In this document: positions 1 through 64,000 of the stretch, piece by piece
Numbering within the stretch: the stretch's first letter is position 1
Layout of the letters: every line of letters begins with the position of its first letter
Source: Collimonas sp. OK607
Lineage (GTDB): Bacteria > Pseudomonadota > Gammaproteobacteria > Burkholderiales > Burkholderiaceae_D
DNA length: 64,000 nucleotides
Assembly (NCBI RefSeq): GCF_900111995.1
Contig: NZ_FOKF01000023.1
Location: 1 to 64,000, forward strand
Reading direction: 5' to 3'
Made by a program: the position numbers and the translations under genes
Notes under the pieces: generated by a model
Database searches by the model: none
What the model saw: only the letters and a program-made list of their open reading frames with translations
Told to the model about the DNA's origin: nothing

Positions 1-10
1 AATGTCTACC

Positions 11-36
11 GACCCGGCCGAAAATTCGACCGGGTC
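11..36. other. GC-rich palindrome (hairpin)
   Basis: The sequence GACCCGGCCGAAAATTCGACCGGGTC is nearly self-complementary, with GACCCGG arms closing on an A/T-rich centre. No run of T follows on the plus strand. It could be the hairpin of a terminator for a gene left of the window, or a small palindromic repeat. No gene is visible in 1-156. Confidence 0.4.
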
Positions 37-100
37 ACAAAGGCAAAACCGCAACGTTACCCAGAACGCCGTCTTAGAAAACCACTAACTTAACGGCATT

Positions 101-150
101 AGGGTCAGAGTCAAGTTTCGCGATAAAGCCTGCGAAAGTTGACTGACCCT
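101..150. repeat. REP-like palindrome, copy 1
   Basis: Imperfect inverted repeat running from AGGGTCAGAGTCAAG to CTTTCGCAGG-type arms and ending TTGACTGACCCT. Its central stretch, about 37 bases around TTTCGCGATAAAGCC, recurs exactly in inverted orientation at 14644-14709. GGGTCAGAGTCAA-type palindromes are, from general knowledge, often dispersed in proteobacterial genomes with REP-associated tyrosine transposases. No such transposase gene is in this window. The copy lies just beyond the stop of the SorC-type regulator gene, so it could also form the 3' end of that mRNA. Confidence 0.7.
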
Positions 151-156
151 ATTTAA

Positions 157-1122
157 CTAGTTGTCTTGTAGTGCGTAGCGTGCGCAGTATTCGTCCGTGA
201 TTAAGCCCGACCACCAACCCCCACGCAATACCGCCCGAATCGCTTCAGCCTTCTTGACACCACCGGCCATGCCAATCACCGGCCGTGTCGGCGGCGAAGT
301 CAGCGGCAAACTGGTGACGCGTTCTTCCAGCGGCGATGCAATCAGGCGGCCGTCGCCGGCAATCGCATGCCCGATCATCTCCCCCACCGCCCCGTATCCC
401 TGCAACTGCCTAACCTCATCAGCCGTAATAAAACCATCCTCATGCATCGGGCAACCAAGCGCAATCGTACCGACCCCGATAAAGGTCACATCCGCCTGCT
501 GCGCCAGATCCGCAACGATCCGATACACCCGATGGTTACACCACTGCCGCATATCCTCAGCACTGTCAGCCACCAGCGGCGCCGGCAAGAAAAAGAAACG
601 CGCCTGGATTTTATCGGCAGCCGTAAGCGCCACGTCATAACGGTTCGACGAACCATCGGCAGCAATCGCCCCCACCATCGAAACGATCCGATGCTGCGGC
701 CGCTCCATTTCGGTAACCGCCTCCAGCACCGCCTTCAAGGTCCGCCCCGAACCGACATTCACCACCAGCGGCGTCTCCTGCTGCAGATAGCGTTCCATCA
801 CCTCGGCCCCGACCACCGCCAGCATCTGCTGCACCCCGGCCTCGTCGACCACGTTGCCGCCCGCGCCTTCGCTCGGCACCACATGGCATTGCTCGAGGCC
901 GTAGCGCTGCTGCAATGCCGCCGCCAGTTCCAGGCAAGTCGACACCGGATGTTCAACCCGCACCTTGACCAGCCCGGATTCGCGCGCATAGGCCACCAGC
1001 CGCTGCGCCATCTGGCGCGAAATGCCAAGGTGATCGGCGATTTCGTTTTGCGTATTGCCAGCCACGTAATACATCCACGCCGCACGCGCGGCGAGATCCA
1101 GTTTTTCATTTCTTGATGCCAT
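157..1122 (-). CDS. SorC/DeoR-family sugar-responsive transcriptional regulator
   Basis: A 321-residue SorC-family regulator. An N-terminal helix-turn-helix spans about residues 22-45 (TQNEIADHLGISRQMAQRLV) and is followed by the large effector-binding domain, which contains the VNVGSGRTL loop typical of the phosphosugar/sugar-binding fold. The start at 1122 is preferred over an upstream in-frame codon because AAAAAAGGAAATCAG sits just before it. The gene is transcribed away from the polyol transporter and catabolic genes that begin at 1469, the usual position of the local regulator. It probably binds the direct repeats at 1287-1325 and responds to a polyol, ketose or its phosphate. Family is secure; the effector is inference. 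Confidence 0.9.
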   Translation of the reverse strand: MASRNEKLDLAARAAWMYYVAGNTQNEIADHLGISRQMAQRLVAYARESGLVKVRVEHPVSTCLELAAALQQRYGLEQCHVVPSEGAGGNVVDEAGVQQMLAVVGAEVMERYLQQETPLVVNVGSGRTLKAVLEAVTEMERPQHRIVSMVGAIAADGSSNRYDVALTAADKIQARFFFLPAPLVADSAEDMRQWCNHRVYRIVADLAQQADVTFIGVGTIALGCPMHEDGFITADEVRQLQGYGAVGEMIGHAIAGDGRLIASPLEERVTSLPLTSPPTRPVIGMAGGVKKAEAIRAVLRGGWWSGLITDEYCARYALQDN

Positions 1123-1258
1123 CTGATTTCCTTTTTTGCGGCATGGATCGCTCTGCACGCGCCTCCACAACATGCATCGCCAGCGTCGCAACTATCCTGT
1201 TTTTTTGGCATTCGACCCTAGAATTGTCCCAGATAGTGCAGCGCAGCAGAACAAAATC

Positions 1259-1287
1259 TTGACACGCATTGAATCATGGATGATTAT
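1259..1287 (+). promoter_or_regulatory. Candidate sigma-70 promoter of the polyol operon
   Basis: A perfect -35 hexamer TTGACA (1259-1264) is followed after 17 bases by GATTAT (1282-1287) as a four-of-six -10. This leaves a leader of about 175 bases before the binding-protein start. Direct repeats overlap and follow the -10, which fits repression by the SorC-type protein. Confidence 0.5.
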
Positions 1288-1325
1288 TTGCTCAACTAAA
1301 AGTCTTTTGCTCAATATTTGAATCA
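1287..1325 (+). promoter_or_regulatory. Candidate SorC-type operator (direct repeats)
   Basis: TTTGCTCAA occurs at 1287-1295 and again at 1306-1314. The starts are 19 bases apart, about two helical turns. A weaker copy, TTTGAATCAA, follows near 1317. The position at and just after the predicted -10 is suitable for repression. SorC-family proteins commonly act as tetramers on repeated sites. Assignment to this regulator is inference from position. Confidence 0.4.
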
Positions 1326-1468
1326 AGCATACAAAAATACAAATCAAAAGACAACGTTAAATAATTTTCCCGATGGCAACCGAGCGTTAATTGCCATCTG
1401 TGAAAGCGATAACGCGAAGCCGCGCAAGTCGGCATGGCGTATTGATCATTCCAACCATGGAGACAAAC

Positions 1469-2815
1469 ATGAAACGTCGCAGCATTCGTGCCAGTTCGCT
1501 TTCAGCCGTCCTGGCGCCGTTCAGCCTTATCTCGATAGCGATGCTCTGCAGCAGCGCCTGGGCAGCACCGACTACCGTCAACATCGCAACGATCAACAAT
1601 CCGGACATGATCGAACTGCAAAAACTCTCATCGAATTTCGAAGCAGCCAACCCCGACATCAAATTACGCTGGGTGGTACTGGAAGAAAACGTGCTGCGGC
1701 AGCGGGTTACCACCGACATCGCCACCGGCAGCGGCCAGTTCGACCTGATGACTATCGGCGCATATGAAGCGCCGATCTGGGCCAAGAAAGGCTGGCTGGC
1801 GCCGATGGAAGGCTTGCCTGCCAGCTACGACGAAGCCGACCTGATCAAGACAGTACGCGAAGGGCTGACCGAAGGCGGCAAGTTGTACGCGTTGCCGTTC
1901 TATGCCGAAAGCTCGATGACCTATTACCGCAAAGACCTGTTTGCGGAAAAGGGCTTGAAAATGCCTGAGCATCCGACGTTCCAGGATATCGCCGGTTTCG
2001 CTGAAAAGCTGACCGACAAGCAAAACGGCATCGCCGGTATCTGCTTGCGTGGCCGCGCCGGATGGGGCGAGAACATGGCGCTGGTCGGCACCATGGTGAA
2101 CACTTTCGGCGCCCGCTGGTTCGATGAAAAATGGCAGCCGCAACTCAATTCTCCCGAGTGGAAAAATGCGGTCACCACCTATGTCGACCTGCTGCGCAAA
2201 TACGGTCCCGCTGGCGCCACCTCCAACGGCTTCAACGAAAACCTAGTGCTGTTCTCCAGCGGAAAATGCAGCATGTGGATCGACGCTACGGTGGCAGCCG
2301 GCATGATCTACAGCAGCAAGGAATCGAAGGTAGTCGGCAAGGTCGCGTTTGCGCCATCACCGGTGGCAGTCACGCCTAAAGGCTCGCACTGGTTGTGGAT
2401 CTGGTCGCTAGCGATTCCGAAATCGTCGAAATCGCAGGACGCCGCCAAGAAATTTGCCGCCTGGGCGACTTCCAAGGAATACGTGCAGCTGGTAGCCAAG
2501 GAAAAAGACTGGGGCCTGGTACCTCCTGGCACCCGCATGTCGACTTATGCCTCGCCCGAATACAAAAAGGCGGCGCCGTATTCCGACTTCGTGCTGAACG
2601 CGATCCAGTCGGCCGACACCAAAGATGCGACCTTGCAAAAAGTGCCTTACACCGGCATCCAGTTCGTGACGATTCCCGAGTTCCAATCGCTGGGCACGGT
2701 AGTCGGCCAGGCAATTGCCGGCGCACTGGCGGGCAAGTCGACCGTCGAAGCCGCATTGCAGACATCGCAGGCGCAAGCAGACCGGGTGATGCGTCAAGGA
2801 CGCTACATCAAGTAA
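1469..2815 (+). CDS. Polyol ABC transporter, periplasmic substrate-binding protein (SmoE/MtlE-like)
   Basis: A 448-residue extracellular solute-binding protein of the family 1 sugar type. A Sec signal peptide with a hydrophobic core (ALSLISIAMLC-like region, residues 12-28) ends in the cleavage-like motif SSAWA-AP at about residue 32. The length matches sorbitol/mannitol-binding proteins (about 435-450). The start at 1469 is chosen because GGAGAC precedes it by a normal spacing; earlier in-frame codons would put residues before the signal peptide. It is first in the operon and should deliver a polyol to the two permeases downstream. A stem-loop (2836-2862) lies between it and the first permease. 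Confidence 0.9.
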   Translation: MKRRSIRASSLSAVLAPFSLISIAMLCSSAWAAPTTVNIATINNPDMIELQKLSSNFEAANPDIKLRWVVLEENVLRQRVTTDIATGSGQFDLMTIGAYEAPIWAKKGWLAPMEGLPASYDEADLIKTVREGLTEGGKLYALPFYAESSMTYYRKDLFAEKGLKMPEHPTFQDIAGFAEKLTDKQNGIAGICLRGRAGWGENMALVGTMVNTFGARWFDEKWQPQLNSPEWKNAVTTYVDLLRKYGPAGATSNGFNENLVLFSSGKCSMWIDATVAAGMIYSSKESKVVGKVAFAPSPVAVTPKGSHWLWIWSLAIPKSSKSQDAAKKFAAWATSKEYVQLVAKEKDWGLVPPGTRMSTYASPEYKKAAPYSDFVLNAIQSADTKDATLQKVPYTGIQFVTIPEFQSLGTVVGQAIAGALAGKSTVEAALQTSQAQADRVMRQGRYIK

Positions 2816-2835
2816 TACGCTGTTGGTAATGCTCC

Positions 2836-2862
2836 GTAGGGTGGGCACCTTGTGTCCACCCT
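2836..2862 (+). repeat. GTAGGGTGGGC-family stem-loop between binding protein and permease
   Basis: AGGGTGGGCAC and GTGTCCACCCT form an 11-base stem with a single G-T wobble and a 3-base loop. The element shares its GTAGGGTGGGC arm with 37333-37423. A stable hairpin just after a binding-protein gene can protect its 3' mRNA end and raise its expression relative to the permeases. No T-run follows, so full termination is unlikely. Confidence 0.6.
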
Positions 2863-2906
2863 GGCCATCCGTCTATCGGCGCGCAAAACGTAAAAGGTAA
2901 TTCATC

Positions 2907-3836
2907 ATGTCGACTCCTTCCGCCCAGATCGCAAACGCGGCCGTACCGGTGCGGCCAAACGCCAGCAAATTCAAGCCGGTACGGCTGCTGCAAACGCCTT
3001 CGGTTTTCTTGTTGCTGCTGTGGATGATAGTGCCGCTGGCAATGACACTGTACTTCTCTGTCATCCGCTATAACTTGATGATGCCGGATGTAACCGGTTT
3101 TGTCGGGCTGGACAATTATGCCTTCCTGCTAAACGATCCGGCGTTCTGGCCGTCGATCCTGAATACAATGGTGCTGATCGGCTCGGTGCTGGTCATCAGC
3201 GTAGTCTCGGGCACGCTGCTGGCGGTACTGTTCGACCAGCCGTTTTTCGGCCGCGGCATCGCCCGCCTGCTGGTGATCGGGCCGTTCTTCGTGATGCCTA
3301 CCGTTGCCGCCCTGATCTGGAAAAACATGATCCTGCACCCGGTGTACGGCCTGTTGGCGTGGGCCATGCGCCTGCTCGGCCTGGAGCCGATCGACTGGCT
3401 GGCCGAATATCCGATGCTGTCGGTGATCATGATCGTCGCCTGGCAATGGATTCCATTCGCCTTCCTGATCCTGCTGACGGCGCTGCAATCGCTGGATATG
3501 GAACAGAAAGAAGCGGCGCAACTGGATGGCGCCGGACCGATCCGGGTGTTCTGGTATGTGGTGCTGCCCCATCTCAAGCGGGCGATCACCGTTGTCATCA
3601 TGATCGAAACCATTTTCCTGTTATCGATCTTCGCCGAAATTTTCACTACCACCGCCGGCGGTCCTGGCACTGCGACCACTAACCTGGCTTACCTGGTGTA
3701 TTCGATCGGCTTGCAGCAGTTCGACATCGGCATCGCTTCGGCCGGCGGCATCATCGCCGTGATACTGGCCAATATTGTGTCGTTCTTCCTGGTACGGATG
3801 ATGGCCAAGAACCTGAAAGGAGCGAACGAAAAATGA
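2907..3836 (+). CDS. Polyol ABC transporter permease 1 (SmoF/MtlF-like)
   Basis: A 309-residue inner-membrane permease with six predicted transmembrane segments and a cytoplasmic N-terminal tail of about 30 residues. The EAA loop that docks on the ATPase is clear (KEAAQLDGAGPIRVFW), placing it in the MalF-like group of sugar permeases. It follows the binding-protein gene after a hairpin-containing gap. Its stop overlaps the start of the second permease by four bases (ATGA), indicating translational coupling. Substrate is inferred from the dehydrogenase and kinase downstream. Confidence 0.92.
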   Translation: MSTPSAQIANAAVPVRPNASKFKPVRLLQTPSVFLLLLWMIVPLAMTLYFSVIRYNLMMPDVTGFVGLDNYAFLLNDPAFWPSILNTMVLIGSVLVISVVSGTLLAVLFDQPFFGRGIARLLVIGPFFVMPTVAALIWKNMILHPVYGLLAWAMRLLGLEPIDWLAEYPMLSVIMIVAWQWIPFAFLILLTALQSLDMEQKEAAQLDGAGPIRVFWYVVLPHLKRAITVVIMIETIFLLSIFAEIFTTTAGGPGTATTNLAYLVYSIGLQQFDIGIASAGGIIAVILANIVSFFLVRMMAKNLKGANEK

Positions 3837-4648
3837 ACGCCAAAAATAAAAACCGGCTGTGGCTGGGACTGGTAGCGTGGGCTTGCGCCATCATCCTGTT
3901 TTTTCCAATCTTCTGGGTTGCGATCACCGCCTTCAAGACCGAACACCAAGCCTACGTGCCGACCTTGATTTTCTGGCCGACGCTGGAAAGCTTCCATGAA
4001 GTGATGGCGCGCAGTAACTACATGGACTTTGTCGTGAATTCACTGATCGTCTCGCTGGGTTCTACCGCGCTGGCATTGCTGATCGCGGTGCCGGCGGCGT
4101 ATGCGATGGCATTTTTCCCCACCGCCCGTACCCAGAAACTGTTGCTGTGGATGCTGTCGACCAAGATGATGCCTGCGGTTGGCGTGCTGATCCCGATTTA
4201 TCTGCTAGCCAAGAATACCGGCCTGCTCGATACGGTAACCGGGTTGACCATCATCTACACTTTGATCAACTTGCCGATTGCGGTCTGGATGGCGTTCACC
4301 TACTTCAACGACGTACCAAAGGAAATCCTCGAAGCGGCACGAATCGATGGCGCCAACGCCTGGCAGGAAATGGCGTACCTGCTGCTGCCGACCTCCATGC
4401 CGGGACTGGTCTCGACTGGCCTGCTGCTGATTATCCTGTCATGGAACGAGGCATTCTGGAGCATCAACCTGACCAGCGTCAGCGGTGCGCCGCTTACCGT
4501 ATTCATCGCCTCTTACTCGAATCCGGAGGGTCTGTTCTGGGCCAAGCTGTCAGCCGCTTCGCTGCTGGCGATCGCACCGATCATGGTGCTCGGCTGGCTG
4601 GCGCAAAAGCAACTGGTGCGCGGCCTTACCTTTGGCGCGGTGAAATGA
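3833..4648 (+). CDS. Polyol ABC transporter permease 2 (SmoG/MtlG-like)
   Basis: A 271-residue MalG-type permease with about six membrane helices. The EAA motif reads LEAARIDGANAWQEM near residue 165. It forms the heterodimeric channel with the preceding permease. Start and stop both overlap their neighbours in ATGA arrangements, so permease 1, permease 2 and the HAD gene are translated as a coupled block. Length is normal for the family. Confidence 0.92.
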   Translation: MNAKNKNRLWLGLVAWACAIILFFPIFWVAITAFKTEHQAYVPTLIFWPTLESFHEVMARSNYMDFVVNSLIVSLGSTALALLIAVPAAYAMAFFPTARTQKLLLWMLSTKMMPAVGVLIPIYLLAKNTGLLDTVTGLTIIYTLINLPIAVWMAFTYFNDVPKEILEAARIDGANAWQEMAYLLLPTSMPGLVSTGLLLIILSWNEAFWSINLTSVSGAPLTVFIASYSNPEGLFWAKLSAASLLAIAPIMVLGWLAQKQLVRGLTFGAVK

Positions 4649-5364
4649 CGGATTCAATGGATAAAGCGATGACTACCCATATCAGCCACCTCATCTGCGA
4701 TTGCGACGGCGTTTTGCTGGATAGCGAAAGCATCGCCCTCAGTGTGTTGCATCGCCAGCTGACGCCGTATTTGTCGTCTTCGCCATCAATGCAGCATGCC
4801 GGCCCCGCATTGCATAGCGCAATTGCAGAACGGCTGGGAATGATGACCGATCAGTTGCTGGATGAAGTCAATCGCGAGTTCAAGTTAGAGCTGGCGCCGG
4901 CGGACTATAGCGCGATCAACCTGTTTGTCAGCCGTGCGTGCAGCGAGGAAGTCAATCCTGTGCCCGGTGTCAGGCAGGCGCTGGCAGCAATCCCGTTGCC
5001 CAAGGCGGTGGCCAGCAACAGTAGCCTGGATCGTATCCGCGCGGGCTTGCATCACTGTGATTTGCTGGAGCAATTCGAAGGCCACATCCATAGCGGCCAT
5101 GAAATCGGCAGTCCCAAACCGGCGCCCGATGTCTACCTGGCCGCAGCTGCCGGCTTTGGCGTATCGCCACAACAATGCATCGCGATTGACGACAGCGTCA
5201 CCGGCGTCCGTTCCGCAGTAGCCGCCGGCATCCGCGTCATCGGTTTCATCGGTGTAGCGCACGATCGCAAACGCGCCGGCGCAAGATTGCTGGCAGCCGG
5301 CGCCGAACGGATATTCGACGACATGCAACAGCTGGCGGAACTGCTCGGCAGACAGACGGCGTAG
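4645..5364 (+). CDS. HAD-superfamily phosphatase in the polyol operon
   Basis: A 239-residue haloacid-dehalogenase-fold hydrolase. Motif I is DCDGVLLDS with nucleophile Asp19 and acid/base Asp21. Motif II is the serine in ASNSSLDRI, motif III the lysine in [10 protein letters not shown], and motif [10 protein letters not shown]. The cap inserted after motif I is alpha-helical, as in beta-phosphoglucomutase/sugar-phosphatase subfamilies. The start at 4645 overlaps the permease stop (ATGA); a much longer upstream open frame is only a shadow of the permease. It may dephosphorylate a toxic or misphosphorylated polyol or ketose phosphate. That role is inferred from context; the substrate is unknown. 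Confidence 0.85.
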
Positions 5365-5441
5365 TTCCACGCATTTACATTGAATCGCCGCCATCCGTAA
5401 TCCAAGGCGGCGATCTACGAAGAAAACAGAAGGAGACCATC

Positions 5442-6596
5442 ATGGCAGGCGTAACGATCAGAAATCTCATCAAGAGCTACGACGATAATGAAGTCATGCG
5501 CGACATCAATCTCGACATCGAAGACGGCGAATTCGTCGTCTTCGTCGGTCCCAGCGGCTGTGGTAAATCCACTTTACTGCGCATGATCGCCGGCCTGGAA
5601 GATATCAGCAGCGGCGACCTGTTCATCGGCGACGCCCGCATGAACGATGTGCCGCCAGCCAAGCGCGGCATTGCGATGGTGTTCCAGTCTTATGCCCTGT
5701 ATCCGCACATGACGCTGTATGACAACATGGCTTTCGGCCTCAAGATCGCCGGCAAGTCGAAGCAAGAGATCGACACCGCAGTGCAACGTGCGGCCAAGAC
5801 ATTGCACATCGATCATTTGCTGGATCGCAAGCCGAAGGCTTTGTCAGGCGGCCAGCGCCAGCGGGTGGCAATCGGCCGCGCCATTACGCGCGAGCCGAGC
5901 GTGTTCTTGTTCGACGAGCCTTTGTCGAACCTGGATTCCGCCCTGCGGGTCAAGATGCGCCTTGAATTTTCACGGTTGCACGACCAGCTCAAGACCACCA
6001 TGATCTACGTCACTCACGACCAGATCGAAGCCATGACGCTAGCCGACAAGATCGTAGTGCTGTCAGCTGGCCGGGTCGAGCAAGTCGGTTCGCCGCAGCA
6101 GCTCTATCATCATCCGGCGAATCGGTTTGTGGCAGGTTTCATCGGCTCGCCAAAAATGAATTTCATCGATGGCAAAGTAGCTGCCATCGCCAATAACGGT
6201 GTGCTGGTTGAACTGGCCAGCGGCGGCAGGCAATCGGTTGCGGTCGACGGCAGCAGCTTGCAGATCGGCGCCCCTGTCAGCATCGGCGTGCGCGCGGAGC
6301 ACCTGATGCTTGATCCGCACAATCCGATGCTGAAGGCAAAATTCACGGTGCTGGAAGCACTCGGCGATTTTTCCTATCTGTACGCCGACTCCGCACTGTC
6401 CGAAGAACCACTGGTGCTGCGTGTGGCCGATACTGTGAGCATGCAGCGCGGCAGCGAAATCGGCGTGTCTGCCGATCCGCAGCGCTGCCACCTGTTCGAT
6501 CAAAGCGGCCGCGCCCTGCGCCGGCTGGATTCGACGGTCTCCGCTCCGCACGCGGCGACGGACCAGGCACAACAAGCTGCTTCGCAGACGGCATAA
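5442..6596 (+). CDS. Polyol ABC transporter ATPase (SmoK/MtlK/MalK-like)
   Basis: A 384-residue ATPase. Walker A is GPSGCGKST at residues 36-44, the signature LSGGQRQR at about 134-141 and Walker B FLFDEP at 155-160. The C-terminal 140 residues form the TOBE/regulatory domain typical of MalK-type proteins. A strong GAAGGAG ribosome site precedes the ATG. It energises the two permeases. Its position after the HAD gene keeps all transporter parts in one operon. Confidence 0.95.
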
Positions 6597-6620
6597 AATT
6601 TTATTTATTCAGGACACACC

Positions 6621-8027
6621 ATGCAAGTCACTTCCTCCGCTTCCGTTGCTGAGCCTTCCGACAACATCTGGCTGCACATCGGTGCAGGTTCTTTCCACCG
6701 CGCGCATCAGGCCGTCTATCTGCATCATCTGATGGAAGCCGGAGACACCGGCTGGTCACTCGCACTGGCCAATATCCGCGATGACATGACACCGTTGCTG
6801 GACGCACTGGAGCGCCAGGGCGGCGTATATACGCTAGAAACCGTGACGCCGGGCGGTGTCCGTAATTACGAAACGATCCGATCTATCAAGACCATCGTCC
6901 CCTGGGATGCAGCACTGCTTGAATTGACAAGCTGCGGCGCAAAAAGCGCCACCAGAATAATTTCATTCACCGTCACCGAAGGTGGCTATTATCTTGATCA
7001 CCATCACCGCCTGGACAGCAGCAATCCCGATCTTGCCGCCGACCTGCAAGGCGAACTGAATACGATCTATGGCGCGCTGACGGCCATCCTGCGCGCGCGC
7101 GCCGCTGCCAACGGCGGTCCGGTCACCCTGCTCAACTGCGACAACCTGCGTCACAACGGCGAACGCTTTCACGACGGCTTGTTGCAATTTCTGGCATTAC
7201 GCGGAGAGACCGCTCTGCAGCAATGGGTGGCAGAACACATCAGCAGCCCCAATTCCATGGTCGATCGCATCACGCCGCGCCCCACTGAAGAAGTCCGGAC
7301 GCGCGTGGCGCAAGCCTGCGGCCAGGCCGACCCCTGCGCGCTGATGGCCGAGTCATTTATCCAATGGGTGATTGAAGACAATTTTGTCGCCGGACGTCCG
7401 CCTCTGGAAAAAGTCGGCGTCGAAATGGTGCAGTCGGTGCTGCCTTATGAAGAAGCCAAGATCCGCATACTCAACGCCACTCACAGTTGCATCGCGTGGG
7501 CCGGCACGTTGGTCGGACTAAACTATATCCATGAAGGTTGCGCGCGGGCTGACATCCGCAAAATGGCTTACGACTATGTCACGCAAGACGTCATTCCGTG
7601 CCTGACGCCGAGCCCGCTCAACCTGGCGGAGTATCGCGACGTTGTGCTGGAACGCTTTGGCAATCCGAATATCCAGGACAGTAATCAGCGGGTTGCCGCC
7701 GACGGCTTCTCGAAGATTCCCGGCTTCATCGTGCCGACTCTACAAGAATGTATTGAGCGTGGCGTCGTGCCGCATGCCACCCTCGTCCTGCCGGCGCTAT
7801 TCTTCCTGTTCTTGCAACGCTGGGCCAAGGATGAATTACCCTATGTCTATCAGGATGGCGTCTTCGACGAAACAGCCACCCGCACCATGCTAAACAGCGC
7901 CGATCCGGTCCGCGCCTATTGCGCCGATCCCGCCTTATGGGGCACACTAGCTGGCAGCTTGCAACTTGAAGTGCCACTGCATGAAGCACTGGTCCATGTA
8001 CAGAATTGGCTCGCCCTGCAGACCTGA
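6621..8027 (+). CDS. Mannitol dehydrogenase family polyol 2-dehydrogenase
   Basis: A 468-residue member of the long-chain polyol-specific dehydrogenases, which oxidise mannitol, D-arabitol or related polyols to 2-ketoses with NAD. The N-terminal nucleotide-binding stretch [16 protein letters not shown] begins near residue 20. The family catalytic triad spacing K-x4-N-x2-H is present as Lys280, Asn285 and His288 ([10 protein letters not shown]). The xylulokinase that follows, and the absence of a fructokinase, favour D-arabitol to D-xylulose over mannitol to fructose. That substrate choice is inference. Confidence 0.93.
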
Positions 8028-8094
8028 CGGCATGCCGGACTTGCAACATCTGTTACCGCAACAACCATGCATAAAAATACAATAGGATGGAGAT

Positions 8095-9585
8095 ATGTAT
8101 CTCGGCATCGACTTGGGCACTTCGGAAGTCAAGATAGTTTTGATGGATCAGGCTGGCAATTTGCTGGCCGATGCCGGCACCGCATTAACCGTGTCCCGCC
8201 CGCAACCACGCTGGTCGGAACAAGACCCTGAACAATGGTGGCAGGCTACCTGTGAAGCCATCGCTAAACTACGCGCAAAAGCACCGGCGCAGTTTCGCGC
8301 TGTGCGCGCCATCGGCCTGTCTGGCCAGATGCACGGTGCTGTGCTGCTCGGCGCACAAGATCGCGTCTTGCGTCCGGCGATCCTTTGGAACGACTTGCGC
8401 AGCATCAGCGAATGCGCCGAACTGACCGAACTGGCGCCGCAATTGCATCAGATCGCCGGCAACCTGGCCATGCCAGGTTTTACCGCTCCCAAACTGCTAT
8501 GGCTGGCGCGTCACGAACCGGAAATATTTGCCGCCATGCAGATGGTACTGCTGCCGAAAGACTGGCTGCGCCTGAAAATGACCGGCAACAAGGTATCCGA
8601 ACCATCCGATGCCGCCGGCACCCTGTGGCTCGATGTCGCCAAACGCGACTGGTCGGATGCATTGCTGGCAGCGACCGGCATGCGCCGCTCGCACATGCCG
8701 CGCCTGGTGGAAGGTGGAGAATCATCCGGCACGTTGTTGCCTGAAGTGGCAGATGCCTGGGGCTTATCGCCAGAAGTCATCGTGGCCGGCGGTGGCGGCG
8801 ACGGCGCCGCCAGTGCGGTAGGTATCGGCGCGGTGAACCCCGGCGATGGTTTTGTCTCGCTCGGCACCTCCGGCGTACTGTTCGTCGTCAATGACCGCTT
8901 CCGCCCCAATCCAGCCCAGGCCGTGCACGCCTTCTGCCACGCCCTGCCCGGCCGCTGGCACCAGATGAGCGTGATGCTGTCGGCCGCCAGCTGCCTGCGC
9001 TGGTTCTGCCGACTGGTCAGTGTCGACGAGGCCACATTGCTGAGCGAAATCACCGAGCTTGATTCAGCCGCGCTGGAAAACGCACCGCTATTCCTGCCCT
9101 ACTTGTCCGGCGAACGCACGCCTCACAACGATCCCTATGCACAAGGCGTATTCCATGGCCTGTCGCACGCGCACGGCCGCGCCGCGCTCGGTTATGCCGT
9201 GATCGAAGGCGTCACCTTCGGCATGGCCGACGGCCTCGCCGCCCTGCACACTGCCGGCACTGAAGTCACCGAATTATCACTGGTTGGCGGCGGTTCACGT
9301 AGCCCGTACTGGGCGCAACTTATTGCTGATGCGCTGAATGTACGCATGGTGACCCACGTCGGCAGCGAAACCGGCGGTGCACTGGGCGCGGCTCGCCTGG
9401 CGTGGCTGGCCGCTAACGACCAGCCGGGCAAGGAAGCCGTCATCTGCGCAAAACCGCCATTACGGGAGGCATTTACTCCAAACCCGCAACGCCATGCAGC
9501 GCTGCAGCCGCGGCTGGCGGCGTTCCGTGAGATTTACCGGTGTCGTCCTGAACGGAGCGTAGATGCCAGCCATACTGGACATTGA
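8095..9585 (+). CDS. xylB: Xylulokinase (FGGY family)
   Basis: A 496-residue FGGY carbohydrate kinase. The N-terminal phosphate loop is LGIDLGTSEVK and the second nucleotide-binding motif is SLGTSGVLFVV near residue 258. The sequence GQMHGAVLL near residue 78 is characteristic of xylulokinases. It phosphorylates D-xylulose to xylulose 5-phosphate for the pentose phosphate pathway, completing the route from an imported pentitol. A GGATGGAGAT site precedes the start. It is the last gene of the operon; no clear terminator is seen before the tRNA gene. Confidence 0.93.
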   Translation: MYLGIDLGTSEVKIVLMDQAGNLLADAGTALTVSRPQPRWSEQDPEQWWQATCEAIAKLRAKAPAQFRAVRAIGLSGQMHGAVLLGAQDRVLRPAILWNDLRSISECAELTELAPQLHQIAGNLAMPGFTAPKLLWLARHEPEIFAAMQMVLLPKDWLRLKMTGNKVSEPSDAAGTLWLDVAKRDWSDALLAATGMRRSHMPRLVEGGESSGTLLPEVADAWGLSPEVIVAGGGGDGAASAVGIGAVNPGDGFVSLGTSGVLFVVNDRFRPNPAQAVHAFCHALPGRWHQMSVMLSAASCLRWFCRLVSVDEATLLSEITELDSAALENAPLFLPYLSGERTPHNDPYAQGVFHGLSHAHGRAALGYAVIEGVTFGMADGLAALHTAGTEVTELSLVGGGSRSPYWAQLIADALNVRMVTHVGSETGGALGAARLAWLAANDQPGKEAVICAKPPLREAFTPNPQRHAALQPRLAAFREIYRCRPERSVDASHTGH

Positions 9586-9614
9586 ATAGCTTTAATTTGT
9601 CGATTAATTGCTGC

Positions 9615-9620
9615 TAGAAT
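9615..9620 (+). promoter_or_regulatory. Candidate -10 element of the tRNA-Thr gene
   Basis: TAGAAT lies 38 bases before the mature tRNA 5' end, allowing a short leader for RNase P processing. No good -35 hexamer is at ideal spacing, so the call is tentative. Confidence 0.35.
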
Positions 9621-9657
9621 CTATTCGTGTTCTTGTTTGTTTTTTTGCAAAAGCAAT

Positions 9658-9733
9658 GCCGATGTAGCTCAGTTGGTAGAGCAACGCACTCGTAACGCGT
9701 AGGTCACCAGTTCGATTCCGGTCATCGGCACCA
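9658..9733 (+). tRNA. tRNA-Thr (anticodon CGU)
   Basis: 76 bases with an encoded CCA end. The acceptor stem GCCGATG/CATCGGC is perfect, the D-arm reads GCTC..GAGC and the T-loop is TTCGATT. The anticodon loop CTCGTAA carries CGT, reading the Thr codon ACG. Two A-C mismatches are visible, one at the bottom pair of the anticodon stem (ACGCA/CGCGT) and one in the T-stem (ACCAG/CCGGT). It stands alone between the polyol operon and a convergent small gene. Confidence 0.95.
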
Positions 9734-9745
9734 ATTTAAGATAGC

Positions 9746-9759
9746 CTCCCTAGAGGGAG
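9746..9759. terminator. Short hairpin after tRNA-Thr
   Basis: CTCCC and GGGAG pair around a TAGA loop, 12 bases after the tRNA and before the convergent small membrane protein gene. It lacks a T-run, so it is at best a weak bidirectional terminator. Confidence 0.3.
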
Positions 9760-9771
9760 CTGCGACATTCG

Positions 9772-9960
9772 CTACGTGCGTTTTGGCTCTTCCTCTACCG
9801 CGGCATTGCTTTCATTGTCCGGGACAAAAGGACCTTGCATCCGCATCTTGGCATGCCTTTCCCCGTTTTCGCCGCCGTACGCTTTGATATAGAAGTAGAT
9901 GCCGAGCGCCGGAGCGCCGATCACCACGATGAGAGTAACGATCGAGTGCCAGTCTTCCAT
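9772..9960 (-). CDS. Small single-pass membrane protein, function unknown
   Basis: A 62-residue protein with one hydrophobic segment at about residues 7-25 (SIVTLIVVIGAPALGIYFYI) and a charged C-terminal tail rich in Glu, Asn and Lys. A good ribosome site, GAGGAAGATAAAA, precedes the ATG, which supports a real gene despite its size. It lies downstream of the hydrolase gene on the same strand with a 50-base gap and could share its transcript. No family is recognised. Confidence 0.65.
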   Translation of the reverse strand: MEDWHSIVTLIVVIGAPALGIYFYIKAYGGENGERHAKMRMQGPFVPDNESNAAVEEEPKRT

Positions 9961-10010
9961 TTTTATCTTCCTCGTTCAAGGCTTGCCAACTACAGTCAGA
10001 TCCCTCGATA

Positions 10011-10832
10011 TCAGTCGACTTTCTCCAGGCCACGAGGGAAATAGTACTCTTCCTGGCTGCCATATGCATTAGCAGGGCTCACAAGCCAATCCCGCACCTG
10101 TTCCGCCACCCAATGCCCCGCATCCAGTGTGAGGTCATGACCGGCGGTGGCGTTGGTCGCCAGGGATGCCTGCCATTGATGCGCCAGTTGCTGTGAGCAG
10201 CGTGGATCAATCAGCCGGTCTGCACCGCCGGCGAGAATCAACAGCGGCGGCTTCGGCGCCTGCGCGGGCGCGCGATAACGGATTGCCGCGCATAACTGCC
10301 GCAGGGCGTTCTGATATGTGACGGGATGGCCGTGTTGATAACTGATCCAGTCAGCCAGCACATCGGCTTGTTGCGCGTGCTGATTGCTGGTCAAGCGTAA
10401 CAGGAGGCTTTCTTGTCGCTCCACATTGCGGTTAACCAGACTTGATAAGCCAAGAGCCAGCAGTGCCGGATAATTGCGTGGCCTCAGGCGCCGATAGAAT
10501 GGATTGAGAGGGCGTAAGCTGGTATTGAGCAGAACACAGCCAGCTATTTCATCTGGATAACGCATAGCCCAATCGGTCGCGACCATTCCCCCCAAGGATA
10601 AGGCAAATAAATTATGGGGAGGTGCGATGTTCCTGCTTAAGAGCTGTCTCCGGCACGAGTCGGTCATCTCCTCTACTCGCATAGGGCTTCTGAGCGTATG
10701 CAGGCTGCCATTACCGGGTAAATCGAGAAGTGTGATGTCGGCCTCCGGCACCATCGAACGGAACAGGTCTGGAAATTCTCCCCAGTGCCGCGTCTCCCGC
10801 ATCAGCCCCCGCAGAAACACCCATTTACTCAT
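10011..10832 (-). CDS. Alpha/beta-hydrolase fold protein
   Basis: A 273-residue alpha/beta hydrolase. The nucleophile elbow is ALSLGG with Ser79, in a variant where Ala replaces the first Gly. Asp in LAGGADRLIDP and His in TLDAGHWVAEQV are likely the rest of the triad. No signal peptide is seen, so it is probably cytoplasmic. The start at 10832 overlaps the end of the upstream M14 peptidase gene by eight bases. AGGAACAC precedes it, indicating translational coupling. Esterase, lipase or amidase activity is possible; the substrate is unknown. Confidence 0.85.
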   Translation of the reverse strand: MSKWVFLRGLMRETRHWGEFPDLFRSMVPEADITLLDLPGNGSLHTLRSPMRVEEMTDSCRRQLLSRNIAPPHNLFALSLGGMVATDWAMRYPDEIAGCVLLNTSLRPLNPFYRRLRPRNYPALLALGLSSLVNRNVERQESLLLRLTSNQHAQQADVLADWISYQHGHPVTYQNALRQLCAAIRYRAPAQAPKPPLLILAGGADRLIDPRCSQQLAHQWQASLATNATAGHDLTLDAGHWVAEQVRDWLVSPANAYGSQEEYYFPRGLEKVD

Positions 10833-11829
10833 GATGCATCCCGTGTTCCTGTTGCGCTTGCTGCCCGAGACTGCCTGGCATCCAGTACTGATGAGCACCG
10901 GCGGCCCGGGTAAGGAAATCGAGCCACACCAGGTGACTACGCAGCACGCGATGCAAACGCCCGGGTGATTTGGGATTAAACATGCCCAAACGGGAAAATA
11001 ACTGGCGCGGATTTTCTTTTACCCAACGCCAGGATCCCATCTCCAGCGTTAGCGGGAGAAACACACGGTCACTGCTGGCCGGCACCTGCAGGTAAAGGTA
11101 GTCCCACAAATCGCCATGGGTCAGATACTGGCAGTTTTGCGCCTCGAACAAATAATTGTGTTCACGATAGGTTTGATTAAACAGATCCTTGAGAGCCAGA
11201 ACTTGCGGCAAGTGCCGGATTGGCGTCCTGCTGTGCGCGTAAGGAAACCAGATCCGGTCCTTCAATCCGAAGCCCGAGTGGCAATCCAGCGCGATACTGA
11301 ATTCACGACTCAGCAGCTCTTGCTGCACAACGCCGCACAGTGCCTGGGCTTCGGCTTCCATCGGCGCGTCGCTTACCCCTCGGTACCAAGGCAAACGAGA
11401 GCTGATACGTTGCCCGCCGAGCAGGAAAAGGACTTTTTCGCTGGCATTTATGGGCGCATTGCGCATCAGGTCCACGCCTCTCGGATTGCAGCGGGTACTG
11501 TCCCACATCCCTGCAGGATTTACCAAAGGCATGAAAATCAAGCGTACCGACGCCAGCTGGTGATGCAATGCCGCATCCCATTTCAGGCGCGCCAGCAAGC
11601 TGCGCAAAAAGGCCAGGAGAACTCGGGTGCCGATGCGCTCAAGACCATGAACGCCGCCGAAGAAACCGACCGCCGGCGCCGCTGGATCTTTGCTGCCGAT
11701 AGACAGGACATAAACCGGGAAATGATGGCCCTTCAATTCGATTTCACACACGGACCGGCCTTCCAGGTAAGGGTGCCCCTCCTGAATGATGCGTTCCAGT
11801 TCAGTCAATTCCGGTAAATTGAAGTCCAT
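10825..11829 (-). CDS. M14-family zinc carboxypeptidase-like protein
   Basis: A 334-residue protein with metallocarboxypeptidase features. The zinc motif HxxE is GVHGLERIG (His61, Glu64), a third ligand is likely in DCHSGFG, and the catalytic Glu in LTLEMGSW is near the C-terminus. Without a signal peptide it is probably cytoplasmic and may act on peptides, amidated amino acids or muropeptide-like substrates. GGAGG stands twelve bases before the ATG at 11829, favouring this start over an upstream codon at 11883. The gene overlaps the alpha/beta hydrolase, so the two may act on the same substrate class. Confidence 0.85.
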   Translation of the reverse strand: MDFNLPELTELERIIQEGHPYLEGRSVCEIELKGHHFPVYVLSIGSKDPAAPAVGFFGGVHGLERIGTRVLLAFLRSLLARLKWDAALHHQLASVRLIFMPLVNPAGMWDSTRCNPRGVDLMRNAPINASEKVLFLLGGQRISSRLPWYRGVSDAPMEAEAQALCGVVQQELLSREFSIALDCHSGFGLKDRIWFPYAHSRTPIRHLPQVLALKDLFNQTYREHNYLFEAQNCQYLTHGDLWDYLYLQVPASSDRVFLPLTLEMGSWRWVKENPRQLFSRLGMFNPKSPGRLHRVLRSHLVWLDFLTRAAGAHQYWMPGSLGQQAQQEHGMHHE

Positions 11830-12011
11830 TTCCGCGCCTCCGCTGCCCCGCTTACAGGATGAATCGAAATCGGATCGGGGCAAGGAAACTTTTGCTCCTT
11901 GTTTGAGGCATTGTCAAGGGGATATCTAAAAACTGTGCCCTCATCGTGGCCAGTCTGGCGCAATCAATTTACCTGCTAAAATTTCCACCTTGTCAGAACA
12001 GCAGGTTTTCC

Positions 12012-12887
12012 ATGTCCACTTACGCCTTCCGTATCCTCAACGTCTTTGCCGAATCCACTTTCGGCGGCAATCAGCTATGCGTGTTTGAAGACGCGCGTGG
12101 CATGGATGACGCCACCATGCAAGCCCTGGCGCTGCAGTTCAATCTGTCGGAAACCACATTCATCCTGCCCTCCGAGCGTGCCAACGCCCGTGTGCGCATC
12201 TTTACTCCTGGTTATGAAATGCGGTTTGCCGGCCACCCTACGTTGGGCACGGCGCATGTGGTGCGTGACCTTGCCAATACCGGCGACGCACTCTCGTTGA
12301 ACGCACTTTCGTTAGAGTTTACGGCTGGGGTCGTTCCGGTATTAGCCGAAGGCGACGTCTGGACTTTCACTGCACCTCAGCCTGGCGGGCTAAAGACGGC
12401 CGCGGCAAATATGACGCGGGCCGGGATGGCTGCATTACTCAGCTTGAAGGAAGACAATTTGCTGGCCGCGCCTTTGTGGGTCGACACCGGCACCGATCAG
12501 TTGCTGGTCGCGCTGCGCAGCACAGACGCGGTGCGCCGCGCCCGTCCAGATAGCGCGCAGATCGATGTTTGGCCTGAAAGCAGCCTGGAACGCAAGACTG
12601 TGTATGTGTTTGCTTTCGATCCGGAGCGCCCCGGCCGGGTCCTGTCCCGCTACTTCTTTGCCAAGCAAGGCGGCGGTGTAGTTGAAGATCCCGGCACCGG
12701 ATCGGCTTGCGCCAATCTTGGCGGCTGGCTGATCGCCAATGGCCATGCGCTGCCTGCCGAATATAACGTCGAACAAGGCGAGGCGGTGCAACGCCCTTGC
12801 CTGTTGCGACTCAAAGTGACGGCTGACTCCGCGATCCAGGTGGGCGGCAAGGTCATCGAAATCGGCCGCGGCAAGATCAGTCTGTAG
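12012..12887 (+). CDS. PhzF-family isomerase/epimerase-like protein
   Basis: A 291-residue PhzF-fold protein. The likely catalytic Glu47 lies in NLSETTF, and the family motifs GHPTLGTAHV (about residues 75-84) and DPGTGSACANLGGW are present. The fold is a pseudo-symmetric double barrel related to diaminopimelate epimerase. The phenazine role applies only to true PhzF; no other phenazine genes are here, so this is a general family member of unknown substrate. The ATG at 12012 starts the conserved N-terminus. It ends 15 bases from the convergent flavin oxidoreductase gene. Confidence 0.9.
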   Translation: MSTYAFRILNVFAESTFGGNQLCVFEDARGMDDATMQALALQFNLSETTFILPSERANARVRIFTPGYEMRFAGHPTLGTAHVVRDLANTGDALSLNALSLEFTAGVVPVLAEGDVWTFTAPQPGGLKTAAANMTRAGMAALLSLKEDNLLAAPLWVDTGTDQLLVALRSTDAVRRARPDSAQIDVWPESSLERKTVYVFAFDPERPGRVLSRYFFAKQGGGVVEDPGTGSACANLGGWLIANGHALPAEYNVEQGEAVQRPCLLRLKVTADSAIQVGGKVIEIGRGKISL

Positions 12888-12902
12888 CCCTAACCTGAAC
12901 GA

Positions 12903-14138
12903 TCAGGCACGCGCCTGCGACCAGCGCCGATAACGCCGCGTCAGGCGCCAGGTGCGCGTCTGGTCGATGATCAAGGTCAGCAGTGCTGAATGATTGCGGG
13001 TTGCTACACGGCTGGCGCCAAGCAAGCGCAAGCGGCGTTTGACCAGGGCCATGCGCGCCACTGCTGCCATGACCTGATCTTTCCACTCGACTTGTTGACT
13101 ACGGGCAGTCTGGTCGCCGCCGGCCAGCCATTGTGCTGGCAAGTCAGGCACTATCGCCAGCGCCGTAGCCATGCCTGCCACCGCCACCCCGCTGGCCAGC
13201 ACCTGCTCGGCCACTGCTTTGCGGCTGATGCCTCCGGTGGTCATTACTGGCATATGTGCAACGGCGGCCAGCTCCTTGGCAAACTCCAGGAAATACGCTT
13301 CGCGCGCCAGGGTACGGCCATCTGCGGTGCGCCCTTGCATCGCGGGACTTTCGTAGCTGCCGCCGGACAGCTCGACCAGATCCACTTGCAATTCGTTCAG
13401 CCACAGGATGACTTGCCTAGCGTCGGCCTCACTAAAACCGCCGCGCTGAAAATCGGCGGAGTTGAGTTTCACCGCAACGCAAAATCCTGCCGAGACCGTG
13501 TCCCGCACAGCGCGTACCACTTCCAACAGCAAGCGCGCCCGGTTTGGCAAACTGCCGCCCCAGTCGTCCTGGCGTTGATTGCTCAAAGGCGACAGGAATT
13601 GTGAAATCAGGTAACCGTGTGCGGCGTGGATTTCTACTCCGGTAAATCCTGCCCGCTCGGCAGCAGCGGCGCTGGCGGCGAAGCGCGCGATGATTTCCTG
13701 GATTTCAGCATCATTCATGGCTTTGGGCTGTACGAAGAGCTTGCTATGTTTACCCATGTCCAACGCCAGCGCTGACGGCGCCCAAGCGGTGCCGCCCATG
13801 GCGGCCATCACCTGGCGGCCAGGATGATTGAGCTGCATCCACACCTGTGCACCCTTGTGCTTTGCCGCCTCGGCCCATTGCGTAAAGGGCGCCAATGGCG
13901 TCTCGGCTTCCAGCACGATGCCGCCCGGGCCGGTCAGCGCCCGTCCGTCGATCATGACATTGCCGGTAATGATCAAACCCGCGCCACCGTCGGCCCAGGC
14001 GCGGTAAAGTCGACGAATGGCGGGGCCTGGCAACTGGCCGCTATCGGCCATGTTTTCCTCCATCGCGGCTTTGGCGAGGCGGTTGGGCAAGACGCTGCCG
14101 TTCGGCAGTTGCAAAGATGAAAACATGGTTGAAGTCAT
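12903..14138 (-). CDS. NADH:flavin oxidoreductase / Old Yellow Enzyme family
   Basis: A 411-residue FMN-dependent TIM-barrel oxidoreductase. Motifs include QLNHPGRQ (substrate/FMN region), EIHAAHGYL with the paired His residues that bind the substrate carbonyl or nitro group, and MTTGGISRK for FMN phosphate binding. Such enzymes reduce enones, quinones or nitro compounds with NAD(P)H. The gene is divergent from a MerR-type regulator and has the long-spacer promoter used by MerR proteins (14172-14202), suggesting induction by an electrophile or oxidant. The inducer is unknown. Confidence 0.92.
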   Translation of the reverse strand: MTSTMFSSLQLPNGSVLPNRLAKAAMEENMADSGQLPGPAIRRLYRAWADGGAGLIITGNVMIDGRALTGPGGIVLEAETPLAPFTQWAEAAKHKGAQVWMQLNHPGRQVMAAMGGTAWAPSALALDMGKHSKLFVQPKAMNDAEIQEIIARFAASAAAAERAGFTGVEIHAAHGYLISQFLSPLSNQRQDDWGGSLPNRARLLLEVVRAVRDTVSAGFCVAVKLNSADFQRGGFSEADARQVILWLNELQVDLVELSGGSYESPAMQGRTADGRTLAREAYFLEFAKELAAVAHMPVMTTGGISRKAVAEQVLASGVAVAGMATALAIVPDLPAQWLAGGDQTARSQQVEWKDQVMAAVARMALVKRRLRLLGASRVATRNHSALLTLIIDQTRTWRLTRRYRRWSQARA

Positions 14139-14171
14139 GGCGGGTCCGCTTGCAAAGGGTGGAAATACTGT

Positions 14172-14202
14172 ATCCTAAGCTTGAAGTCAACTTGAAGGTC
14201 AA
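14172..14202 (-). promoter_or_regulatory. MerR-type promoter/operator of the flavin oxidoreductase gene
   Basis: Read on the minus strand: -35 TTGACC, a 19-base spacer and -10 TAGGAT. The spacer holds the repeat pair CTTCAAG/GACTTCAAG. An overlong 19-base spacer with the operator inside it is the hallmark of MerR-activated promoters, where the regulator untwists DNA to align the hexamers. The adjacent MerR gene starts five bases beyond the site. Confidence 0.65.
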
Positions 14203-14207
14203 GCACT

Positions 14208-14618
14208 ATGAAGATTGGTGAACTGGCGGACAAAACCGGCATGGCTTCCTCAGCCATCCGCTATTACGAGCAAAGCGGCTTGCTGCCTAAAGCTGAACGC
14301 GGCGCCAACGGCTATCGCGATTACTCCGAGGCGGCCGTGGAACGCCTGCGCCGGATCCAGATGGCGCAAAGCCTGGGGTTTTCGCTGGATGCTATCCGCA
14401 GCGTATTTGCCAGCCACGAGGAATTATCGAAAGACGATCTGCTGCGCAAGCTGGATGGGCGGCTGCAAGAGATAGAACAGCTCATGGATACGCTGCGCGA
14501 ACAGCAACAACATTTGCGCGCCCTGCGCACCACGCTGCGCGAAACCTGGGCTGAAGGAGAATGTCTGAACACCGCGTCCTTGATCAATGGCAAGCTTGCG
14601 GTGAAAGAAAAGCACTAA
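14208..14618 (+). CDS. MerR-family transcriptional regulator
   Basis: A 136-residue MerR protein. The N-terminal winged helix begins MKIGELADKTGMASSAIRYY and is followed by the second helix pair (GYRDYSEAAVERLRRI). A long coiled-coil dimerisation helix spans about residues 80-115. The C-terminus has only one Cys, in ECLNTASL, so it does not show the paired-Cys metal site of ZntR/CueR or the four-Cys cluster of SoxR. It very likely controls the divergent Old Yellow Enzyme gene through the shared intergenic operator. Confidence 0.92.
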   Translation: MKIGELADKTGMASSAIRYYEQSGLLPKAERGANGYRDYSEAAVERLRRIQMAQSLGFSLDAIRSVFASHEELSKDDLLRKLDGRLQEIEQLMDTLREQQQHLRALRTTLRETWAEGECLNTASLINGKLAVKEKH

Positions 14619-14643
14619 GAGCTTGAGCGATTAGCGCGACGTA

Positions 14644-14709
14644 GTGATCTGGGGTCGGAGTCAACTTTCGCAGGCTTTATCGCGAAACTTGACTCCGACC
14701 CCAGATCAC
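14644..14709. repeat. REP-like palindrome, copy 2
   Basis: A long palindrome with arms GTGATCTGGGGTCGGAGTCA and its complement, closing on a CAGGCTTTATCG-type centre. Its inner part equals the reverse complement of the 101-150 copy. It lies after the MerR stop and may also act as a transcript end. Confidence 0.8.
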
Positions 14710-14711
14710 GG

Positions 14712-14779
14712 CCACGGAGTAAGGCAGTTCACTTATCCCCGGTTTGTTTGTTTCTGTTTTTACCACCTCTACTCCGTGG
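14712..14779. repeat. Linker hairpin between two REP-like palindromes
   Basis: CCACGGAGTA (14712-14721) and TACTCCGTGG (14770-14779) are perfect inverted repeats around a T-rich 48-base loop. The loop lies between REP copies 2 and 3. Together the three form a composite, BIME-like unit. No coding sequence is seen in 14619-14888. Confidence 0.6.
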
Positions 14780-14782
14780 TCC

Positions 14783-14850
14783 ACTAAGCGGGGTCAGAGT
14801 GAAGTTTCGGCGGTGAAACATGCCGAAAGTTCACTCTGACCCCGCTTAGT
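14783..14850. repeat. REP-like palindrome, copy 3 (variant subfamily)
   Basis: Arms ACTAAGCGGGGTCAGAGTGA and complement, with a near-perfect stem of about 29 bases and a GTGAAACAT-type loop. It shares GGGGTCAGAGT with copy 1 but differs inside the arms, so it is a variant of the same family. Confidence 0.75.
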
Positions 14851-14888
14851 TCTGGCTTCCCGTTGCATTCGGATTCCAGTGGCTGCTG

Positions 14889-15263
14889 CTATTCGTCCTC
14901 ATATTCCGAGTACTTGCGCGCATCGCCACGTACTTTATCTGCAGGATATTTAAGCCGGTTCAGGACCATTTTTTCTGATACGGCGGCGCTGAGATCGACA
15001 TCGAGTTTGTCGGCCAGGCGAATCAGGTAGACCAGCACATCAGCCATTTCATGCCGGACCTGCTGCAACTTGGCTGGATTGAGCTCATCGCCGTTGCCGG
15101 TTGGCAGCCATTGAAAATGTTCAAGAAGCTCGGCCGCTTCGACGCACAGTGCTGAGGACAGGTTTTTAGGGGTATGAAATTGATCCCAATCGCGTTCGGC
15201 GACGAATTGGCGAATTTCTTCGCGTAAACGGGAGAATTCACCTTTTTCAGATTGATCGGCCAT
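14889..15263 (-). CDS. MazG-like nucleotide pyrophosphohydrolase
   Basis: A 124-residue all-alpha NTP pyrophosphohydrolase. The metal-binding helices are visible as EAAELLEHFQW and HEMADVLVYLIRLAD, which supply the ExxE and ExxD acidic pairs. This size and the RDWDQFHTPKNL N-terminus match the RS21-C6/dCTPase-like branch, which cleaves (d)NTPs to monophosphate and pyrophosphate for pool clean-up. GGAG precedes the start at good spacing. It is 28 bases after the DUF971 gene and could be the last gene of that transcript, though its function is probably unrelated. Confidence 0.9.
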   Translation of the reverse strand: MADQSEKGEFSRLREEIRQFVAERDWDQFHTPKNLSSALCVEAAELLEHFQWLPTGNGDELNPAKLQQVRHEMADVLVYLIRLADKLDVDLSAAVSEKMVLNRLKYPADKVRGDARKYSEYEDE

Positions 15264-15291
15264 GACAACGCTCCGTTTTAAGTTTTCACCA

Positions 15292-15606
15292 TCATATAGG
15301 CAGTCGGTGCTCTATATCCATATCACCGATCTGTTCCAGATAGCTCCACGGATAAATCCCACGGTTGTGGCCATCTTCAAAAAATAACCTTATCCCGTAA
15401 CTGCCGACAGCTTCAACCGCCTGTACCTTGAATGCCGGCTCAGCGTCCACCGGCGGCAAATCCTGTTGACGATCGCTACTGCAATCCCCGCACCTGCATG
15501 CCATGCGCAGTTTCCTACCCTTGATCTGCAGGCAGCTGCCATCAAGCCAGATAATCTCAAGCAGATTGCTGTTGCGCAGATAACTTAGCGTGTCGACCTG
15601 TTTCAT
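15292..15606 (-). CDS. DUF971 / gamma-butyrobetaine-hydroxylase-like N-terminal domain protein
   Basis: A 104-residue single-domain protein. The N-terminal strand pattern (LLEIIWLDGSCLQI) and the Cys cluster CRCGDC (about residues 37-42) match DUF971, the zinc-binding domain found at the N-terminus of gamma-butyrobetaine hydroxylases and beside Mrp/ApbC-type iron-sulfur proteins. The C-terminal half contains GIYPWSYL. Its start shares one base with the stop of the HEAT-repeat gene (TAATG), so it is translationally coupled to the ABC/AprAB-like operon. Role unknown; an iron-sulfur or zinc-related accessory function is a guess from context. Confidence 0.85.
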   Translation of the reverse strand: MKQVDTLSYLRNSNLLEIIWLDGSCLQIKGRKLRMACRCGDCSSDRQQDLPPVDAEPAFKVQAVEAVGSYGIRLFFEDGHNRGIYPWSYLEQIGDMDIEHRLPI

Positions 15607-16607
15607 TAAATTGACGTAGTGTTAATCTGCTGTATTGCCAGGCGTACGGATTTTCTGACTTCCGGATCCGGATCGGCTTGATGTTTTTCCAATTCGTCCA
15701 GCGCCAAGCCGGAGCCGATTTCCCCCAGCGCCAGCGCTGCTTCCTTGCGCAAGTTGCTGATCTGGTGCGACAGCAGCGTTAGCAACGCAGCTACCGCTGA
15801 TGGATTACGTAATCGTCCAAGGCTACGTGCGGCACGCAGGCGAACTTGCCAGTAGGAGTCCTGCAGGCTGTCGATCAGCGGGTCGATCGCCGCCGCCAGA
15901 CGCAGCTTGCCTATCGTGGTTGCGGCTTCTTCGCGAACTTGCCATGCCTCGTCGTGCAATCCCTTCAATAACGCAGGCAAACCATTTTCATCGCTGGCGT
16001 AACCCAGTGCTCCCACTGCCGCTCGACGCACCTCGGCATCGCTGTCGCTGTATAACAAAGTCTGCAACGACGACAATGCCTGCGGATGTTTCAAATAACC
16101 GAGCACGGCTACCGCTTCACGCCGGACCATCGCGTCCTGATCCGACAGTGCGGCAATTGCAGGTTGATAGCTAGCCATCACTCGTAAAGGTTTGAGCGCA
16201 CGCAGCGCGGATGCCCGCACCTGCGGCAACGGGTGCGAAACAGCAGGCAGAAGATATTTCGCGGACGAAGTCAGTTTCAAGTCGCTCAGGCTATCCGATG
16301 CGGTATTGTGGACTTGGGCATCTTCGTCGCCAAGCAGGTTCACCAAGGCGGCCACGCCCTGCTCGCATTCAAAGGCCTGCAGCGCAGCCGCAGCTTCACG
16401 ACGCACCGGCGGCGATGCATCGTTCAGGGCGCTGACAAACAAGTAGACATGCTCGTCGCCGGCAAGATCGGTCAGATCGAGGATGGCGATGCGCCGGATT
16501 TCACTGTCCGGCGATTGCAGCCTTGCACTGATGACTTGCAGCTCAGGTGTTGCGTCGGCGGGATGGCTCAAAAGTAGTTCCTTCATGAATATGTGGCCGT
16601 GGTTCAT
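15606..16607 (-). CDS. HEAT-repeat (PBS-lyase-like) protein
   Basis: A 333-residue protein made almost wholly of about nine HEAT-like repeats with a period near 31 residues. Successive copies include VRREAVAVLGYL, VRRAAVGALGYA, VREEAATTIGKL, VRLRAARSLGRL and LRKEAALALGEI. Such solenoids mediate protein-protein contact or, in PBS lyases, bilin attachment. There is no signal peptide. The start at 16607 overlaps the ATPase stop (ATGA), and its stop overlaps the DUF971 start, so it is a coupled operon member. An internal Met at 16586 is possible. It may be a scaffold or assembly factor for the AprAB-like enzyme; this is inference. Confidence 0.85.
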   Translation of the reverse strand: MNHGHIFMKELLLSHPADATPELQVISARLQSPDSEIRRIAILDLTDLAGDEHVYLFVSALNDASPPVRREAAAALQAFECEQGVAALVNLLGDEDAQVHNTASDSLSDLKLTSSAKYLLPAVSHPLPQVRASALRALKPLRVMASYQPAIAALSDQDAMVRREAVAVLGYLKHPQALSSLQTLLYSDSDAEVRRAAVGALGYASDENGLPALLKGLHDEAWQVREEAATTIGKLRLAAAIDPLIDSLQDSYWQVRLRAARSLGRLRNPSAVAALLTLLSHQISNLRKEAALALGEIGSGLALDELEKHQADPDPEVRKSVRLAIQQINTTSI

Positions 16608-17473
16608 ATCGCGAATCGTAATTGCCTCGCGTGGATCACCCCGAGCGGACTGAGCCGTTCCAGGGACAGCATGTCGCGCTGCGGATGCAACAGTGCCAGG
16701 CAACGCGCCTTGAGCGCGACGAAATCGGCAGAGGTCACCAGCTGGTGGCTGCGCGGCCGCGCGAAATCGATATCAAGTTCTTCGATAATGCGACCGGGAT
16801 GCGCACTCATCACGAATAGCCGGTCTGCCAGAAACAATGCCTCATCGATATCGTGGGTAATGAAAATGATCGAGGTGCGGATCGACGACCATACCTGCAA
16901 CAACAGCTGCTGCATCATCAGCCGCGTTTGTGCGTCGAGTGCGCCAAACGGTTCATCCATCAGCAATACCTTGGGACGATTGATCAGCACCCGCGCAATT
17001 TCCACCTGCTGTTGCATGCCGCCCGACAGCTGCGCCGGATACGAACGCTCGAAACCCGCCAGGCCAACCAGTTCCAGCAAATCCTGCGCACGCCGGTTGC
17101 GCTCGGCACGCTTGACGCCTTGCATCTTGAGTCCGAAGGCGACGTTGTCGAGCACGTTCTTCCACGGGAACAACGTATGATGCTGGAATACCAGGCCGCG
17201 GTCCGGATGCGGTCCGTTGATCGTATCGCCATCCAGCCGGATGCTGCCGGCGGCGCTGCTCAGATGGCCTGCGATGGCACCCAGCAAAGTCGACTTTCCG
17301 CAACCGGACGGGCCCAGCAGGCACACCAGCTGGCCCGGCTCAACCGTGAACGAGATATCGCGGACGGCATCGAACGCACGTTCGCCGCGCCCCAGCCGGA
17401 TATGCAGCTGGTCGATGGCTAGCTTGCCGCTTGTTACAGAATTCATTACCGGATTCACTGCAGGATTCGTCAT
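16604..17473 (-). CDS. ABC transporter ATPase, nitrate/sulfonate/taurine type
   Basis: A 289-residue ATPase with Walker [10 protein letters not shown] at residues 54-62, signature LSGGMQQQV, and Walker B VLLMDEPFGALD. The GGMQQQV and PFGALD forms are typical of SsuB/TauB/NrtD proteins. It has no regulatory C-terminal domain. The start at 17473 overlaps the permease stop (ATGA); a longer upstream frame is a shadow of the permease. It powers uptake with the permease and binding protein upstream. Confidence 0.93.
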   Translation of the reverse strand: MTNPAVNPVMNSVTSGKLAIDQLHIRLGRGERAFDAVRDISFTVEPGQLVCLLGPSGCGKSTLLGAIAGHLSSAAGSIRLDGDTINGPHPDRGLVFQHHTLFPWKNVLDNVAFGLKMQGVKRAERNRRAQDLLELVGLAGFERSYPAQLSGGMQQQVEIARVLINRPKVLLMDEPFGALDAQTRLMMQQLLLQVWSSIRTSIIFITHDIDEALFLADRLFVMSAHPGRIIEELDIDFARPRSHQLVTSADFVALKARCLALLHPQRDMLSLERLSPLGVIHARQLRFAI

Positions 17474-18294
17474 TTTCTCTTCTTCTGCAGATACCAGGGC
17501 ATCAAGGCCGTACCCAGCCGGCGGATCAGGGCGCTGCTGCCCATTCCCATCAAGCCGATGAATAACATGCCAACCACGATCTCCGGATAATTTTGTACGG
17601 TATAAGAGGCCCAGGTGAAATAGCCGATACCGTATTGGCCGGAAATCATTTCTGCAGTCACCAGGCAAAACCAGGCGGTCCCCATGCCGATCGACAAACC
17701 GGTGACGATGCTTGGCGCGGCCGCCGGAAAAATCACTTCTGAAAATATGGCGCGCTTGCCGCAACCCAAACTCTTGGCGGAAGCTATCAGCCGCGCATCG
17801 ATCCCGTCCACGCCGTGGATCGTATTGAGCAGGATCGGAAACAACGCCCCGAGGAAAGTGATAAAAACCATCGACATTTCAGACGACGGAAACATCAGGA
17901 TCGCCAGCGGAATCCACGCCACGGCGGGTATCGGCCGCAACACTTCCAGCGGCGGTAACAAGCTGTCTTCCAGCAGCAGCGAACGCCCGATCAACAGCCC
18001 GAGGGCTATACCGGCTACCGCAGCAATGCCGAATCCTGCAAACACGCGCAGCAGGCTGCTGCCCACATGCTGTAGCAGTTTCGGTGAATGCAGAAACTCC
18101 CACGCCGCCGCAGCTACTTCGAGCGGCGTCGGTACATTGCTGAAGGTGATCAGGCCCAGATCAAGGTGATGCCCGGCTGTCCATTGCCAGGCCAGCACGC
18201 AAACGATGAGCGACACCAGTTTCAACAACGGCCGCACGATAGCCAGACGTCCGATTGGCAATCGCCATGCGGAGCGCAAAATGAAGACAGTCAT
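17470..18294 (-). CDS. ABC transporter permease, SsuC/TauC type
   Basis: A 274-residue inner-membrane permease with about six helices. The EAA-like cytoplasmic loop reads IASAKSLGCGKRAIFSEVIF, with the late Gly typical of the SsuC/TauC/NrtB group. It forms a homodimeric channel in this family. The start at 18294 is chosen because the residues after it begin the conserved amphipathic N-terminus. The stop overlaps the ATPase start. Substrate is not deducible from the permease alone. Confidence 0.92.
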   Translation of the reverse strand: MTVFILRSAWRLPIGRLAIVRPLLKLVSLIVCVLAWQWTAGHHLDLGLITFSNVPTPLEVAAAAWEFLHSPKLLQHVGSSLLRVFAGFGIAAVAGIALGLLIGRSLLLEDSLLPPLEVLRPIPAVAWIPLAILMFPSSEMSMVFITFLGALFPILLNTIHGVDGIDARLIASAKSLGCGKRAIFSEVIFPAAAPSIVTGLSIGMGTAWFCLVTAEMISGQYGIGYFTWASYTVQNYPEIVVGMLFIGLMGMGSSALIRRLGTALMPWYLQKKRK

Positions 18295-18304
18295 AGGATC
18301 GTCT

Positions 18305-19702
18305 TCAGACTGCGGCCCGGGCAGCGGCATAGTCGACGATCTTGCCGCCGTGCTGCTTGACCCACGCTTCGGCCGCCTCTTTCAACAGGAATGCATTGAT
18401 CTCTTTTCCATTGACGACGTACCAGCCATCGCTGGCAAACAGCTTCAATCCATTGCTGCGATCCGTGCCGTAGATCACGCGAATTTTCTTGCCGCTCTGC
18501 TCCAGCCCGGAGAGATCGAGGAATGCCGACTCCGGCGACGCATAGTTGCGCACGCGTGCCTCTCCCTGGACCCAGATCTGGGCAGCGCGCTGTGTGTCCT
18601 CGATGGCCTTGCCGGTGCGCGCATCTTTTGCCGTCAATGGCTGTTTCGCATAGTTTTTCAGTTGCGTTTCGTAATTCAGGCTGGCTTGCTGAAAGGCGGT
18701 GCGCACGTAGCGATCATCGATAAAAGCATTAACGTCGAGGTCACTGTCGACGCGCTTAAGCAAACGCAAGGTTTCTATCGCCGTCTTCAGCGCCTGGCGA
18801 TATTCCGGCTTCCAGCTCAGATCCCGGGTCTGCAAACCCTGCGGCCCGTGAAACAGGTAAATCACTTCGGCATCGATACCGGTATTCTTGGCCACCAGCT
18901 CGCTGTATTTTTCGGGCTCGGCCGCAAACAAGCGGTCGGCTTCGATCGCGGCACGTTCGAATGCGACGACAATTTCCGGATATTTACGCGCATATTCGGC
19001 ATCCGCCAAAGTGCCGTGGAAAGTGGCGGCATTGGCTTGTGAGCCGTCGTAAATCTTACGTGCGTACCCGCGGTACGGGAACAGCTCGGCAAACGGCACA
19101 AAGTCGGCGTGGGCGTCGATCTTGTTGGCTTGCAATGCCGGCCCCGCAATTTCAGGCGCCTGGGTGACGATGGTGATGTCCTTTTCCGGATCCCAGCCTT
19201 GCGCCTTCGCCGCGCGCAACAGCAAACCGTGCGCGGTGGAGGCGAACGGCACGGAAATGGTCTTACCTTTCAAATCCGCCAGCGATTGCACCGACGATGT
19301 CTTGGGGACTACGATGCCGTTGCCGCTGCCGATGGTGCTGCCGGATAAGACGTTGATGAAAACACTCTTCCTGCCGGCTTTTTGAAACGTGGCGCCGTTC
19401 AATGCACCGGGAAAATCGGCCATCGATCCGATATCAAGTTTTCCGGCTACCATTTCACTGGTCAGCGGCGCACCGGAAGTAAAATTTTTCCATTCGATCT
19501 GATAATTTACATCCTTGTACTTGCCATCATGCGGCAGGTATTTTTCCAGCAATTTCAGTTCGCGTATCAATACGCCGCCGGTGGCGCAATTGATGGTTGT
19601 ATCCTGGGTGCCGATTGCCACGCGAATGGTTTCCGCCCGGGCCGCTCCGGCTGCCAACACGAACAAGACCGACAGCGCGCTCATGGATCGATTCAAATGC
19701 AT
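18305..19702 (-). CDS. ABC transporter substrate-binding protein (SsuA/TauA-like) with C-terminal extension
   Basis: A 465-residue periplasmic binding protein. The signal peptide ends near AARAE (about residue 23). The SsuA/TauA/NrtA-type fold follows, with LKGKTISVPFAST as the recognisable lobe motif. Usual family length is about 310-350, so roughly 100 residues are extra. That tail (from about residue 385) contains KLFASDGWYVVNGKE and EAWVKQHGGKIVDY, reminiscent of NosL-type small domains. GGGAGAAACGAAT is a strong ribosome site. It lies 61 bases after the ferredoxin gene. A sulfonate or other organosulfur ligand is plausible but unproven. Confidence 0.88.
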   Translation of the reverse strand: MHLNRSMSALSVLFVLAAGAARAETIRVAIGTQDTTINCATGGVLIRELKLLEKYLPHDGKYKDVNYQIEWKNFTSGAPLTSEMVAGKLDIGSMADFPGALNGATFQKAGRKSVFINVLSGSTIGSGNGIVVPKTSSVQSLADLKGKTISVPFASTAHGLLLRAAKAQGWDPEKDITIVTQAPEIAGPALQANKIDAHADFVPFAELFPYRGYARKIYDGSQANAATFHGTLADAEYARKYPEIVVAFERAAIEADRLFAAEPEKYSELVAKNTGIDAEVIYLFHGPQGLQTRDLSWKPEYRQALKTAIETLRLLKRVDSDLDVNAFIDDRYVRTAFQQASLNYETQLKNYAKQPLTAKDARTGKAIEDTQRAAQIWVQGEARVRNYASPESAFLDLSGLEQSGKKIRVIYGTDRSNGLKLFASDGWYVVNGKEINAFLLKEAAEAWVKQHGGKIVDYAAARAAV

Positions 19703-19763
19703 ATTCGTTTCTCCCTATATGGCTTGGTGTAAAAATTCTAGACGGCAATGACTTGCGCTGGCA

Positions 19764-19997
19764 TCAGCGCAACAGGTATGGAATATCGACATGCACGGCA
19801 CCAGTCGGACAATCCTGTTCACATGGCATGCAGTACCAGCATTCGTCGAATTTCATGTAGGCCTTGCCCTTGATCATGTCGATGGCCAGCACATCGAGCG
19901 GGCAAACGTCGACGCAGACTGTGCAGCCTTTATGGGCGATGCATTTATCTGCATCGACCGTGACCGGTACGCTGGATGGGCTGAAAGCTAGCGGCAT
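19764..19997 (-). CDS. 2[4Fe-4S] ferredoxin, AprB-like
   Basis: A 77-residue ferredoxin with eight cluster cysteines. Cluster I is Cys19, 25, 28, 32 (C-x5-C-x2-C-x3-C-P) and cluster II is Cys53, 56, 59, 63 in ECWYCMPCEQDCPTGA. The CW-x-C-x2-C-x3-CP-x-GA form closely resembles the beta subunit of dissimilatory adenylylsulfate reductase (AprB), but the C-terminal tail that wraps around AprA is missing. AGGAGAC precedes the ATG. It starts nine bases after the AprA-like gene, the same alpha/beta pairing in reverse order to classical aprBA. It probably passes electrons to or from the flavoprotein. Confidence 0.92.
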   Translation of the reverse strand: MPLAFSPSSVPVTVDADKCIAHKGCTVCVDVCPLDVLAIDMIKGKAYMKFDECWYCMPCEQDCPTGAVHVDIPYLLR

Positions 19998-20006
19998 GGT
20001 TGTCTC

Positions 20007-21755
20007 CTAAATGACTATTGACGGTTCTGGCTTTGATTCGGCTTCGACCTTGACCCGCAGGTGCCGGTAGGCGTCTTTTTCCTGCTCGTCCAGTGCGACG
20101 ATGTATGGCTCGATCGAACGTTTGAAGCAAGTCATGCGACCGTTTTCCAGCTTCACCTGGACATGGACAAACCAATCCTTGTCGTTGCGCTCCGGGTAAT
20201 CGACCCGATCGTGATACAAACCCCACCGGCTTTCGGTGCGATACAGCGAGGCGCGCGCCGCCATCTCGGCGCAATCGCGGATCGCATGCACTTCCATCGC
20301 CCGCATCAGCTCATGCGGATTGCTGGCAGAAAGGCGTTCCAGATCCGCGCTGATGGCTTCGAAGCGGCTCAGCCCGATCTCCATCTTGCGCGTCACCTTC
20401 GGCGGTTGCAGGTAATCGTTGACCATGCGCCGCAGCTTGTATTCGACCTGCGCCGGCGGCAAGCCGTCAGTACGCGACAGCGGCGCCCAGACGCGATTTC
20501 TCTCTGTTTCGACCTGTTGCTCGTCGAGCTCGGCCAGCTCGTGCCCGGCGCAGCGCCGCGCCGCGCTTTCTCCGGCCAGCTTGCCGTAGACGAAGGCGCC
20601 TAGCATGTAGTTGTGCGGAACACATGCCAGGTCGCCGGCGGCATACAGGCCGGCTACCGTAGTTTCCGCATGTTCATTGACCCACACCCCGGATGCCGAA
20701 TGGCCGCTGCACAGGCCGATTTCTGAAATATGCATTTCCACCATCTGTTCCCGATAGTCGGTTCCACGCCCGGCATGGAAGCGGCCGCGGCTCGGGCGTT
20801 CGTTGGTATGCAAGATGGTTTCTATGGTGCTGATGGTTTCTTCCGCCAGGTGATTCAACTTGAGGAATACCGGCCCGTTACCGCCTTGCAGTTCGCGATA
20901 GAACTCCATCATCATCTGGCCGCTCCAATAATCGCATTCGATGAAACGTTCGCCCTTGCTGTTGGTGGTATAGCCACCGAACGGCCCGGTGACATACGCG
21001 CACGCAGGACCGTTGTAATCCTTGATCAGGGGATTGATCTGGAAGCACTCAATACCGCTGAGCTCGGCGCCGGCGTGATAAGCCATGCTGTAGCCGTCGC
21101 CGGCATTGGTCGGATTTTCGTAGGTGCCGAACAAGTAGCCGGAGGAAGGCAAACCCAGGCGCCCTGCCGCACCGGTGCTGAGGACCACCGTCTTGGCGCG
21201 CACCACGTGAAAATCTGCGGTGCGGCAATCGAATGCCATCGCTCCGGCGATGCTGCCGTCCTGCGCCAGCAATAACCGGGTGACTACCAGCCGATTGGAA
21301 ATCTCGACCCGGGTGCGCTTGAGGCGGCGATACAGCACTTTCTTGATGTCGTGGCCTTCCGGCATCGGCAGTACATAACTGCCCATGTGATGCACCTTGC
21401 GCATCGCATAGTCACCGGTTTCATCCTTTTCAAATTTGATGCCCCAGCGATCCAGTTCTTCTATCATCGAAAAACTGTTTTCGGCATACGCCATTACCGT
21501 CTTTTGATTGACGATGCCGTCGTTGGCGATCGTGATTTCCTTCACATATTGGGTTGGCGTAGCGTGGCCCGGAACCACTGCATTGTTCAAGCCATCCATC
21601 CCCATCGAAATCGCGCCGCTGCGTTTGACATTGGCCTTTTCAAGCAGCAGCACGCGCAGCGCGGGATTGGCTTCCTTGGCTTTGACTGCGGCCATCGGCC
21701 CGGCGGTGCCGCCGCCAATAACCAGCACGTCTACGGTTTGTATATGTGTTTGCAT
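20007..21755 (-). CDS. AprA-like FAD-dependent oxidoreductase (fumarate reductase/APS reductase alpha superfamily)
   Basis: A 582-residue flavoprotein. The FAD dinucleotide-binding motif is VIGGGTAGPMAA near residue 12. KANVKRSGAISMGMDGLNN follows, strongly recalling the RSGAVAMGLSAIN motif of adenylylsulfate reductase AprA. The second FAD motif is GLYAAGDLACVPH. A C-terminal helical domain has RWGLYHDRVDYPERNDKDW, a typical end region of the superfamily. No signal peptide, so cytoplasmic. It is paired with the AprB-like ferredoxin and preceded by a GntR regulator. It is shorter than true AprA (about 620-660), so the substrate may differ. No sat, qmo or dsr genes are in the window. Confidence 0.88.
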   Translation of the reverse strand: MQTHIQTVDVLVIGGGTAGPMAAVKAKEANPALRVLLLEKANVKRSGAISMGMDGLNNAVVPGHATPTQYVKEITIANDGIVNQKTVMAYAENSFSMIEELDRWGIKFEKDETGDYAMRKVHHMGSYVLPMPEGHDIKKVLYRRLKRTRVEISNRLVVTRLLLAQDGSIAGAMAFDCRTADFHVVRAKTVVLSTGAAGRLGLPSSGYLFGTYENPTNAGDGYSMAYHAGAELSGIECFQINPLIKDYNGPACAYVTGPFGGYTTNSKGERFIECDYWSGQMMMEFYRELQGGNGPVFLKLNHLAEETISTIETILHTNERPSRGRFHAGRGTDYREQMVEMHISEIGLCSGHSASGVWVNEHAETTVAGLYAAGDLACVPHNYMLGAFVYGKLAGESAARRCAGHELAELDEQQVETERNRVWAPLSRTDGLPPAQVEYKLRRMVNDYLQPPKVTRKMEIGLSRFEAISADLERLSASNPHELMRAMEVHAIRDCAEMAARASLYRTESRWGLYHDRVDYPERNDKDWFVHVQVKLENGRMTCFKRSIEPYIVALDEQEKDAYRHLRVKVEAESKPEPSIVI

Positions 21756-21766
21756 GGTGTTCCCGG

Positions 21767-22579
21767 TTATTCGGAGGCGGTGCTGCGCGTCTTGTTGTCA
21801 AGCTTGCGCGCAGGCGATGGTGAAGCTGTGGCATCAGCTGCTTTGCGCTCGATCTGTAAGCGGTATTGGAAGGCGTCGCCGCGGAAGTATAGGTATTCGA
21901 AGTCCAGCGGCGTGCGGTCGGCGCGATGCGTCAAGCGCTGTAGACGTAGCAACGCCGTACCTTCCGGCACGCGCAGCGCATGCGCCAGGGTGACATCGGC
22001 CAGCAAGGCGTCGATTTGCAAATCGGCATGGCCCAGTGCGATGCCGTAGTCATTCTCCAGGATCAGAAAGATATCCCGTGTCGCCAAGTCTTCCTTGCGC
22101 AAACGTTCACCGATTTCCTGCGGCAAATAAGTAATCTCAAGGGAAACCGGCTCGCGATTCAGAAAACGGATGCGCTTGATTTCGGTGATCGGTACGCCTG
22201 CGCTCAACCCGAATTGCTGCGCCACCTTGGGCGGCGCATTGATGATTTTGTGGCTGATTACCTGATTGTAGATTTCATAACCCATGCGCGACATCGCTTC
22301 TGCAAAACCTTCCAGCTGCGTCAATTGCTGGAAAGCTTTCGGCTTCGATACGAAGCTGCCCTTACCGGGAATCTTGAAGATCACGCCTTCCTTCTGGAGA
22401 TCGCTCAATGCCTGGCGGATAGTGATGCGACTAACGCCGAAAATCGCGCTCATCTCACTTTCCGCAGGCAGTTGGGCATGCGGCGCATAACTGCCGTCCA
22501 GTATGCGTTCCCGCAAATTCTCCTTGACCTGGGTATACAAGGGAACCGGCGACAGCTCCAGCGTACGAAAATTTTTCAT
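21767..22579 (-). CDS. GntR-family regulator, HutC/UTRA subfamily
   Basis: A 270-residue regulator. The N-terminal winged helix includes LPAESEMSAIFGVSRITIRQ and is followed by the glycine turn GKGSFV. The C-terminal UTRA effector domain (about residues 90-240) has the PVSLEITYLP motif of the HutC group. It lies 11 bases before the AprA-like gene and is transcribed with it, so it most likely autoregulates the whole transporter/redox operon in response to its substrate. The effector is unknown. Confidence 0.92.
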   Translation of the reverse strand: MKNFRTLELSPVPLYTQVKENLRERILDGSYAPHAQLPAESEMSAIFGVSRITIRQALSDLQKEGVIFKIPGKGSFVSKPKAFQQLTQLEGFAEAMSRMGYEIYNQVISHKIINAPPKVAQQFGLSAGVPITEIKRIRFLNREPVSLEITYLPQEIGERLRKEDLATRDIFLILENDYGIALGHADLQIDALLADVTLAHALRVPEGTALLRLQRLTHRADRTPLDFEYLYFRGDAFQYRLQIERKAADATASPSPARKLDNKTRSTASE

Positions 22580-22898
22580 GATGCATTCCCGCCTGTTATG
22601 ACAGGTTATGTCGATAGCACTGGATGCTACGGAGAATGCCGTATGGCGTGAACGAATCTATTTACAGATGCTTATGCGAAATTCCAGCTACAGCTACTTA
22701 TGCGCGGAGCGATAGCAGAATTTGTCACGGGCTGAAAAGATGCCAATCTTGCAAGCACTTTCATCGCCACGACCTACGTGATATAAGTTAATTGCTGCCT
22801 TGCTTGCCGGAATTTGTTTTCGACTGTAAATTTATGAACTGATGTGTCGCCGCTAACTAACGGAGACGACCGAACCATCATCACGGTTGAGGATGCAT
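22580..22898. other. Divergent intergenic region, gntR / diguanylate cyclase
   Basis: 319 bases between two divergent genes. It contains the small inverted repeat at 22592-22605 next to gntR. The remainder is A/T-rich with no convincing gene; both promoters should lie here but no strong hexamer pair stands out. Confidence 0.5.
22592..22605. promoter_or_regulatory. Candidate GntR operator
   Basis: CCTGTTATGACAGG is a perfect five-base inverted repeat around TATG, 13 bases upstream of the gntR start. A second overlapping pair, GACA-TGTC, extends it. GntR/HutC proteins bind short palindromes like this. Assignment rests only on symmetry and position. Confidence 0.35.
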
Positions 22899-24302
22899 AT
22901 GGACATGAGCGCAACAATCGGCGTGCGGCCAGAGCCAATCCGCCGGGTGACCAAAATTTATACGGCTTTCTTGCTTGCCGTCTTCGCACTATCTCCCGCT
23001 GCCTTGATTGCCTACCTGTATTTCTTCCAGGATCCGACGCTTAAGTTCGACAATCACCTCTTCCATGAAATTGCCATTGCTGCGGCCACCCTTGAAGGTC
23101 TTTTTATTACCTATGTGAGTTGGCGCTGCTATCGGTCGTCCGGCGAACCGATGCTGCGCTGGCTGACCTTGGGTTTTCTCGGTTTTACCCTGATCTATGC
23201 CCCGCACGGCGTGTTTACCGGCATGGCGCATCACAATATCTGGCTATTCCTGCTGTATGGTCCGGCATCCCGTTTTGCAATGGCGATATTGCTGCTGATT
23301 GGTTTGTTGTCATTCAACCTGGAACCAGATACGCCAGAACAGCGCGTCAATCCACGCTCATGGCTGCTATGGGTAGCAGTGTTCTTGCTGATCGACATCG
23401 CGGTTGCGATTGTCGCTTACTCGCCAATTGCCGGAAGTCCGGCGGTGCGCCTGACGATGGAAGGCGGTGCGCTGTTCTTTTCCGCCCTCAACATCACTAT
23501 CATGTTGGCCGGCCGCATCCGCTCGCCGCTGATGACGATTTTCGGCATTTCGATCGCTTTGTTCGGCTTGTCATCGTTAGCCTTCATTCTTGGCCGCCCG
23601 TGGAATCACATGTGGTGGCTGGCGCATGCCATTTTTGCCGGCGGCTTTTTCTTCCTCAGCTACGGCATCATCCAGGCATTCCACACTACCCGTTCATTCT
23701 CCAATATCTACAATCAGGAAGAAATGGTGAATTGCCTGGCGATGTCGATGGTGAGGACTGAAAACGCATTGCAAGAATTGAAGCATAGCAACCAGATGCT
23801 GGAGCACCTGGCATCCACCGATCCGTTGACCGGCGCTTCCAACCGGCGTCATTTTATTGAACTTGTAGACGCTGAAATCGCCAGGGCAAAACGGGACAAT
23901 CTATCGTTTTCCCTGTTGGCTCTCGACCTGGATAATTTCAAGGCCATCAACGACCATTACGGCCATCAGGTAGGCGACGAAGTGTTACAGGGGTTCGTGC
24001 AGAAATGCATGGAAGAGATCCGCCCTTATGACGGTGTGGCGCGCATGGGTGGCGAGGAGTTCATGATCTTACTGCCGCTGGCAACGCTCGAAGTGGCAAT
24101 GGCGATTGGCGAACGCATCCGGTCGGCCACGGAAAGCACCGCGTTTACCAGCGTCGCTGTGCCGAAAGTGATACTCACGGTGAGTATTGGCGTTTCGCAG
24201 TTCGGCCACGATGGCAATACCATCGATACGATTTTCCGTGCCGCGGACGAGCGGCTTTACCGTGCAAAAAATCATGGCCGTAACTGCGTGGTTACGACAT
24301 GA
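22899..24302 (+). CDS. Membrane-anchored diguanylate cyclase (GGDEF domain)
   Basis: A 467-residue protein with about seven to eight membrane helices over residues 20-245, a short coiled linker, and a C-terminal GGDEF domain starting near STDPLTGASNRRHF. The active site is GGEEF, which is competent for cyclic-di-GMP synthesis. RPYD five residues upstream is a complete RxxD inhibitory I-site, so product feedback is expected. No EAL domain. The start at 22899 has GAGG seven bases before it; nearby ATG codons at 22893 and 22905 are alternatives. The membrane part probably senses an unknown signal. Confidence 0.92.
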   Translation: MDMSATIGVRPEPIRRVTKIYTAFLLAVFALSPAALIAYLYFFQDPTLKFDNHLFHEIAIAAATLEGLFITYVSWRCYRSSGEPMLRWLTLGFLGFTLIYAPHGVFTGMAHHNIWLFLLYGPASRFAMAILLLIGLLSFNLEPDTPEQRVNPRSWLLWVAVFLLIDIAVAIVAYSPIAGSPAVRLTMEGGALFFSALNITIMLAGRIRSPLMTIFGISIALFGLSSLAFILGRPWNHMWWLAHAIFAGGFFFLSYGIIQAFHTTRSFSNIYNQEEMVNCLAMSMVRTENALQELKHSNQMLEHLASTDPLTGASNRRHFIELVDAEIARAKRDNLSFSLLALDLDNFKAINDHYGHQVGDEVLQGFVQKCMEEIRPYDGVARMGGEEFMILLPLATLEVAMAIGERIRSATESTAFTSVAVPKVILTVSIGVSQFGHDGNTIDTIFRAADERLYRAKNHGRNCVVTT

Positions 24303-24408
24303 GATGTTACTAGTTCAGGCTTGACCTGATATTTGCTGTATGTGGTTTTGCCACTGATGAAAACCCGGAAAGCCTCAGACCAGTCGAGATAGGAGGCTTC
24401 CAACGTAT

Positions 24409-24786
24409 TCATTTTTTTTGCACTGCCCAGTTTCCCTCAGCCGTCTTGCAAGCAGGTATCGACAAAGTCTGATCCTGGCCTTTTGCATGAAGCGCAATAT
24501 GTATTCTGCGACAGATCCTGGCATCTGTCTTGACTGTGTCCGCAGCACTCAACTCAGCCTGAATAGCCACAGAATTACCCAGACCGTCATTGGTCCATTG
24601 CTGCGTCTCGCCATCCCCTTTATTGGTCAGAACACTATCGACAGCTGCGACGAGCGATGTCTTGTCTTTCGGTTTCAGATAGGTCATCGGCGTGTCATTC
24701 AAAAACCGCAGGTTTGCCGCATGAGAGGCGGTAATTAAACAACTAACCAAAACGACACTCACTAAAAACGGCAGTTGCTTACGCAT
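24409..24786 (-). CDS. Secreted 17-kDa surface-antigen-like protein
   Basis: A 125-residue protein. A signal peptide with core FLVSVVLVSCLITASHA ends at about residue 24. The mature part has the C-terminal pattern ICRRIHIAL...IPACKTAEGNW, which resembles the conserved Cys/Cys/Gly-Trp ending of the RT0821/Lpp0805 (17-kDa surface antigen) family. No lipobox is evident. GGAGAAACTC precedes the start at 24786. The function of that family is not known. Confidence 0.7.
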   Translation of the reverse strand: MRKQLPFLVSVVLVSCLITASHAANLRFLNDTPMTYLKPKDKTSLVAAVDSVLTNKGDGETQQWTNDGLGNSVAIQAELSAADTVKTDARICRRIHIALHAKGQDQTLSIPACKTAEGNWAVQKK

Positions 24787-24994
24787 TTGAGTTTCTCCAT
24801 ATAGCATATTTAACAATGAATTATTACATATAATTCATCATGGCGATAACAATCAAAAATTTGCCTGCACCCGCAATCCTGAGTTCTTCCGTGTGACGCT
24901 CGTCGCTCATGACACTGCCTATAAATCGTAATTTATCGGCCCAAAAGTGCCTGGTAAAGGCAGAGCGATTCAGTAGTGACTGAACTTGTACAGA

Positions 24995-25552
24995 TCAACC
25001 GGCTCCGGTGTTGCGATATTTGCCTATGCCTATTCCGAAAATGCTGGTTTGATGAGTCTTGCTCTTCACTACCCGCAGCTTTTTGCTGGGATCCAATAAC
25101 GTAAACCGCTCTCTGATGTCAGCTTCGCTTGGCAGTGAATTTGCGCGCCACCTGATGATATCGATGCCGGCCTTTTTCAGCGCTTTGTACTTTTGCTCAT
25201 CCTCTTTGCTGAGGGTCTTGTTGTTATGATTCTTGGTATCGATTTCAATTACCGCAACCACGTCACTGGCTTTGTCGCAAATCACGAAATCCAGATTCTT
25301 CGATGTCAGGGTATCCAGGCCGCCGCTATCTTTAGTGCCAAGGCAACGGCTCAAACCGACTTGCGCCAGCACCATGTAATCAGGCAGCGCACCGACCAGT
25401 CGCCAGTACATGACTTGCTCGTTGTTCGACAAAGGCTTTTTCTTGATGTATTCACGGCGCTTCTGCTGGATCGCCTGCTTCTCCCGAGTTAGCACGGCGA
25501 TAACTGCCATGACAATGATCGTGAGCACCGTCAGTGCAATGATTGCTTTCAT
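24995..25552 (-). CDS. DUF2726 domain protein with N-terminal membrane anchor
   Basis: A 185-residue protein. One hydrophobic segment (residues 2-21) is followed by a basic linker and a domain beginning PLSNNEQVMYWRLVGAL. The body contains NLDFVICDKASDVVAVIEID and KYKALKKAGIDIIRWRA, the D..E-x-D and lysine layout of DUF2726, a restriction-nuclease-like (PD-(D/E)xK) fold. Whether it cleaves nucleic acid is unknown. AGGGGACAT precedes the start. It stands alone, with a perfect palindrome at 25583-25610 just upstream. Confidence 0.85.
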   Translation of the reverse strand: MKAIIALTVLTIIVMAVIAVLTREKQAIQQKRREYIKKKPLSNNEQVMYWRLVGALPDYMVLAQVGLSRCLGTKDSGGLDTLTSKNLDFVICDKASDVVAVIEIDTKNHNNKTLSKEDEQKYKALKKAGIDIIRWRANSLPSEADIRERFTLLDPSKKLRVVKSKTHQTSIFGIGIGKYRNTGAG

Positions 25553-25853
25553 TATTATGTCCCCCTGGTTGAACGCAGCGGCCATTATATTTCCTTATGG
25601 AAATATAATGAAGCCAAAAATGCGGTGTTACCGACAGGTTTGCTCTAGTCGCAGACACAAGCCTGGTATTGACGTGCCGGATCAGAAGGGAGAACTTAAA
25701 GGAATCGCAAGTGGCTGCAGGACGCAAGCACGAGTGGACACGAACGGGCATGCCTTGGGGACAGGCGGAGGAAGGGAAAGCGGAAGGTGTCGACCTCCCC
25801 CCTTTTAACCCTGTCAGCCCGCTGAACCGAGCTGACAGTATCAGGCTGAACTG
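25553..25853. other. Intergenic region
   Basis: 301 bases between the DUF2726 gene and the 94-residue gene, both on the minus strand. It holds the palindrome at 25583-25610. A 71-codon open frame across it has no ribosome site and overlaps the next gene, so it is not called. Confidence 0.5.
25583..25610. promoter_or_regulatory. Perfect 12-base inverted repeat upstream of the DUF2726 gene
   Basis: CATTATATTTCC and GGAAATATAATG are exact complements separated by TTAT. Reading on the minus strand it contains a TATAAT-like hexamer within the palindrome, about 30 bases before the DUF2726 start. It is a candidate operator or promoter-embedded hairpin. Confidence 0.45.
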
Positions 25854-26138
25854 TTACTCGCTTAAACCGAAAATCGCGTCGTAGCCGTTCTTGGCGCGAT
25901 CGGCTTCGTCCAACTCATTGCTCAAGCCCAGGTCTTCCAGCTCTTCCGATGCATTGATGAACTGCTTGCTGCTGGAAGCGCCGATAACGCGGTAGATTTC
26001 TTGCTTTGCATTGCGGATGCCGAGCAATATCTGCTCTTGCCGGACAACGTTCAACTCTACCGTCTTGATCAGCAGGTTGGTCATGATATCGTGATCGAAT
26101 TCGGGGATATCCTTATCTCCGACTAGTGCTGTTTTCAA
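25854..26138 (-). CDS. Hypothetical small soluble protein
   Basis: A 94-residue protein, acidic and mostly helical, with no signal peptide or membrane segment. The predicted start is TTG at 26138, with AGAGGAACAGA directly upstream as a good ribosome site. An internal ATG (MTNLLIKTVEL) is an alternative that would remove 18 residues. No family is recognised. It lies between fbp and the DUF2726 gene on the same strand. Confidence 0.6.
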   Translation of the reverse strand: MKTALVGDKDIPEFDHDIMTNLLIKTVELNVVRQEQILLGIRNAKQEIYRVIGASSSKQFINASEELEDLGLSNELDEADRAKNGYDAIFGLSE

Positions 26139-26296
26139 TCTGTTCCTCTTGTATTCATTGATTAATATTTCTGCAAATGCGATTGCTGCAGGTGTGCGAT
26201 TTTACTAGGTCTGGCGTTTTGCCGTCATCGCACTCCGCGAAGCGCCTGATCTACTTCTGACCAGGCCTCGCAGAGAGGGTTCCTGCTTTTTCCGGC

Positions 26297-27298
26297 CTAT
26301 TCCTGATGGTAGCGCGTCACCAGTTCGACTTCGCTCCTGGAACCGAGAAACACCGGCACACGCTGGTGTAATTTCTCAGGCTGGATATCCAGGATCGCCT
26401 GCTTGCCGTCAGTGGCTGCGCCGCCGGCTTGCTCGACGATGAAGGCCATCGGGTTGGCTTCGTACATCAGGCGCAGCTTGCCTGGCTTGTCCGGTTCACG
26501 CGCATCAGCCGGGTACATGAAGATGCCGCCGCGGTTCAGGATACGGTGGACGTCAGCGACCATCGATGCAATCCAGCGCATGTTGAAGTCTTTTTGACGC
26601 GGACCGGTGCTGCCGGCCAGCATTTCGTTGACGTAACGCGTGACCGGCGGATGCCAGTGGCGAGCGTTAGACGCGTTAATTGCAAATTCCTTGGTCTCTG
26701 CCGGGATCTGCATGTCGCGCTGGGTCAATACCCACGAACCCATCTCACGATCCAGGGTAAAGCAGTGCACGCCGTTACCGGTAGTCAGCACCAGCATGGT
26801 TTGCGGGCCGTACACAGCGTAGCCGGCAGCAACCTGCTTGCGGCCTGACTGCATGAAATCCTGTTCGGTCGGCGAACTCATGCCATCCGGTGCTTTCAGC
26901 ACCGAGAAAATAGTGCCGATGGAAACATTGACGTCGATATTGCTGGAGCCGTCGAGCGGGTCGAACAAAAGCAAGTATTCGCCTTGCGGATAGCGGTTTG
27001 GAATCGGATGGATGGATTCCATTTCTTCCGAAGCCATGGCGGCCAGGTGACCACCCCACTCATTGGCTTCCAGCAGGATTTCATTGGAAATGATATCCAG
27101 TTTTTTCTGAACTTCGCCTTGCACGTTCTCGCTACCGGCGCTGCCCAGCACTTCACCCAGCGCACCTTTGCCGACAGCGTGGCTGATGGTTTTGCAGGCG
27201 CGGCCGACTACTTCGATCAGCAGGCGCAGTTCTGCCGGAATGCTGTTGTGCAGACGTTGCTGCTCTATCAAATGCTGGGTAAGACTGATACGTTTCAT
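26297..27298 (-). CDS. fbp: Fructose-1,6-bisphosphatase class I
   Basis: A 333-residue FBPase. The metal/phosphate motif [13 protein letters not shown] lies near residue 110. The C-terminal substrate segment [20 protein letters not shown] is clear in two parts. It hydrolyses fructose 1,6-bisphosphate to fructose 6-phosphate in gluconeogenesis. Length is normal. An AAAGAGTAAT ribosome site precedes the ATG. It follows pepN at a 95-base gap on the same strand. Confidence 0.97.
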
Positions 27299-27393
27299 AT
27301 TACTCTTTCTTTATTGTGGCTCTTCACTGTCTTGTCACTGTCAGCCGCGGGAAAACCCGCGACTAAAAATAAAACTTGCAGTGAAATCAAAAA

Positions 27394-30105
27394 CTAATTG
27401 GCTAGCGCTTTGCCGATGACTTCAAGTACATCCTTCGATAAGTTCGGTGCTGCTGCGACGCGTTGCAAAGCGGTGCGCATTTTTTCCTGCAGCGCCGGCG
27501 CGTATTTGCGCCAGCGATCCAGGCTGCGCGCCAGCCGTGCCGCAACTTGCGGGTTAACACCGTTGAGTGCGATCACCTGGTCTGCCCAGAATTCATAACC
27601 GCTGCCGTCGACCGCATGGAAATTGACCGGATTGCCGCTGCAGAAACTAAAAATCAAGCTGCGCGCACGGTTCGGGTTTTTCAGCGTGAAGGCTGGATGT
27701 TCCGACAAAGTGCGGATAGCCGCAACATCGGCAGTGTAAGCCGTAGCTTGCAAGGCGAACCACTTGTCGATGACCAGCGCTTCCTGTTCGAAATCCTTAT
27801 AGAATTTTTCCAGGGCAGCGGCCTTCCCTGGCGCGCTGCTGTTGGTCAGCGCGACCAGTGCGGCCAGGCGGTCGGTCATGTTGTTGGCGTTATCGTATTG
27901 TTGCTGTGCCAGCGTATGCGCATCGGCATCGTCGGCCTGGATCAGATACGCCAGCGCTACGTTCTTCAACGCGCGCTTGCCGGAAGCTTCTGCATCAGGG
28001 CTGTAAGCGCCTGGTGTCTGGTTGGCGTGATAAGCGGTCAACAGATCATCCTTGAGCGCCAGGCCTAGCTTGCCGCGCAGGTATTGACGCGACCGGTGGA
28101 TCGCTTGCGGGTCGATCACTTCGGTCTGCTCTGCCAGCAGCGCTTCCGACGGCAGCGTCAAGGCTAGCTCGCGGAAAGCAGCGTCAAGCGTTGCATCGTT
28201 AAGTATCAAGCCGAATGCCGTCCCCAAGGCGCCGCTATTCGAGGCTGCGTTGTTCAAGACGTCTTGCAGCGCAACTACATGGCCGGCTAACGAGGCCCCC
28301 TGGACTGCTGCGGTCAACGCCAGCAAGCTACGTGTAGCCAGGCGCTGGCCGGCTTCCCAGCGATTGAATGGATCGCTGTCGTGCGCCAACAGGAAGGCCA
28401 GCTCGGCATCGCTGTATTCGACATCCAGCACCACCGGCGCGGAAAAATTACGCAAGATCGACGGCACCGGTGCTTCGGCCACATCGACGAAACGGAAAAT
28501 CTGCTGCGCTTTGGTCAGCTCAAGCACGCGCGTGGTTTCATCGGCGGCGCTACCTTTGCCGTCTGTGCTCAGGCGCAACGCCATGTCCTTGCCGTTAGCG
28601 TCGAGCAGGCCGACCGCAACCGGAATATGGAATGGCAATTTCTTGGACTGGCCAGGAGTCGCGGCGCAGGTCTGCGACAGTGTCAGCTCGTAGGTTTTCT
28701 TGGCGGCGTCGTACTTGCTTTGCACCTGCACCCGCGGTGTGCCGGCCTGGCTGTACCAGCGTTCGAACTGGCTCAGATCGCGGCCGTTGGCATCTACCAT
28801 CGCGGCACGGAAATCGTCGCACTCTACTGCCTGGCCGTCGTGGCGTTCGAAGTACAGGTCCATACCCTTGCGGAAGCCGTCGCGGCCAAACAAAGTCTGG
28901 TACATGCGCACTACTTCGGCGCCCTTTTCATAAATCGTGACAGTGTAGAAATTATTGATCTCAACGTAGGAGTCAGGCCGCACCGAGTGCGCCATCGGGC
29001 CTGCGTCTTCAGGGAACTGCGCCTGGCGCAAGACGCGCACATCATCGATCCGCTTGACGGCGCGGCCGCTGTCGGTGCCGACCATGTCCGCTGAAAATTC
29101 CTGGTCGCGGAATACGGTCAAGCCTTCTTTCAAGGACAGCTGGAACCAGTCGCGGCAAGTGACGCGGTTACCAGTCCAGTTATGGAAATATTCATGGCCG
29201 ACTACGGCTTCGATATTAGCGTAGTCGACATCGGTGGCGATACGCGAATTGGCCAGAACATATTTGGTATTGAAAATGTTCAGGCCCTTGTTTTCCATCG
29301 CGCCCATGTTGAAGTCGCCGACGGCAACGATCATGAAGCGATCGAGGTCAAGCTCCAGGCCGAAGCGCTCTTCATCCCAGCGAATGCTATTGATCAGCGA
29401 ATCCATTGCGTGCTGGGTCTTGTCGAGGTTGCCGTCTTCTACCCAGACCTGCAGCAAGACTTCGCGGCCGGATTTCAATGTGTATTTTTGCTCCTGGCAA
29501 ACCAGGTTGCCGGCCACCAGCGCAAACAGATAGGACGGTTTCTTGAACGGGTCTTCCCATTTGGCGTAGTGACGGCCATCGGCCAGGTCGCCCTCTTCGA
29601 TCAGATTGCCGTTCGACAGCAGCACCGGATATTTCTTCTTGTCTGCGCGCAGCATGACGGTGTACTTGGCCATCACATCGGGACGGTCCGGAAAATAGGT
29701 AATCTTGCGGAAGCCTTCAGCTTCGCACTGGGTGAAGAAATTGCCGTTGGACACATACAAACCCATCAACGACGTATTCTTTTCCGGGCTGGTCAGCGTT
29801 TCAATTTCCAGCACGACCTTGGCCGGCGCCGATGCGATACGCAATTTTCCGGCTTCCAGCTGGTACTGGCCAGGTTTCAATTGCTTGCCGTTGAGGCGCA
29901 ATTGCACCAGTTCCAGTTCTTCGCCGAATAGGACGATTTCCTTGCTGCTGCTGGCCGGATTGCGGCGCATCGTGATGCGGGTGGCAATACGGGTCGCTGC
30001 GGGATCGAGATCGAAACCCATGTCGACGGTGTCGACCAGGAAGGCGGGAACGGTGTAATCCTTACGAAGGATAGTGAGTGGTGTAGCGGAAGTATCTGTG
30101 CGCAT
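27394..30105 (-). CDS. pepN: Aminopeptidase N (M1 zinc metallopeptidase)
   Basis: A 903-residue M1 aminopeptidase. The exopeptidase motif GAMENKG precedes the zinc site VVGHEYFHNWTG, with the third ligand Glu in LKEGLTVFRDQEF. The size and the long C-terminal helical domain match the bacterial PepN subfamily. It removes N-terminal residues from peptides in the cytoplasm. The upstream leader carries five 13-base tandem repeats (30133-30197), an unusual feature. No strong ribosome site is seen before the start. Confidence 0.97.
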   Translation of the reverse strand: MRTDTSATPLTILRKDYTVPAFLVDTVDMGFDLDPAATRIATRITMRRNPASSSKEIVLFGEELELVQLRLNGKQLKPGQYQLEAGKLRIASAPAKVVLEIETLTSPEKNTSLMGLYVSNGNFFTQCEAEGFRKITYFPDRPDVMAKYTVMLRADKKKYPVLLSNGNLIEEGDLADGRHYAKWEDPFKKPSYLFALVAGNLVCQEQKYTLKSGREVLLQVWVEDGNLDKTQHAMDSLINSIRWDEERFGLELDLDRFMIVAVGDFNMGAMENKGLNIFNTKYVLANSRIATDVDYANIEAVVGHEYFHNWTGNRVTCRDWFQLSLKEGLTVFRDQEFSADMVGTDSGRAVKRIDDVRVLRQAQFPEDAGPMAHSVRPDSYVEINNFYTVTIYEKGAEVVRMYQTLFGRDGFRKGMDLYFERHDGQAVECDDFRAAMVDANGRDLSQFERWYSQAGTPRVQVQSKYDAAKKTYELTLSQTCAATPGQSKKLPFHIPVAVGLLDANGKDMALRLSTDGKGSAADETTRVLELTKAQQIFRFVDVAEAPVPSILRNFSAPVVLDVEYSDAELAFLLAHDSDPFNRWEAGQRLATRSLLALTAAVQGASLAGHVVALQDVLNNAASNSGALGTAFGLILNDATLDAAFRELALTLPSEALLAEQTEVIDPQAIHRSRQYLRGKLGLALKDDLLTAYHANQTPGAYSPDAEASGKRALKNVALAYLIQADDADAHTLAQQQYDNANNMTDRLAALVALTNSSAPGKAAALEKFYKDFEQEALVIDKWFALQATAYTADVAAIRTLSEHPAFTLKNPNRARSLIFSFCSGNPVNFHAVDGSGYEFWADQVIALNGVNPQVAARLARSLDRWRKYAPALQEKMRTALQRVAAAPNLSKDVLEVIGKALAN

Positions 30106-30627
30106 GGGAAGTAGTCTGGTTACGGTTAATTTTGATAACTGCGATTGATAACTACGGTTGATAACTATGGCTGGTAACTACAGTCGGCAACTAAGTGGGT
30201 CAGCTAAGGATCGCTCAGTGACTTGCTCAGTAACTAGGTTAATAACGTGGCCGATAAGGTGGCCGGTTAGTCTCAATAATTCGGGCAGACTGTGATTCTA
30301 CCAATCAAAACGTAAAGCTTCATGTGATTTGCGACGAGTTTGCAACCCTATCGGCGATCTGACGCTATCAAACTGCAAATATGGCCTTGGCGTGCAAATT
30401 CATTAAAATTGTCATAAAATCATTTATTTGTTTCTATCAAGTTGTGAGCTGGTCGCTCAGGTTACAGAGCGTGACAAAGCGATAGAGCAACACTATGAGG
30501 ACTTGGCTAAAATACGCATAGTCCGGCCATCTCCGCCAGCCCGACGGAATTGACGCTGCCAACACCAGAGCCGCCTATCAGGCAAGCCATGGAACGGGTC
30601 TGCACATCCCCCACGAAGAGGAAATAC
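30106..30627. other. Divergent intergenic region, pepN / DUF4136 lipoprotein
   Basis: 522 bases without a convincing gene. It holds the 13-base tandem repeats near pepN and an A/T-rich stretch around 30395-30440 that probably contains promoters. Confidence 0.5.
30133..30197. repeat. Five 13-base imperfect tandem repeats
   Basis: Consecutive units read TGATAACTGCGAT, TGATAACTACGGT, TGATAACTATGGC, TGGTAACTACAGT and CGGCAACTAAGTG, degrading away from pepN. The array ends 28 bases before the pepN start codon, so it would lie in the pepN 5' leader or promoter. Confidence 0.65.
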
Positions 30628-31260
30628 ATGAAACGCATCATTAGTCTCGGTTTAGCTGCACTTACCCTGCTGCTGAGCGGCTGTGCCACCGTCATCAGCA
30701 GCGACGTTACCGCCTTTAACGAATGGCCCGCCGATTTGCCGAATAAATCCTATGTATTCGCGCATACGCCGGCACAGGACAACGACCTGGAATACCGGAA
30801 TTACGAAAATCTGGTGGCTGCAGAACTACAACGCCTGGGATTCGTGCCTGCCGGCAACTCCACTCCAGAATTGAAAGTCGCCCTTCACTACGACATCGCC
30901 GGGCGCGAGGTCCGCGTGGTGGAGCCGGTCGTGGCCGACCCGATGTGGTACGGCCCTTACGGACCTTACGGCTGGGGACGACCTGGGATCTACAGCCCGT
31001 TTTACGACCCGTTCTGGTACGCACCACAAGTGGTGGGGCAACGCGAATACAACTATCAATTATTCCAACGTCGCCTGAATATCACGATCACGCGCGCCGG
31101 CAATGGTCAAAAACTGTATGACGTCACCGTCACCAGCGAAGGCAAGATGAATTCGCTGCCGGCTGTGATGCCGTATCTGATACGCAGTGCATTTACCGAT
31201 TTCCCGGGGAAAAGCGGTGTCCCGCATCAGGTGAAGTTAAAGGTTGAAGATCAAAAATAG
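30628..31260 (+). CDS. DUF4136 lipoprotein
   Basis: A 210-residue outer-membrane-type lipoprotein. The signal sequence ends in the lipobox LLSGC, with lipidated Cys at about residue 18. The mature domain matches DUF4136 in layout, with the YNYQLFQRRLNITI strand and a C-terminal FTDFPGKSG motif. A Gly/Pro/Tyr-rich insertion (WYGPYGPYGWGRPG) lies mid-protein. The start at 30628 is set by GAAGAGGAAATAC. Family members are envelope lipoproteins of unknown function. Confidence 0.88.
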   Translation: MKRIISLGLAALTLLLSGCATVISSDVTAFNEWPADLPNKSYVFAHTPAQDNDLEYRNYENLVAAELQRLGFVPAGNSTPELKVALHYDIAGREVRVVEPVVADPMWYGPYGPYGWGRPGIYSPFYDPFWYAPQVVGQREYNYQLFQRRLNITITRAGNGQKLYDVTVTSEGKMNSLPAVMPYLIRSAFTDFPGKSGVPHQVKLKVEDQK

Positions 31261-31287
31261 AAATCCCGTAGAAATCTCCCATACGAC

Positions 31288-31333
31288 AAAACGGCCTGTG
31301 CTCTCATTTCGATGAGACCACAGGCCGTTTTTG
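31288..31333. terminator. Bidirectional intrinsic terminator
   Basis: AAAACGGCCTGTG and CACAGGCCGTTTTTG pair around an inner CTCAT/ATGAG stem, giving a strong hairpin with an A-tract before and a T-tract after. It ends the DUF4136 gene and, read in reverse, the qor/small-protein transcript. Confidence 0.9.
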
Positions 31334-31351
31334 TATTGCACGGGAGTGTTT

Positions 31352-31537
31352 TCAGCTATAAAACCATTCGCTGGCAAACGTGATGAAACCGATCAGTATC
31401 ACCGACAGCACCAGCACGATCAGCAAGCGGCCAAACTTGGGCGAACCGTCGCTGCCGGTTGCCGGCTCTTCCGGATGATTCATCGGGTTGTCCAGATGTG
31501 CATCCGGTTGCTGCGACTGTTTCAGGGGGTCATTCAT
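31352..31537 (-). CDS. Small tail-anchored membrane protein
   Basis: A 61-residue protein with a polar Pro/Asn/Asp-rich first half and one hydrophobic helix at residues 38-56 (LLIVLVLSVILIGFITFA). It starts seven bases after the qor stop and ends near the shared terminator, so it is the last gene of that operon. No family is recognised; similar short proteins are common beside qor-type genes in related genomes only as far as I recall. Confidence 0.65.
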   Translation of the reverse strand: MNDPLKQSQQPDAHLDNPMNHPEEPATGSDGSPKFGRLLIVLVLSVILIGFITFASEWFYS

Positions 31538-31544
31538 AGCTGTC

Positions 31545-32519
31545 TCAGGGAATCAAAATAGTGGAGCCGGTGGTTTTACGCGACTCCAGATCGATATGCG
31601 CTTGCGCCACATCTTTCAAGGCATAGCGCTGATTGATTTCAATCGTGATTTTCTTACTGTCCACCATCTGGAACAGGTCTGCTGCCGCCGCATCCAGGTC
31701 GGCCCGACTGGAAATATAGCTAGGCAGCGAAGGCCGGGTGATAGTCAGCGAACCGCGCGAAGCCAGCTCATTCAGGCTGAACGGTGGCACCGCGCCGGAA
31801 GCGTTGCCGAAACTGACCATGGTGCCCAGTGGCGCCAGGCTATCCAGCGAGCCGATGAAGGTATCCTTGCCGATCGAGTCATAGACCACCGGCACGCCTT
31901 TGCCGCCGGTAATTTCCCGCACCCGTTCGACGAAATTTTCGGTTTTGTAATTGATCACATGGGTGCAACCGGCTGCTGTCGCCAGCGCCGCTTTTTCAGC
32001 TGAGCTGACCGTGCCGATCATGGTTACGCCCAGCGCTTTGGCCCATTGGCAGGCAATCAGGCCGACGCCGCCGGCAGCCGCGTGAAACAGGATGGTTTCG
32101 CCACCGCGTAAAGGGAAGGTACGGCGAAACAGGTATTGCACAGTCAGGCCTTGCAACGTCATCGCTGCGGCTGTATCGAAACTGATGGAGTCCGGTAATT
32201 TGACCAGGAACGCGGCAGGCATCACACGTGCTTCGGAATACGCGCCATTTGGACGCGCGGCATACGATACCCGATCCCCCACTTTGACATGCTGCACGCC
32301 AGCGCCAACCGCCTCGATCACGCCGGCAGCTTCCTGCCCCAGGCCGCCTGGCAATGGCTGCGGATACAAGCCGGTGCGAAAGTAGACATCGATGAAATTC
32401 AGACCGCAAGCGACATGCCGTATCCGCACTTCGCCCAACCCTGGCTCGCCGACCTCCACGTCGACATACTCCATCACTTCCGGGCCACCGGTCCTCGACA
32501 TCCTGATTGCTTTTACCAT
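31545..32519 (-). CDS. qor: NADPH:quinone oxidoreductase, zeta-crystallin type
   Basis: A 324-residue zinc-free MDR-superfamily reductase. GLNFIDVYFRTGLYP near residue 43 and the nucleotide-binding stretch HAAAGGVGLIACQWA near residue 145 are characteristic of Qor. It reduces quinones with NADPH. The start at 32519 is chosen over a TTG codon at 32537 because GGAGGTGATAACAATC gives an ideal ribosome site. The small membrane protein gene follows directly. Confidence 0.94.
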   Translation of the reverse strand: MVKAIRMSRTGGPEVMEYVDVEVGEPGLGEVRIRHVACGLNFIDVYFRTGLYPQPLPGGLGQEAAGVIEAVGAGVQHVKVGDRVSYAARPNGAYSEARVMPAAFLVKLPDSISFDTAAAMTLQGLTVQYLFRRTFPLRGGETILFHAAAGGVGLIACQWAKALGVTMIGTVSSAEKAALATAAGCTHVINYKTENFVERVREITGGKGVPVVYDSIGKDTFIGSLDSLAPLGTMVSFGNASGAVPPFSLNELASRGSLTITRPSLPSYISSRADLDAAAADLFQMVDSKKITIEINQRYALKDVAQAHIDLESRKTTGSTILIP

Positions 32520-32555
32520 GATTGTTATCACCTCCAAATAGTGCGTCTAACTTCC

Positions 32556-32621
32556 TCAAATCCCCGTTTTTTGCTCTTTTTTTGCTCTTGTTTTTGTTTT
32601 TTTTGTTTTTTCTTACTTTTT
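32556..32621 (-). other. Strongly A-rich leader between eamA and qor
   Basis: On the minus strand this interval is almost all A with scattered C and G. It lies after the stop of the EamA-type gene and before qor. No hairpin accompanies it. It may be an untranslated A-rich leader or the result of slippage-prone expansion. Confidence 0.5.
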
Positions 32622-33533
32622 CTACGATTTCTTTTTTGAAATCAGATAAATACCAACCAACACCAGACCGGTACCGGTCAATTGAATCGCGGTAATCGGT
32701 TCCGCCAAAATCAATGCCCCCAAAAACAGAGTGGAGACCGGCCCCACCATGCCGGCCTGCGCCGCAGTCGCCGGACCGATGCGCGCCACTGCGATCATCG
32801 TCATGAATACCGGCAATACAGTGCAAAACACCGCATTAATGATGGACAAGCCATACACCGCCGGCGGCTGTTGCCACAGGATCGGCAACGGCCGTAACAG
32901 CACGAATTGCAAAATACAAGCGGCACAAGACACGCACATCGCGTAGGCCACCAGACGCATCGCACCGACCCGGCTCACCAATTCACCCGAGAGCATCAGG
33001 TACAGCGCATAACTGATTGCCGCGCCTAGCACCAGCGCGCTACCCAGGCCGATATTCGATCCGCCCAGACGTACATCGTGCAGGAACACCAGCACCGTTC
33101 CCAAATAGGAAATCAGTAAAGCAATCCATTCCAGCCAACTCACCCGGCGCCGATAAAACAAGAACGACATCAACAGCACGAACGAAGGCGTCAAGAACAG
33201 GATCAAGCGCTCCAACCCGGCAGAAATATACTGCAAACCGAGAAAATCGAGAAAACTCGACAGGTAGTACCCGATCAGTCCCAGCACCACAATCCGCACC
33301 CAGTCGCCATTCGACAGCGGCGCTTCGCTACGCGCCTTCCACAAGGCCACAGCAGCAAACAAGGGCAACGCAAACAACATGCGAAACGTAATCAGCAACA
33401 CCGCATCAACCTGATAACGATATATCAGCTTGGCGACGATCGCCTTGGCGGAAAACAGAATGGCGCCGGCGACCGCGATTGCCAAGCCGCCAAGAAAAAT
33501 CTGGCGACTACCAGGGTGTAACTTGCTGCTCAT
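32622..33533 (-). CDS. EamA/DMT-superfamily transporter
   Basis: A 303-residue inner-membrane protein with ten predicted helices in two five-helix EamA repeats. The second repeat begins near GGSNIGLGSALVLGAAISYA. The C-terminal end ISKKKS is basic and cytoplasmic. Such proteins export metabolites or amino acids, but the substrate is not predictable. The start at 33533 is preferred because an upstream extension would put polar residues before the first helix. Confidence 0.9.
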   Translation of the reverse strand: MSSKLHPGSRQIFLGGLAIAVAGAILFSAKAIVAKLIYRYQVDAVLLITFRMLFALPLFAAVALWKARSEAPLSNGDWVRIVVLGLIGYYLSSFLDFLGLQYISAGLERLILFLTPSFVLLMSFLFYRRRVSWLEWIALLISYLGTVLVFLHDVRLGGSNIGLGSALVLGAAISYALYLMLSGELVSRVGAMRLVAYAMCVSCAACILQFVLLRPLPILWQQPPAVYGLSIINAVFCTVLPVFMTMIAVARIGPATAAQAGMVGPVSTLFLGALILAEPITAIQLTGTGLVLVGIYLISKKKS

Positions 33534-33660
33534 TGCTTGCCCGTGATGGAATTGTAATAGGTATGTGGAAATCGCGTTGCTAAGGGAGCGGATAGGAACG
33601 AACAGAAAAAATTCGCTCCCCTCCCCGCCGGGAAAACGCAATCACGGAAGACAGACAATC

Positions 33661-35178
33661 TCACTTCTTTTTCAGCAAGGATCCCAATACGCCGCGTATC
33701 AATTCACGGCCGACTTGCGAGCCGATAGTGCGTGCAGCGGATTTGACTACCGCTTGCACCACGCTGTCCTTGCGCCCCGAACCACCGCCGAGCAGCCCTC
33801 CCAATACGCTGCCCCACGAAGTGCTTGAACCGCTGCTGGAATCACTTGAAGAATCTGCACCCGCTTCAGCGCCACCTTTGGCAGATGGCGCCGAGGCAGC
33901 AGCGGCACGTCCTTTCAGTTTTTCATACGCGGACTCACGGTCGACCGCAGCTTCATACACGCCGGCGACGATCGAGGTTGCCATCAACTGTTTGCGCTCG
34001 TCATCTGTGAGCGGGCCGATTTGCGATGCCGGCGGCAGGATGAAGGCGCGCTCGACGATATTCGGACGGCCTTTCTCATCCAGGAAAGACACCAGCGCCT
34101 CGCCGACGCCGAGCTCGCTGATGATTTGCGCAGTATTCAATGCCGGGTTGGCGCGGAAGGTATCGGCGGCGGCTTGCACTGCCTTCTGGTCGCGTGGCGT
34201 ATAGGCGCGCAACGCATGTTGCACGCGGTTGCCCAACTGGCCCAGCACGGTATCGGGAATATCCAGCGGATTTTGCGTGACGAAGAATACGCCTACGCCT
34301 TTGGAGCGGATCAGGCGCACCACCTGTTCGATTTTTTGCAGCAAAGGTTTAGGCGCTTCACTGAACAGCAAATGAGCTTCATCGAAGAAGAACACCAGCT
34401 TCGGCTTGTCCAGATCGCCGACTTCCGGCAGATGCTCGAACAGCTCCGACAGCATCCACAGCAAAAAGGTGGAATACAGGCGCGGTGCGTTCATCAGTTT
34501 GTCGGCAGCCAGGATATTCACCACGCCCTTACCGTTGCCGTCGGTCTGGATCAGGTCGTCGATGTTCAGCATCGGCTCGCCGAAGAATTGCTCCCCGCCC
34601 TGCTCGCCGATGCCGATCAGGCCGCGCTGGATAGCGCCGATGCTGGCGGCGGAAATATTGCCGTATTCGGTCTGGAAGCTGGCGGCGTTATCGCCGACGT
34701 GCTGCAGCATCGCCCGCAGGTCCTTCAGATCCAGCAACAGCAAGCCGTTATCGTCGGCAATCTTGAAAACCAGCTGCAGCACCCCCTGTTGCGTGTCGTT
34801 CAGATTGAGCATGCGCGCCAGCAGCAACGGCCCCATGTCGGAAATGGTGGCCCGCACCGGATGTCCCTGCGCGCCGTACACATCCCAGAAAGTCACAGGC
34901 GTCGCCGCCCATTTCGGTTCATCGATTCCGAGTGTTGCGAGGCGCTGCTTGAGCTTGTCCGACGCCGCTCCAGCCTTGCCGAGACCGCCCAGGTCGCCCT
35001 TGACGTCCGCCATGAATACCGGCACGCCACTGTCCGACAGTGCTTGGGCGATGACCTGCAAAGTCACAGTTTTACCGGTACCGGTGGCGCCGGTGATGCA
35101 GCCGTGGCGGTTCACCAATGCAGGCAGAAGCGTCAGGTCTTGCTGGGCGTTTTTGGCAATCAGGAGGGGATTTGACAT
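33661..35178 (-). CDS. HerA-like DUF853 ATPase (YjgR family)
   Basis: A 505-residue P-loop ATPase. Walker A is [11 protein letters not shown] near residue 30, and Walker B is [12 protein letters not shown] near residue 265. The C-terminal region after residue 440 is Ser/Gly-rich ([15 protein letters not shown]), followed by a conserved basic tail. The family is related to HerA/VirB4-type helicase ATPases; its role is not established. It is divergent from yebC. Confidence 0.92.
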
Positions 35179-35303
35179 GTTTTGGCAGGCTTGGCTGGTA
35201 GGTAAATAAGTGGATAAGCAGTGGATTTCAGTCGATTTCAGGAAAGTGCAATATGGTAAAATTGCGCTTTGATTATAGCTAACTCAAGCAAGAAAGAACC
35301 ATC

Positions 35304-36029
35304 ATGGCTGGACACAGCAAATGGGCCAACATTAAGCATAAGAAGGCCGCCACCGATGCCAAACGCGGCAAAATCTGGACCCGACTGATCAAGGAAATCA
35401 CTGTGGCAGCCCGTATGGGCGGCGGCGATGTCGATGCCAACCCGCGTTTGCGGCTGGCAATCGACAAGGCATCCGATGCCAATATGCCAAAGGATAACGT
35501 AACCCGGGCAATCCAGCGCGGCAGCGGCGGCCTGGATGGCGTCAACTATGAAGAAGTGCGTTACGAAGGCTACGGCATCAACGGCGCCGCCATCATTGTC
35601 GATTGCATGACTGACAACAGAATCCGCACCGTGGCTGAAGTCCGCCATGCGTTTTCCAAGTTCGGCGGCAACATGGGCACCGAAGGCTCGGTAGCCTTCA
35701 TGTTCAAGCATTGCGGCCAGTTGCTGTTCGCGCCTGGCACCAATGAGGACGCCTTGATGGAAGCCGCGCTGGAAGCCGGCGCCGAGGATGTCGTTACCGA
35801 TGACGAAGGCGGGATTGAAGTTATTTCCGCACCACATGATTTTGCAGCACTCAAAGAGGCATTGGAAAAAGCCGGTTTCAAGGCTGAAATGGCGGAAATA
35901 ATCATGAAGCCGGCGACCGAAACTGTGTTTTCGGGCGACGATGCGATCAAGATGCAAAAGCTGCTCGACGCCCTGGAAAACCTGGACGACGTGCAAGAAA
36001 TTTACAGTAACGCAATAATCGAAGACTGA
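35304..36029 (+). CDS. yebC: YebC/PmpR-family regulator or translation factor
   Basis: A 241-residue YebC protein with the invariant start [20 protein letters not shown] and the [14 protein letters not shown] motif near residue 75. Members bind DNA or act on ribosomes at difficult sequences. It lies 11 bases before purD and is probably cotranscribed. Confidence 0.96.
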
Positions 36030-36040
36030 ATCAGGTTCTT

Positions 36041-37315
36041 ATGAAAATTCTGGTAGTGGGCTCTGGCGGCCGTGAGCATGCCCTGGCGTGGAAAATCGCC
36101 CAATCACCGCGCATACAAACTGTCTACGTCGCGCCTGGCAATGGCGGTACGGCGCTGGATCAGCGGCTGGAAAACATCAACATTACCGATCCTGCGGAGC
36201 TCGCGGATTTCGTCGTGCGGGAACATGTCGCGCTGACCGTAGTCGGCCCGGAAACCCCGCTGGCTGCCGGTATCGTGAATATCTTCCGCGACCGCGGTTT
36301 GAAGATTTTCGGACCGACGCGTGAAGCGGCGCAGCTGGAAAGCTCGAAAGACTTCGCCAAGTCGTTCATGCAACGGCATCACATCCCGACTGCCGAATAT
36401 CAAACTTTCTCCGACGTCGACGCTGCCCATCAATACATCGACCAAAAAGGCGCCCCGATCGTCATCAAGGCCGATGGCCTGGCTGCCGGCAAAGGCGTAG
36501 TGGTCGCCATGACGCTCGAAGAAGCGCATGGCGCAGTCGACATGATGCTGTCCGACAATCGCCTTGGCGATGCCGGTGCACGCGTGGTGATCGAAGAATT
36601 CCTGGCGGGCGAGGAAGCCAGCTTCATCGTCATGGTCGACGGCAAGAACATCTTGCCGCTGGCAACCAGCCAGGACCATAAACGCCTCAAGGATGACGAC
36701 CAGGGCCCGAACACCGGCGGCATGGGCGCTTATTCACCGGCGCCGATCGTCACCCCGGCATTGCACGCGCGCGTCATGCGGGAAATCATTACTCCCACCG
36801 TGCAAGGCATGGCCAAGGACGGCATTCCATTCAGCGGCTTTTTGTATGCCGGCCTGATGATCGACGACAAAGGCAACCCGAAGACACTGGAGTTCAATTG
36901 CCGCATGGGCGATCCGGAAACCCAGCCGATCATGGCGCGCCTGAAAACCGATCTGCTGACGGTGATGGAACATGCTGTCAGCGGCACACTGGACACGATT
37001 GAACTGGAGTGGGATCGCCGTACCGCGCTGGGCGTGGTGATGGCCGCAGCCGGTTACCCCGACGCTCCGCGCAAGGATGACCTGATTTCCGGGATTCCCG
37101 CCGAGACTGCCGACACAGTCACATTCCATGCCGGCACCACCCTCAACGGCGAGCGCCTGACCACTTCCGGTGGCCGGGTTCTCTGCGTAGTCGGCCTGGG
37201 CGACAGTGTCAAAGTGGCACAGAAGCAAGCTTATAGCGTGATCGACTCGATTCATTTCAGCGGTGCGCAATTCCGCCGCGATATCGGTTGGCGGGCACTC
37301 AAGAAGCATGCCTGA
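36041..37315 (+). CDS. purD: Phosphoribosylamine-glycine ligase
   Basis: A 424-residue ATP-grasp enzyme. The N-terminus MKILVVGSGGREHALAWK is diagnostic. ATP-grasp motifs include VIKADGLAAGKGVVVA near residue 145 and LEFNCRMGDPETQ near residue 290. It makes glycinamide ribonucleotide in purine synthesis. Adjacent to yebC and followed by a repeat before hemF. Confidence 0.98.
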   Translation: MKILVVGSGGREHALAWKIAQSPRIQTVYVAPGNGGTALDQRLENINITDPAELADFVVREHVALTVVGPETPLAAGIVNIFRDRGLKIFGPTREAAQLESSKDFAKSFMQRHHIPTAEYQTFSDVDAAHQYIDQKGAPIVIKADGLAAGKGVVVAMTLEEAHGAVDMMLSDNRLGDAGARVVIEEFLAGEEASFIVMVDGKNILPLATSQDHKRLKDDDQGPNTGGMGAYSPAPIVTPALHARVMREIITPTVQGMAKDGIPFSGFLYAGLMIDDKGNPKTLEFNCRMGDPETQPIMARLKTDLLTVMEHAVSGTLDTIELEWDRRTALGVVMAAAGYPDAPRKDDLISGIPAETADTVTFHAGTTLNGERLTTSGGRVLCVVGLGDSVKVAQKQAYSVIDSIHFSGAQFRRDIGWRALKKHA

Positions 37316-37332
37316 TCGGGCACATTTAACAC

Positions 37333-37423
37333 GTAGGGTGGGCTCCCGCGCCCACGCGGGATGCCACGCCGACTTAGTGCCGCAGTGCATTGCAGCGTGG
37401 GCAAAAGAACTTGCCCACCCTAC
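37333..37423. repeat. GTAGGGTGGGC-family inverted repeat
   Basis: GTAGGGTGGGC (37333-37343) and GCCCACCCTAC (37413-37423) are exact complements at the ends of a 91-base element. Internal CCCGCGCCCACGCGGG and GCAGTGCATTGC make further hairpins. It fills the purD-hemF gap. The short relative at 2836-2862 shares the arm. Confidence 0.75.
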
Positions 37424-37456
37424 TTCTTTTAGCGCAAGCACTACCTCTATCTCTCG

Positions 37457-38395
37457 ATGAGCTTAAACATCACTCCCGACAATCCGGCCGAGGCCGTCAA
37501 ATTCTACTTGCTCGACCTGCAAGCGCGTATCGTCGCGGCGCTGGAACAGATTGACGGCAAGCCGTTCGGCAGCGATCAATGGCAGCGCGCAGAAGGTGGC
37601 GGCGGCATTTCGCGCATCATCGAAGAAGGCAACGTACTGGAACGCGGCGGCGTCGGCTTTTCGCACGTGATGGGAAAAAGCCTGCCGCCGTCGGCAGCCG
37701 CCAACCGTCCCGAGCTTGCAGGCCGGCACTGGGAAGCCATGGGCGTGTCGCTGGTCATGCATCCGCGCAACCCGTTTGCACCCACCGTGCACATGAACGT
37801 GCGCTTCTTTATCGCCAGCGCAGAAGGCCAGGAGCCGGTATGGTGGTTTGGCGGTGGCATCGATCTGACGCCGTATTACGGCTTTACGGAAGACGTCGAG
37901 CATTTTCACCGTAGCTGCCGCGACGCCTTGACGCCGTTTGACGACGCTGGCAGCCAGGATACCGCGCTTTACCCGCGCTTCAAAAAATGGTGTGACGACT
38001 ACTTCTATCTGAAGCACCGCAAGGAACCGCGCGGCGTCGGCGGCATTTTCTTCGATGATTTCAACCAGTTGGGATTCGAACAGAGCTTTGCGATGATGCA
38101 GAGCGTCGGCAATGCTTTCATCCCGGCATATATCCCGATCCTGGCGCGCCGCAAGGATATTCCCTACGGTGAAACCGAGCGCGATTTCCAGGCATATCGT
38201 CGCGGCCGCTATGTTGAATTCAATTTAGTGTATGATCGCGGCACTTTGTTCGGTCTGCAATCCGGGGGACGTACCGAGTCCATCCTGATGTCGATGCCAC
38301 CTGTGGTCAAGTGGCGTTACGACTGGCAACCGGCGGCTGGAAGCCCGGAAGCCAAGCTATATACCGATTTTCTGATCCATCGCGAGTGGGTTTGA
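37457..38395 (+). CDS. hemF: Oxygen-dependent coproporphyrinogen III oxidase
   Basis: A 312-residue HemF. Recognisable blocks are [23 protein letters not shown] and the [13 protein letters not shown] motif near residue 130. The C-terminal signature [14 protein letters not shown] is complete. It decarboxylates coproporphyrinogen III to protoporphyrinogen IX using O2. The nadD start overlaps its stop (TGATG). Confidence 0.97.
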
Positions 38396-39090
38396 TGGGC
38401 AGTTCTCCTATGACATCCAATCAAACCTCCGGGCCTGGGCCCAGGCCATGTATCGCAGTCCTCGGCGGTAGTTTCGATCCGGTCCATAATGGTCATGTGG
38501 CGCTGGCGAAATACTTTGTGACCTTGTTGGCGCCAGACGAGTTGCGGGTGATTCCTACCGGCAACCCCTGGCAAAAGCATGGTCTGCAAGCCACTCCGGA
38601 GCAACGGGTGGAGATGGTCAGGCGTGCATTTAGCCAGCAAAGCGTAGCGGTCGTCATCGACCAGCAGGAAATCCAGCGGCAGACCGCGACGTATACGATA
38701 GATACGTTGCAAGCATTGCGGGCCGAACTTGGGCCGCAGGCGTCTATCGTGTTCCTGATGGGTGCAGACCAGTTGCAGCACTTGAACAGCTGGCAGGGTT
38801 GGAATCGCTTGTTTGACTATGCCCATCTGGGCGTGGCCTCGCGGCCCGGTTTTGCCATGGACGAATCACGGGTTCCAGCCGAGGTTACGCGCGAATTTAC
38901 ACGCCGCGCCGCCACCCCGGAGCAGATTCGCCAGAGCGCGCACGGTTTGACCTACCTGGCGAAAAATTTAGCTGTAGACATTTCGGCAACAGAAATTCGT
39001 TCCGCGCTGCACAATGCAAAAAGACCCGATACGCTGGTCCCGGCGGCAGTACTGGACTATATTGAACAACACCATCTCTATAAGAATTAA
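38395..39090 (+). CDS. nadD: Nicotinate-nucleotide adenylyltransferase
   Basis: A 231-residue nucleotidyltransferase. GGSFDPVHNGHVALA near residue 25 contains the HxGH catalytic motif. ISATEIRSAL near the C-terminus is the second phosphate-binding motif. It adenylates nicotinate mononucleotide in NAD synthesis. The first ATG overlaps the hemF stop; a second ATG at 38410 would also leave the domain intact. rsfS follows directly. Confidence 0.95.
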   Translation: MGSSPMTSNQTSGPGPRPCIAVLGGSFDPVHNGHVALAKYFVTLLAPDELRVIPTGNPWQKHGLQATPEQRVEMVRRAFSQQSVAVVIDQQEIQRQTATYTIDTLQALRAELGPQASIVFLMGADQLQHLNSWQGWNRLFDYAHLGVASRPGFAMDESRVPAEVTREFTRRAATPEQIRQSAHGLTYLAKNLAVDISATEIRSALHNAKRPDTLVPAAVLDYIEQHHLYKN

Positions 39091-39720
39091 ATGGATATCA
39101 AAAAACTACAAAGTCTCGTCATCGATGCACTCGAAGACGTCAAAGCCCAAGACATTCGCGTCTACGACACGGTCCACCTGACCGGTTTGTTCGATCGTAT
39201 CGCGATTGCTTCCGGTACCTCCAATCGCCAAACCAAAGCGCTGGCCTCCTCGGTACGCGATAAGGTCAAGGAAAACGGCGGCACGATTCTCAGCGTCGAA
39301 GGCGAAGATACTGGCGAATGGGTACTGGTCGACATGGGCGACATGGTGGTGCACATCATGCAACCGGCGATCCGCGCTTACTACCGCCTGGAAGAAATCT
39401 GGGGCGACAAGGAAGTCAAGTTCGGCGCCGCCAAACGGCTTTCCACCCAGACTGCAGCTGAAGAAGCAGCGCCGAAGAAGGTTTCGCGCCACCTGACTAC
39501 TTCGCAAGCATTGAAGGCAGAAGAAGAAACGCCGAAGAAAGCGCCAGCGCGCAAGAAGCCGGTCAAGACTGACGGCACCAAGAAGGCAGTCGGCAAAACC
39601 ATCAAGGTCGCACCATCGAAGAGCTCGGTGCCCCCCAAAAAGGCTGCCGCGCCAAAGAAAGCGCCTGCCAAGAAACCTGCTGTCAAGCGTGCTCCGGCAA
39701 AAACCAAAGCAGCTGAATAA
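39091..39720 (+). CDS. rsfS: Ribosomal silencing factor RsfS with Lys/Ala-rich tail
   Basis: A 209-residue protein. Residues 1-115 form the RsfS (DUF143) domain, with [20 protein letters not shown] and [20 protein letters not shown]. RsfS binds ribosomal protein L14 and blocks subunit joining in starvation. The remaining 90 residues are low-complexity, rich in Lys, Ala and Pro ([24 protein letters not shown]), unlike the roughly 105-120-residue enterobacterial form. The ATG follows the nadD stop immediately. The tail may bind RNA; this is inference. Confidence 0.95.
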
Positions 39721-39743
39721 GCTGCTGCATCCATAGCATCCTC

Positions 39744-40214
39744 ATGCAGCTCATCATCGCTGCGGTCGGCCACAAGATGCCGGCATGGATAGAAAACGGC
39801 TTCGGCGAGTATGCGAAACGCATGCCGCCGGATTGCCGCATCGTCCTCAAGGAAATCAAGCCAGTCGAGCGCTCCGGCAGCAAGACCGCGGAAACAGCCA
39901 TGGCGCTGGAACGCAGCCGGATCGAGGCAGTACTGCCGAAAGGCGTGCGTATCATCGCCCTCGATGAGCGCGGCAAAGACCTTACCAGTGTCCAGTTATC
40001 GCAACAGCTGACCCAATGGCAGCGCGACGGGCGTGATGTCGCCTTCATCATTGGCGGCGCCGATGGCCTGGATCCCGAATTCAAGGCCGGTGCCGATAGC
40101 TTGCTGCGCATCTCCAGCCTGACTCTACCGCACGGCATGGTCAGGGTGCTGCTGGCCGAACAGCTTTACCGGGCCTGGTCGATTACACAGAACCATCCTT
40201 ATCACCGAGTCTGA
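39744..40214 (+). CDS. rlmH: 23S rRNA (pseudouridine1915-N3)-methyltransferase
   Basis: A 156-residue SPOUT methyltransferase. [11 protein letters not shown] carries the AdoMet knot and the C-terminus [12 protein letters not shown] is diagnostic. It methylates pseudouridine 1915 in helix 69. The gene lies 23 bases after rsfS, the usual neighbour. Confidence 0.97.
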
Positions 40215-40326
40215 ACCCTTTGCCCCCTGTGATACCCTTGGACGCGCCAATAAGCCACCCAATACCTATGTAACTCTGTAATAATCGCTGGAATTATCAG
40301 ACGACGCGTCGCCGTAACCGCCAGCA

Positions 40327-40947
40327 ATGAAAAATCCTTTCCAGAAAATCTACCTTGCCTCGAAAAGCCCGCGCCGGCGGGAGTTGCTGCGACAGATCGA
40401 CGTCGCGTTTGAATTGCTGCTGCTGCGTGACCAGACGCCGCGCGGCCCCGATGTCAGCGAAGAAGTCTTGCCGGACGAATCGCCGCAGGATTATGTCGCC
40501 AGGGTGACCATGGAAAAGGCCCAGGCTGCACGCCAGATGATGATCTGGCGCAGTTTGCCGGCACGCCCTATCCTGGCTGCCGATACCACGGTGACAATCG
40601 ATGGCCGGATTCTCGGCAAACCTTCCGGCAAGGCCGAGGCGATCGCCATGTTGCGACTCTTGTCGGGCCGCACCCATCAGGTCCTCACCAGCGTTGCTGT
40701 CATCAACCGTGAAGAATCCTGGCAACTCACCCAAGTTTCCGATGTCTTATTCCAAGAGCTGCCAGAGGCCATGATCGAAGCCTACTGCAATACCAGCGAG
40801 CCTTACGATAAGGCCGGTGCTTATGGCATCCAGGGGCCGGCAGCGATTTTCATCGAAAGCATACGCGGCAGCCATTCAGGCATCATGGGCTTACCTCTTT
40901 TCGAAACCGCGCAACTACTACAACAGGCAGGCATCCGCATTTTATGA
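40327..40947 (+). CDS. maf: Maf-family nucleoside triphosphate pyrophosphatase (YhdE-like)
   Basis: A 206-residue Maf protein. The N-terminal LASKSPRRRELL motif binds phosphate, AADTTVTIDG has the catalytic acid, and EPYDKAGAYGIQG near residue 158 matches the YhdE (dTTP/UTP) branch. It removes noncanonical or excess nucleotides. The stop overlaps rng (ATGA), the same pairing as yhdE-rng in enterobacteria, which supports the subfamily. Confidence 0.95.
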   Translation: MKNPFQKIYLASKSPRRRELLRQIDVAFELLLLRDQTPRGPDVSEEVLPDESPQDYVARVTMEKAQAARQMMIWRSLPARPILAADTTVTIDGRILGKPSGKAEAIAMLRLLSGRTHQVLTSVAVINREESWQLTQVSDVLFQELPEAMIEAYCNTSEPYDKAGAYGIQGPAAIFIESIRGSHSGIMGLPLFETAQLLQQAGIRIL

Positions 40948-42407
40948 GCGAAGACATCCTCGTCAATATCACCCCCCAGGAAACGCGCGTTGCGCTGATT
41001 TTCCAGGGAGCGGTACAGGAATTGCATATCGAACGCACGCTGTCGCGCGGCCTGGCCGGCAATATCTATCTGGGTAAAGTGGTTCGTGTGCTACCCGGCA
41101 TGCAATCGGCATTTATCGATATCGGACTCGAGCGCGCAGCCTTTCTGCACGTCGCCGACATATGGGAAACCCGTGCCCACGATGGCCAGGCGGCGCAGCA
41201 GACCCCGATTGAAAAACTGCTGTTCGACGGCCAGTCGCTGACGGTGCAAGTGGTGAAAGACCCTATCGGCACCAAAGGCGCCAGGCTGTCGACCCAGATT
41301 TCCATCGCCGGCCGGATGCTGGTGTATCTGCCGCAAGACCGGCATATCGGCATTTCGCAACGGATTGAAAATGAAGCCGAGCGCGAACTGCTGAAGAACA
41401 AAGTACAAAAGCTGCTGCCGCCTGAGGAAAAAGGCGGTTTCATCATCCGCACCATGGCCGAAGACGCTTCGGATGCCGATCTGCAGATGGACATCGAGTA
41501 TTTGCGCAAAACCTGGTCGTCCATCACGCTGCTGGCAAAAAGCAAACCGGCGCCGACCTTGCTGCATCAGGACTTGAGTCTGGCACAGCGCGTGCTGCGT
41601 GATTTTGTCAACGACGAGACCACCACCATCCAGGTCGACTCGCGCGAGAATTTCCAGAAGCTGCAAGAATTCGCCGCCAGCTACACGCCGTCGGTCACAG
41701 CACGGCTGATGCATTACACCGGTGAGCGTCCCTTGTTCGACCTGTACGGCGTAGAAGAAGAAATCCAGGAAGCATTGAGCCGCCGCGTGCCGCTCAAGTC
41801 GGGCGGCTACCTGATCGTCGACCAGACTGAAGCGATGACTACCATCGACGTCAACACCGGCAGTTTCGTCAACGGCCGCAATTTCGACGACACCATTTTC
41901 AAAACCAATCTGGAAGCGGCCCACGCCATCGCGCGCCAGCTCAGGTTGCGTAACCTGGGCGGCATCATCATTCTCGACTTCATCGATATGGAGAATAGCG
42001 AGCACAAGCTTGCGGTGCTGGCCGAATTGCACAAAGCCCTGCTGCGCGACCGTACCAAGAAATCGGTATCGGAATTTTCCGCGCTGGGCCTGGTGGAAAT
42101 GACCCGCAAACGCACGCGCGAATCGCTGGCGCATATCTTGTGCGAGCCCTGCCCCGCCTGTAACGGCAAGGGCCAGGTCAAGACTGCGCGCACCATTTGC
42201 TACGAAATCCTGCGCGAAGTACTGCGCGAAGCCAAACAGTTCAATCCACGCGAATTCCGCATCCTGGCATCGCAGGTGGTGGTCGACATGTTCCTCGAAG
42301 AAGAATCGCAGCATCTGGCCATGCTGGGCGATTTCATTCATAAACCGATTTCCCTGCAAGTGGAAACGGTTTATCCGCAGGAGCAATACGACATCATCCT
42401 TATGTAA
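40944..42407 (+). CDS. rng: Ribonuclease G
   Basis: A 487-residue RNase E/G-family endonuclease. The S1 domain spans about residues 35-125 (GNIYLGKVVRVLPGMQSAF). The catalytic DNase I-like domain includes TIDVNTGSFV and IIILDFIDM with the metal-binding Asp residues. The zinc-link Cys pair is in CEPCPACNG. There is no long RNase E-type C-terminal scaffold. It matures 16S rRNA 5' ends. Overlaps maf by four bases. Confidence 0.96.
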   Translation: MSEDILVNITPQETRVALIFQGAVQELHIERTLSRGLAGNIYLGKVVRVLPGMQSAFIDIGLERAAFLHVADIWETRAHDGQAAQQTPIEKLLFDGQSLTVQVVKDPIGTKGARLSTQISIAGRMLVYLPQDRHIGISQRIENEAERELLKNKVQKLLPPEEKGGFIIRTMAEDASDADLQMDIEYLRKTWSSITLLAKSKPAPTLLHQDLSLAQRVLRDFVNDETTTIQVDSRENFQKLQEFAASYTPSVTARLMHYTGERPLFDLYGVEEEIQEALSRRVPLKSGGYLIVDQTEAMTTIDVNTGSFVNGRNFDDTIFKTNLEAAHAIARQLRLRNLGGIIILDFIDMENSEHKLAVLAELHKALLRDRTKKSVSEFSALGLVEMTRKRTRESLAHILCEPCPACNGKGQVKTARTICYEILREVLREAKQFNPREFRILASQVVVDMFLEEESQHLAMLGDFIHKPISLQVETVYPQEQYDIILM

Positions 42408-42414
42408 GGTTTAC

Positions 42415-43407
42415 ATGAATAGTTCTTTACCGACTGCTGCTGCCGCTCCTGACGCTCTTAACGCTTCCGGCGAAGCTGACAATTCTTTCCACATCGCCTT
42501 CTGTGTCGACGACCACTATTGCCGCAGCATGGGAGCGACGATCGCCTCCATCATCGCCAACAGCCCGGGCGTGACTTTCACTTTCCATGTGTTCGCCTTT
42601 TCACTTTCAGAGGATAACCGCAGGCGCTTCAAAGAGCTGGAACAGATGTACGAGCTCAAGACGCATGTGCACATCATCGATCCGGCGGTTTTCCAGCCGT
42701 TCGCGCACATCTCGCAGTTCTCTTACTATTCACCGACCATCTTTACACGCCTGCTGATCCCCACCACTTTGCGTGGAATGTGCGACAAGGTTCTCTACCT
42801 GGACGCGGATATCCTGTGCGTCGGCAGCATGGCTGAGTTGCTGCAAATGGATTTCGGCGATAGCGCGGCGATCGTCGTGCCGGATGCCGATGAAACCACC
42901 CGGAGGCGCTGCGCAGCCTTGCAATTGTCATCGCAAAAATATTTCAATTCCGGTGTGATGTACATGCACGTGGATAACTGGATGGCGCAGGAAATCACTG
43001 AAAAGACCATCCTTGCCATTCTCGAAAACGGCAAGGACTACAGGTTCCCGGATCAGGACGCGCTCAACGTGGTGCTGGAAGGAAAAATCAAGTACATCGA
43101 CCGGAAATGGAATTTCCTCTATGACCTGATCCATGACCTGCAAAAAGACAAGCGCCAGATGCGCGATATCGGCAAGGTGGTCTTCATTCACTTCGCTGGC
43201 GCGGTAAAACCGTGGAATGACTGGTGTTTGCATGCATCCCGGGACTTATTCGTCAAATACCAGGCGCTTTCGCCCTGGGCTGACCTTGCGCTTGATCCGG
43301 TGCCAAGAAACTATAAAGAGATGCGGATGTATTCCCGTTTCCTGATGAAACGGGGTCAGGTGCTTGATAGCTTCAGGTGGTATATGAAATATCTTTCCGC
43401 AAGGTAA
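42415..43407 (+). CDS. Family 8 glycosyltransferase (lipopolysaccharide core type)
   Basis: A 330-residue GT-A enzyme. The metal-binding DxD motif is YLDADILCVGSM near residue 126, and FNSGVMYM with DQDALNVVLEG follow as in WaaJ/WaaO-like GT8 proteins. FIHFAGAVKPWN near residue 262 is the conserved late motif. It probably transfers glucose or galactose to lipopolysaccharide outer core. It starts eight bases after rng. The acceptor is unknown. Confidence 0.88.
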   Translation: MNSSLPTAAAAPDALNASGEADNSFHIAFCVDDHYCRSMGATIASIIANSPGVTFTFHVFAFSLSEDNRRRFKELEQMYELKTHVHIIDPAVFQPFAHISQFSYYSPTIFTRLLIPTTLRGMCDKVLYLDADILCVGSMAELLQMDFGDSAAIVVPDADETTRRRCAALQLSSQKYFNSGVMYMHVDNWMAQEITEKTILAILENGKDYRFPDQDALNVVLEGKIKYIDRKWNFLYDLIHDLQKDKRQMRDIGKVVFIHFAGAVKPWNDWCLHASRDLFVKYQALSPWADLALDPVPRNYKEMRMYSRFLMKRGQVLDSFRWYMKYLSAR

Positions 43408-43442
43408 ATATTTGCAATAAGTAACAAATAGTGAGAACCTCA

Positions 43443-43462
43443 CCGGCCGTCCTGACGGCCGG
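43443..43462. other. GC-rich hairpin after the GT8 gene
   Basis: CCGGCCGT and ACGGCCGG form a perfect eight-base stem with a CCTG loop. ATATAATTTC follows, giving a poor terminator tail but also a TATAAT hexamer at 43464-43469. It may be a weak terminator, and the hexamer may be the -10 of the next gene, though no -35 is at good spacing. Confidence 0.4.
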
Positions 43463-43512
43463 ATATAATTTCAGCAACTCACCACTCATAGCTCGTTTTC
43501 ACCGATCCAATA

Positions 43513-44592
43513 ATGGCAATAACCAGTTCTCACGTCTTAATATGCCGCACTGACAATATCGGCGACGTTATCCTGACATTACCTATTGCTGCTTTTCTAA
43601 AGCAGCATTATCCAACGCTGAAAATAAGTTTTCTGTGCCGGGCCTATGCCGCGCCGGTAGTCAAGCAATGCCGCAGCATTGATGATGTGGTGGAGCTTGA
43701 GGGTTTCTTGCAGGATCCCGCTGCATATTTTGCAGATGCCAATGTCGACACCATCATCCTGGCGCAACCGAATAAACGCATGGCGATCGAAGCGTTCAAG
43801 GCACGCATCCCTAACCGTATCGGCAACGCGCGTCATAAGTTGTATCAAATGCTGTATTGCAATCGTCGGGTACGATTCAAGAAAGGGAACTCGGCGTACC
43901 ATGAGGCGCAATTCAATTTCGAATTTTTGCGCCCTTTCGGCCTAACCAACATTCCGGAACTTGCAGAAATTTCGGCACTCTATGATTTCGATGTCCCAAA
44001 GAATCCGGAAATAAACCAGTTGTTCCAGGCACATCCGTTCAATCTCATTCTTCATACAAAATCTAATGGGCATGGGCGGGAATGGCCAATCAAGCATTAC
44101 ATCGCACTTGCCAGGCAACTGAGTGAATATCCGGATATCAAACTATGGCTAACAGGAAGTCCGGCCGAAGGACAATGGCTCGCTGAAAATGCTTCGGAAT
44201 TATTGCAATTGCAAAATGTGGGTAATGTCTGCGGCAAGTTCACACTTGACCAGCTGAGTTCATTGATTAAAGCAGCAGATGGCTTGATCGCAAGCGGTAC
44301 TGGCCCACTTCATGTTTCCGCCGCACTGGGCCAGCGTACGCTCGGCTTGTTCCCGCCGACTCGCCCAATGCATCCGGGCCGGTGGGCTCCACTGGGAAGA
44401 CAGGCGCAAGCGTTGTGCATGCCAGTCAGCTGTAACGGCTGCGAAGACAGCAAGGCTCCGAGTTGCGACTGCATGGAGAAGATCACTCCGGAAAGTGTTG
44501 CTGAAATCGTGCTGCAATGGCGACGGGAGGCACAAGCAACACAAGCAGCGAAACTCTCCGACGCTGTTATTTCCGATTCAATACAGTCATAA
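43513..44592 (+). CDS. Family 9 glycosyltransferase (heptosyltransferase-like)
   Basis: A 359-residue GT-B enzyme of the ADP-heptose:LPS heptosyltransferase family. N-terminal DNIGDVILTLPIAAFLK binds the acceptor region, and ASGTGPLHVSAALGQRTLG near residue 255 binds the donor. A Cys-rich patch CNGCEDSKAPSCDC lies near the end. It probably adds heptose to inner-core Kdo. Its 3' end overlaps the opposite-strand GT9 gene by 26 bases. Confidence 0.9.
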   Translation: MAITSSHVLICRTDNIGDVILTLPIAAFLKQHYPTLKISFLCRAYAAPVVKQCRSIDDVVELEGFLQDPAAYFADANVDTIILAQPNKRMAIEAFKARIPNRIGNARHKLYQMLYCNRRVRFKKGNSAYHEAQFNFEFLRPFGLTNIPELAEISALYDFDVPKNPEINQLFQAHPFNLILHTKSNGHGREWPIKHYIALARQLSEYPDIKLWLTGSPAEGQWLAENASELLQLQNVGNVCGKFTLDQLSSLIKAADGLIASGTGPLHVSAALGQRTLGLFPPTRPMHPGRWAPLGRQAQALCMPVSCNGCEDSKAPSCDCMEKITPESVAEIVLQWRREAQATQAAKLSDAVISDSIQS

Positions 44593-45691
44593 CTTGCGCT
44601 ACCGTAATCGCCTTCACCCAATCTCGACGATTGGTGGCGGTGATTACAATACTATTCTCCTTATCGATCGGCGCCCATTCAGGATTTTTCTGACGCATCA
44701 ACGCGATCACCGGCACCTGCACGGCATTCGCCAAATGCATTACCGCAGTTTCAACAGAGATAATCAGATCGCATTCACGCAACATTGCCGGCAACTGAAA
44801 AAAATTGTCCTGAGCGCTAAATAACTGCACTCTATCGAGAGTGTGGCCGTCGAAAAATGCTTTAGCCCGGGCCATTTCCTCAGGCACCACATTCACGACA
44901 AAGCGTGTATCTTTCCAGCCAACCTGCGCGCGCATCGCAGCAACCAGTTCGACTACCCGTTCCAGCGGCCAGCAACGTTTGGGAGTCTTGGCATAGGGAT
45001 TGATGAAAACCAGCTTGGCCGGATTGGCAGATTGCCGTCTATCCCGCTCAAAATCCCAGCTCTTCAGCTGTTCCTGTGCGTACCGGCTCCATTGTTCGGG
45101 AATCCGTACGAAAGGCTGCCTTGAAGACGGTGTGCTCTGCATTCCGAACAAACGATTGAACCAGGCCGCATAGACCGCGCTGATATGCACTCCCCGCTCG
45201 GCCACACCGTCCGGATCAAACCCGGCATCCAGCTGACGATATGCAAGACGCTTATGCAGGGCAAAAATTCCGGCAGGTTTCTTCATCCCCACAACAAAGC
45301 CACGCGGACTGATTTGGCGCGCCAGCTTCGCATACATCGGCGGCCTCAGCGTCGCCAATGATACTACCAAGGGATAGTCCTGTTGCTGTGCCTCGGCGAT
45401 CGACTGTTCAAACAAGGCCGGACTGTAAGTCTGCTGATAAATCCTGGCAACGAACGGGCACTCAGCCAGCCAGTCGTATAGGGCATATTTCTTCAGATAC
45501 GGCCATGCCTCGGTTTTATTGGTGCGTCGCACCTCATCTACCCAGACGTGGATTTTGATATGGGGAAAGGCCTGTGCAAAAGCCTGGAAGCAGTTTTGCA
45601 GATAAGTGAAATCGCCAAGGGCAAGATGGGCGATGAACAGGATCTTATCTGTTTTTTTTAAAATTTCGACTGGAACCAGTTGTGCTGTCAT
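44567..45691 (-). CDS. Family 9 glycosyltransferase, divergent
   Basis: A 374-residue GT-B protein. The start FIAHLALGDFTYLQ replaces the usual GD-IL motif, while ISVETAVMHLANAVQVPVIAL near residue 315 is the GT9 donor motif in the form SVETAVMH. FINPYAKTPKRCWP near residue 225 is the typical beta-strand entry of the second domain. It is convergent with, and not closely similar to, the preceding heptosyltransferase. Probably another lipopolysaccharide core transferase; substrate unknown. Confidence 0.82.
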   Translation of the reverse strand: MTAQLVPVEILKKTDKILFIAHLALGDFTYLQNCFQAFAQAFPHIKIHVWVDEVRRTNKTEAWPYLKKYALYDWLAECPFVARIYQQTYSPALFEQSIAEAQQQDYPLVVSLATLRPPMYAKLARQISPRGFVVGMKKPAGIFALHKRLAYRQLDAGFDPDGVAERGVHISAVYAAWFNRLFGMQSTPSSRQPFVRIPEQWSRYAQEQLKSWDFERDRRQSANPAKLVFINPYAKTPKRCWPLERVVELVAAMRAQVGWKDTRFVVNVVPEEMARAKAFFDGHTLDRVQLFSAQDNFFQLPAMLRECDLIISVETAVMHLANAVQVPVIALMRQKNPEWAPIDKENSIVITATNRRDWVKAITVAQVMTVLNRK

Positions 45692-45785
45692 GAGATTTTC
45701 TTTTTGATTTTCTTGCGGACGATATTTTCAGATGAGGCAGGTCGGAGATCTCAGGTACGCGCTCTGAGATCCCATTACTACACCT

Positions 45786-47543
45786 CTACATCTCAACATT
45801 CACCGCGTCCTTGGAAAACTGAAGGTGATATAGATTTGCGTATGCACCGTGCTTGCTCAGCAATTCATCATGGGTGCCCACTTCAACAATGCTGCCCTTC
45901 GAGAGCACGACGATCCGGCTGGCGCGCTCGATAGTCGATAACCGGTGCGCGATCACGAAAGTGGTGCGGCCCTGCATCAGCTGGTCGAGCGCAGACTGCA
46001 CAGCCCGTTCCGACTCGGTATCAAGCGCCGATGTTGCCTCGTCCAGAATCAGGATCGGTGCATCCTTGTAGATAGCGCGCGCCATCGCCAGCCGTTGGCG
46101 CTGGCCGCCGGATAAGCGTGAACCGTTGTCGCCGATTTGCGTTTCGTAACCCTCGGGCAAAGCGGCGATCATTTCGGTCAGATGCGCTGCCTTGGCTGCA
46201 GCTTCAATCCGCGGGCGGTCAGGTGCGCTGTCGCCATAGGCGATATTTGCCGCGATCGTATCGTTGAACAGTACGACACTCTGGCTGACCATGGCTATCT
46301 GTGCCCTCAGGCTGTTTAAAGATATGTCCTCGATAGGCACGTCATCCAGAAGAATGCGCCCTTCAGTCGCCGAATAAAATCCGGGAATCAAATTCACCAG
46401 TGTCGACTTCCCACCGCCCGACATCCCCACAAAGGCGACGGTTTCACCAGGCATCACGGTCAGGTTAATGCCGGTTAACGCAGGTTTATCCTGACCCGGA
46501 TATGAAAAGCCCACATTGGAAAATGCGACTTTCCCTTTGGTACGTTTGTCCAACTGTATGCCGCCGGTGCGCTCGACTGGGCTATCGATCAGTTTAAACA
46601 CTGCCTCTGCTGCAGCCATACCCCGTTGCAGCGGGCCATTCACTTCAGCCAACTGTTTGAGAGGCACTTGCAAAGCGATCATCGCCGCCAAAAATGACAC
46701 GAAATCGCCGGCGGTAAGCTGTCCATGACCGGCTTGCACCAACCCCATCGTAATCATCGCCGACATCGCGCAAGCCATCATGATCTGCGTGACCGGCACG
46801 GTGGCGGCAAAGGTGCTGGTCATGCGCATGCTGTAGTGACGGATATGTTCGGCTGATTCTGCGAATCGCTTCCTCTCATAAGTCTCGCCGCCAAACACTT
46901 TGACGACCTGCTGTGCACGCGTGGTTTCTTCTATTACCTGGGTCAATTGGGCATTGACGTCGAGAGAGTCCTTGTTCAGCTTTTTCAAGCGCTTGGCGGT
47001 AGTGCGCACCACCAGGATCATCAGAGGCATCAGCACCAAAGCCACAATCGTCAATTTCCAGCTGATAAACAGCATGTAGCCCAGCAAACCCGCAACCGTC
47101 AGCACACAACGCACAATCGATGTAAACAGCTTGCTGATCATTTCTATGATTTGCTGCACTTCAAACATGATCGAATTGATTACGCGCCCGACCGTATGGG
47201 TGGCATGGAAATCAATCGACACGCCCAAGATGCGATTGAACATTTGCTGCCGCAATGTCGTCAACACACGGGTAGACACCCAGTTAGTCATGTAGGTTGT
47301 CAAAAAAGTCGAGGCGCCACGGGCGACAAATGCACCAATCACGGCTACCGGCACCAGCCATAGCGGAAACGTAGGTTTTGCCACAAAGCCGTTATCCAGC
47401 AGAATCTTGAAAATGTAAGCTACCAGCGGTTCCGTCGCTGCAGTCACAACCATGCCAAGAAGACCCAGGATCAATCGCTTTTTGTATGGCCGATGCAATA
47501 CCGCAAGGCGCTTGAAAATTGTTGTATAGGAAAATGCGCTCAT
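45786..47543 (-). CDS. msbA: Lipid A export ATP-binding/permease protein
   Basis: A 585-residue half-size ABC exporter. Six membrane helices cover residues 20-310. The ATPase domain has Walker A GMSGGGKSTL near residue 375, signature [14 protein letters not shown] and Walker B ILILDEATSALD. It flips lipid A-core across the inner membrane as a homodimer. It lies with lipopolysaccharide glycosyltransferases, supporting MsbA rather than another exporter. Confidence 0.94.
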   Translation of the reverse strand: MSAFSYTTIFKRLAVLHRPYKKRLILGLLGMVVTAATEPLVAYIFKILLDNGFVAKPTFPLWLVPVAVIGAFVARGASTFLTTYMTNWVSTRVLTTLRQQMFNRILGVSIDFHATHTVGRVINSIMFEVQQIIEMISKLFTSIVRCVLTVAGLLGYMLFISWKLTIVALVLMPLMILVVRTTAKRLKKLNKDSLDVNAQLTQVIEETTRAQQVVKVFGGETYERKRFAESAEHIRHYSMRMTSTFAATVPVTQIMMACAMSAMITMGLVQAGHGQLTAGDFVSFLAAMIALQVPLKQLAEVNGPLQRGMAAAEAVFKLIDSPVERTGGIQLDKRTKGKVAFSNVGFSYPGQDKPALTGINLTVMPGETVAFVGMSGGGKSTLVNLIPGFYSATEGRILLDDVPIEDISLNSLRAQIAMVSQSVVLFNDTIAANIAYGDSAPDRPRIEAAAKAAHLTEMIAALPEGYETQIGDNGSRLSGGQRQRLAMARAIYKDAPILILDEATSALDTESERAVQSALDQLMQGRTTFVIAHRLSTIERASRIVVLSKGSIVEVGTHDELLSKHGAYANLYHLQFSKDAVNVEM

Positions 47544-47679
47544 AAGTCAGTCTGCTTTAAATTCTTTTTTTACACTTTACTATCAAGGAAAATTTCTTCT
47601 CCGAAAGTAGAGCTAAGTGATATGGGACGTCAGAGCCAATCGGCAAATCAAGGGACAGCACAGCGCAGCAAGTTGCACC

Positions 47680-50600
47680 TTAGTACTCCACGGCGACAGC
47701 TTCCTTCCCTATTTTTTCCACCAGGGCCTGCTGCAAGCCATCACTGGGGGATACTCGCCATTCGTCGCCGAGCAATATTTCGCAAGCCACCCCATCGCCG
47801 GTGTAGCGTAGCGTCATCGGCAAGCCGCTGCCGGAGCGGTGCGACGACAACATTTCCCTAAGCTGTACTGCATCAATTTTTTGTGACGGCGACGACAGCG
47901 ACAACACAATTTGGCGCCCGTAATGAATCCGCGCAGTCGCGATATCCATCACCTTTTCTGCCGAGACCCGCAAACCGCCATTAAAGCGATCTTCCGAGAC
48001 CTTACCCTGCACCACCAAAAATTCGTCTTCTTTGAAGAACACCTTGTTCGGCTCGAACTGTTCGTTGTAAACCGTGACATCAACTGTCGCACTACCATCG
48101 TCCAACGTGACAATCATCATCTTCCCGCGCTGGGTCATTTGCGTCCGCAAGCCTGAGATGATACCGGCCAGGGTACGCGGTTCGCGCGAAGGTTCCAGGC
48201 TACCCAGCGGCGTGCGCGCAAAACGACGCGCCTCCGCAACGTAGGCATGGAACAAATGTCCTGACAGATAGAAACCGAGCGCGATCTTCTCTTCGGTCAA
48301 TTTCTGCTTGTCAGTCCACGGCGCCGCCTGCACGTATTCGATCGGCGCTTCAAGATCGCTGTCGTCGCCGCCAAACAGGCTGACCTGGTTTGCGGATGCC
48401 AGTTTCTGATCTGCAGCTTCCATCGCACGCGGCACCGAAGCCAGCAGAATCCCGCGGTCCACCTTGAAACAATCGAATGCACCGGCGCGTATCAGTGATT
48501 CGATGGTGCGGCGATTGATCTGGCGCTTATCCACGCGCAGGCAAAAATCGAACAAATCGACGAAAGGTTTTTCCTTGCGCGCGGCGATGATGGCTTCAAT
48601 CGCGTTTTGCCCCGATCCTTTTACCGCACCCAGGCCGTAACGGATGAAAGTGGCTTTTTTACCCGGCTCGCCTTCAGGGGTAAAACGATAATCCGACAGA
48701 TTGATGTCCGGCGGCAGCAAGGTCAGCTTGCACACGACCAGCGAATCCTCCACCAGGATCTTGACCTTCTCCGTGTCATCCATCGCCAGCGACAAGTTGG
48801 CGGCCATGAACGCGGCGGGGTGATGTGCTTTCAGGTAAGCCGTGTGGTACGACAGTAGCGCATAGGCGGCAGCGTGCGACTTGTTAAAACCGTAGCCCGC
48901 AAACTTTTCCATCAAGTCGAAAATCTCGTCAGCCTTGGCTTCGCTCAAGCCATCCTTGGCTGCTCCGTCGCGGAAAATCTGGCGGTGCTCTGCCATTTCT
49001 TCCGCTTTCTTTTTACCCATCGCCCGCCGCAGCAAATCCGCGCCGCCGAGCGAGTAGCCGCCGACCACCTGCGCCATCTGCATCACCTGCTCCTGATACA
49101 CCATGATGCCGTAAGTTTCAGACAAGATGCCTTCAGTGCGTGGGTCCGGATAGTCGAAGCGTTCACCGTGCTTACGTTTGCAGAAATCCGGAATCAGATC
49201 CATCGGACCCGGACGATACAACGCCACCAGCGCGATAATGTCCTCAAAGCGGTCGGGACGCGCATCTTTCAGCATGCCTTGCATGCCGCGGCTTTCCAGC
49301 TGGAACACGGCCACCGTTCTGGCTGCGGTCAGCAATTCATAGGATGCCCGGTCGTTGAGCGGCAGCTTTTCCAGGCTGAAATCGGCCATGGCCGGATCGA
49401 GCTGCTTGATGTAGCGCACTGCGCGATCAAGAATCGTCAGCGTGGTCAACCCCAAAAAGTCGAACTTGACCAGGCCGACTGCTTCGACGTCATCCTTGTC
49501 GTACTGCGAAACAACGCCGGCATCGCCGCCCTGCGTATACAGCGGGCAGAAATCGGTCAGTTTTCCAGGAGCGATCAGCACGCCACCGGCATGCATACCG
49601 ATATTGCGCGCGATGCCTTCGACTTGCTGCGCCAGGTTGAGCAGCTGCTTGACCTCTTCCTCATTCTCCAGGCGCTCGGCCAGCATCGGCTCTTCCTGGA
49701 TGGCATCGGCAATCGTCACATGTTTGCCCGGCTTGAACGGGATCAGCTTGGAGATGCCGTCGCAAAAATTGTAGCCGAAATCGAGCACCCGGCCGACGTC
49801 ACGGATGGCGCCCTTGGCTGCCATCGTACCGAAGGTGGCAATCTGCGACACCGCATCCTTACCATACAGATCCTTGACGTGCTGGATGACGCGATCACGG
49901 CCTTCCTGGCAAAAGTCGATATCGAAGTCTGGCATCGATACCCGTTCAGGATTCAGGAAACGTTCGAACAGCAAATTGTATTTGAGCGGATCGAGGTCGG
50001 TAATCTGCAGCGAATACGCCACCAGCGAACCTGCCCCCGAACCCCGCCCCGGTCCGACCGGTACGCCGTTCTGTTTGGCCCAACGGATAAATTCGGCAAC
50101 GATCAGGAAGTAACCGGGGAAACCCATCTTGATGATGGTGTCGGTTTCAAATTTCAACCTATCCTGATAACGCTGACGCTGTTGTTCGCGCTTGGTTTCA
50201 TCAGGAAACAGGTGCACCAGGCGCAGCTCCAGTCCTTCCTGCGATTGCTGTATCAGGAATTCGCCGATCGTCATGCCGTCCGGCGTCGGAAAATCCGGCA
50301 ATTGAGGCTTGCCCAGTTGCAGTATCAGGTTACAACGCTTGGCAATTTCGATCGAATTCTGCAAAGCAGCCGGCATATCGGCGAACAGCTCGGCCATTTC
50401 CGCTTGTGTCTTGAACGATTGCTGGTCATTGAAGCGACGCACGCGGCGCGCATTGGCCAGCATTTCCCCTTCAGCGATACAGGTCCGCGCTTCATGCGCG
50501 ATGAATTCCTCTTTATCCAGAAACTGGATAGGATGGGTGGCCACTACCGGCACGTTGAATTTCGCCGCCAGCGCCACTGCCTGACGCACATGCGCTTCCA

Positions 50601-51147
50601 TATTGGGCTGATCGGCGCGCTGGATTTCGACGTAGAAATTGTCGGGGAAAATAGTCGCCCAGCGTTCAATGCAACGCTCCGCCAGCCCCACGTTACCATT
50701 ATCGATTGCAATGCCGATGTCGCCGAAGTGCGCACCAGACAATGCAATCAGGCCGTTGCCGCCGCCCTGATTCTTCAGGTCGGCCAGCCATTCAGCGCGA
50801 ATTTCAGCGCGGCCGCGGTGCAGGTTTTCCAGCCAGGCACGGGACAGCAGTTCACACAATTGCAAATAGCCGCCGCGGTTCTTGACTAGCAATAGCAAGC
50901 GCGATGGCTTATCGCGATCGTCGTCATTGGTGATCCAGACGTCGCAGCCGATAATCGGCTTGATGCCTTTACCGCGTGCAGCCTTGTAGAATTTGACCAT
51001 GCCAAACAAATTGGCGAGGTCGGAAATACCAAGCGCTGCCTGGTTATCTTTGGCTGCGGCTTTCACTACGTCGTCGATGCGTACCAAGCCGTCAACGATG
51101 GAGTACTCAGAGTGGAGGCGGAGATGAATAAATTGCGGTGTCGTCAT
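47680..51147 (-). CDS. dnaE: DNA polymerase III alpha subunit
   Basis: A 1155-residue replicative polymerase. The PHP domain opens with LRLHSEYSIVDGLVRI. The catalytic palm shows GPGRGSGAGSLVAY and SMPDFDIDFCQEGRD near residue 395, carrying the two aspartates. HhH and OB domains follow (IISGLRTQMTQRGKMMIVTL). Length and order match DnaE1. It is the sole polymerase gene here. Confidence 0.98.
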   Translation of the reverse strand: MTTPQFIHLRLHSEYSIVDGLVRIDDVVKAAAKDNQAALGISDLANLFGMVKFYKAARGKGIKPIIGCDVWITNDDDRDKPSRLLLLVKNRGGYLQLCELLSRAWLENLHRGRAEIRAEWLADLKNQGGGNGLIALSGAHFGDIGIAIDNGNVGLAERCIERWATIFPDNFYVEIQRADQPNMEAHVRQAVALAAKFNVPVVATHPIQFLDKEEFIAHEARTCIAEGEMLANARRVRRFNDQQSFKTQAEMAELFADMPAALQNSIEIAKRCNLILQLGKPQLPDFPTPDGMTIGEFLIQQSQEGLELRLVHLFPDETKREQQRQRYQDRLKFETDTIIKMGFPGYFLIVAEFIRWAKQNGVPVGPGRGSGAGSLVAYSLQITDLDPLKYNLLFERFLNPERVSMPDFDIDFCQEGRDRVIQHVKDLYGKDAVSQIATFGTMAAKGAIRDVGRVLDFGYNFCDGISKLIPFKPGKHVTIADAIQEEPMLAERLENEEEVKQLLNLAQQVEGIARNIGMHAGGVLIAPGKLTDFCPLYTQGGDAGVVSQYDKDDVEAVGLVKFDFLGLTTLTILDRAVRYIKQLDPAMADFSLEKLPLNDRASYELLTAARTVAVFQLESRGMQGMLKDARPDRFEDIIALVALYRPGPMDLIPDFCKRKHGERFDYPDPRTEGILSETYGIMVYQEQVMQMAQVVGGYSLGGADLLRRAMGKKKAEEMAEHRQIFRDGAAKDGLSEAKADEIFDLMEKFAGYGFNKSHAAAYALLSYHTAYLKAHHPAAFMAANLSLAMDDTEKVKILVEDSLVVCKLTLLPPDINLSDYRFTPEGEPGKKATFIRYGLGAVKGSGQNAIEAIIAARKEKPFVDLFDFCLRVDKRQINRRTIESLIRAGAFDCFKVDRGILLASVPRAMEAADQKLASANQVSLFGGDDSDLEAPIEYVQAAPWTDKQKLTEEKIALGFYLSGHLFHAYVAEARRFARTPLGSLEPSREPRTLAGIISGLRTQMTQRGKMMIVTLDDGSATVDVTVYNEQFEPNKVFFKEDEFLVVQGKVSEDRFNGGLRVSAEKVMDIATARIHYGRQIVLSLSSPSQKIDAVQLREMLSSHRSGSGLPMTLRYTGDGVACEILLGDEWRVSPSDGLQQALVEKIGKEAVAVEY

Positions 51148-51253
51148 GGACGGTATTTTACCCCGAGGCCTAGCTGACTATCGGCAAAATTGGGCAATCC
51201 TGCTGTCGGCGTTTATAATACTGATAAATCAACGACTTACCGAGAAATAAGCC

Positions 51254-52111
51254 ATGCAGTCCAGTCATCCTTACGTCAATATCGCCGCCTATAAATTCAT
51301 CACTTTCATAGACACAGAGCAGAAACGCCCCGAATTTGTTGCAATTTGCAAGCAATTGCAGCTAAAAGGCACGATCTTACTCACCCCGGAAGGAATTAAC
51401 CTGTTTCTGGCCGGCATGCGTGAGCAAATCGATCAGTTTTTGGCATGGTTACGCGCTGACGAACGTTTTTCAGACCTGGAAGTGAAAGAAAGTTACTCCG
51501 AAAAACAGCCTTTCACTCGCATGCTGGTCAAGCTGAAAGCTGAAATCATTACGATGAAGCACCCTTTGATCAAGCCGGAACTGGGCCGCGCTCCAGCGGT
51601 ACAAGCCCAGACGCTGAAGCGCTGGCTCGACCAGGGTCATGACGATAACGGCCGGCCGGTGGTCATGCTCGACACGCGCAATGCGTTTGAAGTCGATGTC
51701 GGCACCTTTGAAAACACCATTGATTACCGCATCGAAAAATTCAGCGAATTTCCGGCCGTGATCGCCGAGCATAAGGATGAATTGGCGGACAAGACGGTGG
51801 TCACGTTCTGCACCGGCGGCATCCGCTGCGAAAAAGCCGCGATCCACATGCAAAATATCGGCTACGACAGCGTCTATCAGCTGGAAGGCGGAATTCTCAA
51901 ATATTTCGAAGAATGCGGCGGCGCCCATTATGACGGCGATTGTTTTGTATTCGACTATCGCACCGCGCTCAATCCGCAACTGCAGGAAACCGCAACGGTG
52001 CAATGCTACGCTTGCCGTGCGGTGGTGACGCCTCGTCAGCAACTGTCGCCGCAATTCGTGGCGGGCAAGTCTTGCCCGCATTGCCAGCCGGAAGCGGTCA
52101 CCGCGCTGTAA
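51254..52111 (+). CDS. trhO: tRNA uridine 5-hydroxylase / rhodanese-domain protein
   Basis: A 285-residue TrhO (YceA) protein. The N-terminal UPF0176 domain contains [16 protein letters not shown]. The rhodanese domain has catalytic Cys186 in [15 protein letters not shown]-terminal Cys array, CYAC and CPHC, probably binds zinc. It hydroxylates U34 of certain tRNAs with O2. The gene is divergent from dnaE and ends at a strong terminator. Confidence 0.94.
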
Positions 52112-52153
52112 ACGTAAGGACGACGTAACGGCAACATAACCGCGAAGACCAAC

Positions 52154-52187
52154 AAAAAGCCCGCTGGCATTACGCAGCGGGCTTTTT
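52154..52187. terminator. Intrinsic terminator after trhO
   Basis: AAAAAGCCCGCTG and CAGCGGGCTTTTT form a strong GC stem around GCATTACG, with a T-tract after and an A-tract before. It ends the trhO transcript. Confidence 0.92.
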
Positions 52188-52440
52188 ACTTTTTTCGGCA
52201 GATCATGATATCAGGCGAACGAAAGGCGAAAATGTTGGTCAAGCCAAGCATGGCCAGATCCGAACTGAATCTGCGCCTTTACGTAATTGGACCACGATAT
52301 ATCCGAAAATTTATTTTGCTATAGAAATACGTTATACGAATCCACCGCATTATTTGGCACCATAGACTTACGGAACGGCTTAAGACAGAAGCTAAATTCC
52401 GATATATCATTCGATTCATCTGAATGAAATTTTCACAACA

Positions 52441-52473
52441 TTTTTGCAACGCTTTTGCAACGTTTTTGTAACC
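52441..52473. repeat. Three 11-base tandem repeats upstream of gluQ
   Basis: TTTTTGCAACG, CTTTTGCAACG and TTTTTGTAACC follow each other without gaps, in phase with one helical turn each. They could bend DNA or bind a regulator. Confidence 0.5.
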
Positions 52474-52584
52474 TTCTTACTCGCCAAGCATCAATGAATC
52501 CGACGCTAGAAGCACCGCAAGTTCTCGATACGATACCCGCAAAGGCAGTTTTGCTACCGCCATATCATCACGAATCGACGAACA

Positions 52585-53478
52585 ATGTCTAATCAAGCAA
52601 GCTACATCGGCCGCTTCGCCCCCTCGCCCACCGGACCGTTGCATGCCGGCTCGCTGGTCGCGGCGATGGCCAGCTACCTGGATGCCAAGGCCAATCGCGG
52701 CCGCTGGTTGTTGCGGATGGAAGATGTCGATGAAGCCCGCACCGCAGCAGGTGCCGCGGAATCGATCTTGGCCGATCTGGACAAGCTAGGCATGCATTGG
52801 GATGGCGAAGTAGTGCTCCAAAGCCAGCGTACAGGATTGTATGAAGCGGCATTCGATCGGCTCGGGCGATTAGCCTATCCATGCGGTTGCACACGCCGTG
52901 AGATTGTCGACTCCCGCATCTGTGTGGCGGCCGACGGTGCGGCGGTCTATCCGGGCACCTGCCGCGACGGTTTACCGGTTGGCAAGCCGGCACGCGCTTA
53001 CCGCCTGCGGGTACCAGATCCAGGGCATGTCGATGAATTGATTATTTTTGACGATCGCTGGCTTGGTCGCGTGCAGCAACACCTGGCGATAGAAGTGGGA
53101 GATTTCGTTCTGAAACGCGCAGATGGTTTTTGGGCGTACCAGCTAGCGGTGGTTGTCGACGATGCCGACCAAGGCATTACACATGTGGTGCGCGGCGCAG
53201 ATTTGCTGGATTCGACCGCGCGCCAGATTTACCTGCAGCGCCAATTGAAACTGGCAACGCCGCAATACTTGCACGTACCGGTGATCACCAATGCCGACGG
53301 CGAAAAACTATCCAAACAGAACGGTGCGCAAGCTATCGACATCAAGCAACCGCTGCTTGCGCTGAGCAAGGCTGCCTGGTTCCTGGGGCTGGATATCGGT
53401 CAGGTAGACAGCATCGCCGCGTTCTGGCCGCTGGCGACGACAGCGTGGGCGAATCTCGAAATGACTCGCCAGAGCTGA
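52585..53478 (+). CDS. gluQ: Glutamyl-Q tRNA(Asp) synthetase
   Basis: A 297-residue GluRS-like protein lacking the anticodon-binding domain. The N-terminal signature is [19 protein letters not shown], and the KMSKS-type loop is [10 protein letters not shown] near residue 235. A zinc site is made by CGC near residue 101 and the later Cys in YPGTCRDG. It attaches Glu to queuosine in tRNA-Asp. Length is typical. Confidence 0.95.
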
Positions 53479-53498
53479 GTTGATCTGATCTGAAAAGC

Positions 53499-55034
53499 TT
53501 ACTGGCGCTTCGGCAAGCCACCCAGCAAGGCTGCCAATTTCACTTTTGGCGGTTTAATCGCGCCACCTGTCGGCGCTACGTTGGATGCCGCCGCTTCAGG
53601 CTCGAGCGCCGGCTCGTAAGGCTTGAGGAACCAGGGATCGATTTTTTCCCTGCGCGAAGGCGAAGTCGGGGTCGAAGTATAGGCGCTGCGTGTGTGCTGC
53701 AAGCTGCGGCCAGACGGTGCACCGCGGCCTTCGCCACCACGATCACCGCCGCTGCGATCACTGCCACGATCGCTACGGCCCTCGGCGCCGCGCCCCGAAC
53801 GCTCGCGCTCGCCGCTTGACGGCTTTGCCACAAATCCGGTCAGCTCGGCGCGGACGAACTTGTGCTTGATCATCTTTTCGATATCAACCAGCAAGCGCTC
53901 GTCCTTGTCGGCATACAAGGAAATAGCATCGCCTGACGCGCCGGCACGGCCGGTACGGCCAATCCGGTGCACATAATCTTCGGCGTTATAAGGCAAATCA
54001 AAATTGATCACGCATGGCAGTTCGGCGATATCCAGACCGCGCGCGGCGACATCGGTCGCCACCAGCACTTCGATCTCGCCTTGCTTGAATGCTTCGAGCG
54101 CAGCCATCCGTTCATTCTGCGTTTTGTCGCCATGAATGGCCGAAGCCTTGACGCCTTCATTTTCCAGATGACGGGCCAGTTTCGATGCGCCGATTTTGGT
54201 ATTTGAAAAAACGATTACCTGCTTGAGATTGCGCTCGCGAATTATGTACGACACCGCCTCTGCCTTGGCTTGCTCGTTGACGTGGTACATGGTTTGCGTC
54301 ACGTTATCGGCAGTCGCGTTGCTGCGCGCCACTTCGATCGTCACGGGATTTCTGAGGAAAGTCGACGCCAGCTTTTTGATTTCGCCCGAGAACGTGGCAG
54401 AGAACATCAGATTCTGCCGCTCTTTCGGCAACAGGTTGATGATGCGCTGCAAATCAGGCAGGAAACCCATGTCCAGCATCCGGTCGGCTTCATCCATCAC
54501 CAGGATTTGCGTTTGCGACAGGTTCAGCGTCTTTTGCTGGACATGGTCCAGCAAGCGTCCTGGCGTAGCAATCACGATTTCGATGCCTGAGCGCAAAGCG
54601 GCAGTTTGCGGCGCGATATCGACACCGCCAAACACCACGGTCGACCTCAACGGAGTATGGCGGCAATAGGCCTTGACGTTCTCAGCCACCTGATCGGCCA
54701 GTTCACGTGTAGGGGTCAGGATCAAGGCGCGTACCGGATGTCGCGCCGGCGAAGCACTGTTGTTGGCATGCGCCAGCAACAATTGAATGATAGGTAAGGA
54801 AAAACCGGCAGTCTTGCCGGTTCCTGTCTGTGCCGCGCCCATGACATCGCGCCCTTGCAATACCACCGGAATCGCTTCCGCCTGGATCGGGGTTGGATGG
54901 ACATAGCCCTGATCGCTCAACGCGCGCAGGATATCCGGGGACAACCCGAAGTCCGCAAAACGGACGGCGGGCGTGGTTGGCACTGCTGGATCAGCTTGCT
55001 TCTCAGACTGTATCTCGGACTGTATCTCGGACAT
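53499..55034 (-). CDS. rhlE: DEAD-box RNA helicase (RhlE-like)
   Basis: A 511-residue helicase. Motifs in order: AQTGTGKTAGFSLP, PTRELADQ, VMDEADRMLDMGF, FSATFS, and HRIGRTGRAG. The C-terminal tail (from about residue 395) is Arg/Gly/Ser/Asp-rich (RSGRGAEGRSDRGSDR), likely RNA-binding. Two tandem SEIQ repeats at the start reflect a 12-base direct repeat. It probably remodels ribosomal or cold-shock RNA. Confidence 0.93.
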   Translation of the reverse strand: MSEIQSEIQSEKQADPAVPTTPAVRFADFGLSPDILRALSDQGYVHPTPIQAEAIPVVLQGRDVMGAAQTGTGKTAGFSLPIIQLLLAHANNSASPARHPVRALILTPTRELADQVAENVKAYCRHTPLRSTVVFGGVDIAPQTAALRSGIEIVIATPGRLLDHVQQKTLNLSQTQILVMDEADRMLDMGFLPDLQRIINLLPKERQNLMFSATFSGEIKKLASTFLRNPVTIEVARSNATADNVTQTMYHVNEQAKAEAVSYIIRERNLKQVIVFSNTKIGASKLARHLENEGVKASAIHGDKTQNERMAALEAFKQGEIEVLVATDVAARGLDIAELPCVINFDLPYNAEDYVHRIGRTGRAGASGDAISLYADKDERLLVDIEKMIKHKFVRAELTGFVAKPSSGERERSGRGAEGRSDRGSDRSGGDRGGEGRGAPSGRSLQHTRSAYTSTPTSPSRREKIDPWFLKPYEPALEPEAAASNVAPTGGAIKPPKVKLAALLGGLPKRQ

Positions 55035-55550
55035 GGTAGTTGGCGGCCTTCGGTGCACTATGCACTCCAACAAAGGCACTATTTGCTCTCAATTGAATTC
55101 GTGAATTTCGTGTTGGCTCATTGACGACCAGTCCTTGCCAGGACAAACAACAGCGTCGCCATTCGAGCCAAATGATTGTGGGTGTGCCATAACAGGCACT
55201 ACAAGTCGGATTATTACTTTGACATCATTGCCGACATGTTTTATACCACAGTCGCGCATTATACGCCTAGCTGGGAAATTGCTCAGGTTCAGATACTAGG
55301 GCCTATTGACCCATGATTTGGGAGATGCGTTCAAACCAAAACGTGCGCTGGCAAGGCGCGTGGTGTAGCAGGGGCCGAGGCCCCTGCAAGCCATGCAACG
55401 CGGCCAGCGCACGTTTTGGTTTGAACCCTCCGGGAACGGCTGCAGGCGTCGCATGCCGTTGTTGCAACTCCTTGCCGTAGCACCGCTACGTCGCGTCGCT
55501 GCGCCTAGGCACGCAACGCCTGCCGCACGTTCGCACTCCCAAATCATGGG
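55035..55550. other. Intergenic region rhlE-tsaD
   Basis: 516 bases. The half next to rhlE (55035-55296) is unremarkable upstream sequence. The half next to tsaD is filled by the inverted-repeat element 55297-55563. Confidence 0.6.
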
Positions 55551-55563
55551 TCAATAGGCCCTA
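55297..55563. mobile_element. Nested inverted-repeat element (MITE-like)
   Basis: 267 bases bounded by perfect 28-base inverted repeats (55297-55324 and 55536-55563; left end TAGGGCCTATTGACCCATGA). Inside, TTCAAACCAAAACGTGCGCT (55330 onward) pairs over 23 bases with 55403-55425, and GCAGGGGCC/GGCCCCTGC (55368-55387) forms a third stem. No transposase is encoded; an 83-codon open frame spans it on the minus strand but looks incidental. The right end reaches into tsaD. It is probably a non-autonomous mobile or large structured repeat. No clear target duplication is visible. Confidence 0.7.
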
Positions 55564-56579
55564 AGCTCATCGAGCGGCCAGCGCGGCCGCACATTGAATC
55601 CATATGTACGTTGCGCCGCCTGCGGATTGATTTGTAGTCGCATCGCGCCGGCGAAGGCGATCATCGCCCCGTTGTCAGTACAAAACTCTAGTTCCGGGTA
55701 GTACACCCGGAAGCGCCGCTTTTCAGCCGCCGCATTAAGAGCGCTGCGCAATTGCTGGTTGGCGCCCACTCCGCCCGCAATTATCAGGCGTTTGAGACCG
55801 GTCTGCTTGAGGGCAGCCAGGCATTTGGCCAGCAACACCTCAACCAGCGCGTCCACAAAGGCACGTGCGATATTGGCTTTGTCCTGGTCGCAAATATTGG
55901 TCGTATGATTTTTGACTAGTGTCAGTACCGCTGTTTTGAGGCCGGAAAAACTGAAATCCAGATTTTTCGAATGTAGCATCGGCCGTGGCAGCTGATACAC
56001 CGATGGGTCGCCGAATTCAGCCAAACGTGAAATCGCGGGGCCACCGGGATAACCAAGACCTAACAGCTTGGCCGATTTATCGAACGCTTCGCCGGCGGCA
56101 TCGTCCAGTGTTTCCCCCAGCAAACTATATTGTCCGACGCCGTCGACCCGCATCAATTGCGTGTGACCACCGGACACCAGCAAGGCAACGAACGGAAATT
56201 TTGGCGGATCGCTAGCCAACAGGGGCGATAACAAATGCCCTTCCAGGTGATGCACGCCCAGCATGGGCTTATCCAGCGCCAGTCCGAGGCCGCAAGCAAC
56301 CGATGCGCCAACCAGCAGCGCACCGGCCAGGCCCGGTCCCTGGGTATAGGCGATGGCATCGATGTCGTGCCGCGCGATGCCGCTTTCGGCCAGCACTTGT
56401 TGCAACAGAGGGATCGCGCGCCGAATGTGGTCGCGCGAAGCCAGTTCCGGCACCACGCCGCCGTACTGCTCATGCATCGCTACTTGCGAATACAAGGCAT
56501 GCGACAGCAAGCCGCGCTCGGTATCGTAGAGCGCGAGGCCGGTTTCGTCACAGGAAGATTCAACGCCGAGAACAATCAT
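55551..56579 (-). CDS. tsaD: tRNA N6-adenosine threonylcarbamoyltransferase
   Basis: A 342-residue ASKHA-fold TsaD. The N-terminus [19 protein letters not shown] is diagnostic. The iron-binding histidines are in [10 protein letters not shown] near residue 109, and VSGGHTQLM and the [10 protein letters not shown] end motif are present. It makes t6A37 of ANN-decoding tRNAs with TsaB/C/E, which are elsewhere. The start at 56579 excludes an unconserved 53-residue extension. Its last codons (Ala-Tyr-stop) lie inside the terminal repeat of the adjoining element. Confidence 0.96.
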
Positions 56580-56656
56580 GGGTGGGGCAAAATTTATACA
56601 ATGCCGCATTGTAAAGGAAAGCGCGGCCGACGCGCGATGCCATGCAAAGGCGTCGA

Positions 56657-56848
56657 TTAATCCTTGCCCAGTTGCTCCATCGCCTTGCGCATGAAAGCCA
56701 GTTGTTGCGAAAATCGGGTGCAAGCGGTGCAAGTCCACAGATGTATGCGGACCCGAATCCGGGTTAATGGCGACAAATTGCTATCCTGCGCCTGGGAAAG
56801 CAGGAATTGCGTATCGCGGCAGTGTGGGATCAAACGCTTATACGACAT
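56657..56848 (-). CDS. Zinc-finger anti-sigma-like small protein
   Basis: A 63-residue protein with [11 protein letters not shown], an H-x3-C-x2-C motif of the zf-HC2/ZAS type used by anti-sigma factors, and an N-terminal CRD. No membrane segment is present, so it would be a soluble sensor. It lies 131 bases after the ECF sigma gene on the same strand, the usual partner arrangement. Confidence 0.8.
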
Positions 56849-56979
56849 AAATTAGATATGACATAAAAATAAACTAACTGGCTTGGCAAACTTTTCGGTA
56901 TCCATGAATAGTCGCGCCACGGATGCAATCCTTACAATGAAATTCGCACTATCTTATATTGCTCACGAAGTCAGGCGGT

Positions 56980-57549
56980 TCAAGATTGCGTGCCGAACCA
57001 GTTCAATTGCAAGCATTCCCGCAGCCGGGCGCGTGCCCGGTACAGCAATACCCATGCATTCGCAGCGGTGATATCCAACTCTTTGCAAATCGCCTCGGTA
57101 TCCAGTTCCAGCCATTCCCGCATCATGAAAATGCGTCCGGTTTTGGCAGGCAATTTGTCGATGCACAGCTGCAAAATATCAAAAAACTCCTTGCGTTCCA
57201 GCGTCTGGTCTGGATTTCCCCAGCTGGGCGCTGCTTCCACGGCATGACCTGTCGATGTAAATAAAGCATCGATCATCTCAGCATCGCTACGTTCTCCGTC
57301 ATCGTCGATATTCAGTAGTTGTACCTCGCGCTTGCCCCGTCGCAGCTGGTCCAGCAATTTGTGCTTAAGGATGCCAATGACATAGGTTTTGAATGAGGAC
57401 TGCTGTTGAAAACGGTCCGGATGCTCAAGCACCGCGAGGATGGTTTCCGAGACGGCATCTTCGGCCAGTGCGTCATTGCGCAACTGCAGCGCGGCAAACC
57501 GCACTAGTTGCGGCCGCAATGTTTCAAGCTGGCTAGGATCGAATGCCAT
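56980..57549 (-). CDS. ECF-type RNA polymerase sigma factor
   Basis: A 189-residue sigma factor. Region 2 includes DALAEDAVSETILAVLEHP and FKTYVIGILKHKLLDQLRR. Region 4 includes LPAKTGRIFMMREWLELDTE and ITAANAWVLLYRARARL. A linker of about 45 acidic residues separates them. It is probably paired with the zinc-finger protein downstream. The signal (oxidative or envelope stress) is unknown. Confidence 0.92.
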   Translation of the reverse strand: MAFDPSQLETLRPQLVRFAALQLRNDALAEDAVSETILAVLEHPDRFQQQSSFKTYVIGILKHKLLDQLRRGKREVQLLNIDDDGERSDAEMIDALFTSTGHAVEAAPSWGNPDQTLERKEFFDILQLCIDKLPAKTGRIFMMREWLELDTEAICKELDITAANAWVLLYRARARLRECLQLNWFGTQS

Positions 57550-57718
57550 ATAAACCCGATAGGAGAAGCCAAGGAGAAGTCAAAACAAGCACCAATTGCC
57601 GGTCTCCCGACAGGCGACGATTTTACCTGATGGCCATAAACTCTGGCTGGTAAAGTAAAATCGCTACAAATATGCCCACCTTCATTCGTTGCTCGCAAAC
57701 CTCGATCGTTATCTATAC

Positions 57719-58735
57719 ATGAAAAATATTCCGCCCGCCGAACCGTTCCCCGCCGCCCGCTTCATCAAGGAAATCGGGCGCGGCAAGGACGGCGCGCGCA
57801 GCCTGTCACGCGACGATGCGCATGATTTATACACTGCCATGCTGGACGGTCGCGTCTCAGATCTGGAGCTGGGCGGGATCCTGTTGGCGATGCGCATCAA
57901 GGGCGAATCGGTAGAGGAAATCACCGGCTTTCTGGAAGCGGCGGAAGCATCATTTACGCAAATATCGCTCGTGGCCAATACCGATGCAGATGCAAACCCT
58001 GCAAGCACCTGGCAGTACGCACCGGTCGTCATCCCCAGCTACAACGGCGCGCGACACATGGCCAACCTGACCCCTTTGCTGGCGATGTTGCTGGCGCGTG
58101 AAGGCGTGCCGGTGCTGCTGCACGGCGTCTTGACAGATCCAGGCCGCGTCACCAGTGCCGAAGTTTTTCAAGCGCTGGGCCAGCCGATCTGCAACAGCAT
58201 CGAGCAGGCACAACAGTGTTTTGCCAAACACCTGCCAGCCTTCATGCCGATTGATGCACTGGCGCCGAAAATGGCAAGGCTACTCGCCATGCGGCGGATC
58301 CTCGGAGTCCGTAACTCAACCCACACGCTGGTCAAAATCATGCAACCGTTTGTGATTCCTGCCCTGCGCCTGAGTTCGTACACGCATCCCGAATATCTGA
58401 CAATGCTGACAGCCTATTTCACGACTACCGCTGCAGCTGAACGCGGAGATGTGTTTTTAATGCGCGGCACTGAAGGTGAAACGGTAGCCAATGCCAGGAA
58501 GGCGCAAAAAATCGACTGGTTACATGGCGGCGCCCAAACCACACTGGTAGAGAAACAAAACATCGCCGACGAGATCCCGCCCCTGCCTGAGCAGCGCGAC
58601 GCCGTCACAACCGCCAGCTGGATACAGCAGGCACTGGTGCAAAAAGAACTGATTCCGAAACCGATTGCCGAACAGGTCGAACAATGCCTGAGGGTTTCCC
58701 GCTCGCTACACATGCAATACAATAAGTCACGGTAA
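57719..58735 (+). CDS. ybiB: YbiB-type DNA-binding protein (TrpD2 family)
   Basis: A 338-residue protein with the anthranilate phosphoribosyltransferase fold. The N-terminal helical domain has ELGGILLAMRIKGESVEEI, and the C-terminal domain has LHGVLTDPGRVTSAEV and GVRNSTHTLVKIMQP. The glycine-rich PRPP loop of true TrpD is degenerate, as in YbiB, which binds nucleic acid. The start at 57719 gives the conserved N-terminus. Confidence 0.9.
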   Translation: MKNIPPAEPFPAARFIKEIGRGKDGARSLSRDDAHDLYTAMLDGRVSDLELGGILLAMRIKGESVEEITGFLEAAEASFTQISLVANTDADANPASTWQYAPVVIPSYNGARHMANLTPLLAMLLAREGVPVLLHGVLTDPGRVTSAEVFQALGQPICNSIEQAQQCFAKHLPAFMPIDALAPKMARLLAMRRILGVRNSTHTLVKIMQPFVIPALRLSSYTHPEYLTMLTAYFTTTAAAERGDVFLMRGTEGETVANARKAQKIDWLHGGAQTTLVEKQNIADEIPPLPEQRDAVTTASWIQQALVQKELIPKPIAEQVEQCLRVSRSLHMQYNKSR

Positions 58736-59066
58736 TCAACAAACAGTAATTCCTCAGGGGAACTAATTCTTTCAAGGAAGTACAAACACCGTAGATTGAC
58801 TATGCCAAGAGCAGATGCATGTACTATCTGGCAGTCGACCGCTTAAAGTGTTGCCGTTAAGCGTTTCATATTGTGTGTATTCTTAGGTTAAAGCTTAAAC
58901 AGATTCGATAGCGCAACGCAAATATAATCAAGCAAGGAGAGTGCGCCTGGCTGTTAAGCAAGTAAGCATTTATTCGTGTAATTCAGCAATATCCCCATTC
59001 ATCCGCCTATACGGCAACTTGTCCAGCAGTCGTACTTTGCTGCAAGACTAACTTTCTGGAGGATCC
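58736..59066. other. Intergenic region ybiB-antiporter
   Basis: 331 bases, A/T-rich in its first half. No gene, strong hairpin or clear promoter pair is seen. The last bases carry the strong GGAGGATCC ribosome site of the antiporter gene. Confidence 0.5.
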
Positions 59067-60275
59067 ATGGATTGGACTCTTCCGCCCTTTGCGCTAGCAC
59101 AGCCCATTCAATGGAATGCGCTGTTACTGTTCGGCAGCTTGCTGCTGTTCGGGCTGGTGGGCGGTCATATCGTAACGAAAAACCCTTGGTTCCCACGCAT
59201 CACCGGTTACTTGATCGTCGGCTTTTTGCTGGGTGTCGGCGGACTCGATTTGTTGTCCGGAGATGTACTCAAACTGGCGAATATTTTTGCCGACATGGCG
59301 ATGGCGCTGGTGGTATATCAACTGGGACGCTATGTCGATATCGGCTGGCTGCGCCGGGAAAAATGGTTGTTGGCGACGGTCGTCCTGAGCGCCGTATTGT
59401 GTTTTGCGTTCGTCAGCGGCGCATTGATCTGGTTTGGCACTTCCAAGGTATTGGCGTTGCTGGGCGGCGTGCTGGCCATCGCCACCGCGCCGGCGGTAGT
59501 CATGGTGGTAGTGCGCGACCTCAAGGCGGAAGGCCAGGTGACGCGTCGCCTCGCCGCCATGACGGCGTTGAATAATTTTGTCGCGCTGCTGGCCGCCTAT
59601 GCGTTGCTGCCGGTTGTCGCCCATGAAAGCGCTACCCCGTTCGGTACGTTGCTGGCGCATACTTTTTATTCACTGGGCGGCTCGCTGATATTGGCGTATC
59701 TGACTTATCGCCTGATGATCCCGCTGGCGCGCTTGCTTGGACGCCAGCCGAGCCGCCAGTTCGTACTGGTGATCGCCGTCATCACACTGGCGATTGGCGC
59801 CGCGCATGCACTGCAATTGCCGATATTGCTGACCATGCTGATCTTCGCCATCATGTCGAAGAACCTTGATCATCAGTATGATCTGATGGAGCTTGAGTTT
59901 GGCGTCGCCAATGAATTGTTCATCGTGATGCTGTTTATCACGATAGGCGCTTCGATCCGCTTGTCCGATCTGTCGATGGTAGGCGCCTCGGTTGCAGTAC
60001 TCATCGCAGCGCGCTTTCTCGCCATGGCTTGCGGGGTCTTTGCGTTTGCCCATTTTGCCAAGATGAAATGGAAGCAGGCGGCGCTCATTACCTTGGGAAC
60101 GTTACCCATGACCGAGGCTGGACTGGGATTAATGCAAACGACTGCCTATCTCTATCCAACCACCACAGCAGATGTCTTGCCGTTGCTGGCCGGCTGCCTG
60201 ATTGTGCTGGAGTTGCTGGGGCCGATAGCGACCCAGTTTGCCTTGATCAAATCTGGAGAAAGCGGGCGCGAATGA
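59067..60275 (+). CDS. CPA2-family cation:proton antiporter (Kef/NapA-like)
   Basis: A 402-residue inner-membrane protein with about 12 helices. RITGYLIVGFLLGVGGLDLL near residue 40 is the typical start, and helix 5 region ATAPAVVMVVVRDLKAEGQV is present. It has no C-terminal RCK/TrkA-N domain. GGAGG gives a strong start. Its stop overlaps the ybdK start. It exchanges K+ or Na+ for H+; the ion is unknown. Confidence 0.9.
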   Translation: MDWTLPPFALAQPIQWNALLLFGSLLLFGLVGGHIVTKNPWFPRITGYLIVGFLLGVGGLDLLSGDVLKLANIFADMAMALVVYQLGRYVDIGWLRREKWLLATVVLSAVLCFAFVSGALIWFGTSKVLALLGGVLAIATAPAVVMVVVRDLKAEGQVTRRLAAMTALNNFVALLAAYALLPVVAHESATPFGTLLAHTFYSLGGSLILAYLTYRLMIPLARLLGRQPSRQFVLVIAVITLAIGAAHALQLPILLTMLIFAIMSKNLDHQYDLMELEFGVANELFIVMLFITIGASIRLSDLSMVGASVAVLIAARFLAMACGVFAFAHFAKMKWKQAALITLGTLPMTEAGLGLMQTTAYLYPTTTADVLPLLAGCLIVLELLGPIATQFALIKSGESGRE

Positions 60276-61489
60276 TGGATAAGGCCATGAATGAAAATAC
60301 CAAAGGCGGCGCCGCAGGCGGAGAAACTCAATCCGCAGCAGCTGGCCTGCCTTTCACCAGTTCCAGCCCGTTCACGATGGGAATCGAACTTGAATTGCAG
60401 CTGGTCAACCGCCGCAACTACAACCTCGCCAGCGACGCCGTTGACCTGCTGACCTGGATCGAGCCGCGCGACTTGCAAAAACAGATCAAGCTGGAAATGA
60501 CGCAGGGCATGATCGAGCTGAATTCAGACGTTCACACCCGGGTCGACCATCTGGTCGAGGAACTGAAAGGTTTGCGCGCTGCGCTGAACCGGGGCGCGCA
60601 CTATCTGAATATCGACGTCTCCGGCGGCGGTGCGCATCCATTCCAGCATTGGAACGAACAACGGATTACACCTAGTGAACGCTTCCATCATCTGCATGAA
60701 AAATACGGTTATCTGGCAAAGACGTTTACCGTCTTCGGCCAGCATATCCACATCGGCGTGCCAAACGGCGACGACGCGCTCTACCTGACGCATGCGTTTT
60801 CGCGTTTCGTGCCGCATTTCATTGCGCTCTCGGCCGCCTCGCCGTTTTATCAAGGTGCCGATACCAAATTCGAATCATCGCGCAGTAACGTGGTGCGCGC
60901 ATTCCCGCTGTCGGGAACCGCGCCGACACTGACCCGATGGACCGATTTTGAATCGTATTACGATGAATTGCTGCGCATGGGAATCATCGGCAGCATGAAG
61001 GATTTCTACTGGGATATCCGGCCCAAACCGGAATACGGCACGGTTGAAATCCGCGTTTGCGACACGCCGTTGACGATCGAGCACGCAGCACACCTGGGAT
61101 GCTATGCGCAATTGCTGGCACGCTGGATTTTGACGGAACGGCCATTTGTCATCACTAACGATTTTTATCTGCTGTATCAATACAATCGCTTCGAAGCCAG
61201 CCGTTACGGCCTGAACGGCTCCATGGCGTTGCATGGCAACAACCCGGCCGACTCGTCGAAATTACCGATCTACCAGCATCTGCTAGACCATCTGCAGGAC
61301 TTGCAGCAGTATACTCAGAACGAAGCGGAGCAACTGACCATAAAGCGCCTGCGCCACATGGCGGAAGACCGTCTCAGTGACGCCAGCTGGCTCAGACAAA
61401 CATTTACCCAGCGCGGCTCTCTCAACGACATGATGCGGCTGTCGTCCGAACTATGGATGGGGCAAGAGCCGCCACCGTATTTCCAGTAA
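60272..61489 (+). CDS. YbdK-type carboxylate-amine ligase (GCS2 family)
   Basis: A 405-residue GCS2-family ligase. TMGIELELQLVNR near residue 36 has the metal-binding glutamates, and FGQHIHIGVPN and VEIRVCDTPLT follow. Members form gamma-glutamyl amides, weakly gamma-glutamylcysteine. The first of two adjacent ATGs overlaps the antiporter stop, so the two are coupled, and GGAGAAAG lies upstream. Confidence 0.92.
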   Translation: MMDKAMNENTKGGAAGGETQSAAAGLPFTSSSPFTMGIELELQLVNRRNYNLASDAVDLLTWIEPRDLQKQIKLEMTQGMIELNSDVHTRVDHLVEELKGLRAALNRGAHYLNIDVSGGGAHPFQHWNEQRITPSERFHHLHEKYGYLAKTFTVFGQHIHIGVPNGDDALYLTHAFSRFVPHFIALSAASPFYQGADTKFESSRSNVVRAFPLSGTAPTLTRWTDFESYYDELLRMGIIGSMKDFYWDIRPKPEYGTVEIRVCDTPLTIEHAAHLGCYAQLLARWILTERPFVITNDFYLLYQYNRFEASRYGLNGSMALHGNNPADSSKLPIYQHLLDHLQDLQQYTQNEAEQLTIKRLRHMAEDRLSDASWLRQTFTQRGSLNDMMRLSSELWMGQEPPPYFQ

Positions 61490-61521
61490 CGTGGCTCTAA
61501 ATATCATTTCAACAATAATCA

Positions 61522-62718
61522 ATGCAAAAACAATTTGATGTCGCCGTCATCGGCGCCGGCGCTGCGGGCATGATGTGTGCTGCAGTAGCCGGGCAACGCG
61601 GGAAAAAAGTCGTCCTTATCGATCACGCCACCAAACTGGCGGAAAAAATCCGTATCTCGGGCGGCGGCCGTTGCAATTTCACTAACATCAACGCAGGACC
61701 GCAGAATTTCCTGTCGCAGAACCCGCATTTTTGCAAAAGTGCCCTGTCGCGCTACACGCCGCAAGATTTCCTTAGCTTGATGAAACGCCATCGGATTGGC
61801 TATCACGAGAAGCACAAAGGGCAATTGTTTTGTGACGACTCGTCGGAACAAGTGATCGCCATGCTGAAAGCCGAGTGCGATCTGGGCAACGTCAGCTGGC
61901 GCATGCCTTGCAGCGTTGCCAATGTGGGTAAGAGCGGCGATCTGTTCAGGATAGACAGCAGCGCCGGAGAAATACTTGCGAGCAATGTCGTCATCGCAAC
62001 CGGCGGCTTGTCCATACCAAAAATTGGCGCCACCGACTTCGCCTATCGCATCGCGCGTCAATTTGATTTGGGCGTGATAGAACCTCAACCCGGCCTGGTA
62101 CCCCTGACCTTTGATGCAGCAGCCTGGCAGCCATTTTTGCCGCTGGCCGGCATTGCCTTGCCGGTTGAAGTCGAAACCGGCGACAAAAAAAAACGCGGCG
62201 AATTCAAGGAAGACCTCCTGTTCACGCATCGCGGACTATCAGGGCCGGCGATCCTGCAGATTTCCAGCTTTTGGAAGGCTGGTACCCCCCTGTCATTGAA
62301 TCTCCTGCCTGAAATCGACGTCGTCAGCACGTTAATTGAAGGTAAAACCTCGGTTAAAAAAAATCTTGGCAACGTCTTCGCACAATGGCTGCCGACACGG
62401 CTGGCGCACGGCATCATCGAGGCCAACAAGCTGGATCCGGCAGCGCGCCTGGCAGACATGCCAGACCGCCAGCTGCGAAATTTAGGGGATGCAATCAATC
62501 GCTGGACCATCTTGCCCAGCGGCTCTGAAGGATATCGCAAAGCTGAAGTCACCTTGGGCGGGATCGATACCAGGGAACTATCACAGCAGAGCATGATGTC
62601 CAAGCAGGTAAATGGCTTGTATTTTATTGGCGAGTCGGTGGACGTCACCGGGTGGCTGGGCGGCTACAACTTTCAGTGGGCCTGGGCCTCGGGTACTGCA
62701 GCAGGGCTGGCAATTTGA
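61522..62718 (+). CDS. YhiN/HI0933-family FAD-dependent oxidoreductase
   Basis: A 398-residue flavoprotein. VIGAGAAGMMCAAVAGQRG starts the FAD domain, and RISGGGRCNFTN is the HI0933 hallmark. The C-terminus has GLYFIGESVDVTGWLGGYN with the second FAD motif. The reaction is not established. It lies 32 bases after ybdK and could be cotranscribed. Confidence 0.92.
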   Translation: MQKQFDVAVIGAGAAGMMCAAVAGQRGKKVVLIDHATKLAEKIRISGGGRCNFTNINAGPQNFLSQNPHFCKSALSRYTPQDFLSLMKRHRIGYHEKHKGQLFCDDSSEQVIAMLKAECDLGNVSWRMPCSVANVGKSGDLFRIDSSAGEILASNVVIATGGLSIPKIGATDFAYRIARQFDLGVIEPQPGLVPLTFDAAAWQPFLPLAGIALPVEVETGDKKKRGEFKEDLLFTHRGLSGPAILQISSFWKAGTPLSLNLLPEIDVVSTLIEGKTSVKKNLGNVFAQWLPTRLAHGIIEANKLDPAARLADMPDRQLRNLGDAINRWTILPSGSEGYRKAEVTLGGIDTRELSQQSMMSKQVNGLYFIGESVDVTGWLGGYNFQWAWASGTAAGLAI

Positions 62719-62810
62719 CCATAAAAATGGACATCTATTGCCTTGCAAGCAGTAAAATCACGCTACAAAACAATACAATCAATAAAATCTATTAGAAATA
62801 TTACTTTCCC

Positions 62811-63689
62811 ATGCCCAATAATTTTTCACACAGTACTGACGCAACACAACTCGAAGATAACGAACTGATTGATCTGGCCGCAATATTAGGCAGCTTCAAA
62901 CGCCATTGGCTGGTTTTGCTGGCGTGCATTATCATCGCCCTGATAGTTGCAATCGCACTCAAATTCGCCTTGCCGCCCCAATGGCAGGCATCAGCAACCA
63001 TACAAATTGGTCAATTGCCAGTCAATCCAACGACTTTGATCGAACCTACGGCACAAGCTGCCGAGCGCTTCAAGCAGCGCCAACTGCAAGATCAGGCATT
63101 GACTGCGATCGGCCTCCCTTTAAATGAGGACAGCGACGACCGTACCCGCCTTTTTCGCAAGACACTTAAAGCCACTCCTGGAAAAAACACCGATTTCGTA
63201 GATATCAACGTTGCCGGCCTTTCCCAGGCAGACGCCAAAAACAACTTGAACGCAGCGGTACAAGCGCTGGTCAGCGTACATAATGTGCGCTTAGCGCCAA
63301 TGGTGAAAAACCTGAACGACCGCCTTGAAGCCAATACGCGCGACATGCTGCAGGCAACAACCGAGAAAGGCCGCATGGAAGCCAATCTCAAGAATGCAAC
63401 AAGTTCCGCTGCCGGAGCCAGATTTGAACCAAGCGTAGTAGCCATTAATGTGCTGGCAAAACAGGACGACTTGATACGCGCCCTAACAAATGAACAAGCC
63501 GCCCTGGTGGATCTACGCACGAAAACTGACAGTTTCCCGACCGTGTTAGTGGACGCTATTTTTGTGCCGGTAAAACCTTACTTCCCAAAACTCTCGATAT
63601 TTCTCGCGATTGGACTGATTCTCGGCGCTGTAGTAGGCGGTGCAATAGCCCTCTTTCTAGATCGCAATCGTCCCAAAACATCGCCATAA
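62811..63689 (+). CDS. Wzz-family chain-length determinant-like protein
   Basis: A 292-residue polysaccharide co-polymerase-like protein. Helix 1 (about residues 34-54) and helix 2 (about 258-280, FLAIGLILGAVVGGAIALFL) bracket a periplasmic domain with a coiled helix. A Pro/Gly-type motif precedes helix 2. No polymerase, flippase or O-antigen genes are near, so its substrate is unknown. Confidence 0.85.
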   Translation: MPNNFSHSTDATQLEDNELIDLAAILGSFKRHWLVLLACIIIALIVAIALKFALPPQWQASATIQIGQLPVNPTTLIEPTAQAAERFKQRQLQDQALTAIGLPLNEDSDDRTRLFRKTLKATPGKNTDFVDINVAGLSQADAKNNLNAAVQALVSVHNVRLAPMVKNLNDRLEANTRDMLQATTEKGRMEANLKNATSSAAGARFEPSVVAINVLAKQDDLIRALTNEQAALVDLRTKTDSFPTVLVDAIFVPVKPYFPKLSIFLAIGLILGAVVGGAIALFLDRNRPKTSP

Positions 63690-63746
63690 GCGCCACAAAC
63701 GATGTTGCAAAATAAGCGGCAAGATTAAAACATTGCGGGATAAGAC

Positions 63747-63775
63747 TTCCATTTATTGGTTTTCCCCGCTATAAT
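63747..63775 (+). promoter_or_regulatory. Candidate promoter of rpsU
   Basis: A perfect TATAAT (63770-63775) lies 38 bases before the rpsU start, with a weak TTCCAT at -35 spacing of 17 bases. Leader about 30 bases. Confidence 0.5.
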
Positions 63776-63812
63776 CTCGTTCTTCCCTACACAAACATTG
63801 GTTTGAATTTAC

Positions 63813-64000
63813 ATGACCACAATTCGTCTTAAAGAAAATGAGCCCTTCGAAGTTGCGATGCGTCGCTTCAAGCGCACTATTGAAAAAACAGGTCTGCTGA
63901 CTGAGTTGCGTGCACGTGAATTTTACGAAAAGCCAACTGCAGAGCGCAAGCGCAAGCTGGCAGCTGCTGTAAAACGTCATTACAAACGCATTCGCAGCCA
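63813..64000 (+). CDS. rpsU: 30S ribosomal protein S21 (cut by window end)
   Basis: 62 codons are present from the ATG at 63813; the 3' end lies beyond the window. The sequence begins [20 protein letters not shown] and continues with the basic [19 protein letters not shown] segment of bS21. Expected full length is about 70 residues, so only the last few are missing. It binds 16S rRNA near the anti-Shine-Dalgarno. Confidence 0.97.

Follow-up and report, generated by a model that had tools for sequence, protein, structure and literature searches.

In dissimilatory APS reductase (AprAB), as in the APS-reductase-like PAPS reductase (8a8o) of Methanothermococcus thermolithotrophicus, a small partner bearing two [4Fe-4S] clusters accompanies an FAD subunit that belongs to the fumarate-reductase superfamily. 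In AprA, N74, R265, R317 and H398 are catalytic or sulfate-binding residues and Glu141 belongs to the APS pocket, while AprB has a tryptophan beside a cluster cysteine; in nature AprAB runs in both directions. The best-known assimilatory desulfonation routes, SsuD and TauD, use oxygen. A further flavoprotein and ferredoxin are encoded by the asfRABC genes of P. putida S-313, which are linked to ssu and also specify a sulfonate-type ABC transporter and a LysR regulator; a HEAT-repeat protein is not mentioned in the available portion of their description. According to excerpts of a review, this reductase/ferredoxin system is required together with ssu for aromatic sulfonates, and AsfAB of P. putida S-313 is proposed to donate electrons to a separate oxygenase (PMC4267179). 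AsfA and AsfB are also named in C. metallidurans CH34, in the part of the source at hand.

Here we describe an operon in the window, a stretch of 64,000 nucleotides from Collimonas sp. OK607, which likewise combines a flavoprotein (FlvA) and a ferredoxin (FdB) with a sulfonate-type ABC transporter, but which has a GntR regulator and a HEAT-repeat protein, unlike asfRABC as described. In the literature that we searched we met no account of what this gene set does, in line with what the earlier note on this DNA had stated, although such absence is not proof. The available part of PMC8557817 contains nothing on it, and the NifA-regulated sulfonate operon of Paraburkholderia phymatum, as presented in the accessible part of PMC8305402, was not seen in 49 kb of pBPHY02.

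Organization of the operon

The features of the locus are as follows:

15292-22579, minus strand: operon, with GntR/UTRA, FlvA, FdB, SBP, TMD, NBD, HEAT and DUF971 in transcription order
22591-22606, no strand: predicted operator lying 11 bp upstream of the GntR start, palindromic over 16 bp, with the sequence GCCTGTTATGACAGGT, which departs at one position from the consensus ACYTGTYATRACARGT
21767-22579, minus strand: 270-aa regulator of the GntR/UTRA (HutC) type, encoded by the gene that opens the operon (Pfam UTRA 1.1e-35, GntR 2.1e-20)
20007-21755, minus strand: FlvA, FAD flavoprotein of NF006131 / PRK08275, related to AprA, 582 aa
19764-19997, minus strand: FdB, AprB-type two-[4Fe-4S] ferredoxin with a CWYC motif, 77 aa
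18305-19702, minus strand: SBP, 465-aa periplasmic binding protein from the SsuA/TauA superfamily
17470-18294 (alternative start 18330), minus strand: TMD, ABC permease (BPD_transp_1 4.2e-21)
16604-17473, minus strand: NBD, ABC ATPase, 289 aa (ABC_tran 1.5e-34)
15606-16607, minus strand: HEAT-repeat protein, 333 aa (HEAT_2 4.1e-75)
15292-15606, minus strand: protein of the DUF971 / GBBH-like_N family, containing a CxCxxC motif (PF06155 1.9e-20)

The TMD/NBD and NBD/HEAT genes overlap by ATGA, the HEAT/DUF971 junction reads TAATG, and gaps of 11, 9 and 61 bp separate GntR from FlvA, FlvA from FdB and FdB from SBP, respectively. The earlier note had placed all of these genes except DUF971, with overlapping or nearly overlapping starts, on a single minus-strand run in this order, and both observations are borne out with refined coordinates; its range of 15606-22579 covers the genes that it named but cuts off the DUF971 gene, by which the run extends further. 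The HEAT protein is matched by the C-terminal portion of PRK13800, the model for the FlvA-HEAT fusion. The CxCxxC motif is present in 57 of 64 DUF971 members, and the DUF971 protein is a possible Fe-S maturation adaptor.

Allowing up to two mismatches, the palindrome was recovered at 59 of 77 GntR loci within a 350-bp window around the GntR start. It sits at the operon in 20 of the 21 genomes searched. A palindrome pair in one genome (G564) was set aside, belonging as it does to a different GntR locus, and extra sites in two others (G719 and G748) looked unrelated.

Phyletic distribution and conserved gene neighborhoods

The gene set was found in 21 of the 398 genomes of a phylum sample, the Collimonas genome included. 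Its carriers span beta- and gammaproteobacteria, rhizobia, Methylobacterium, Acidithiobacillus, the cyanobacterium Pseudanabaena and the actinomycete Nonomuraea, the last with FlvA fused to HEAT in the layout of PRK13800. Beyond the Proteobacteria, the reach thus comprises one cyanobacterium and one actinomycete, and this patchy occurrence resembles that of an accessory trait.

We compared by tblastn the surroundings of 80 close, 20 phylum-sample, 16 family-sample and 16 plasmid FlvA loci with 40 controls at round-number positions of such genomes, using probes that themselves came from FlvA loci, a source of ascertainment. FdB lies near FlvA at 20/20 phylum and 16/16 family loci, SBP at 18/20 and 16/16, HEAT at 17/20 and 16/16, and DUF971 at 19/20 and 15/16 (and at 54/80 close loci), each against 0/40 controls; a GntR match was obtained at 69 of the 80 close loci. 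Given the frequency of FdB, SBP, HEAT and DUF971 at FlvA loci and their absence from all 40 controls, the grouping is not due to chance. The core neighbors are constant across genomes; random variation among them was one outcome that the earlier note had named as refuting its reading.

Other associations are less regular. A ferredoxin-NADP reductase (FNR) gene is near FlvA at 9/20 phylum and 4/16 family loci, and FdxA at 4/20 and 4/16, both against 0/40 controls; four relatives in the same family display the single-strand order GntR-FlvA-FdB-HEAT-FdxA-SBP-TMD-NBD-DUF971-FNR, and the loci of sulfur oxidisers have a GltD-like oxidoreductase and FdxA in place of FNR and FdxA. YeiH-family genes occur at 6/20 phylum and 3/16 family loci (1/40 controls), concentrated in few lineages, with the YeiH and FNR proteins of one locus (L203) falling under their NCBIfam cut-offs. 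FNR, FdxA and YeiH are missing near FlvA at most loci, including that of the window. YeiH drives sulfite resistance in Salmonella, according to the part of PMC12880088 at hand. TauE-family genes were recovered at 3/16 plasmid loci (0/80 close, 0/20 phylum and 0/16 family loci; 1/40 controls), AsfAB-like genes near FlvA at L036 and L103, and AsfB at L088 and L199. Together with the ssu genes considered below, the YeiH-family, TauE-family and asf-like neighbors, present at a minority of loci, lend support to the sulfur link suggested earlier.

Affinities of FlvA and FdB

FlvA is a clear member of NF006131 (PRK08275; 1088.8 bits, cut-off 587), a family named fumarate reductase/succinate dehydrogenase, a name that is not supported by the residues of FlvA or by its gene context. 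Its closest PDB sequence is the PAPS reductase 8a8o (4.3e-67), which is also the top Foldseek match of a predicted structure of low confidence (mean pLDDT 62.5) and hence of little weight. The best named NCBIfam model beyond FlvA's own two is that of APS reductase alpha (NF005331; 317.3 bits, cut-off 557), and the AprA model TIGR02061 gives 180.5 bits against a cut-off of 641.75. FdB in turn matches the AprB-type chains 1jnr_B, 3gyx_B and 8a8o_C, and like AprB has a tryptophan at a cluster cysteine, placed after the first cysteine of the second cluster in 99/99 matches above 70 bits; it differs in being just 77 aa long, and the operon has no sat or qmo.

FlvA retains N57 and H352 at the positions of AprA N74 and H398. 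However, AprA R265, numbered by counting along the alignment, is replaced by Leu243, which is invariant in 21 members, and the arginine of the AprA LRNH motif has no counterpart, the R317 position being placed where we presume it to lie. The APS-pocket residues E141 and Q145 (the latter described as such in the accessible part of PMC10322725) give way to a FlvA-specific stretch with a YVLPMP insertion. Lacking both arginines and the pocket residues, FlvA does not allow APS/sulfite chemistry, or the N5-attack-on-sulfur mechanism, to be transferred from AprA by homology. A role for FlvA as an APS reductase substitute was rejected, as its key residues are lost and 4 of the 20 FlvA genomes searched also encode an AprA above the cut-off.

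In a 34-row tree FlvA forms its own clade, sister to the APS/PAPS reductases (support 99/98). This analysis carried a long-branch warning, for which reason the tree was rebuilt with 17 rows; FlvA (96/98) and the APS/PAPS reductases (100/100) each formed a clade again, with the order of FlvA relative to the APS/PAPS and AsfA-like clades unsettled, so that the sister relation of FlvA and AprA is not stable to sampling. Neither tree places the flavoprotein in a characterized non-sulfur family, a placement that the earlier note had named as its other refutation. The AprA likeness proposed earlier holds insofar as PAPS and APS reductases are the nearest solved or named relatives by score, but FlvA is not an APS reductase, and the APS chemistry drawn from the AprAB analogy is not borne out; the outline of an imported sulfur compound handled by a two-subunit redox enzyme stands.

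As for AsfA, a flavoprotein-ferredoxin pair of CH34 (928 kb; Rmet_4334/5) was taken as AsfAB, an assignment made by elimination over the stretches read and not by locus tag; a motif scan of 790-888 kb detected no other FAD and ferredoxin pair. This flavoprotein, about 27% identical to FlvA, falls in a separate clade in both trees and has no close relative in the Collimonas genome, where FlvA is its best match (27%). The identity of FlvA with AsfA was thus rejected, with the CH34 candidate itself an inferred AsfA.

Functional predictions

We tentatively favor the view that the operon is a self-contained uptake-and-reduction system, in which an NADPH/ferredoxin-fed flavo-iron-sulfur reductase acts on an imported sulfonate-type anion and releases sulfite. 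From its family, the ABC transporter would import a small sulfonate-type anion, and FlvA-FdB, built like APS reductase, would be the terminal catalyst. The operons of relatives suggest an electron path from NADPH through ferredoxin-NADP reductase to FdxA or a housekeeping ferredoxin, and thence through the FdB clusters to FAD. The reduced FAD might then split the S-linked substrate, freeing sulfite for assimilation, and any surplus might leave the cell through YeiH- or TauE-type proteins in carriers that have them. HEAT may bind FlvA as a scaffold, since the two occur fused in one protein, and the DUF971 protein probably assists Fe-S cluster loading. The GntR protein is predicted to act at the conserved palindrome (22591-22606) and may sense the substrate or product. 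With greater doubt, we raise the further possibility that FlvA-FdB represents a new class of oxygen-independent desulfonase, a flavo-iron-sulfur enzyme that, fed by ferredoxin, would reductively break the C-S (or heteroatom-S) bond in imported sulfonates, an APS-reductase-like reaction carried over to organosulfonates. Counting against the uptake-and-reduction proposal, the system is also carried by Thiobacillus, Halothiobacillus and Acidithiobacillus, for which inorganic sulfur should be plentiful.

FlvA-FdB could alternatively be an AsfAB-like electron donor to a separate C-S-splitting oxygenase (SsuD, TauD or similar), an explanation that we consider unlikely. It accords with the joint requirement for asf and ssu cited above and with the presence of ssu-type genes at L038, L050, L052, L054 and L056, ssuD included, of ssuD at L108, and of the order ssuE-A-D-C-B-FlvA-FdB-HEAT at L048, where SsuE and SsuD exceed their cut-offs. 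SsuD adjacency amounts to 6/80 and 1/16 loci, and to 0/20 and 0/16 in the even samples. At a threshold of 1e-60, SsuD is matched in 36 of 51 FlvA genomes, that of Collimonas included, which also counts against the uptake-and-reduction proposal. Yet 15/51 are without such a match, and two of these (G258 and G231) have no match to SsuD, TauD or luciferase-family proteins, which implies that FlvA-FdB need not serve one. Further, the window operon contains no oxygenase gene, SsuD likewise being absent, and at one mismatch or fewer its operator is the only such site in its genome. FNR and FdxA, where encoded in such operons, would already suffice to feed an oxygenase. FlvA also shows no distinct domain for NAD(P) binding, as the Pyr_redox_2 match spans only residues 9-51, the FAD fold, and its large invariant core, with motifs of its own, extends beyond FAD binding; R320 and R323 are among the invariant residues.

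We deem it unlikely that FlvA-FdB is a fumarate-reductase-type dehydrogenase or reductase acting on C-C or C-N bonds in the carbon moiety of a sulfonate or another acid brought in by the transporter. FlvA does possess the FAD_binding_2 and Succ_DH_flav_C folds and a Q-x-N-P motif at the site of the SdhA Q-x-H-P. SdhA relies on a substrate histidine and a catalytic arginine, and the alignments place Asn241 and Gly279 of FlvA at these positions; moreover, the SdhA/FrdA model yields 171.5 bits where its cut-off demands 567.3, and FlvA lies apart from SdhA in both trees.

The transporter proteins share their superfamily with SsuABC/TauABC, but all three score under the cut-offs of named subfamilies, so that a ligand other than a sulfonate is possible. 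SBP reaches 129 bits with the SsuA_fam model (cut-off 163.5) and 91.7 with the taurine model (304.25), and it aligns to TauA (6ssy) and SsuA (2x26), with 465 aa as against roughly 300 in the solved relatives. NBD attains 271.4 bits with the TauB model (cut-off 357), and the best model for TMD is the nitrate permease NtrB, at 152.5 bits under a cut-off of 209. The NtrB score, the nitrate-type annotation of the binding protein at L091 and the presence of the system in autotrophic sulfur oxidisers would fit an SsuA/NrtA-type transporter importing a nitrogen oxyanion, thiocyanate, carbonate or a vitamin precursor for reduction by FlvA-FdB. This non-organosulfur reading likewise appears unlikely, given the VPFxSTxH stretch common to SBP and the taurine-binding TauA and the YeiH-family, TauE-family, ssu and asf-like neighbors at a minority of loci.

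Finally, an oxidative role, for instance oxidation of sulfite or a thiol-derived product with electrons passing to ferredoxin and NADP, has very little likelihood: the bidirectionality of AprAB, the sulfite-handling neighbors at some loci and the sulfur-oxidiser carriers would agree with it, but FlvA is missing the AprA arginines and the residues of the APS pocket, and it is no stand-in for AprA in the four genomes that encode both.

Conclusions

According to the accessible excerpts of PMC4267179, organic compounds account for about 95% of the sulfur in soil, much of it in sulfate esters and sulfonates. The operon described here belongs to a conserved, widespread and uncharacterized gene set that is currently filed under fumarate reductase, and its compactness, predicted operator and tractable bacterial hosts make the question of its function directly testable. 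If the system indeed frees sulfite from sulfonates with no oxygenase involved, it would add a route to the sulfur cycle, offer a way to explain the use of sulfonates where no such monooxygenase has been found, and extend the APS reductase fold to a new chemistry.

Operon organization and phyletic distribution

The flavoprotein FlvA, a member of the NF006131 (PRK08275) family, is encoded together with FdB, a 77-residue two-[4Fe-4S] ferredoxin, and the binding protein (SBP), permease (TMD) and ATPase (NBD) of a sulfonate/taurine-type ABC transporter:

22579 down to 15292, minus strand: operon, in the order GntR/UTRA regulator, FlvA, FdB, SBP, TMD, NBD, HEAT, DUF971
20007-21755, minus strand: FlvA
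19764-19997, minus strand: FdB
12903-15263: old-yellow-enzyme-type gene and MazG-like gene, next after the operon

TMD/NBD and NBD/HEAT both join by ATGA overlaps, and HEAT and DUF971 meet at TAATG. We are confident that the operon described in the earlier note is real; every gene named there is correct, and its list lacked DUF971, the last gene. The MazG-like gene lies 3' of the operon after a short gap and is kept there in 2/16 family-sample loci, the same-genus L214 and L215 only.

FlvA scores over its cut-off in 3/229 class-sample, 21/398 phylum-sample and 18/195 family-sample genomes (the last in 8/44 genera), counts that include the genome of the window (GCF_900111995.1), and is present in 4 of the 12 same-genus genomes listed. 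A collection scan confirmed at least 590 relatives among the 593 matched stretches listed. Among 183 matching plasmid records, the best place has 60-80% identity in 54 and under 60% in 129; of these 129, the ones listed mostly encode SdhA, FrdA, NadB or other FAD proteins. This distribution is the pattern of an accessory trait.

FlvA is a family distinct from APS and fumarate reductases

Against NF006131 FlvA obtains 1088.8 bits (cut-off 587), and it falls below the cut-offs of the fusion model PRK13800 (903.9; 1196), the APS reductase alpha model NF005331 (317.3; 557), the AprA model TIGR02061 (180.5; 641.75) and the SdhA/FrdA model (171.5; 567.3). Among solved structures, the PAPS reductase 8a8o matches its sequence best (4.3e-67), followed by the APS reductase 2fja (4.4e-42) and E. 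coli SdhA 1nek (7.7e-27). In a midpoint-rooted maximum-likelihood tree of 34 rows, built after removal of one empty NadB row, the 21 FlvA rows form a clade (support 96/92) whose sister group is AprA plus 8a8o; FlvA, AprA and 8a8o jointly have 99/98, with a tool warning of long branches at the AprA-FlvA join. AsfA-like and SdhA-like proteins lie outside this group. In a 17-row rebuild, FlvA (96/98) and AprA plus 8a8o (100/100) again each form a clade, with the branching among FlvA, AprA and AsfA-like proteins left without resolution. Hence, the model scores and both trees place FlvA as a separate family, by score nearest the APS/PAPS reductases. As an aside, one Thiobacillus genome (G233; L116, L120) has two different full-length AprA genes, in two branches of AprA.

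The SdhA/FrdA score and the position outside that group in the tree speak against a fumarate reductase, and the sub-cut-off AprA scores and lost residues against an APS reductase. AprA Asn74 and His398 align to FlvA Asn57 and His352, and 21 diverse members all keep these two residues; where AprA has Arg265, FlvA has Leu243, also invariant, and no FlvA residue aligns to the LRNH arginine of AprA, which we take to be Arg317. In place of the AprA APS-pocket region around Glu141/Gln145, FlvA has a stretch of its own that carries a YVLPMP insertion. The roles of these AprA residues, apart from Gln145, are general background. Both arginines are kept in the 8a8o row, in agreement with the statement in PMC10322725 that this PAPS reductase retains the proposed catalytic residues of APS reductases. 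On these tests, FlvA can be set confidently outside both enzyme types, and the name of the NF006131 family is without support.

The 21 members share invariant motifs of their own: VH at 121-122, QINPLxKDYNGP, DYWSGQMM, ERPxRG and PHNYM. All 99 FdB matches above 70 bits have a Trp adjoining the second cluster's first cysteine (98 CWYC, one CWFC; the window's gene is counted more than once), the same position as the electron-transfer Trp of AprB. For the PAPS reductase, PMC10322725 names Trp42 for an electron-transfer role.

Conserved gene neighborhoods

Neighbors of FlvA (tblastn, E 1e-8, 45% of probe covered). Phylum set, 20 of 21 loci, window's genome excluded; family set, 16 of 18 loci, that genome and the already counted G408 excluded; control, 40 stretches of 19.8 kb at round-number positions in 20 FlvA genomes. 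Related loci are non-independent, and the extra probes were chosen from FlvA loci, so that counts overstate surprise to some degree.
Neighbor: phylum; family; control
FdB: 20/20; 16/16; 0/40
SBP: 18/20; 16/16; 0/40
HEAT: 17/20; 16/16; 0/40
DUF971: 19/20; 15/16; 0/40
TMD: 18/20; 16/16; 1/40
NBD: 19/20; 14/16; 9/40
Ferredoxin-NADP reductase: 9/20; 4/16; 0/40
FdxA (ferredoxin): 4/20; 4/16; 0/40
YeiH: 6/20; 3/16; 1/40
TauD (>=45% identity): 2/20; 0/16; 0/40
TauE: 0/20; 0/16; 1/40
SsuD (>=45% identity): 0/20; 0/16; 0/40
One LLM-type monooxygenase probe: 0/20; 1/16; 1/40

The best 80 of the at least 590 confirmed loci have FdB in 78, HEAT in 74, GntR in 69, SBP in 64 and DUF971 in 54; extras comprise FdxA (12), GltD-like (8), TauD (8), SsuD (6) and AsfA-like (1), and tblastn found TauE, YeiH and ferredoxin-NADP reductase in none of these 80. 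Among 16 plasmid loci were SsuD 1, TauD 1, TauE 3, YeiH 1, ferredoxin-NADP reductase 1, FdxA 2, AsfA-like 1, AsfB 2 and Crp/Fnr 8.

Several neighbors relate to sulfonate or sulfite. The genes ssuE-ssuA-ssuD-ssuC-ssuB-FlvA-FdB-HEAT-amidohydrolase follow one another on one strand of L048 (SsuE 235.4 bits, above 164.05; SsuD 605.5, above 518.2), and ssu genes lie upstream in all three Methylococcales loci. Genes resembling those of the arylsulfonate flavoprotein/ferredoxin pair AsfAB (AsfAB-like) occur near FlvA in L036 and L103, and AsfB in L088 and in the upstream stretch of FlvA in G525. Aquabacterium, Pseudanabaena and Rhizobium have annotated TauE/SafE sulfite exporter genes no more than about 8 kb from FlvA. 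A further theme may be Fe-S loading: DUF971 is a domain of Mrp/NBP35-type Fe-S carriers, and in Pseudanabaena such a carrier gene lies 3' of HEAT. Nonomuraea encodes a 940-residue FlvA-HEAT fusion adjoined by FdB, SBP, TMD, NBD and a GntR regulator. According to PMC12880088, sulfite resistance in Salmonella is driven mainly by YeiH; of the YeiH loci here, five belong to one phylum-sample genus and three to two genera of the window's family, the rest being in G258 and Pseudanabaena.

Proposed electron supply

Four loci of the window's family (L202, L203, L207, L209) share the one-strand order GntR-FlvA-FdB-HEAT-FdxA-SBP-TMD-NBD-DUF971-ferredoxin-NADP reductase, with an additional YeiH-family gene in the last three; in L203 the reductase match (148.4 bits) is below the cut-off of 390, and the YeiH-family match (126.5 bits, partial reading) below 232.6. 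FdxA and the reductase also lie 3' of the transporter on the Methylobacterium plasmid pMRAD01 and in phylum-sample genomes G334 and G381. In Thiobacillus, Halothiobacillus and At. caldus, the loci carry FdxA with a GltD-like oxidoreductase (~1150-1200 residues) instead. As two different reductase-plus-ferredoxin modules adjoin the same enzyme, we argue that FlvA-FdB receives electrons; in most loci, the window included, neither module is near FlvA. GltD-like proteins of 1066-1199 residues, chiefly from sulfur oxidisers, are encoded 3' of FlvA and FdxA:

L045, 15760-19350: GltD-like gene
L039, 15979-19578: GltD-like gene
L057, 16006-19206: GltD-like gene
L089, 10574-14035: GltD-like gene

Regulation

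The palindrome ACYTGTYATRACARGT occurs within a 350-bp segment that surrounds the annotated start of GntR in 59/77 GntR-type loci at <=2 mismatches (53 at <=1, 28 exact), 18 having no site within 2 mismatches, and matches 23 times in the remaining 1,424,604 bp of these loci; at <=3 mismatches the 40 control stretches hold 7 matches in 792,040 bp. In the window, scanning at <=3 mismatches gives two sites, the operon one at 22591-22606 and another, with 3 mismatches, at 61838. At <=1 mismatch the operon palindrome is the single site in its genome, and across 21 genomes a site lies at the FlvA operon in 20, with 5 further sites elsewhere; a reversed control pattern gives 7 sites altogether. In G714 and G748 the palindrome directly precedes FlvA, GntR being unmatched beside it. 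From these scans, the predicted operator seems dedicated to the FlvA operon, and no oxygenase elsewhere in the window's genome seems obviously co-regulated.

Other regulatory arrangements were observed. L258 of G564 (4424-10805) has two tandem palindromes of the same kind, with another GntR/UTRA gene on one side and a GMC oxidoreductase gene on the other; a TauD-family gene comes after the latter, and a sulfatase gene is close by. FlvA operons on plasmids of rhizobia and Methylobacterium (L088, L090, L103-L106, L109, L110) have a Crp/Fnr regulator; an N-terminal cysteine cluster is expected in the oxygen-sensing regulator FNR, and is absent from the Crp/Fnr proteins of L088, L106 and L110. Divergent from FlvA in Pseudanabaena (L107, 5676-7676) is a 666-residue LysR-type protein that also matches the operon SBP (31% over 282 residues), apparently a regulator fused to a binding-protein-like sensor.

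Proposed function

FlvA need not be accompanied by a known monooxygenase of the SsuD, TauD or luciferase families. An SsuD-type match (<=1e-60) is present in 36 of 51 FlvA genomes, the window's own having one SsuD on a different contig from the operon; of the 15 without it, 8 have a TauD-family match (1e-6) and 9 a luciferase-family match (1e-10). Two of the 15, G258 with a completeness rating of 100% and the MAG G231 without a stated one, have no match to any of these three families. FlvA itself has no separate NAD(P) domain in the domain search, its Pyr_redox_2 match (28.6 bits, cut-off 26.1) being confined to the FAD fold at residues 9-51. We argue that FlvA-FdB is itself the catalyst, given this lack of an NAD(P) domain, the ferredoxin-NADP reductase and ferredoxin genes that some FlvA operons include, the genomes that lack matches to all three oxygenase families, and the large invariant core extending beyond the FAD site.

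We posit that a sulfonate-type anion would be imported and reduced by FlvA-FdB, with electrons passing from NADPH through ferredoxin-NADP reductase, FdxA and FdB to FlvA and sulfite being released; GntR would act as the sensor, and scaffold and maturation roles may fall to other operon products. We hold this explanation tentatively, at somewhat short of even chances, a rating lowered very slightly because of the 17-row tree. Its boldest form, reductive oxygen-independent desulfonation, we rate somewhat lower still. The substrate assignment is the weakest point of the mechanism. The literature searched describes no role for this gene set, and a paper beyond it could change the verdict on novelty. 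The operon is also carried by autotrophic sulfur oxidisers; because inorganic sulfur should be plentiful for these organisms, there it may serve detoxification, or act on a substrate other than those considered here.
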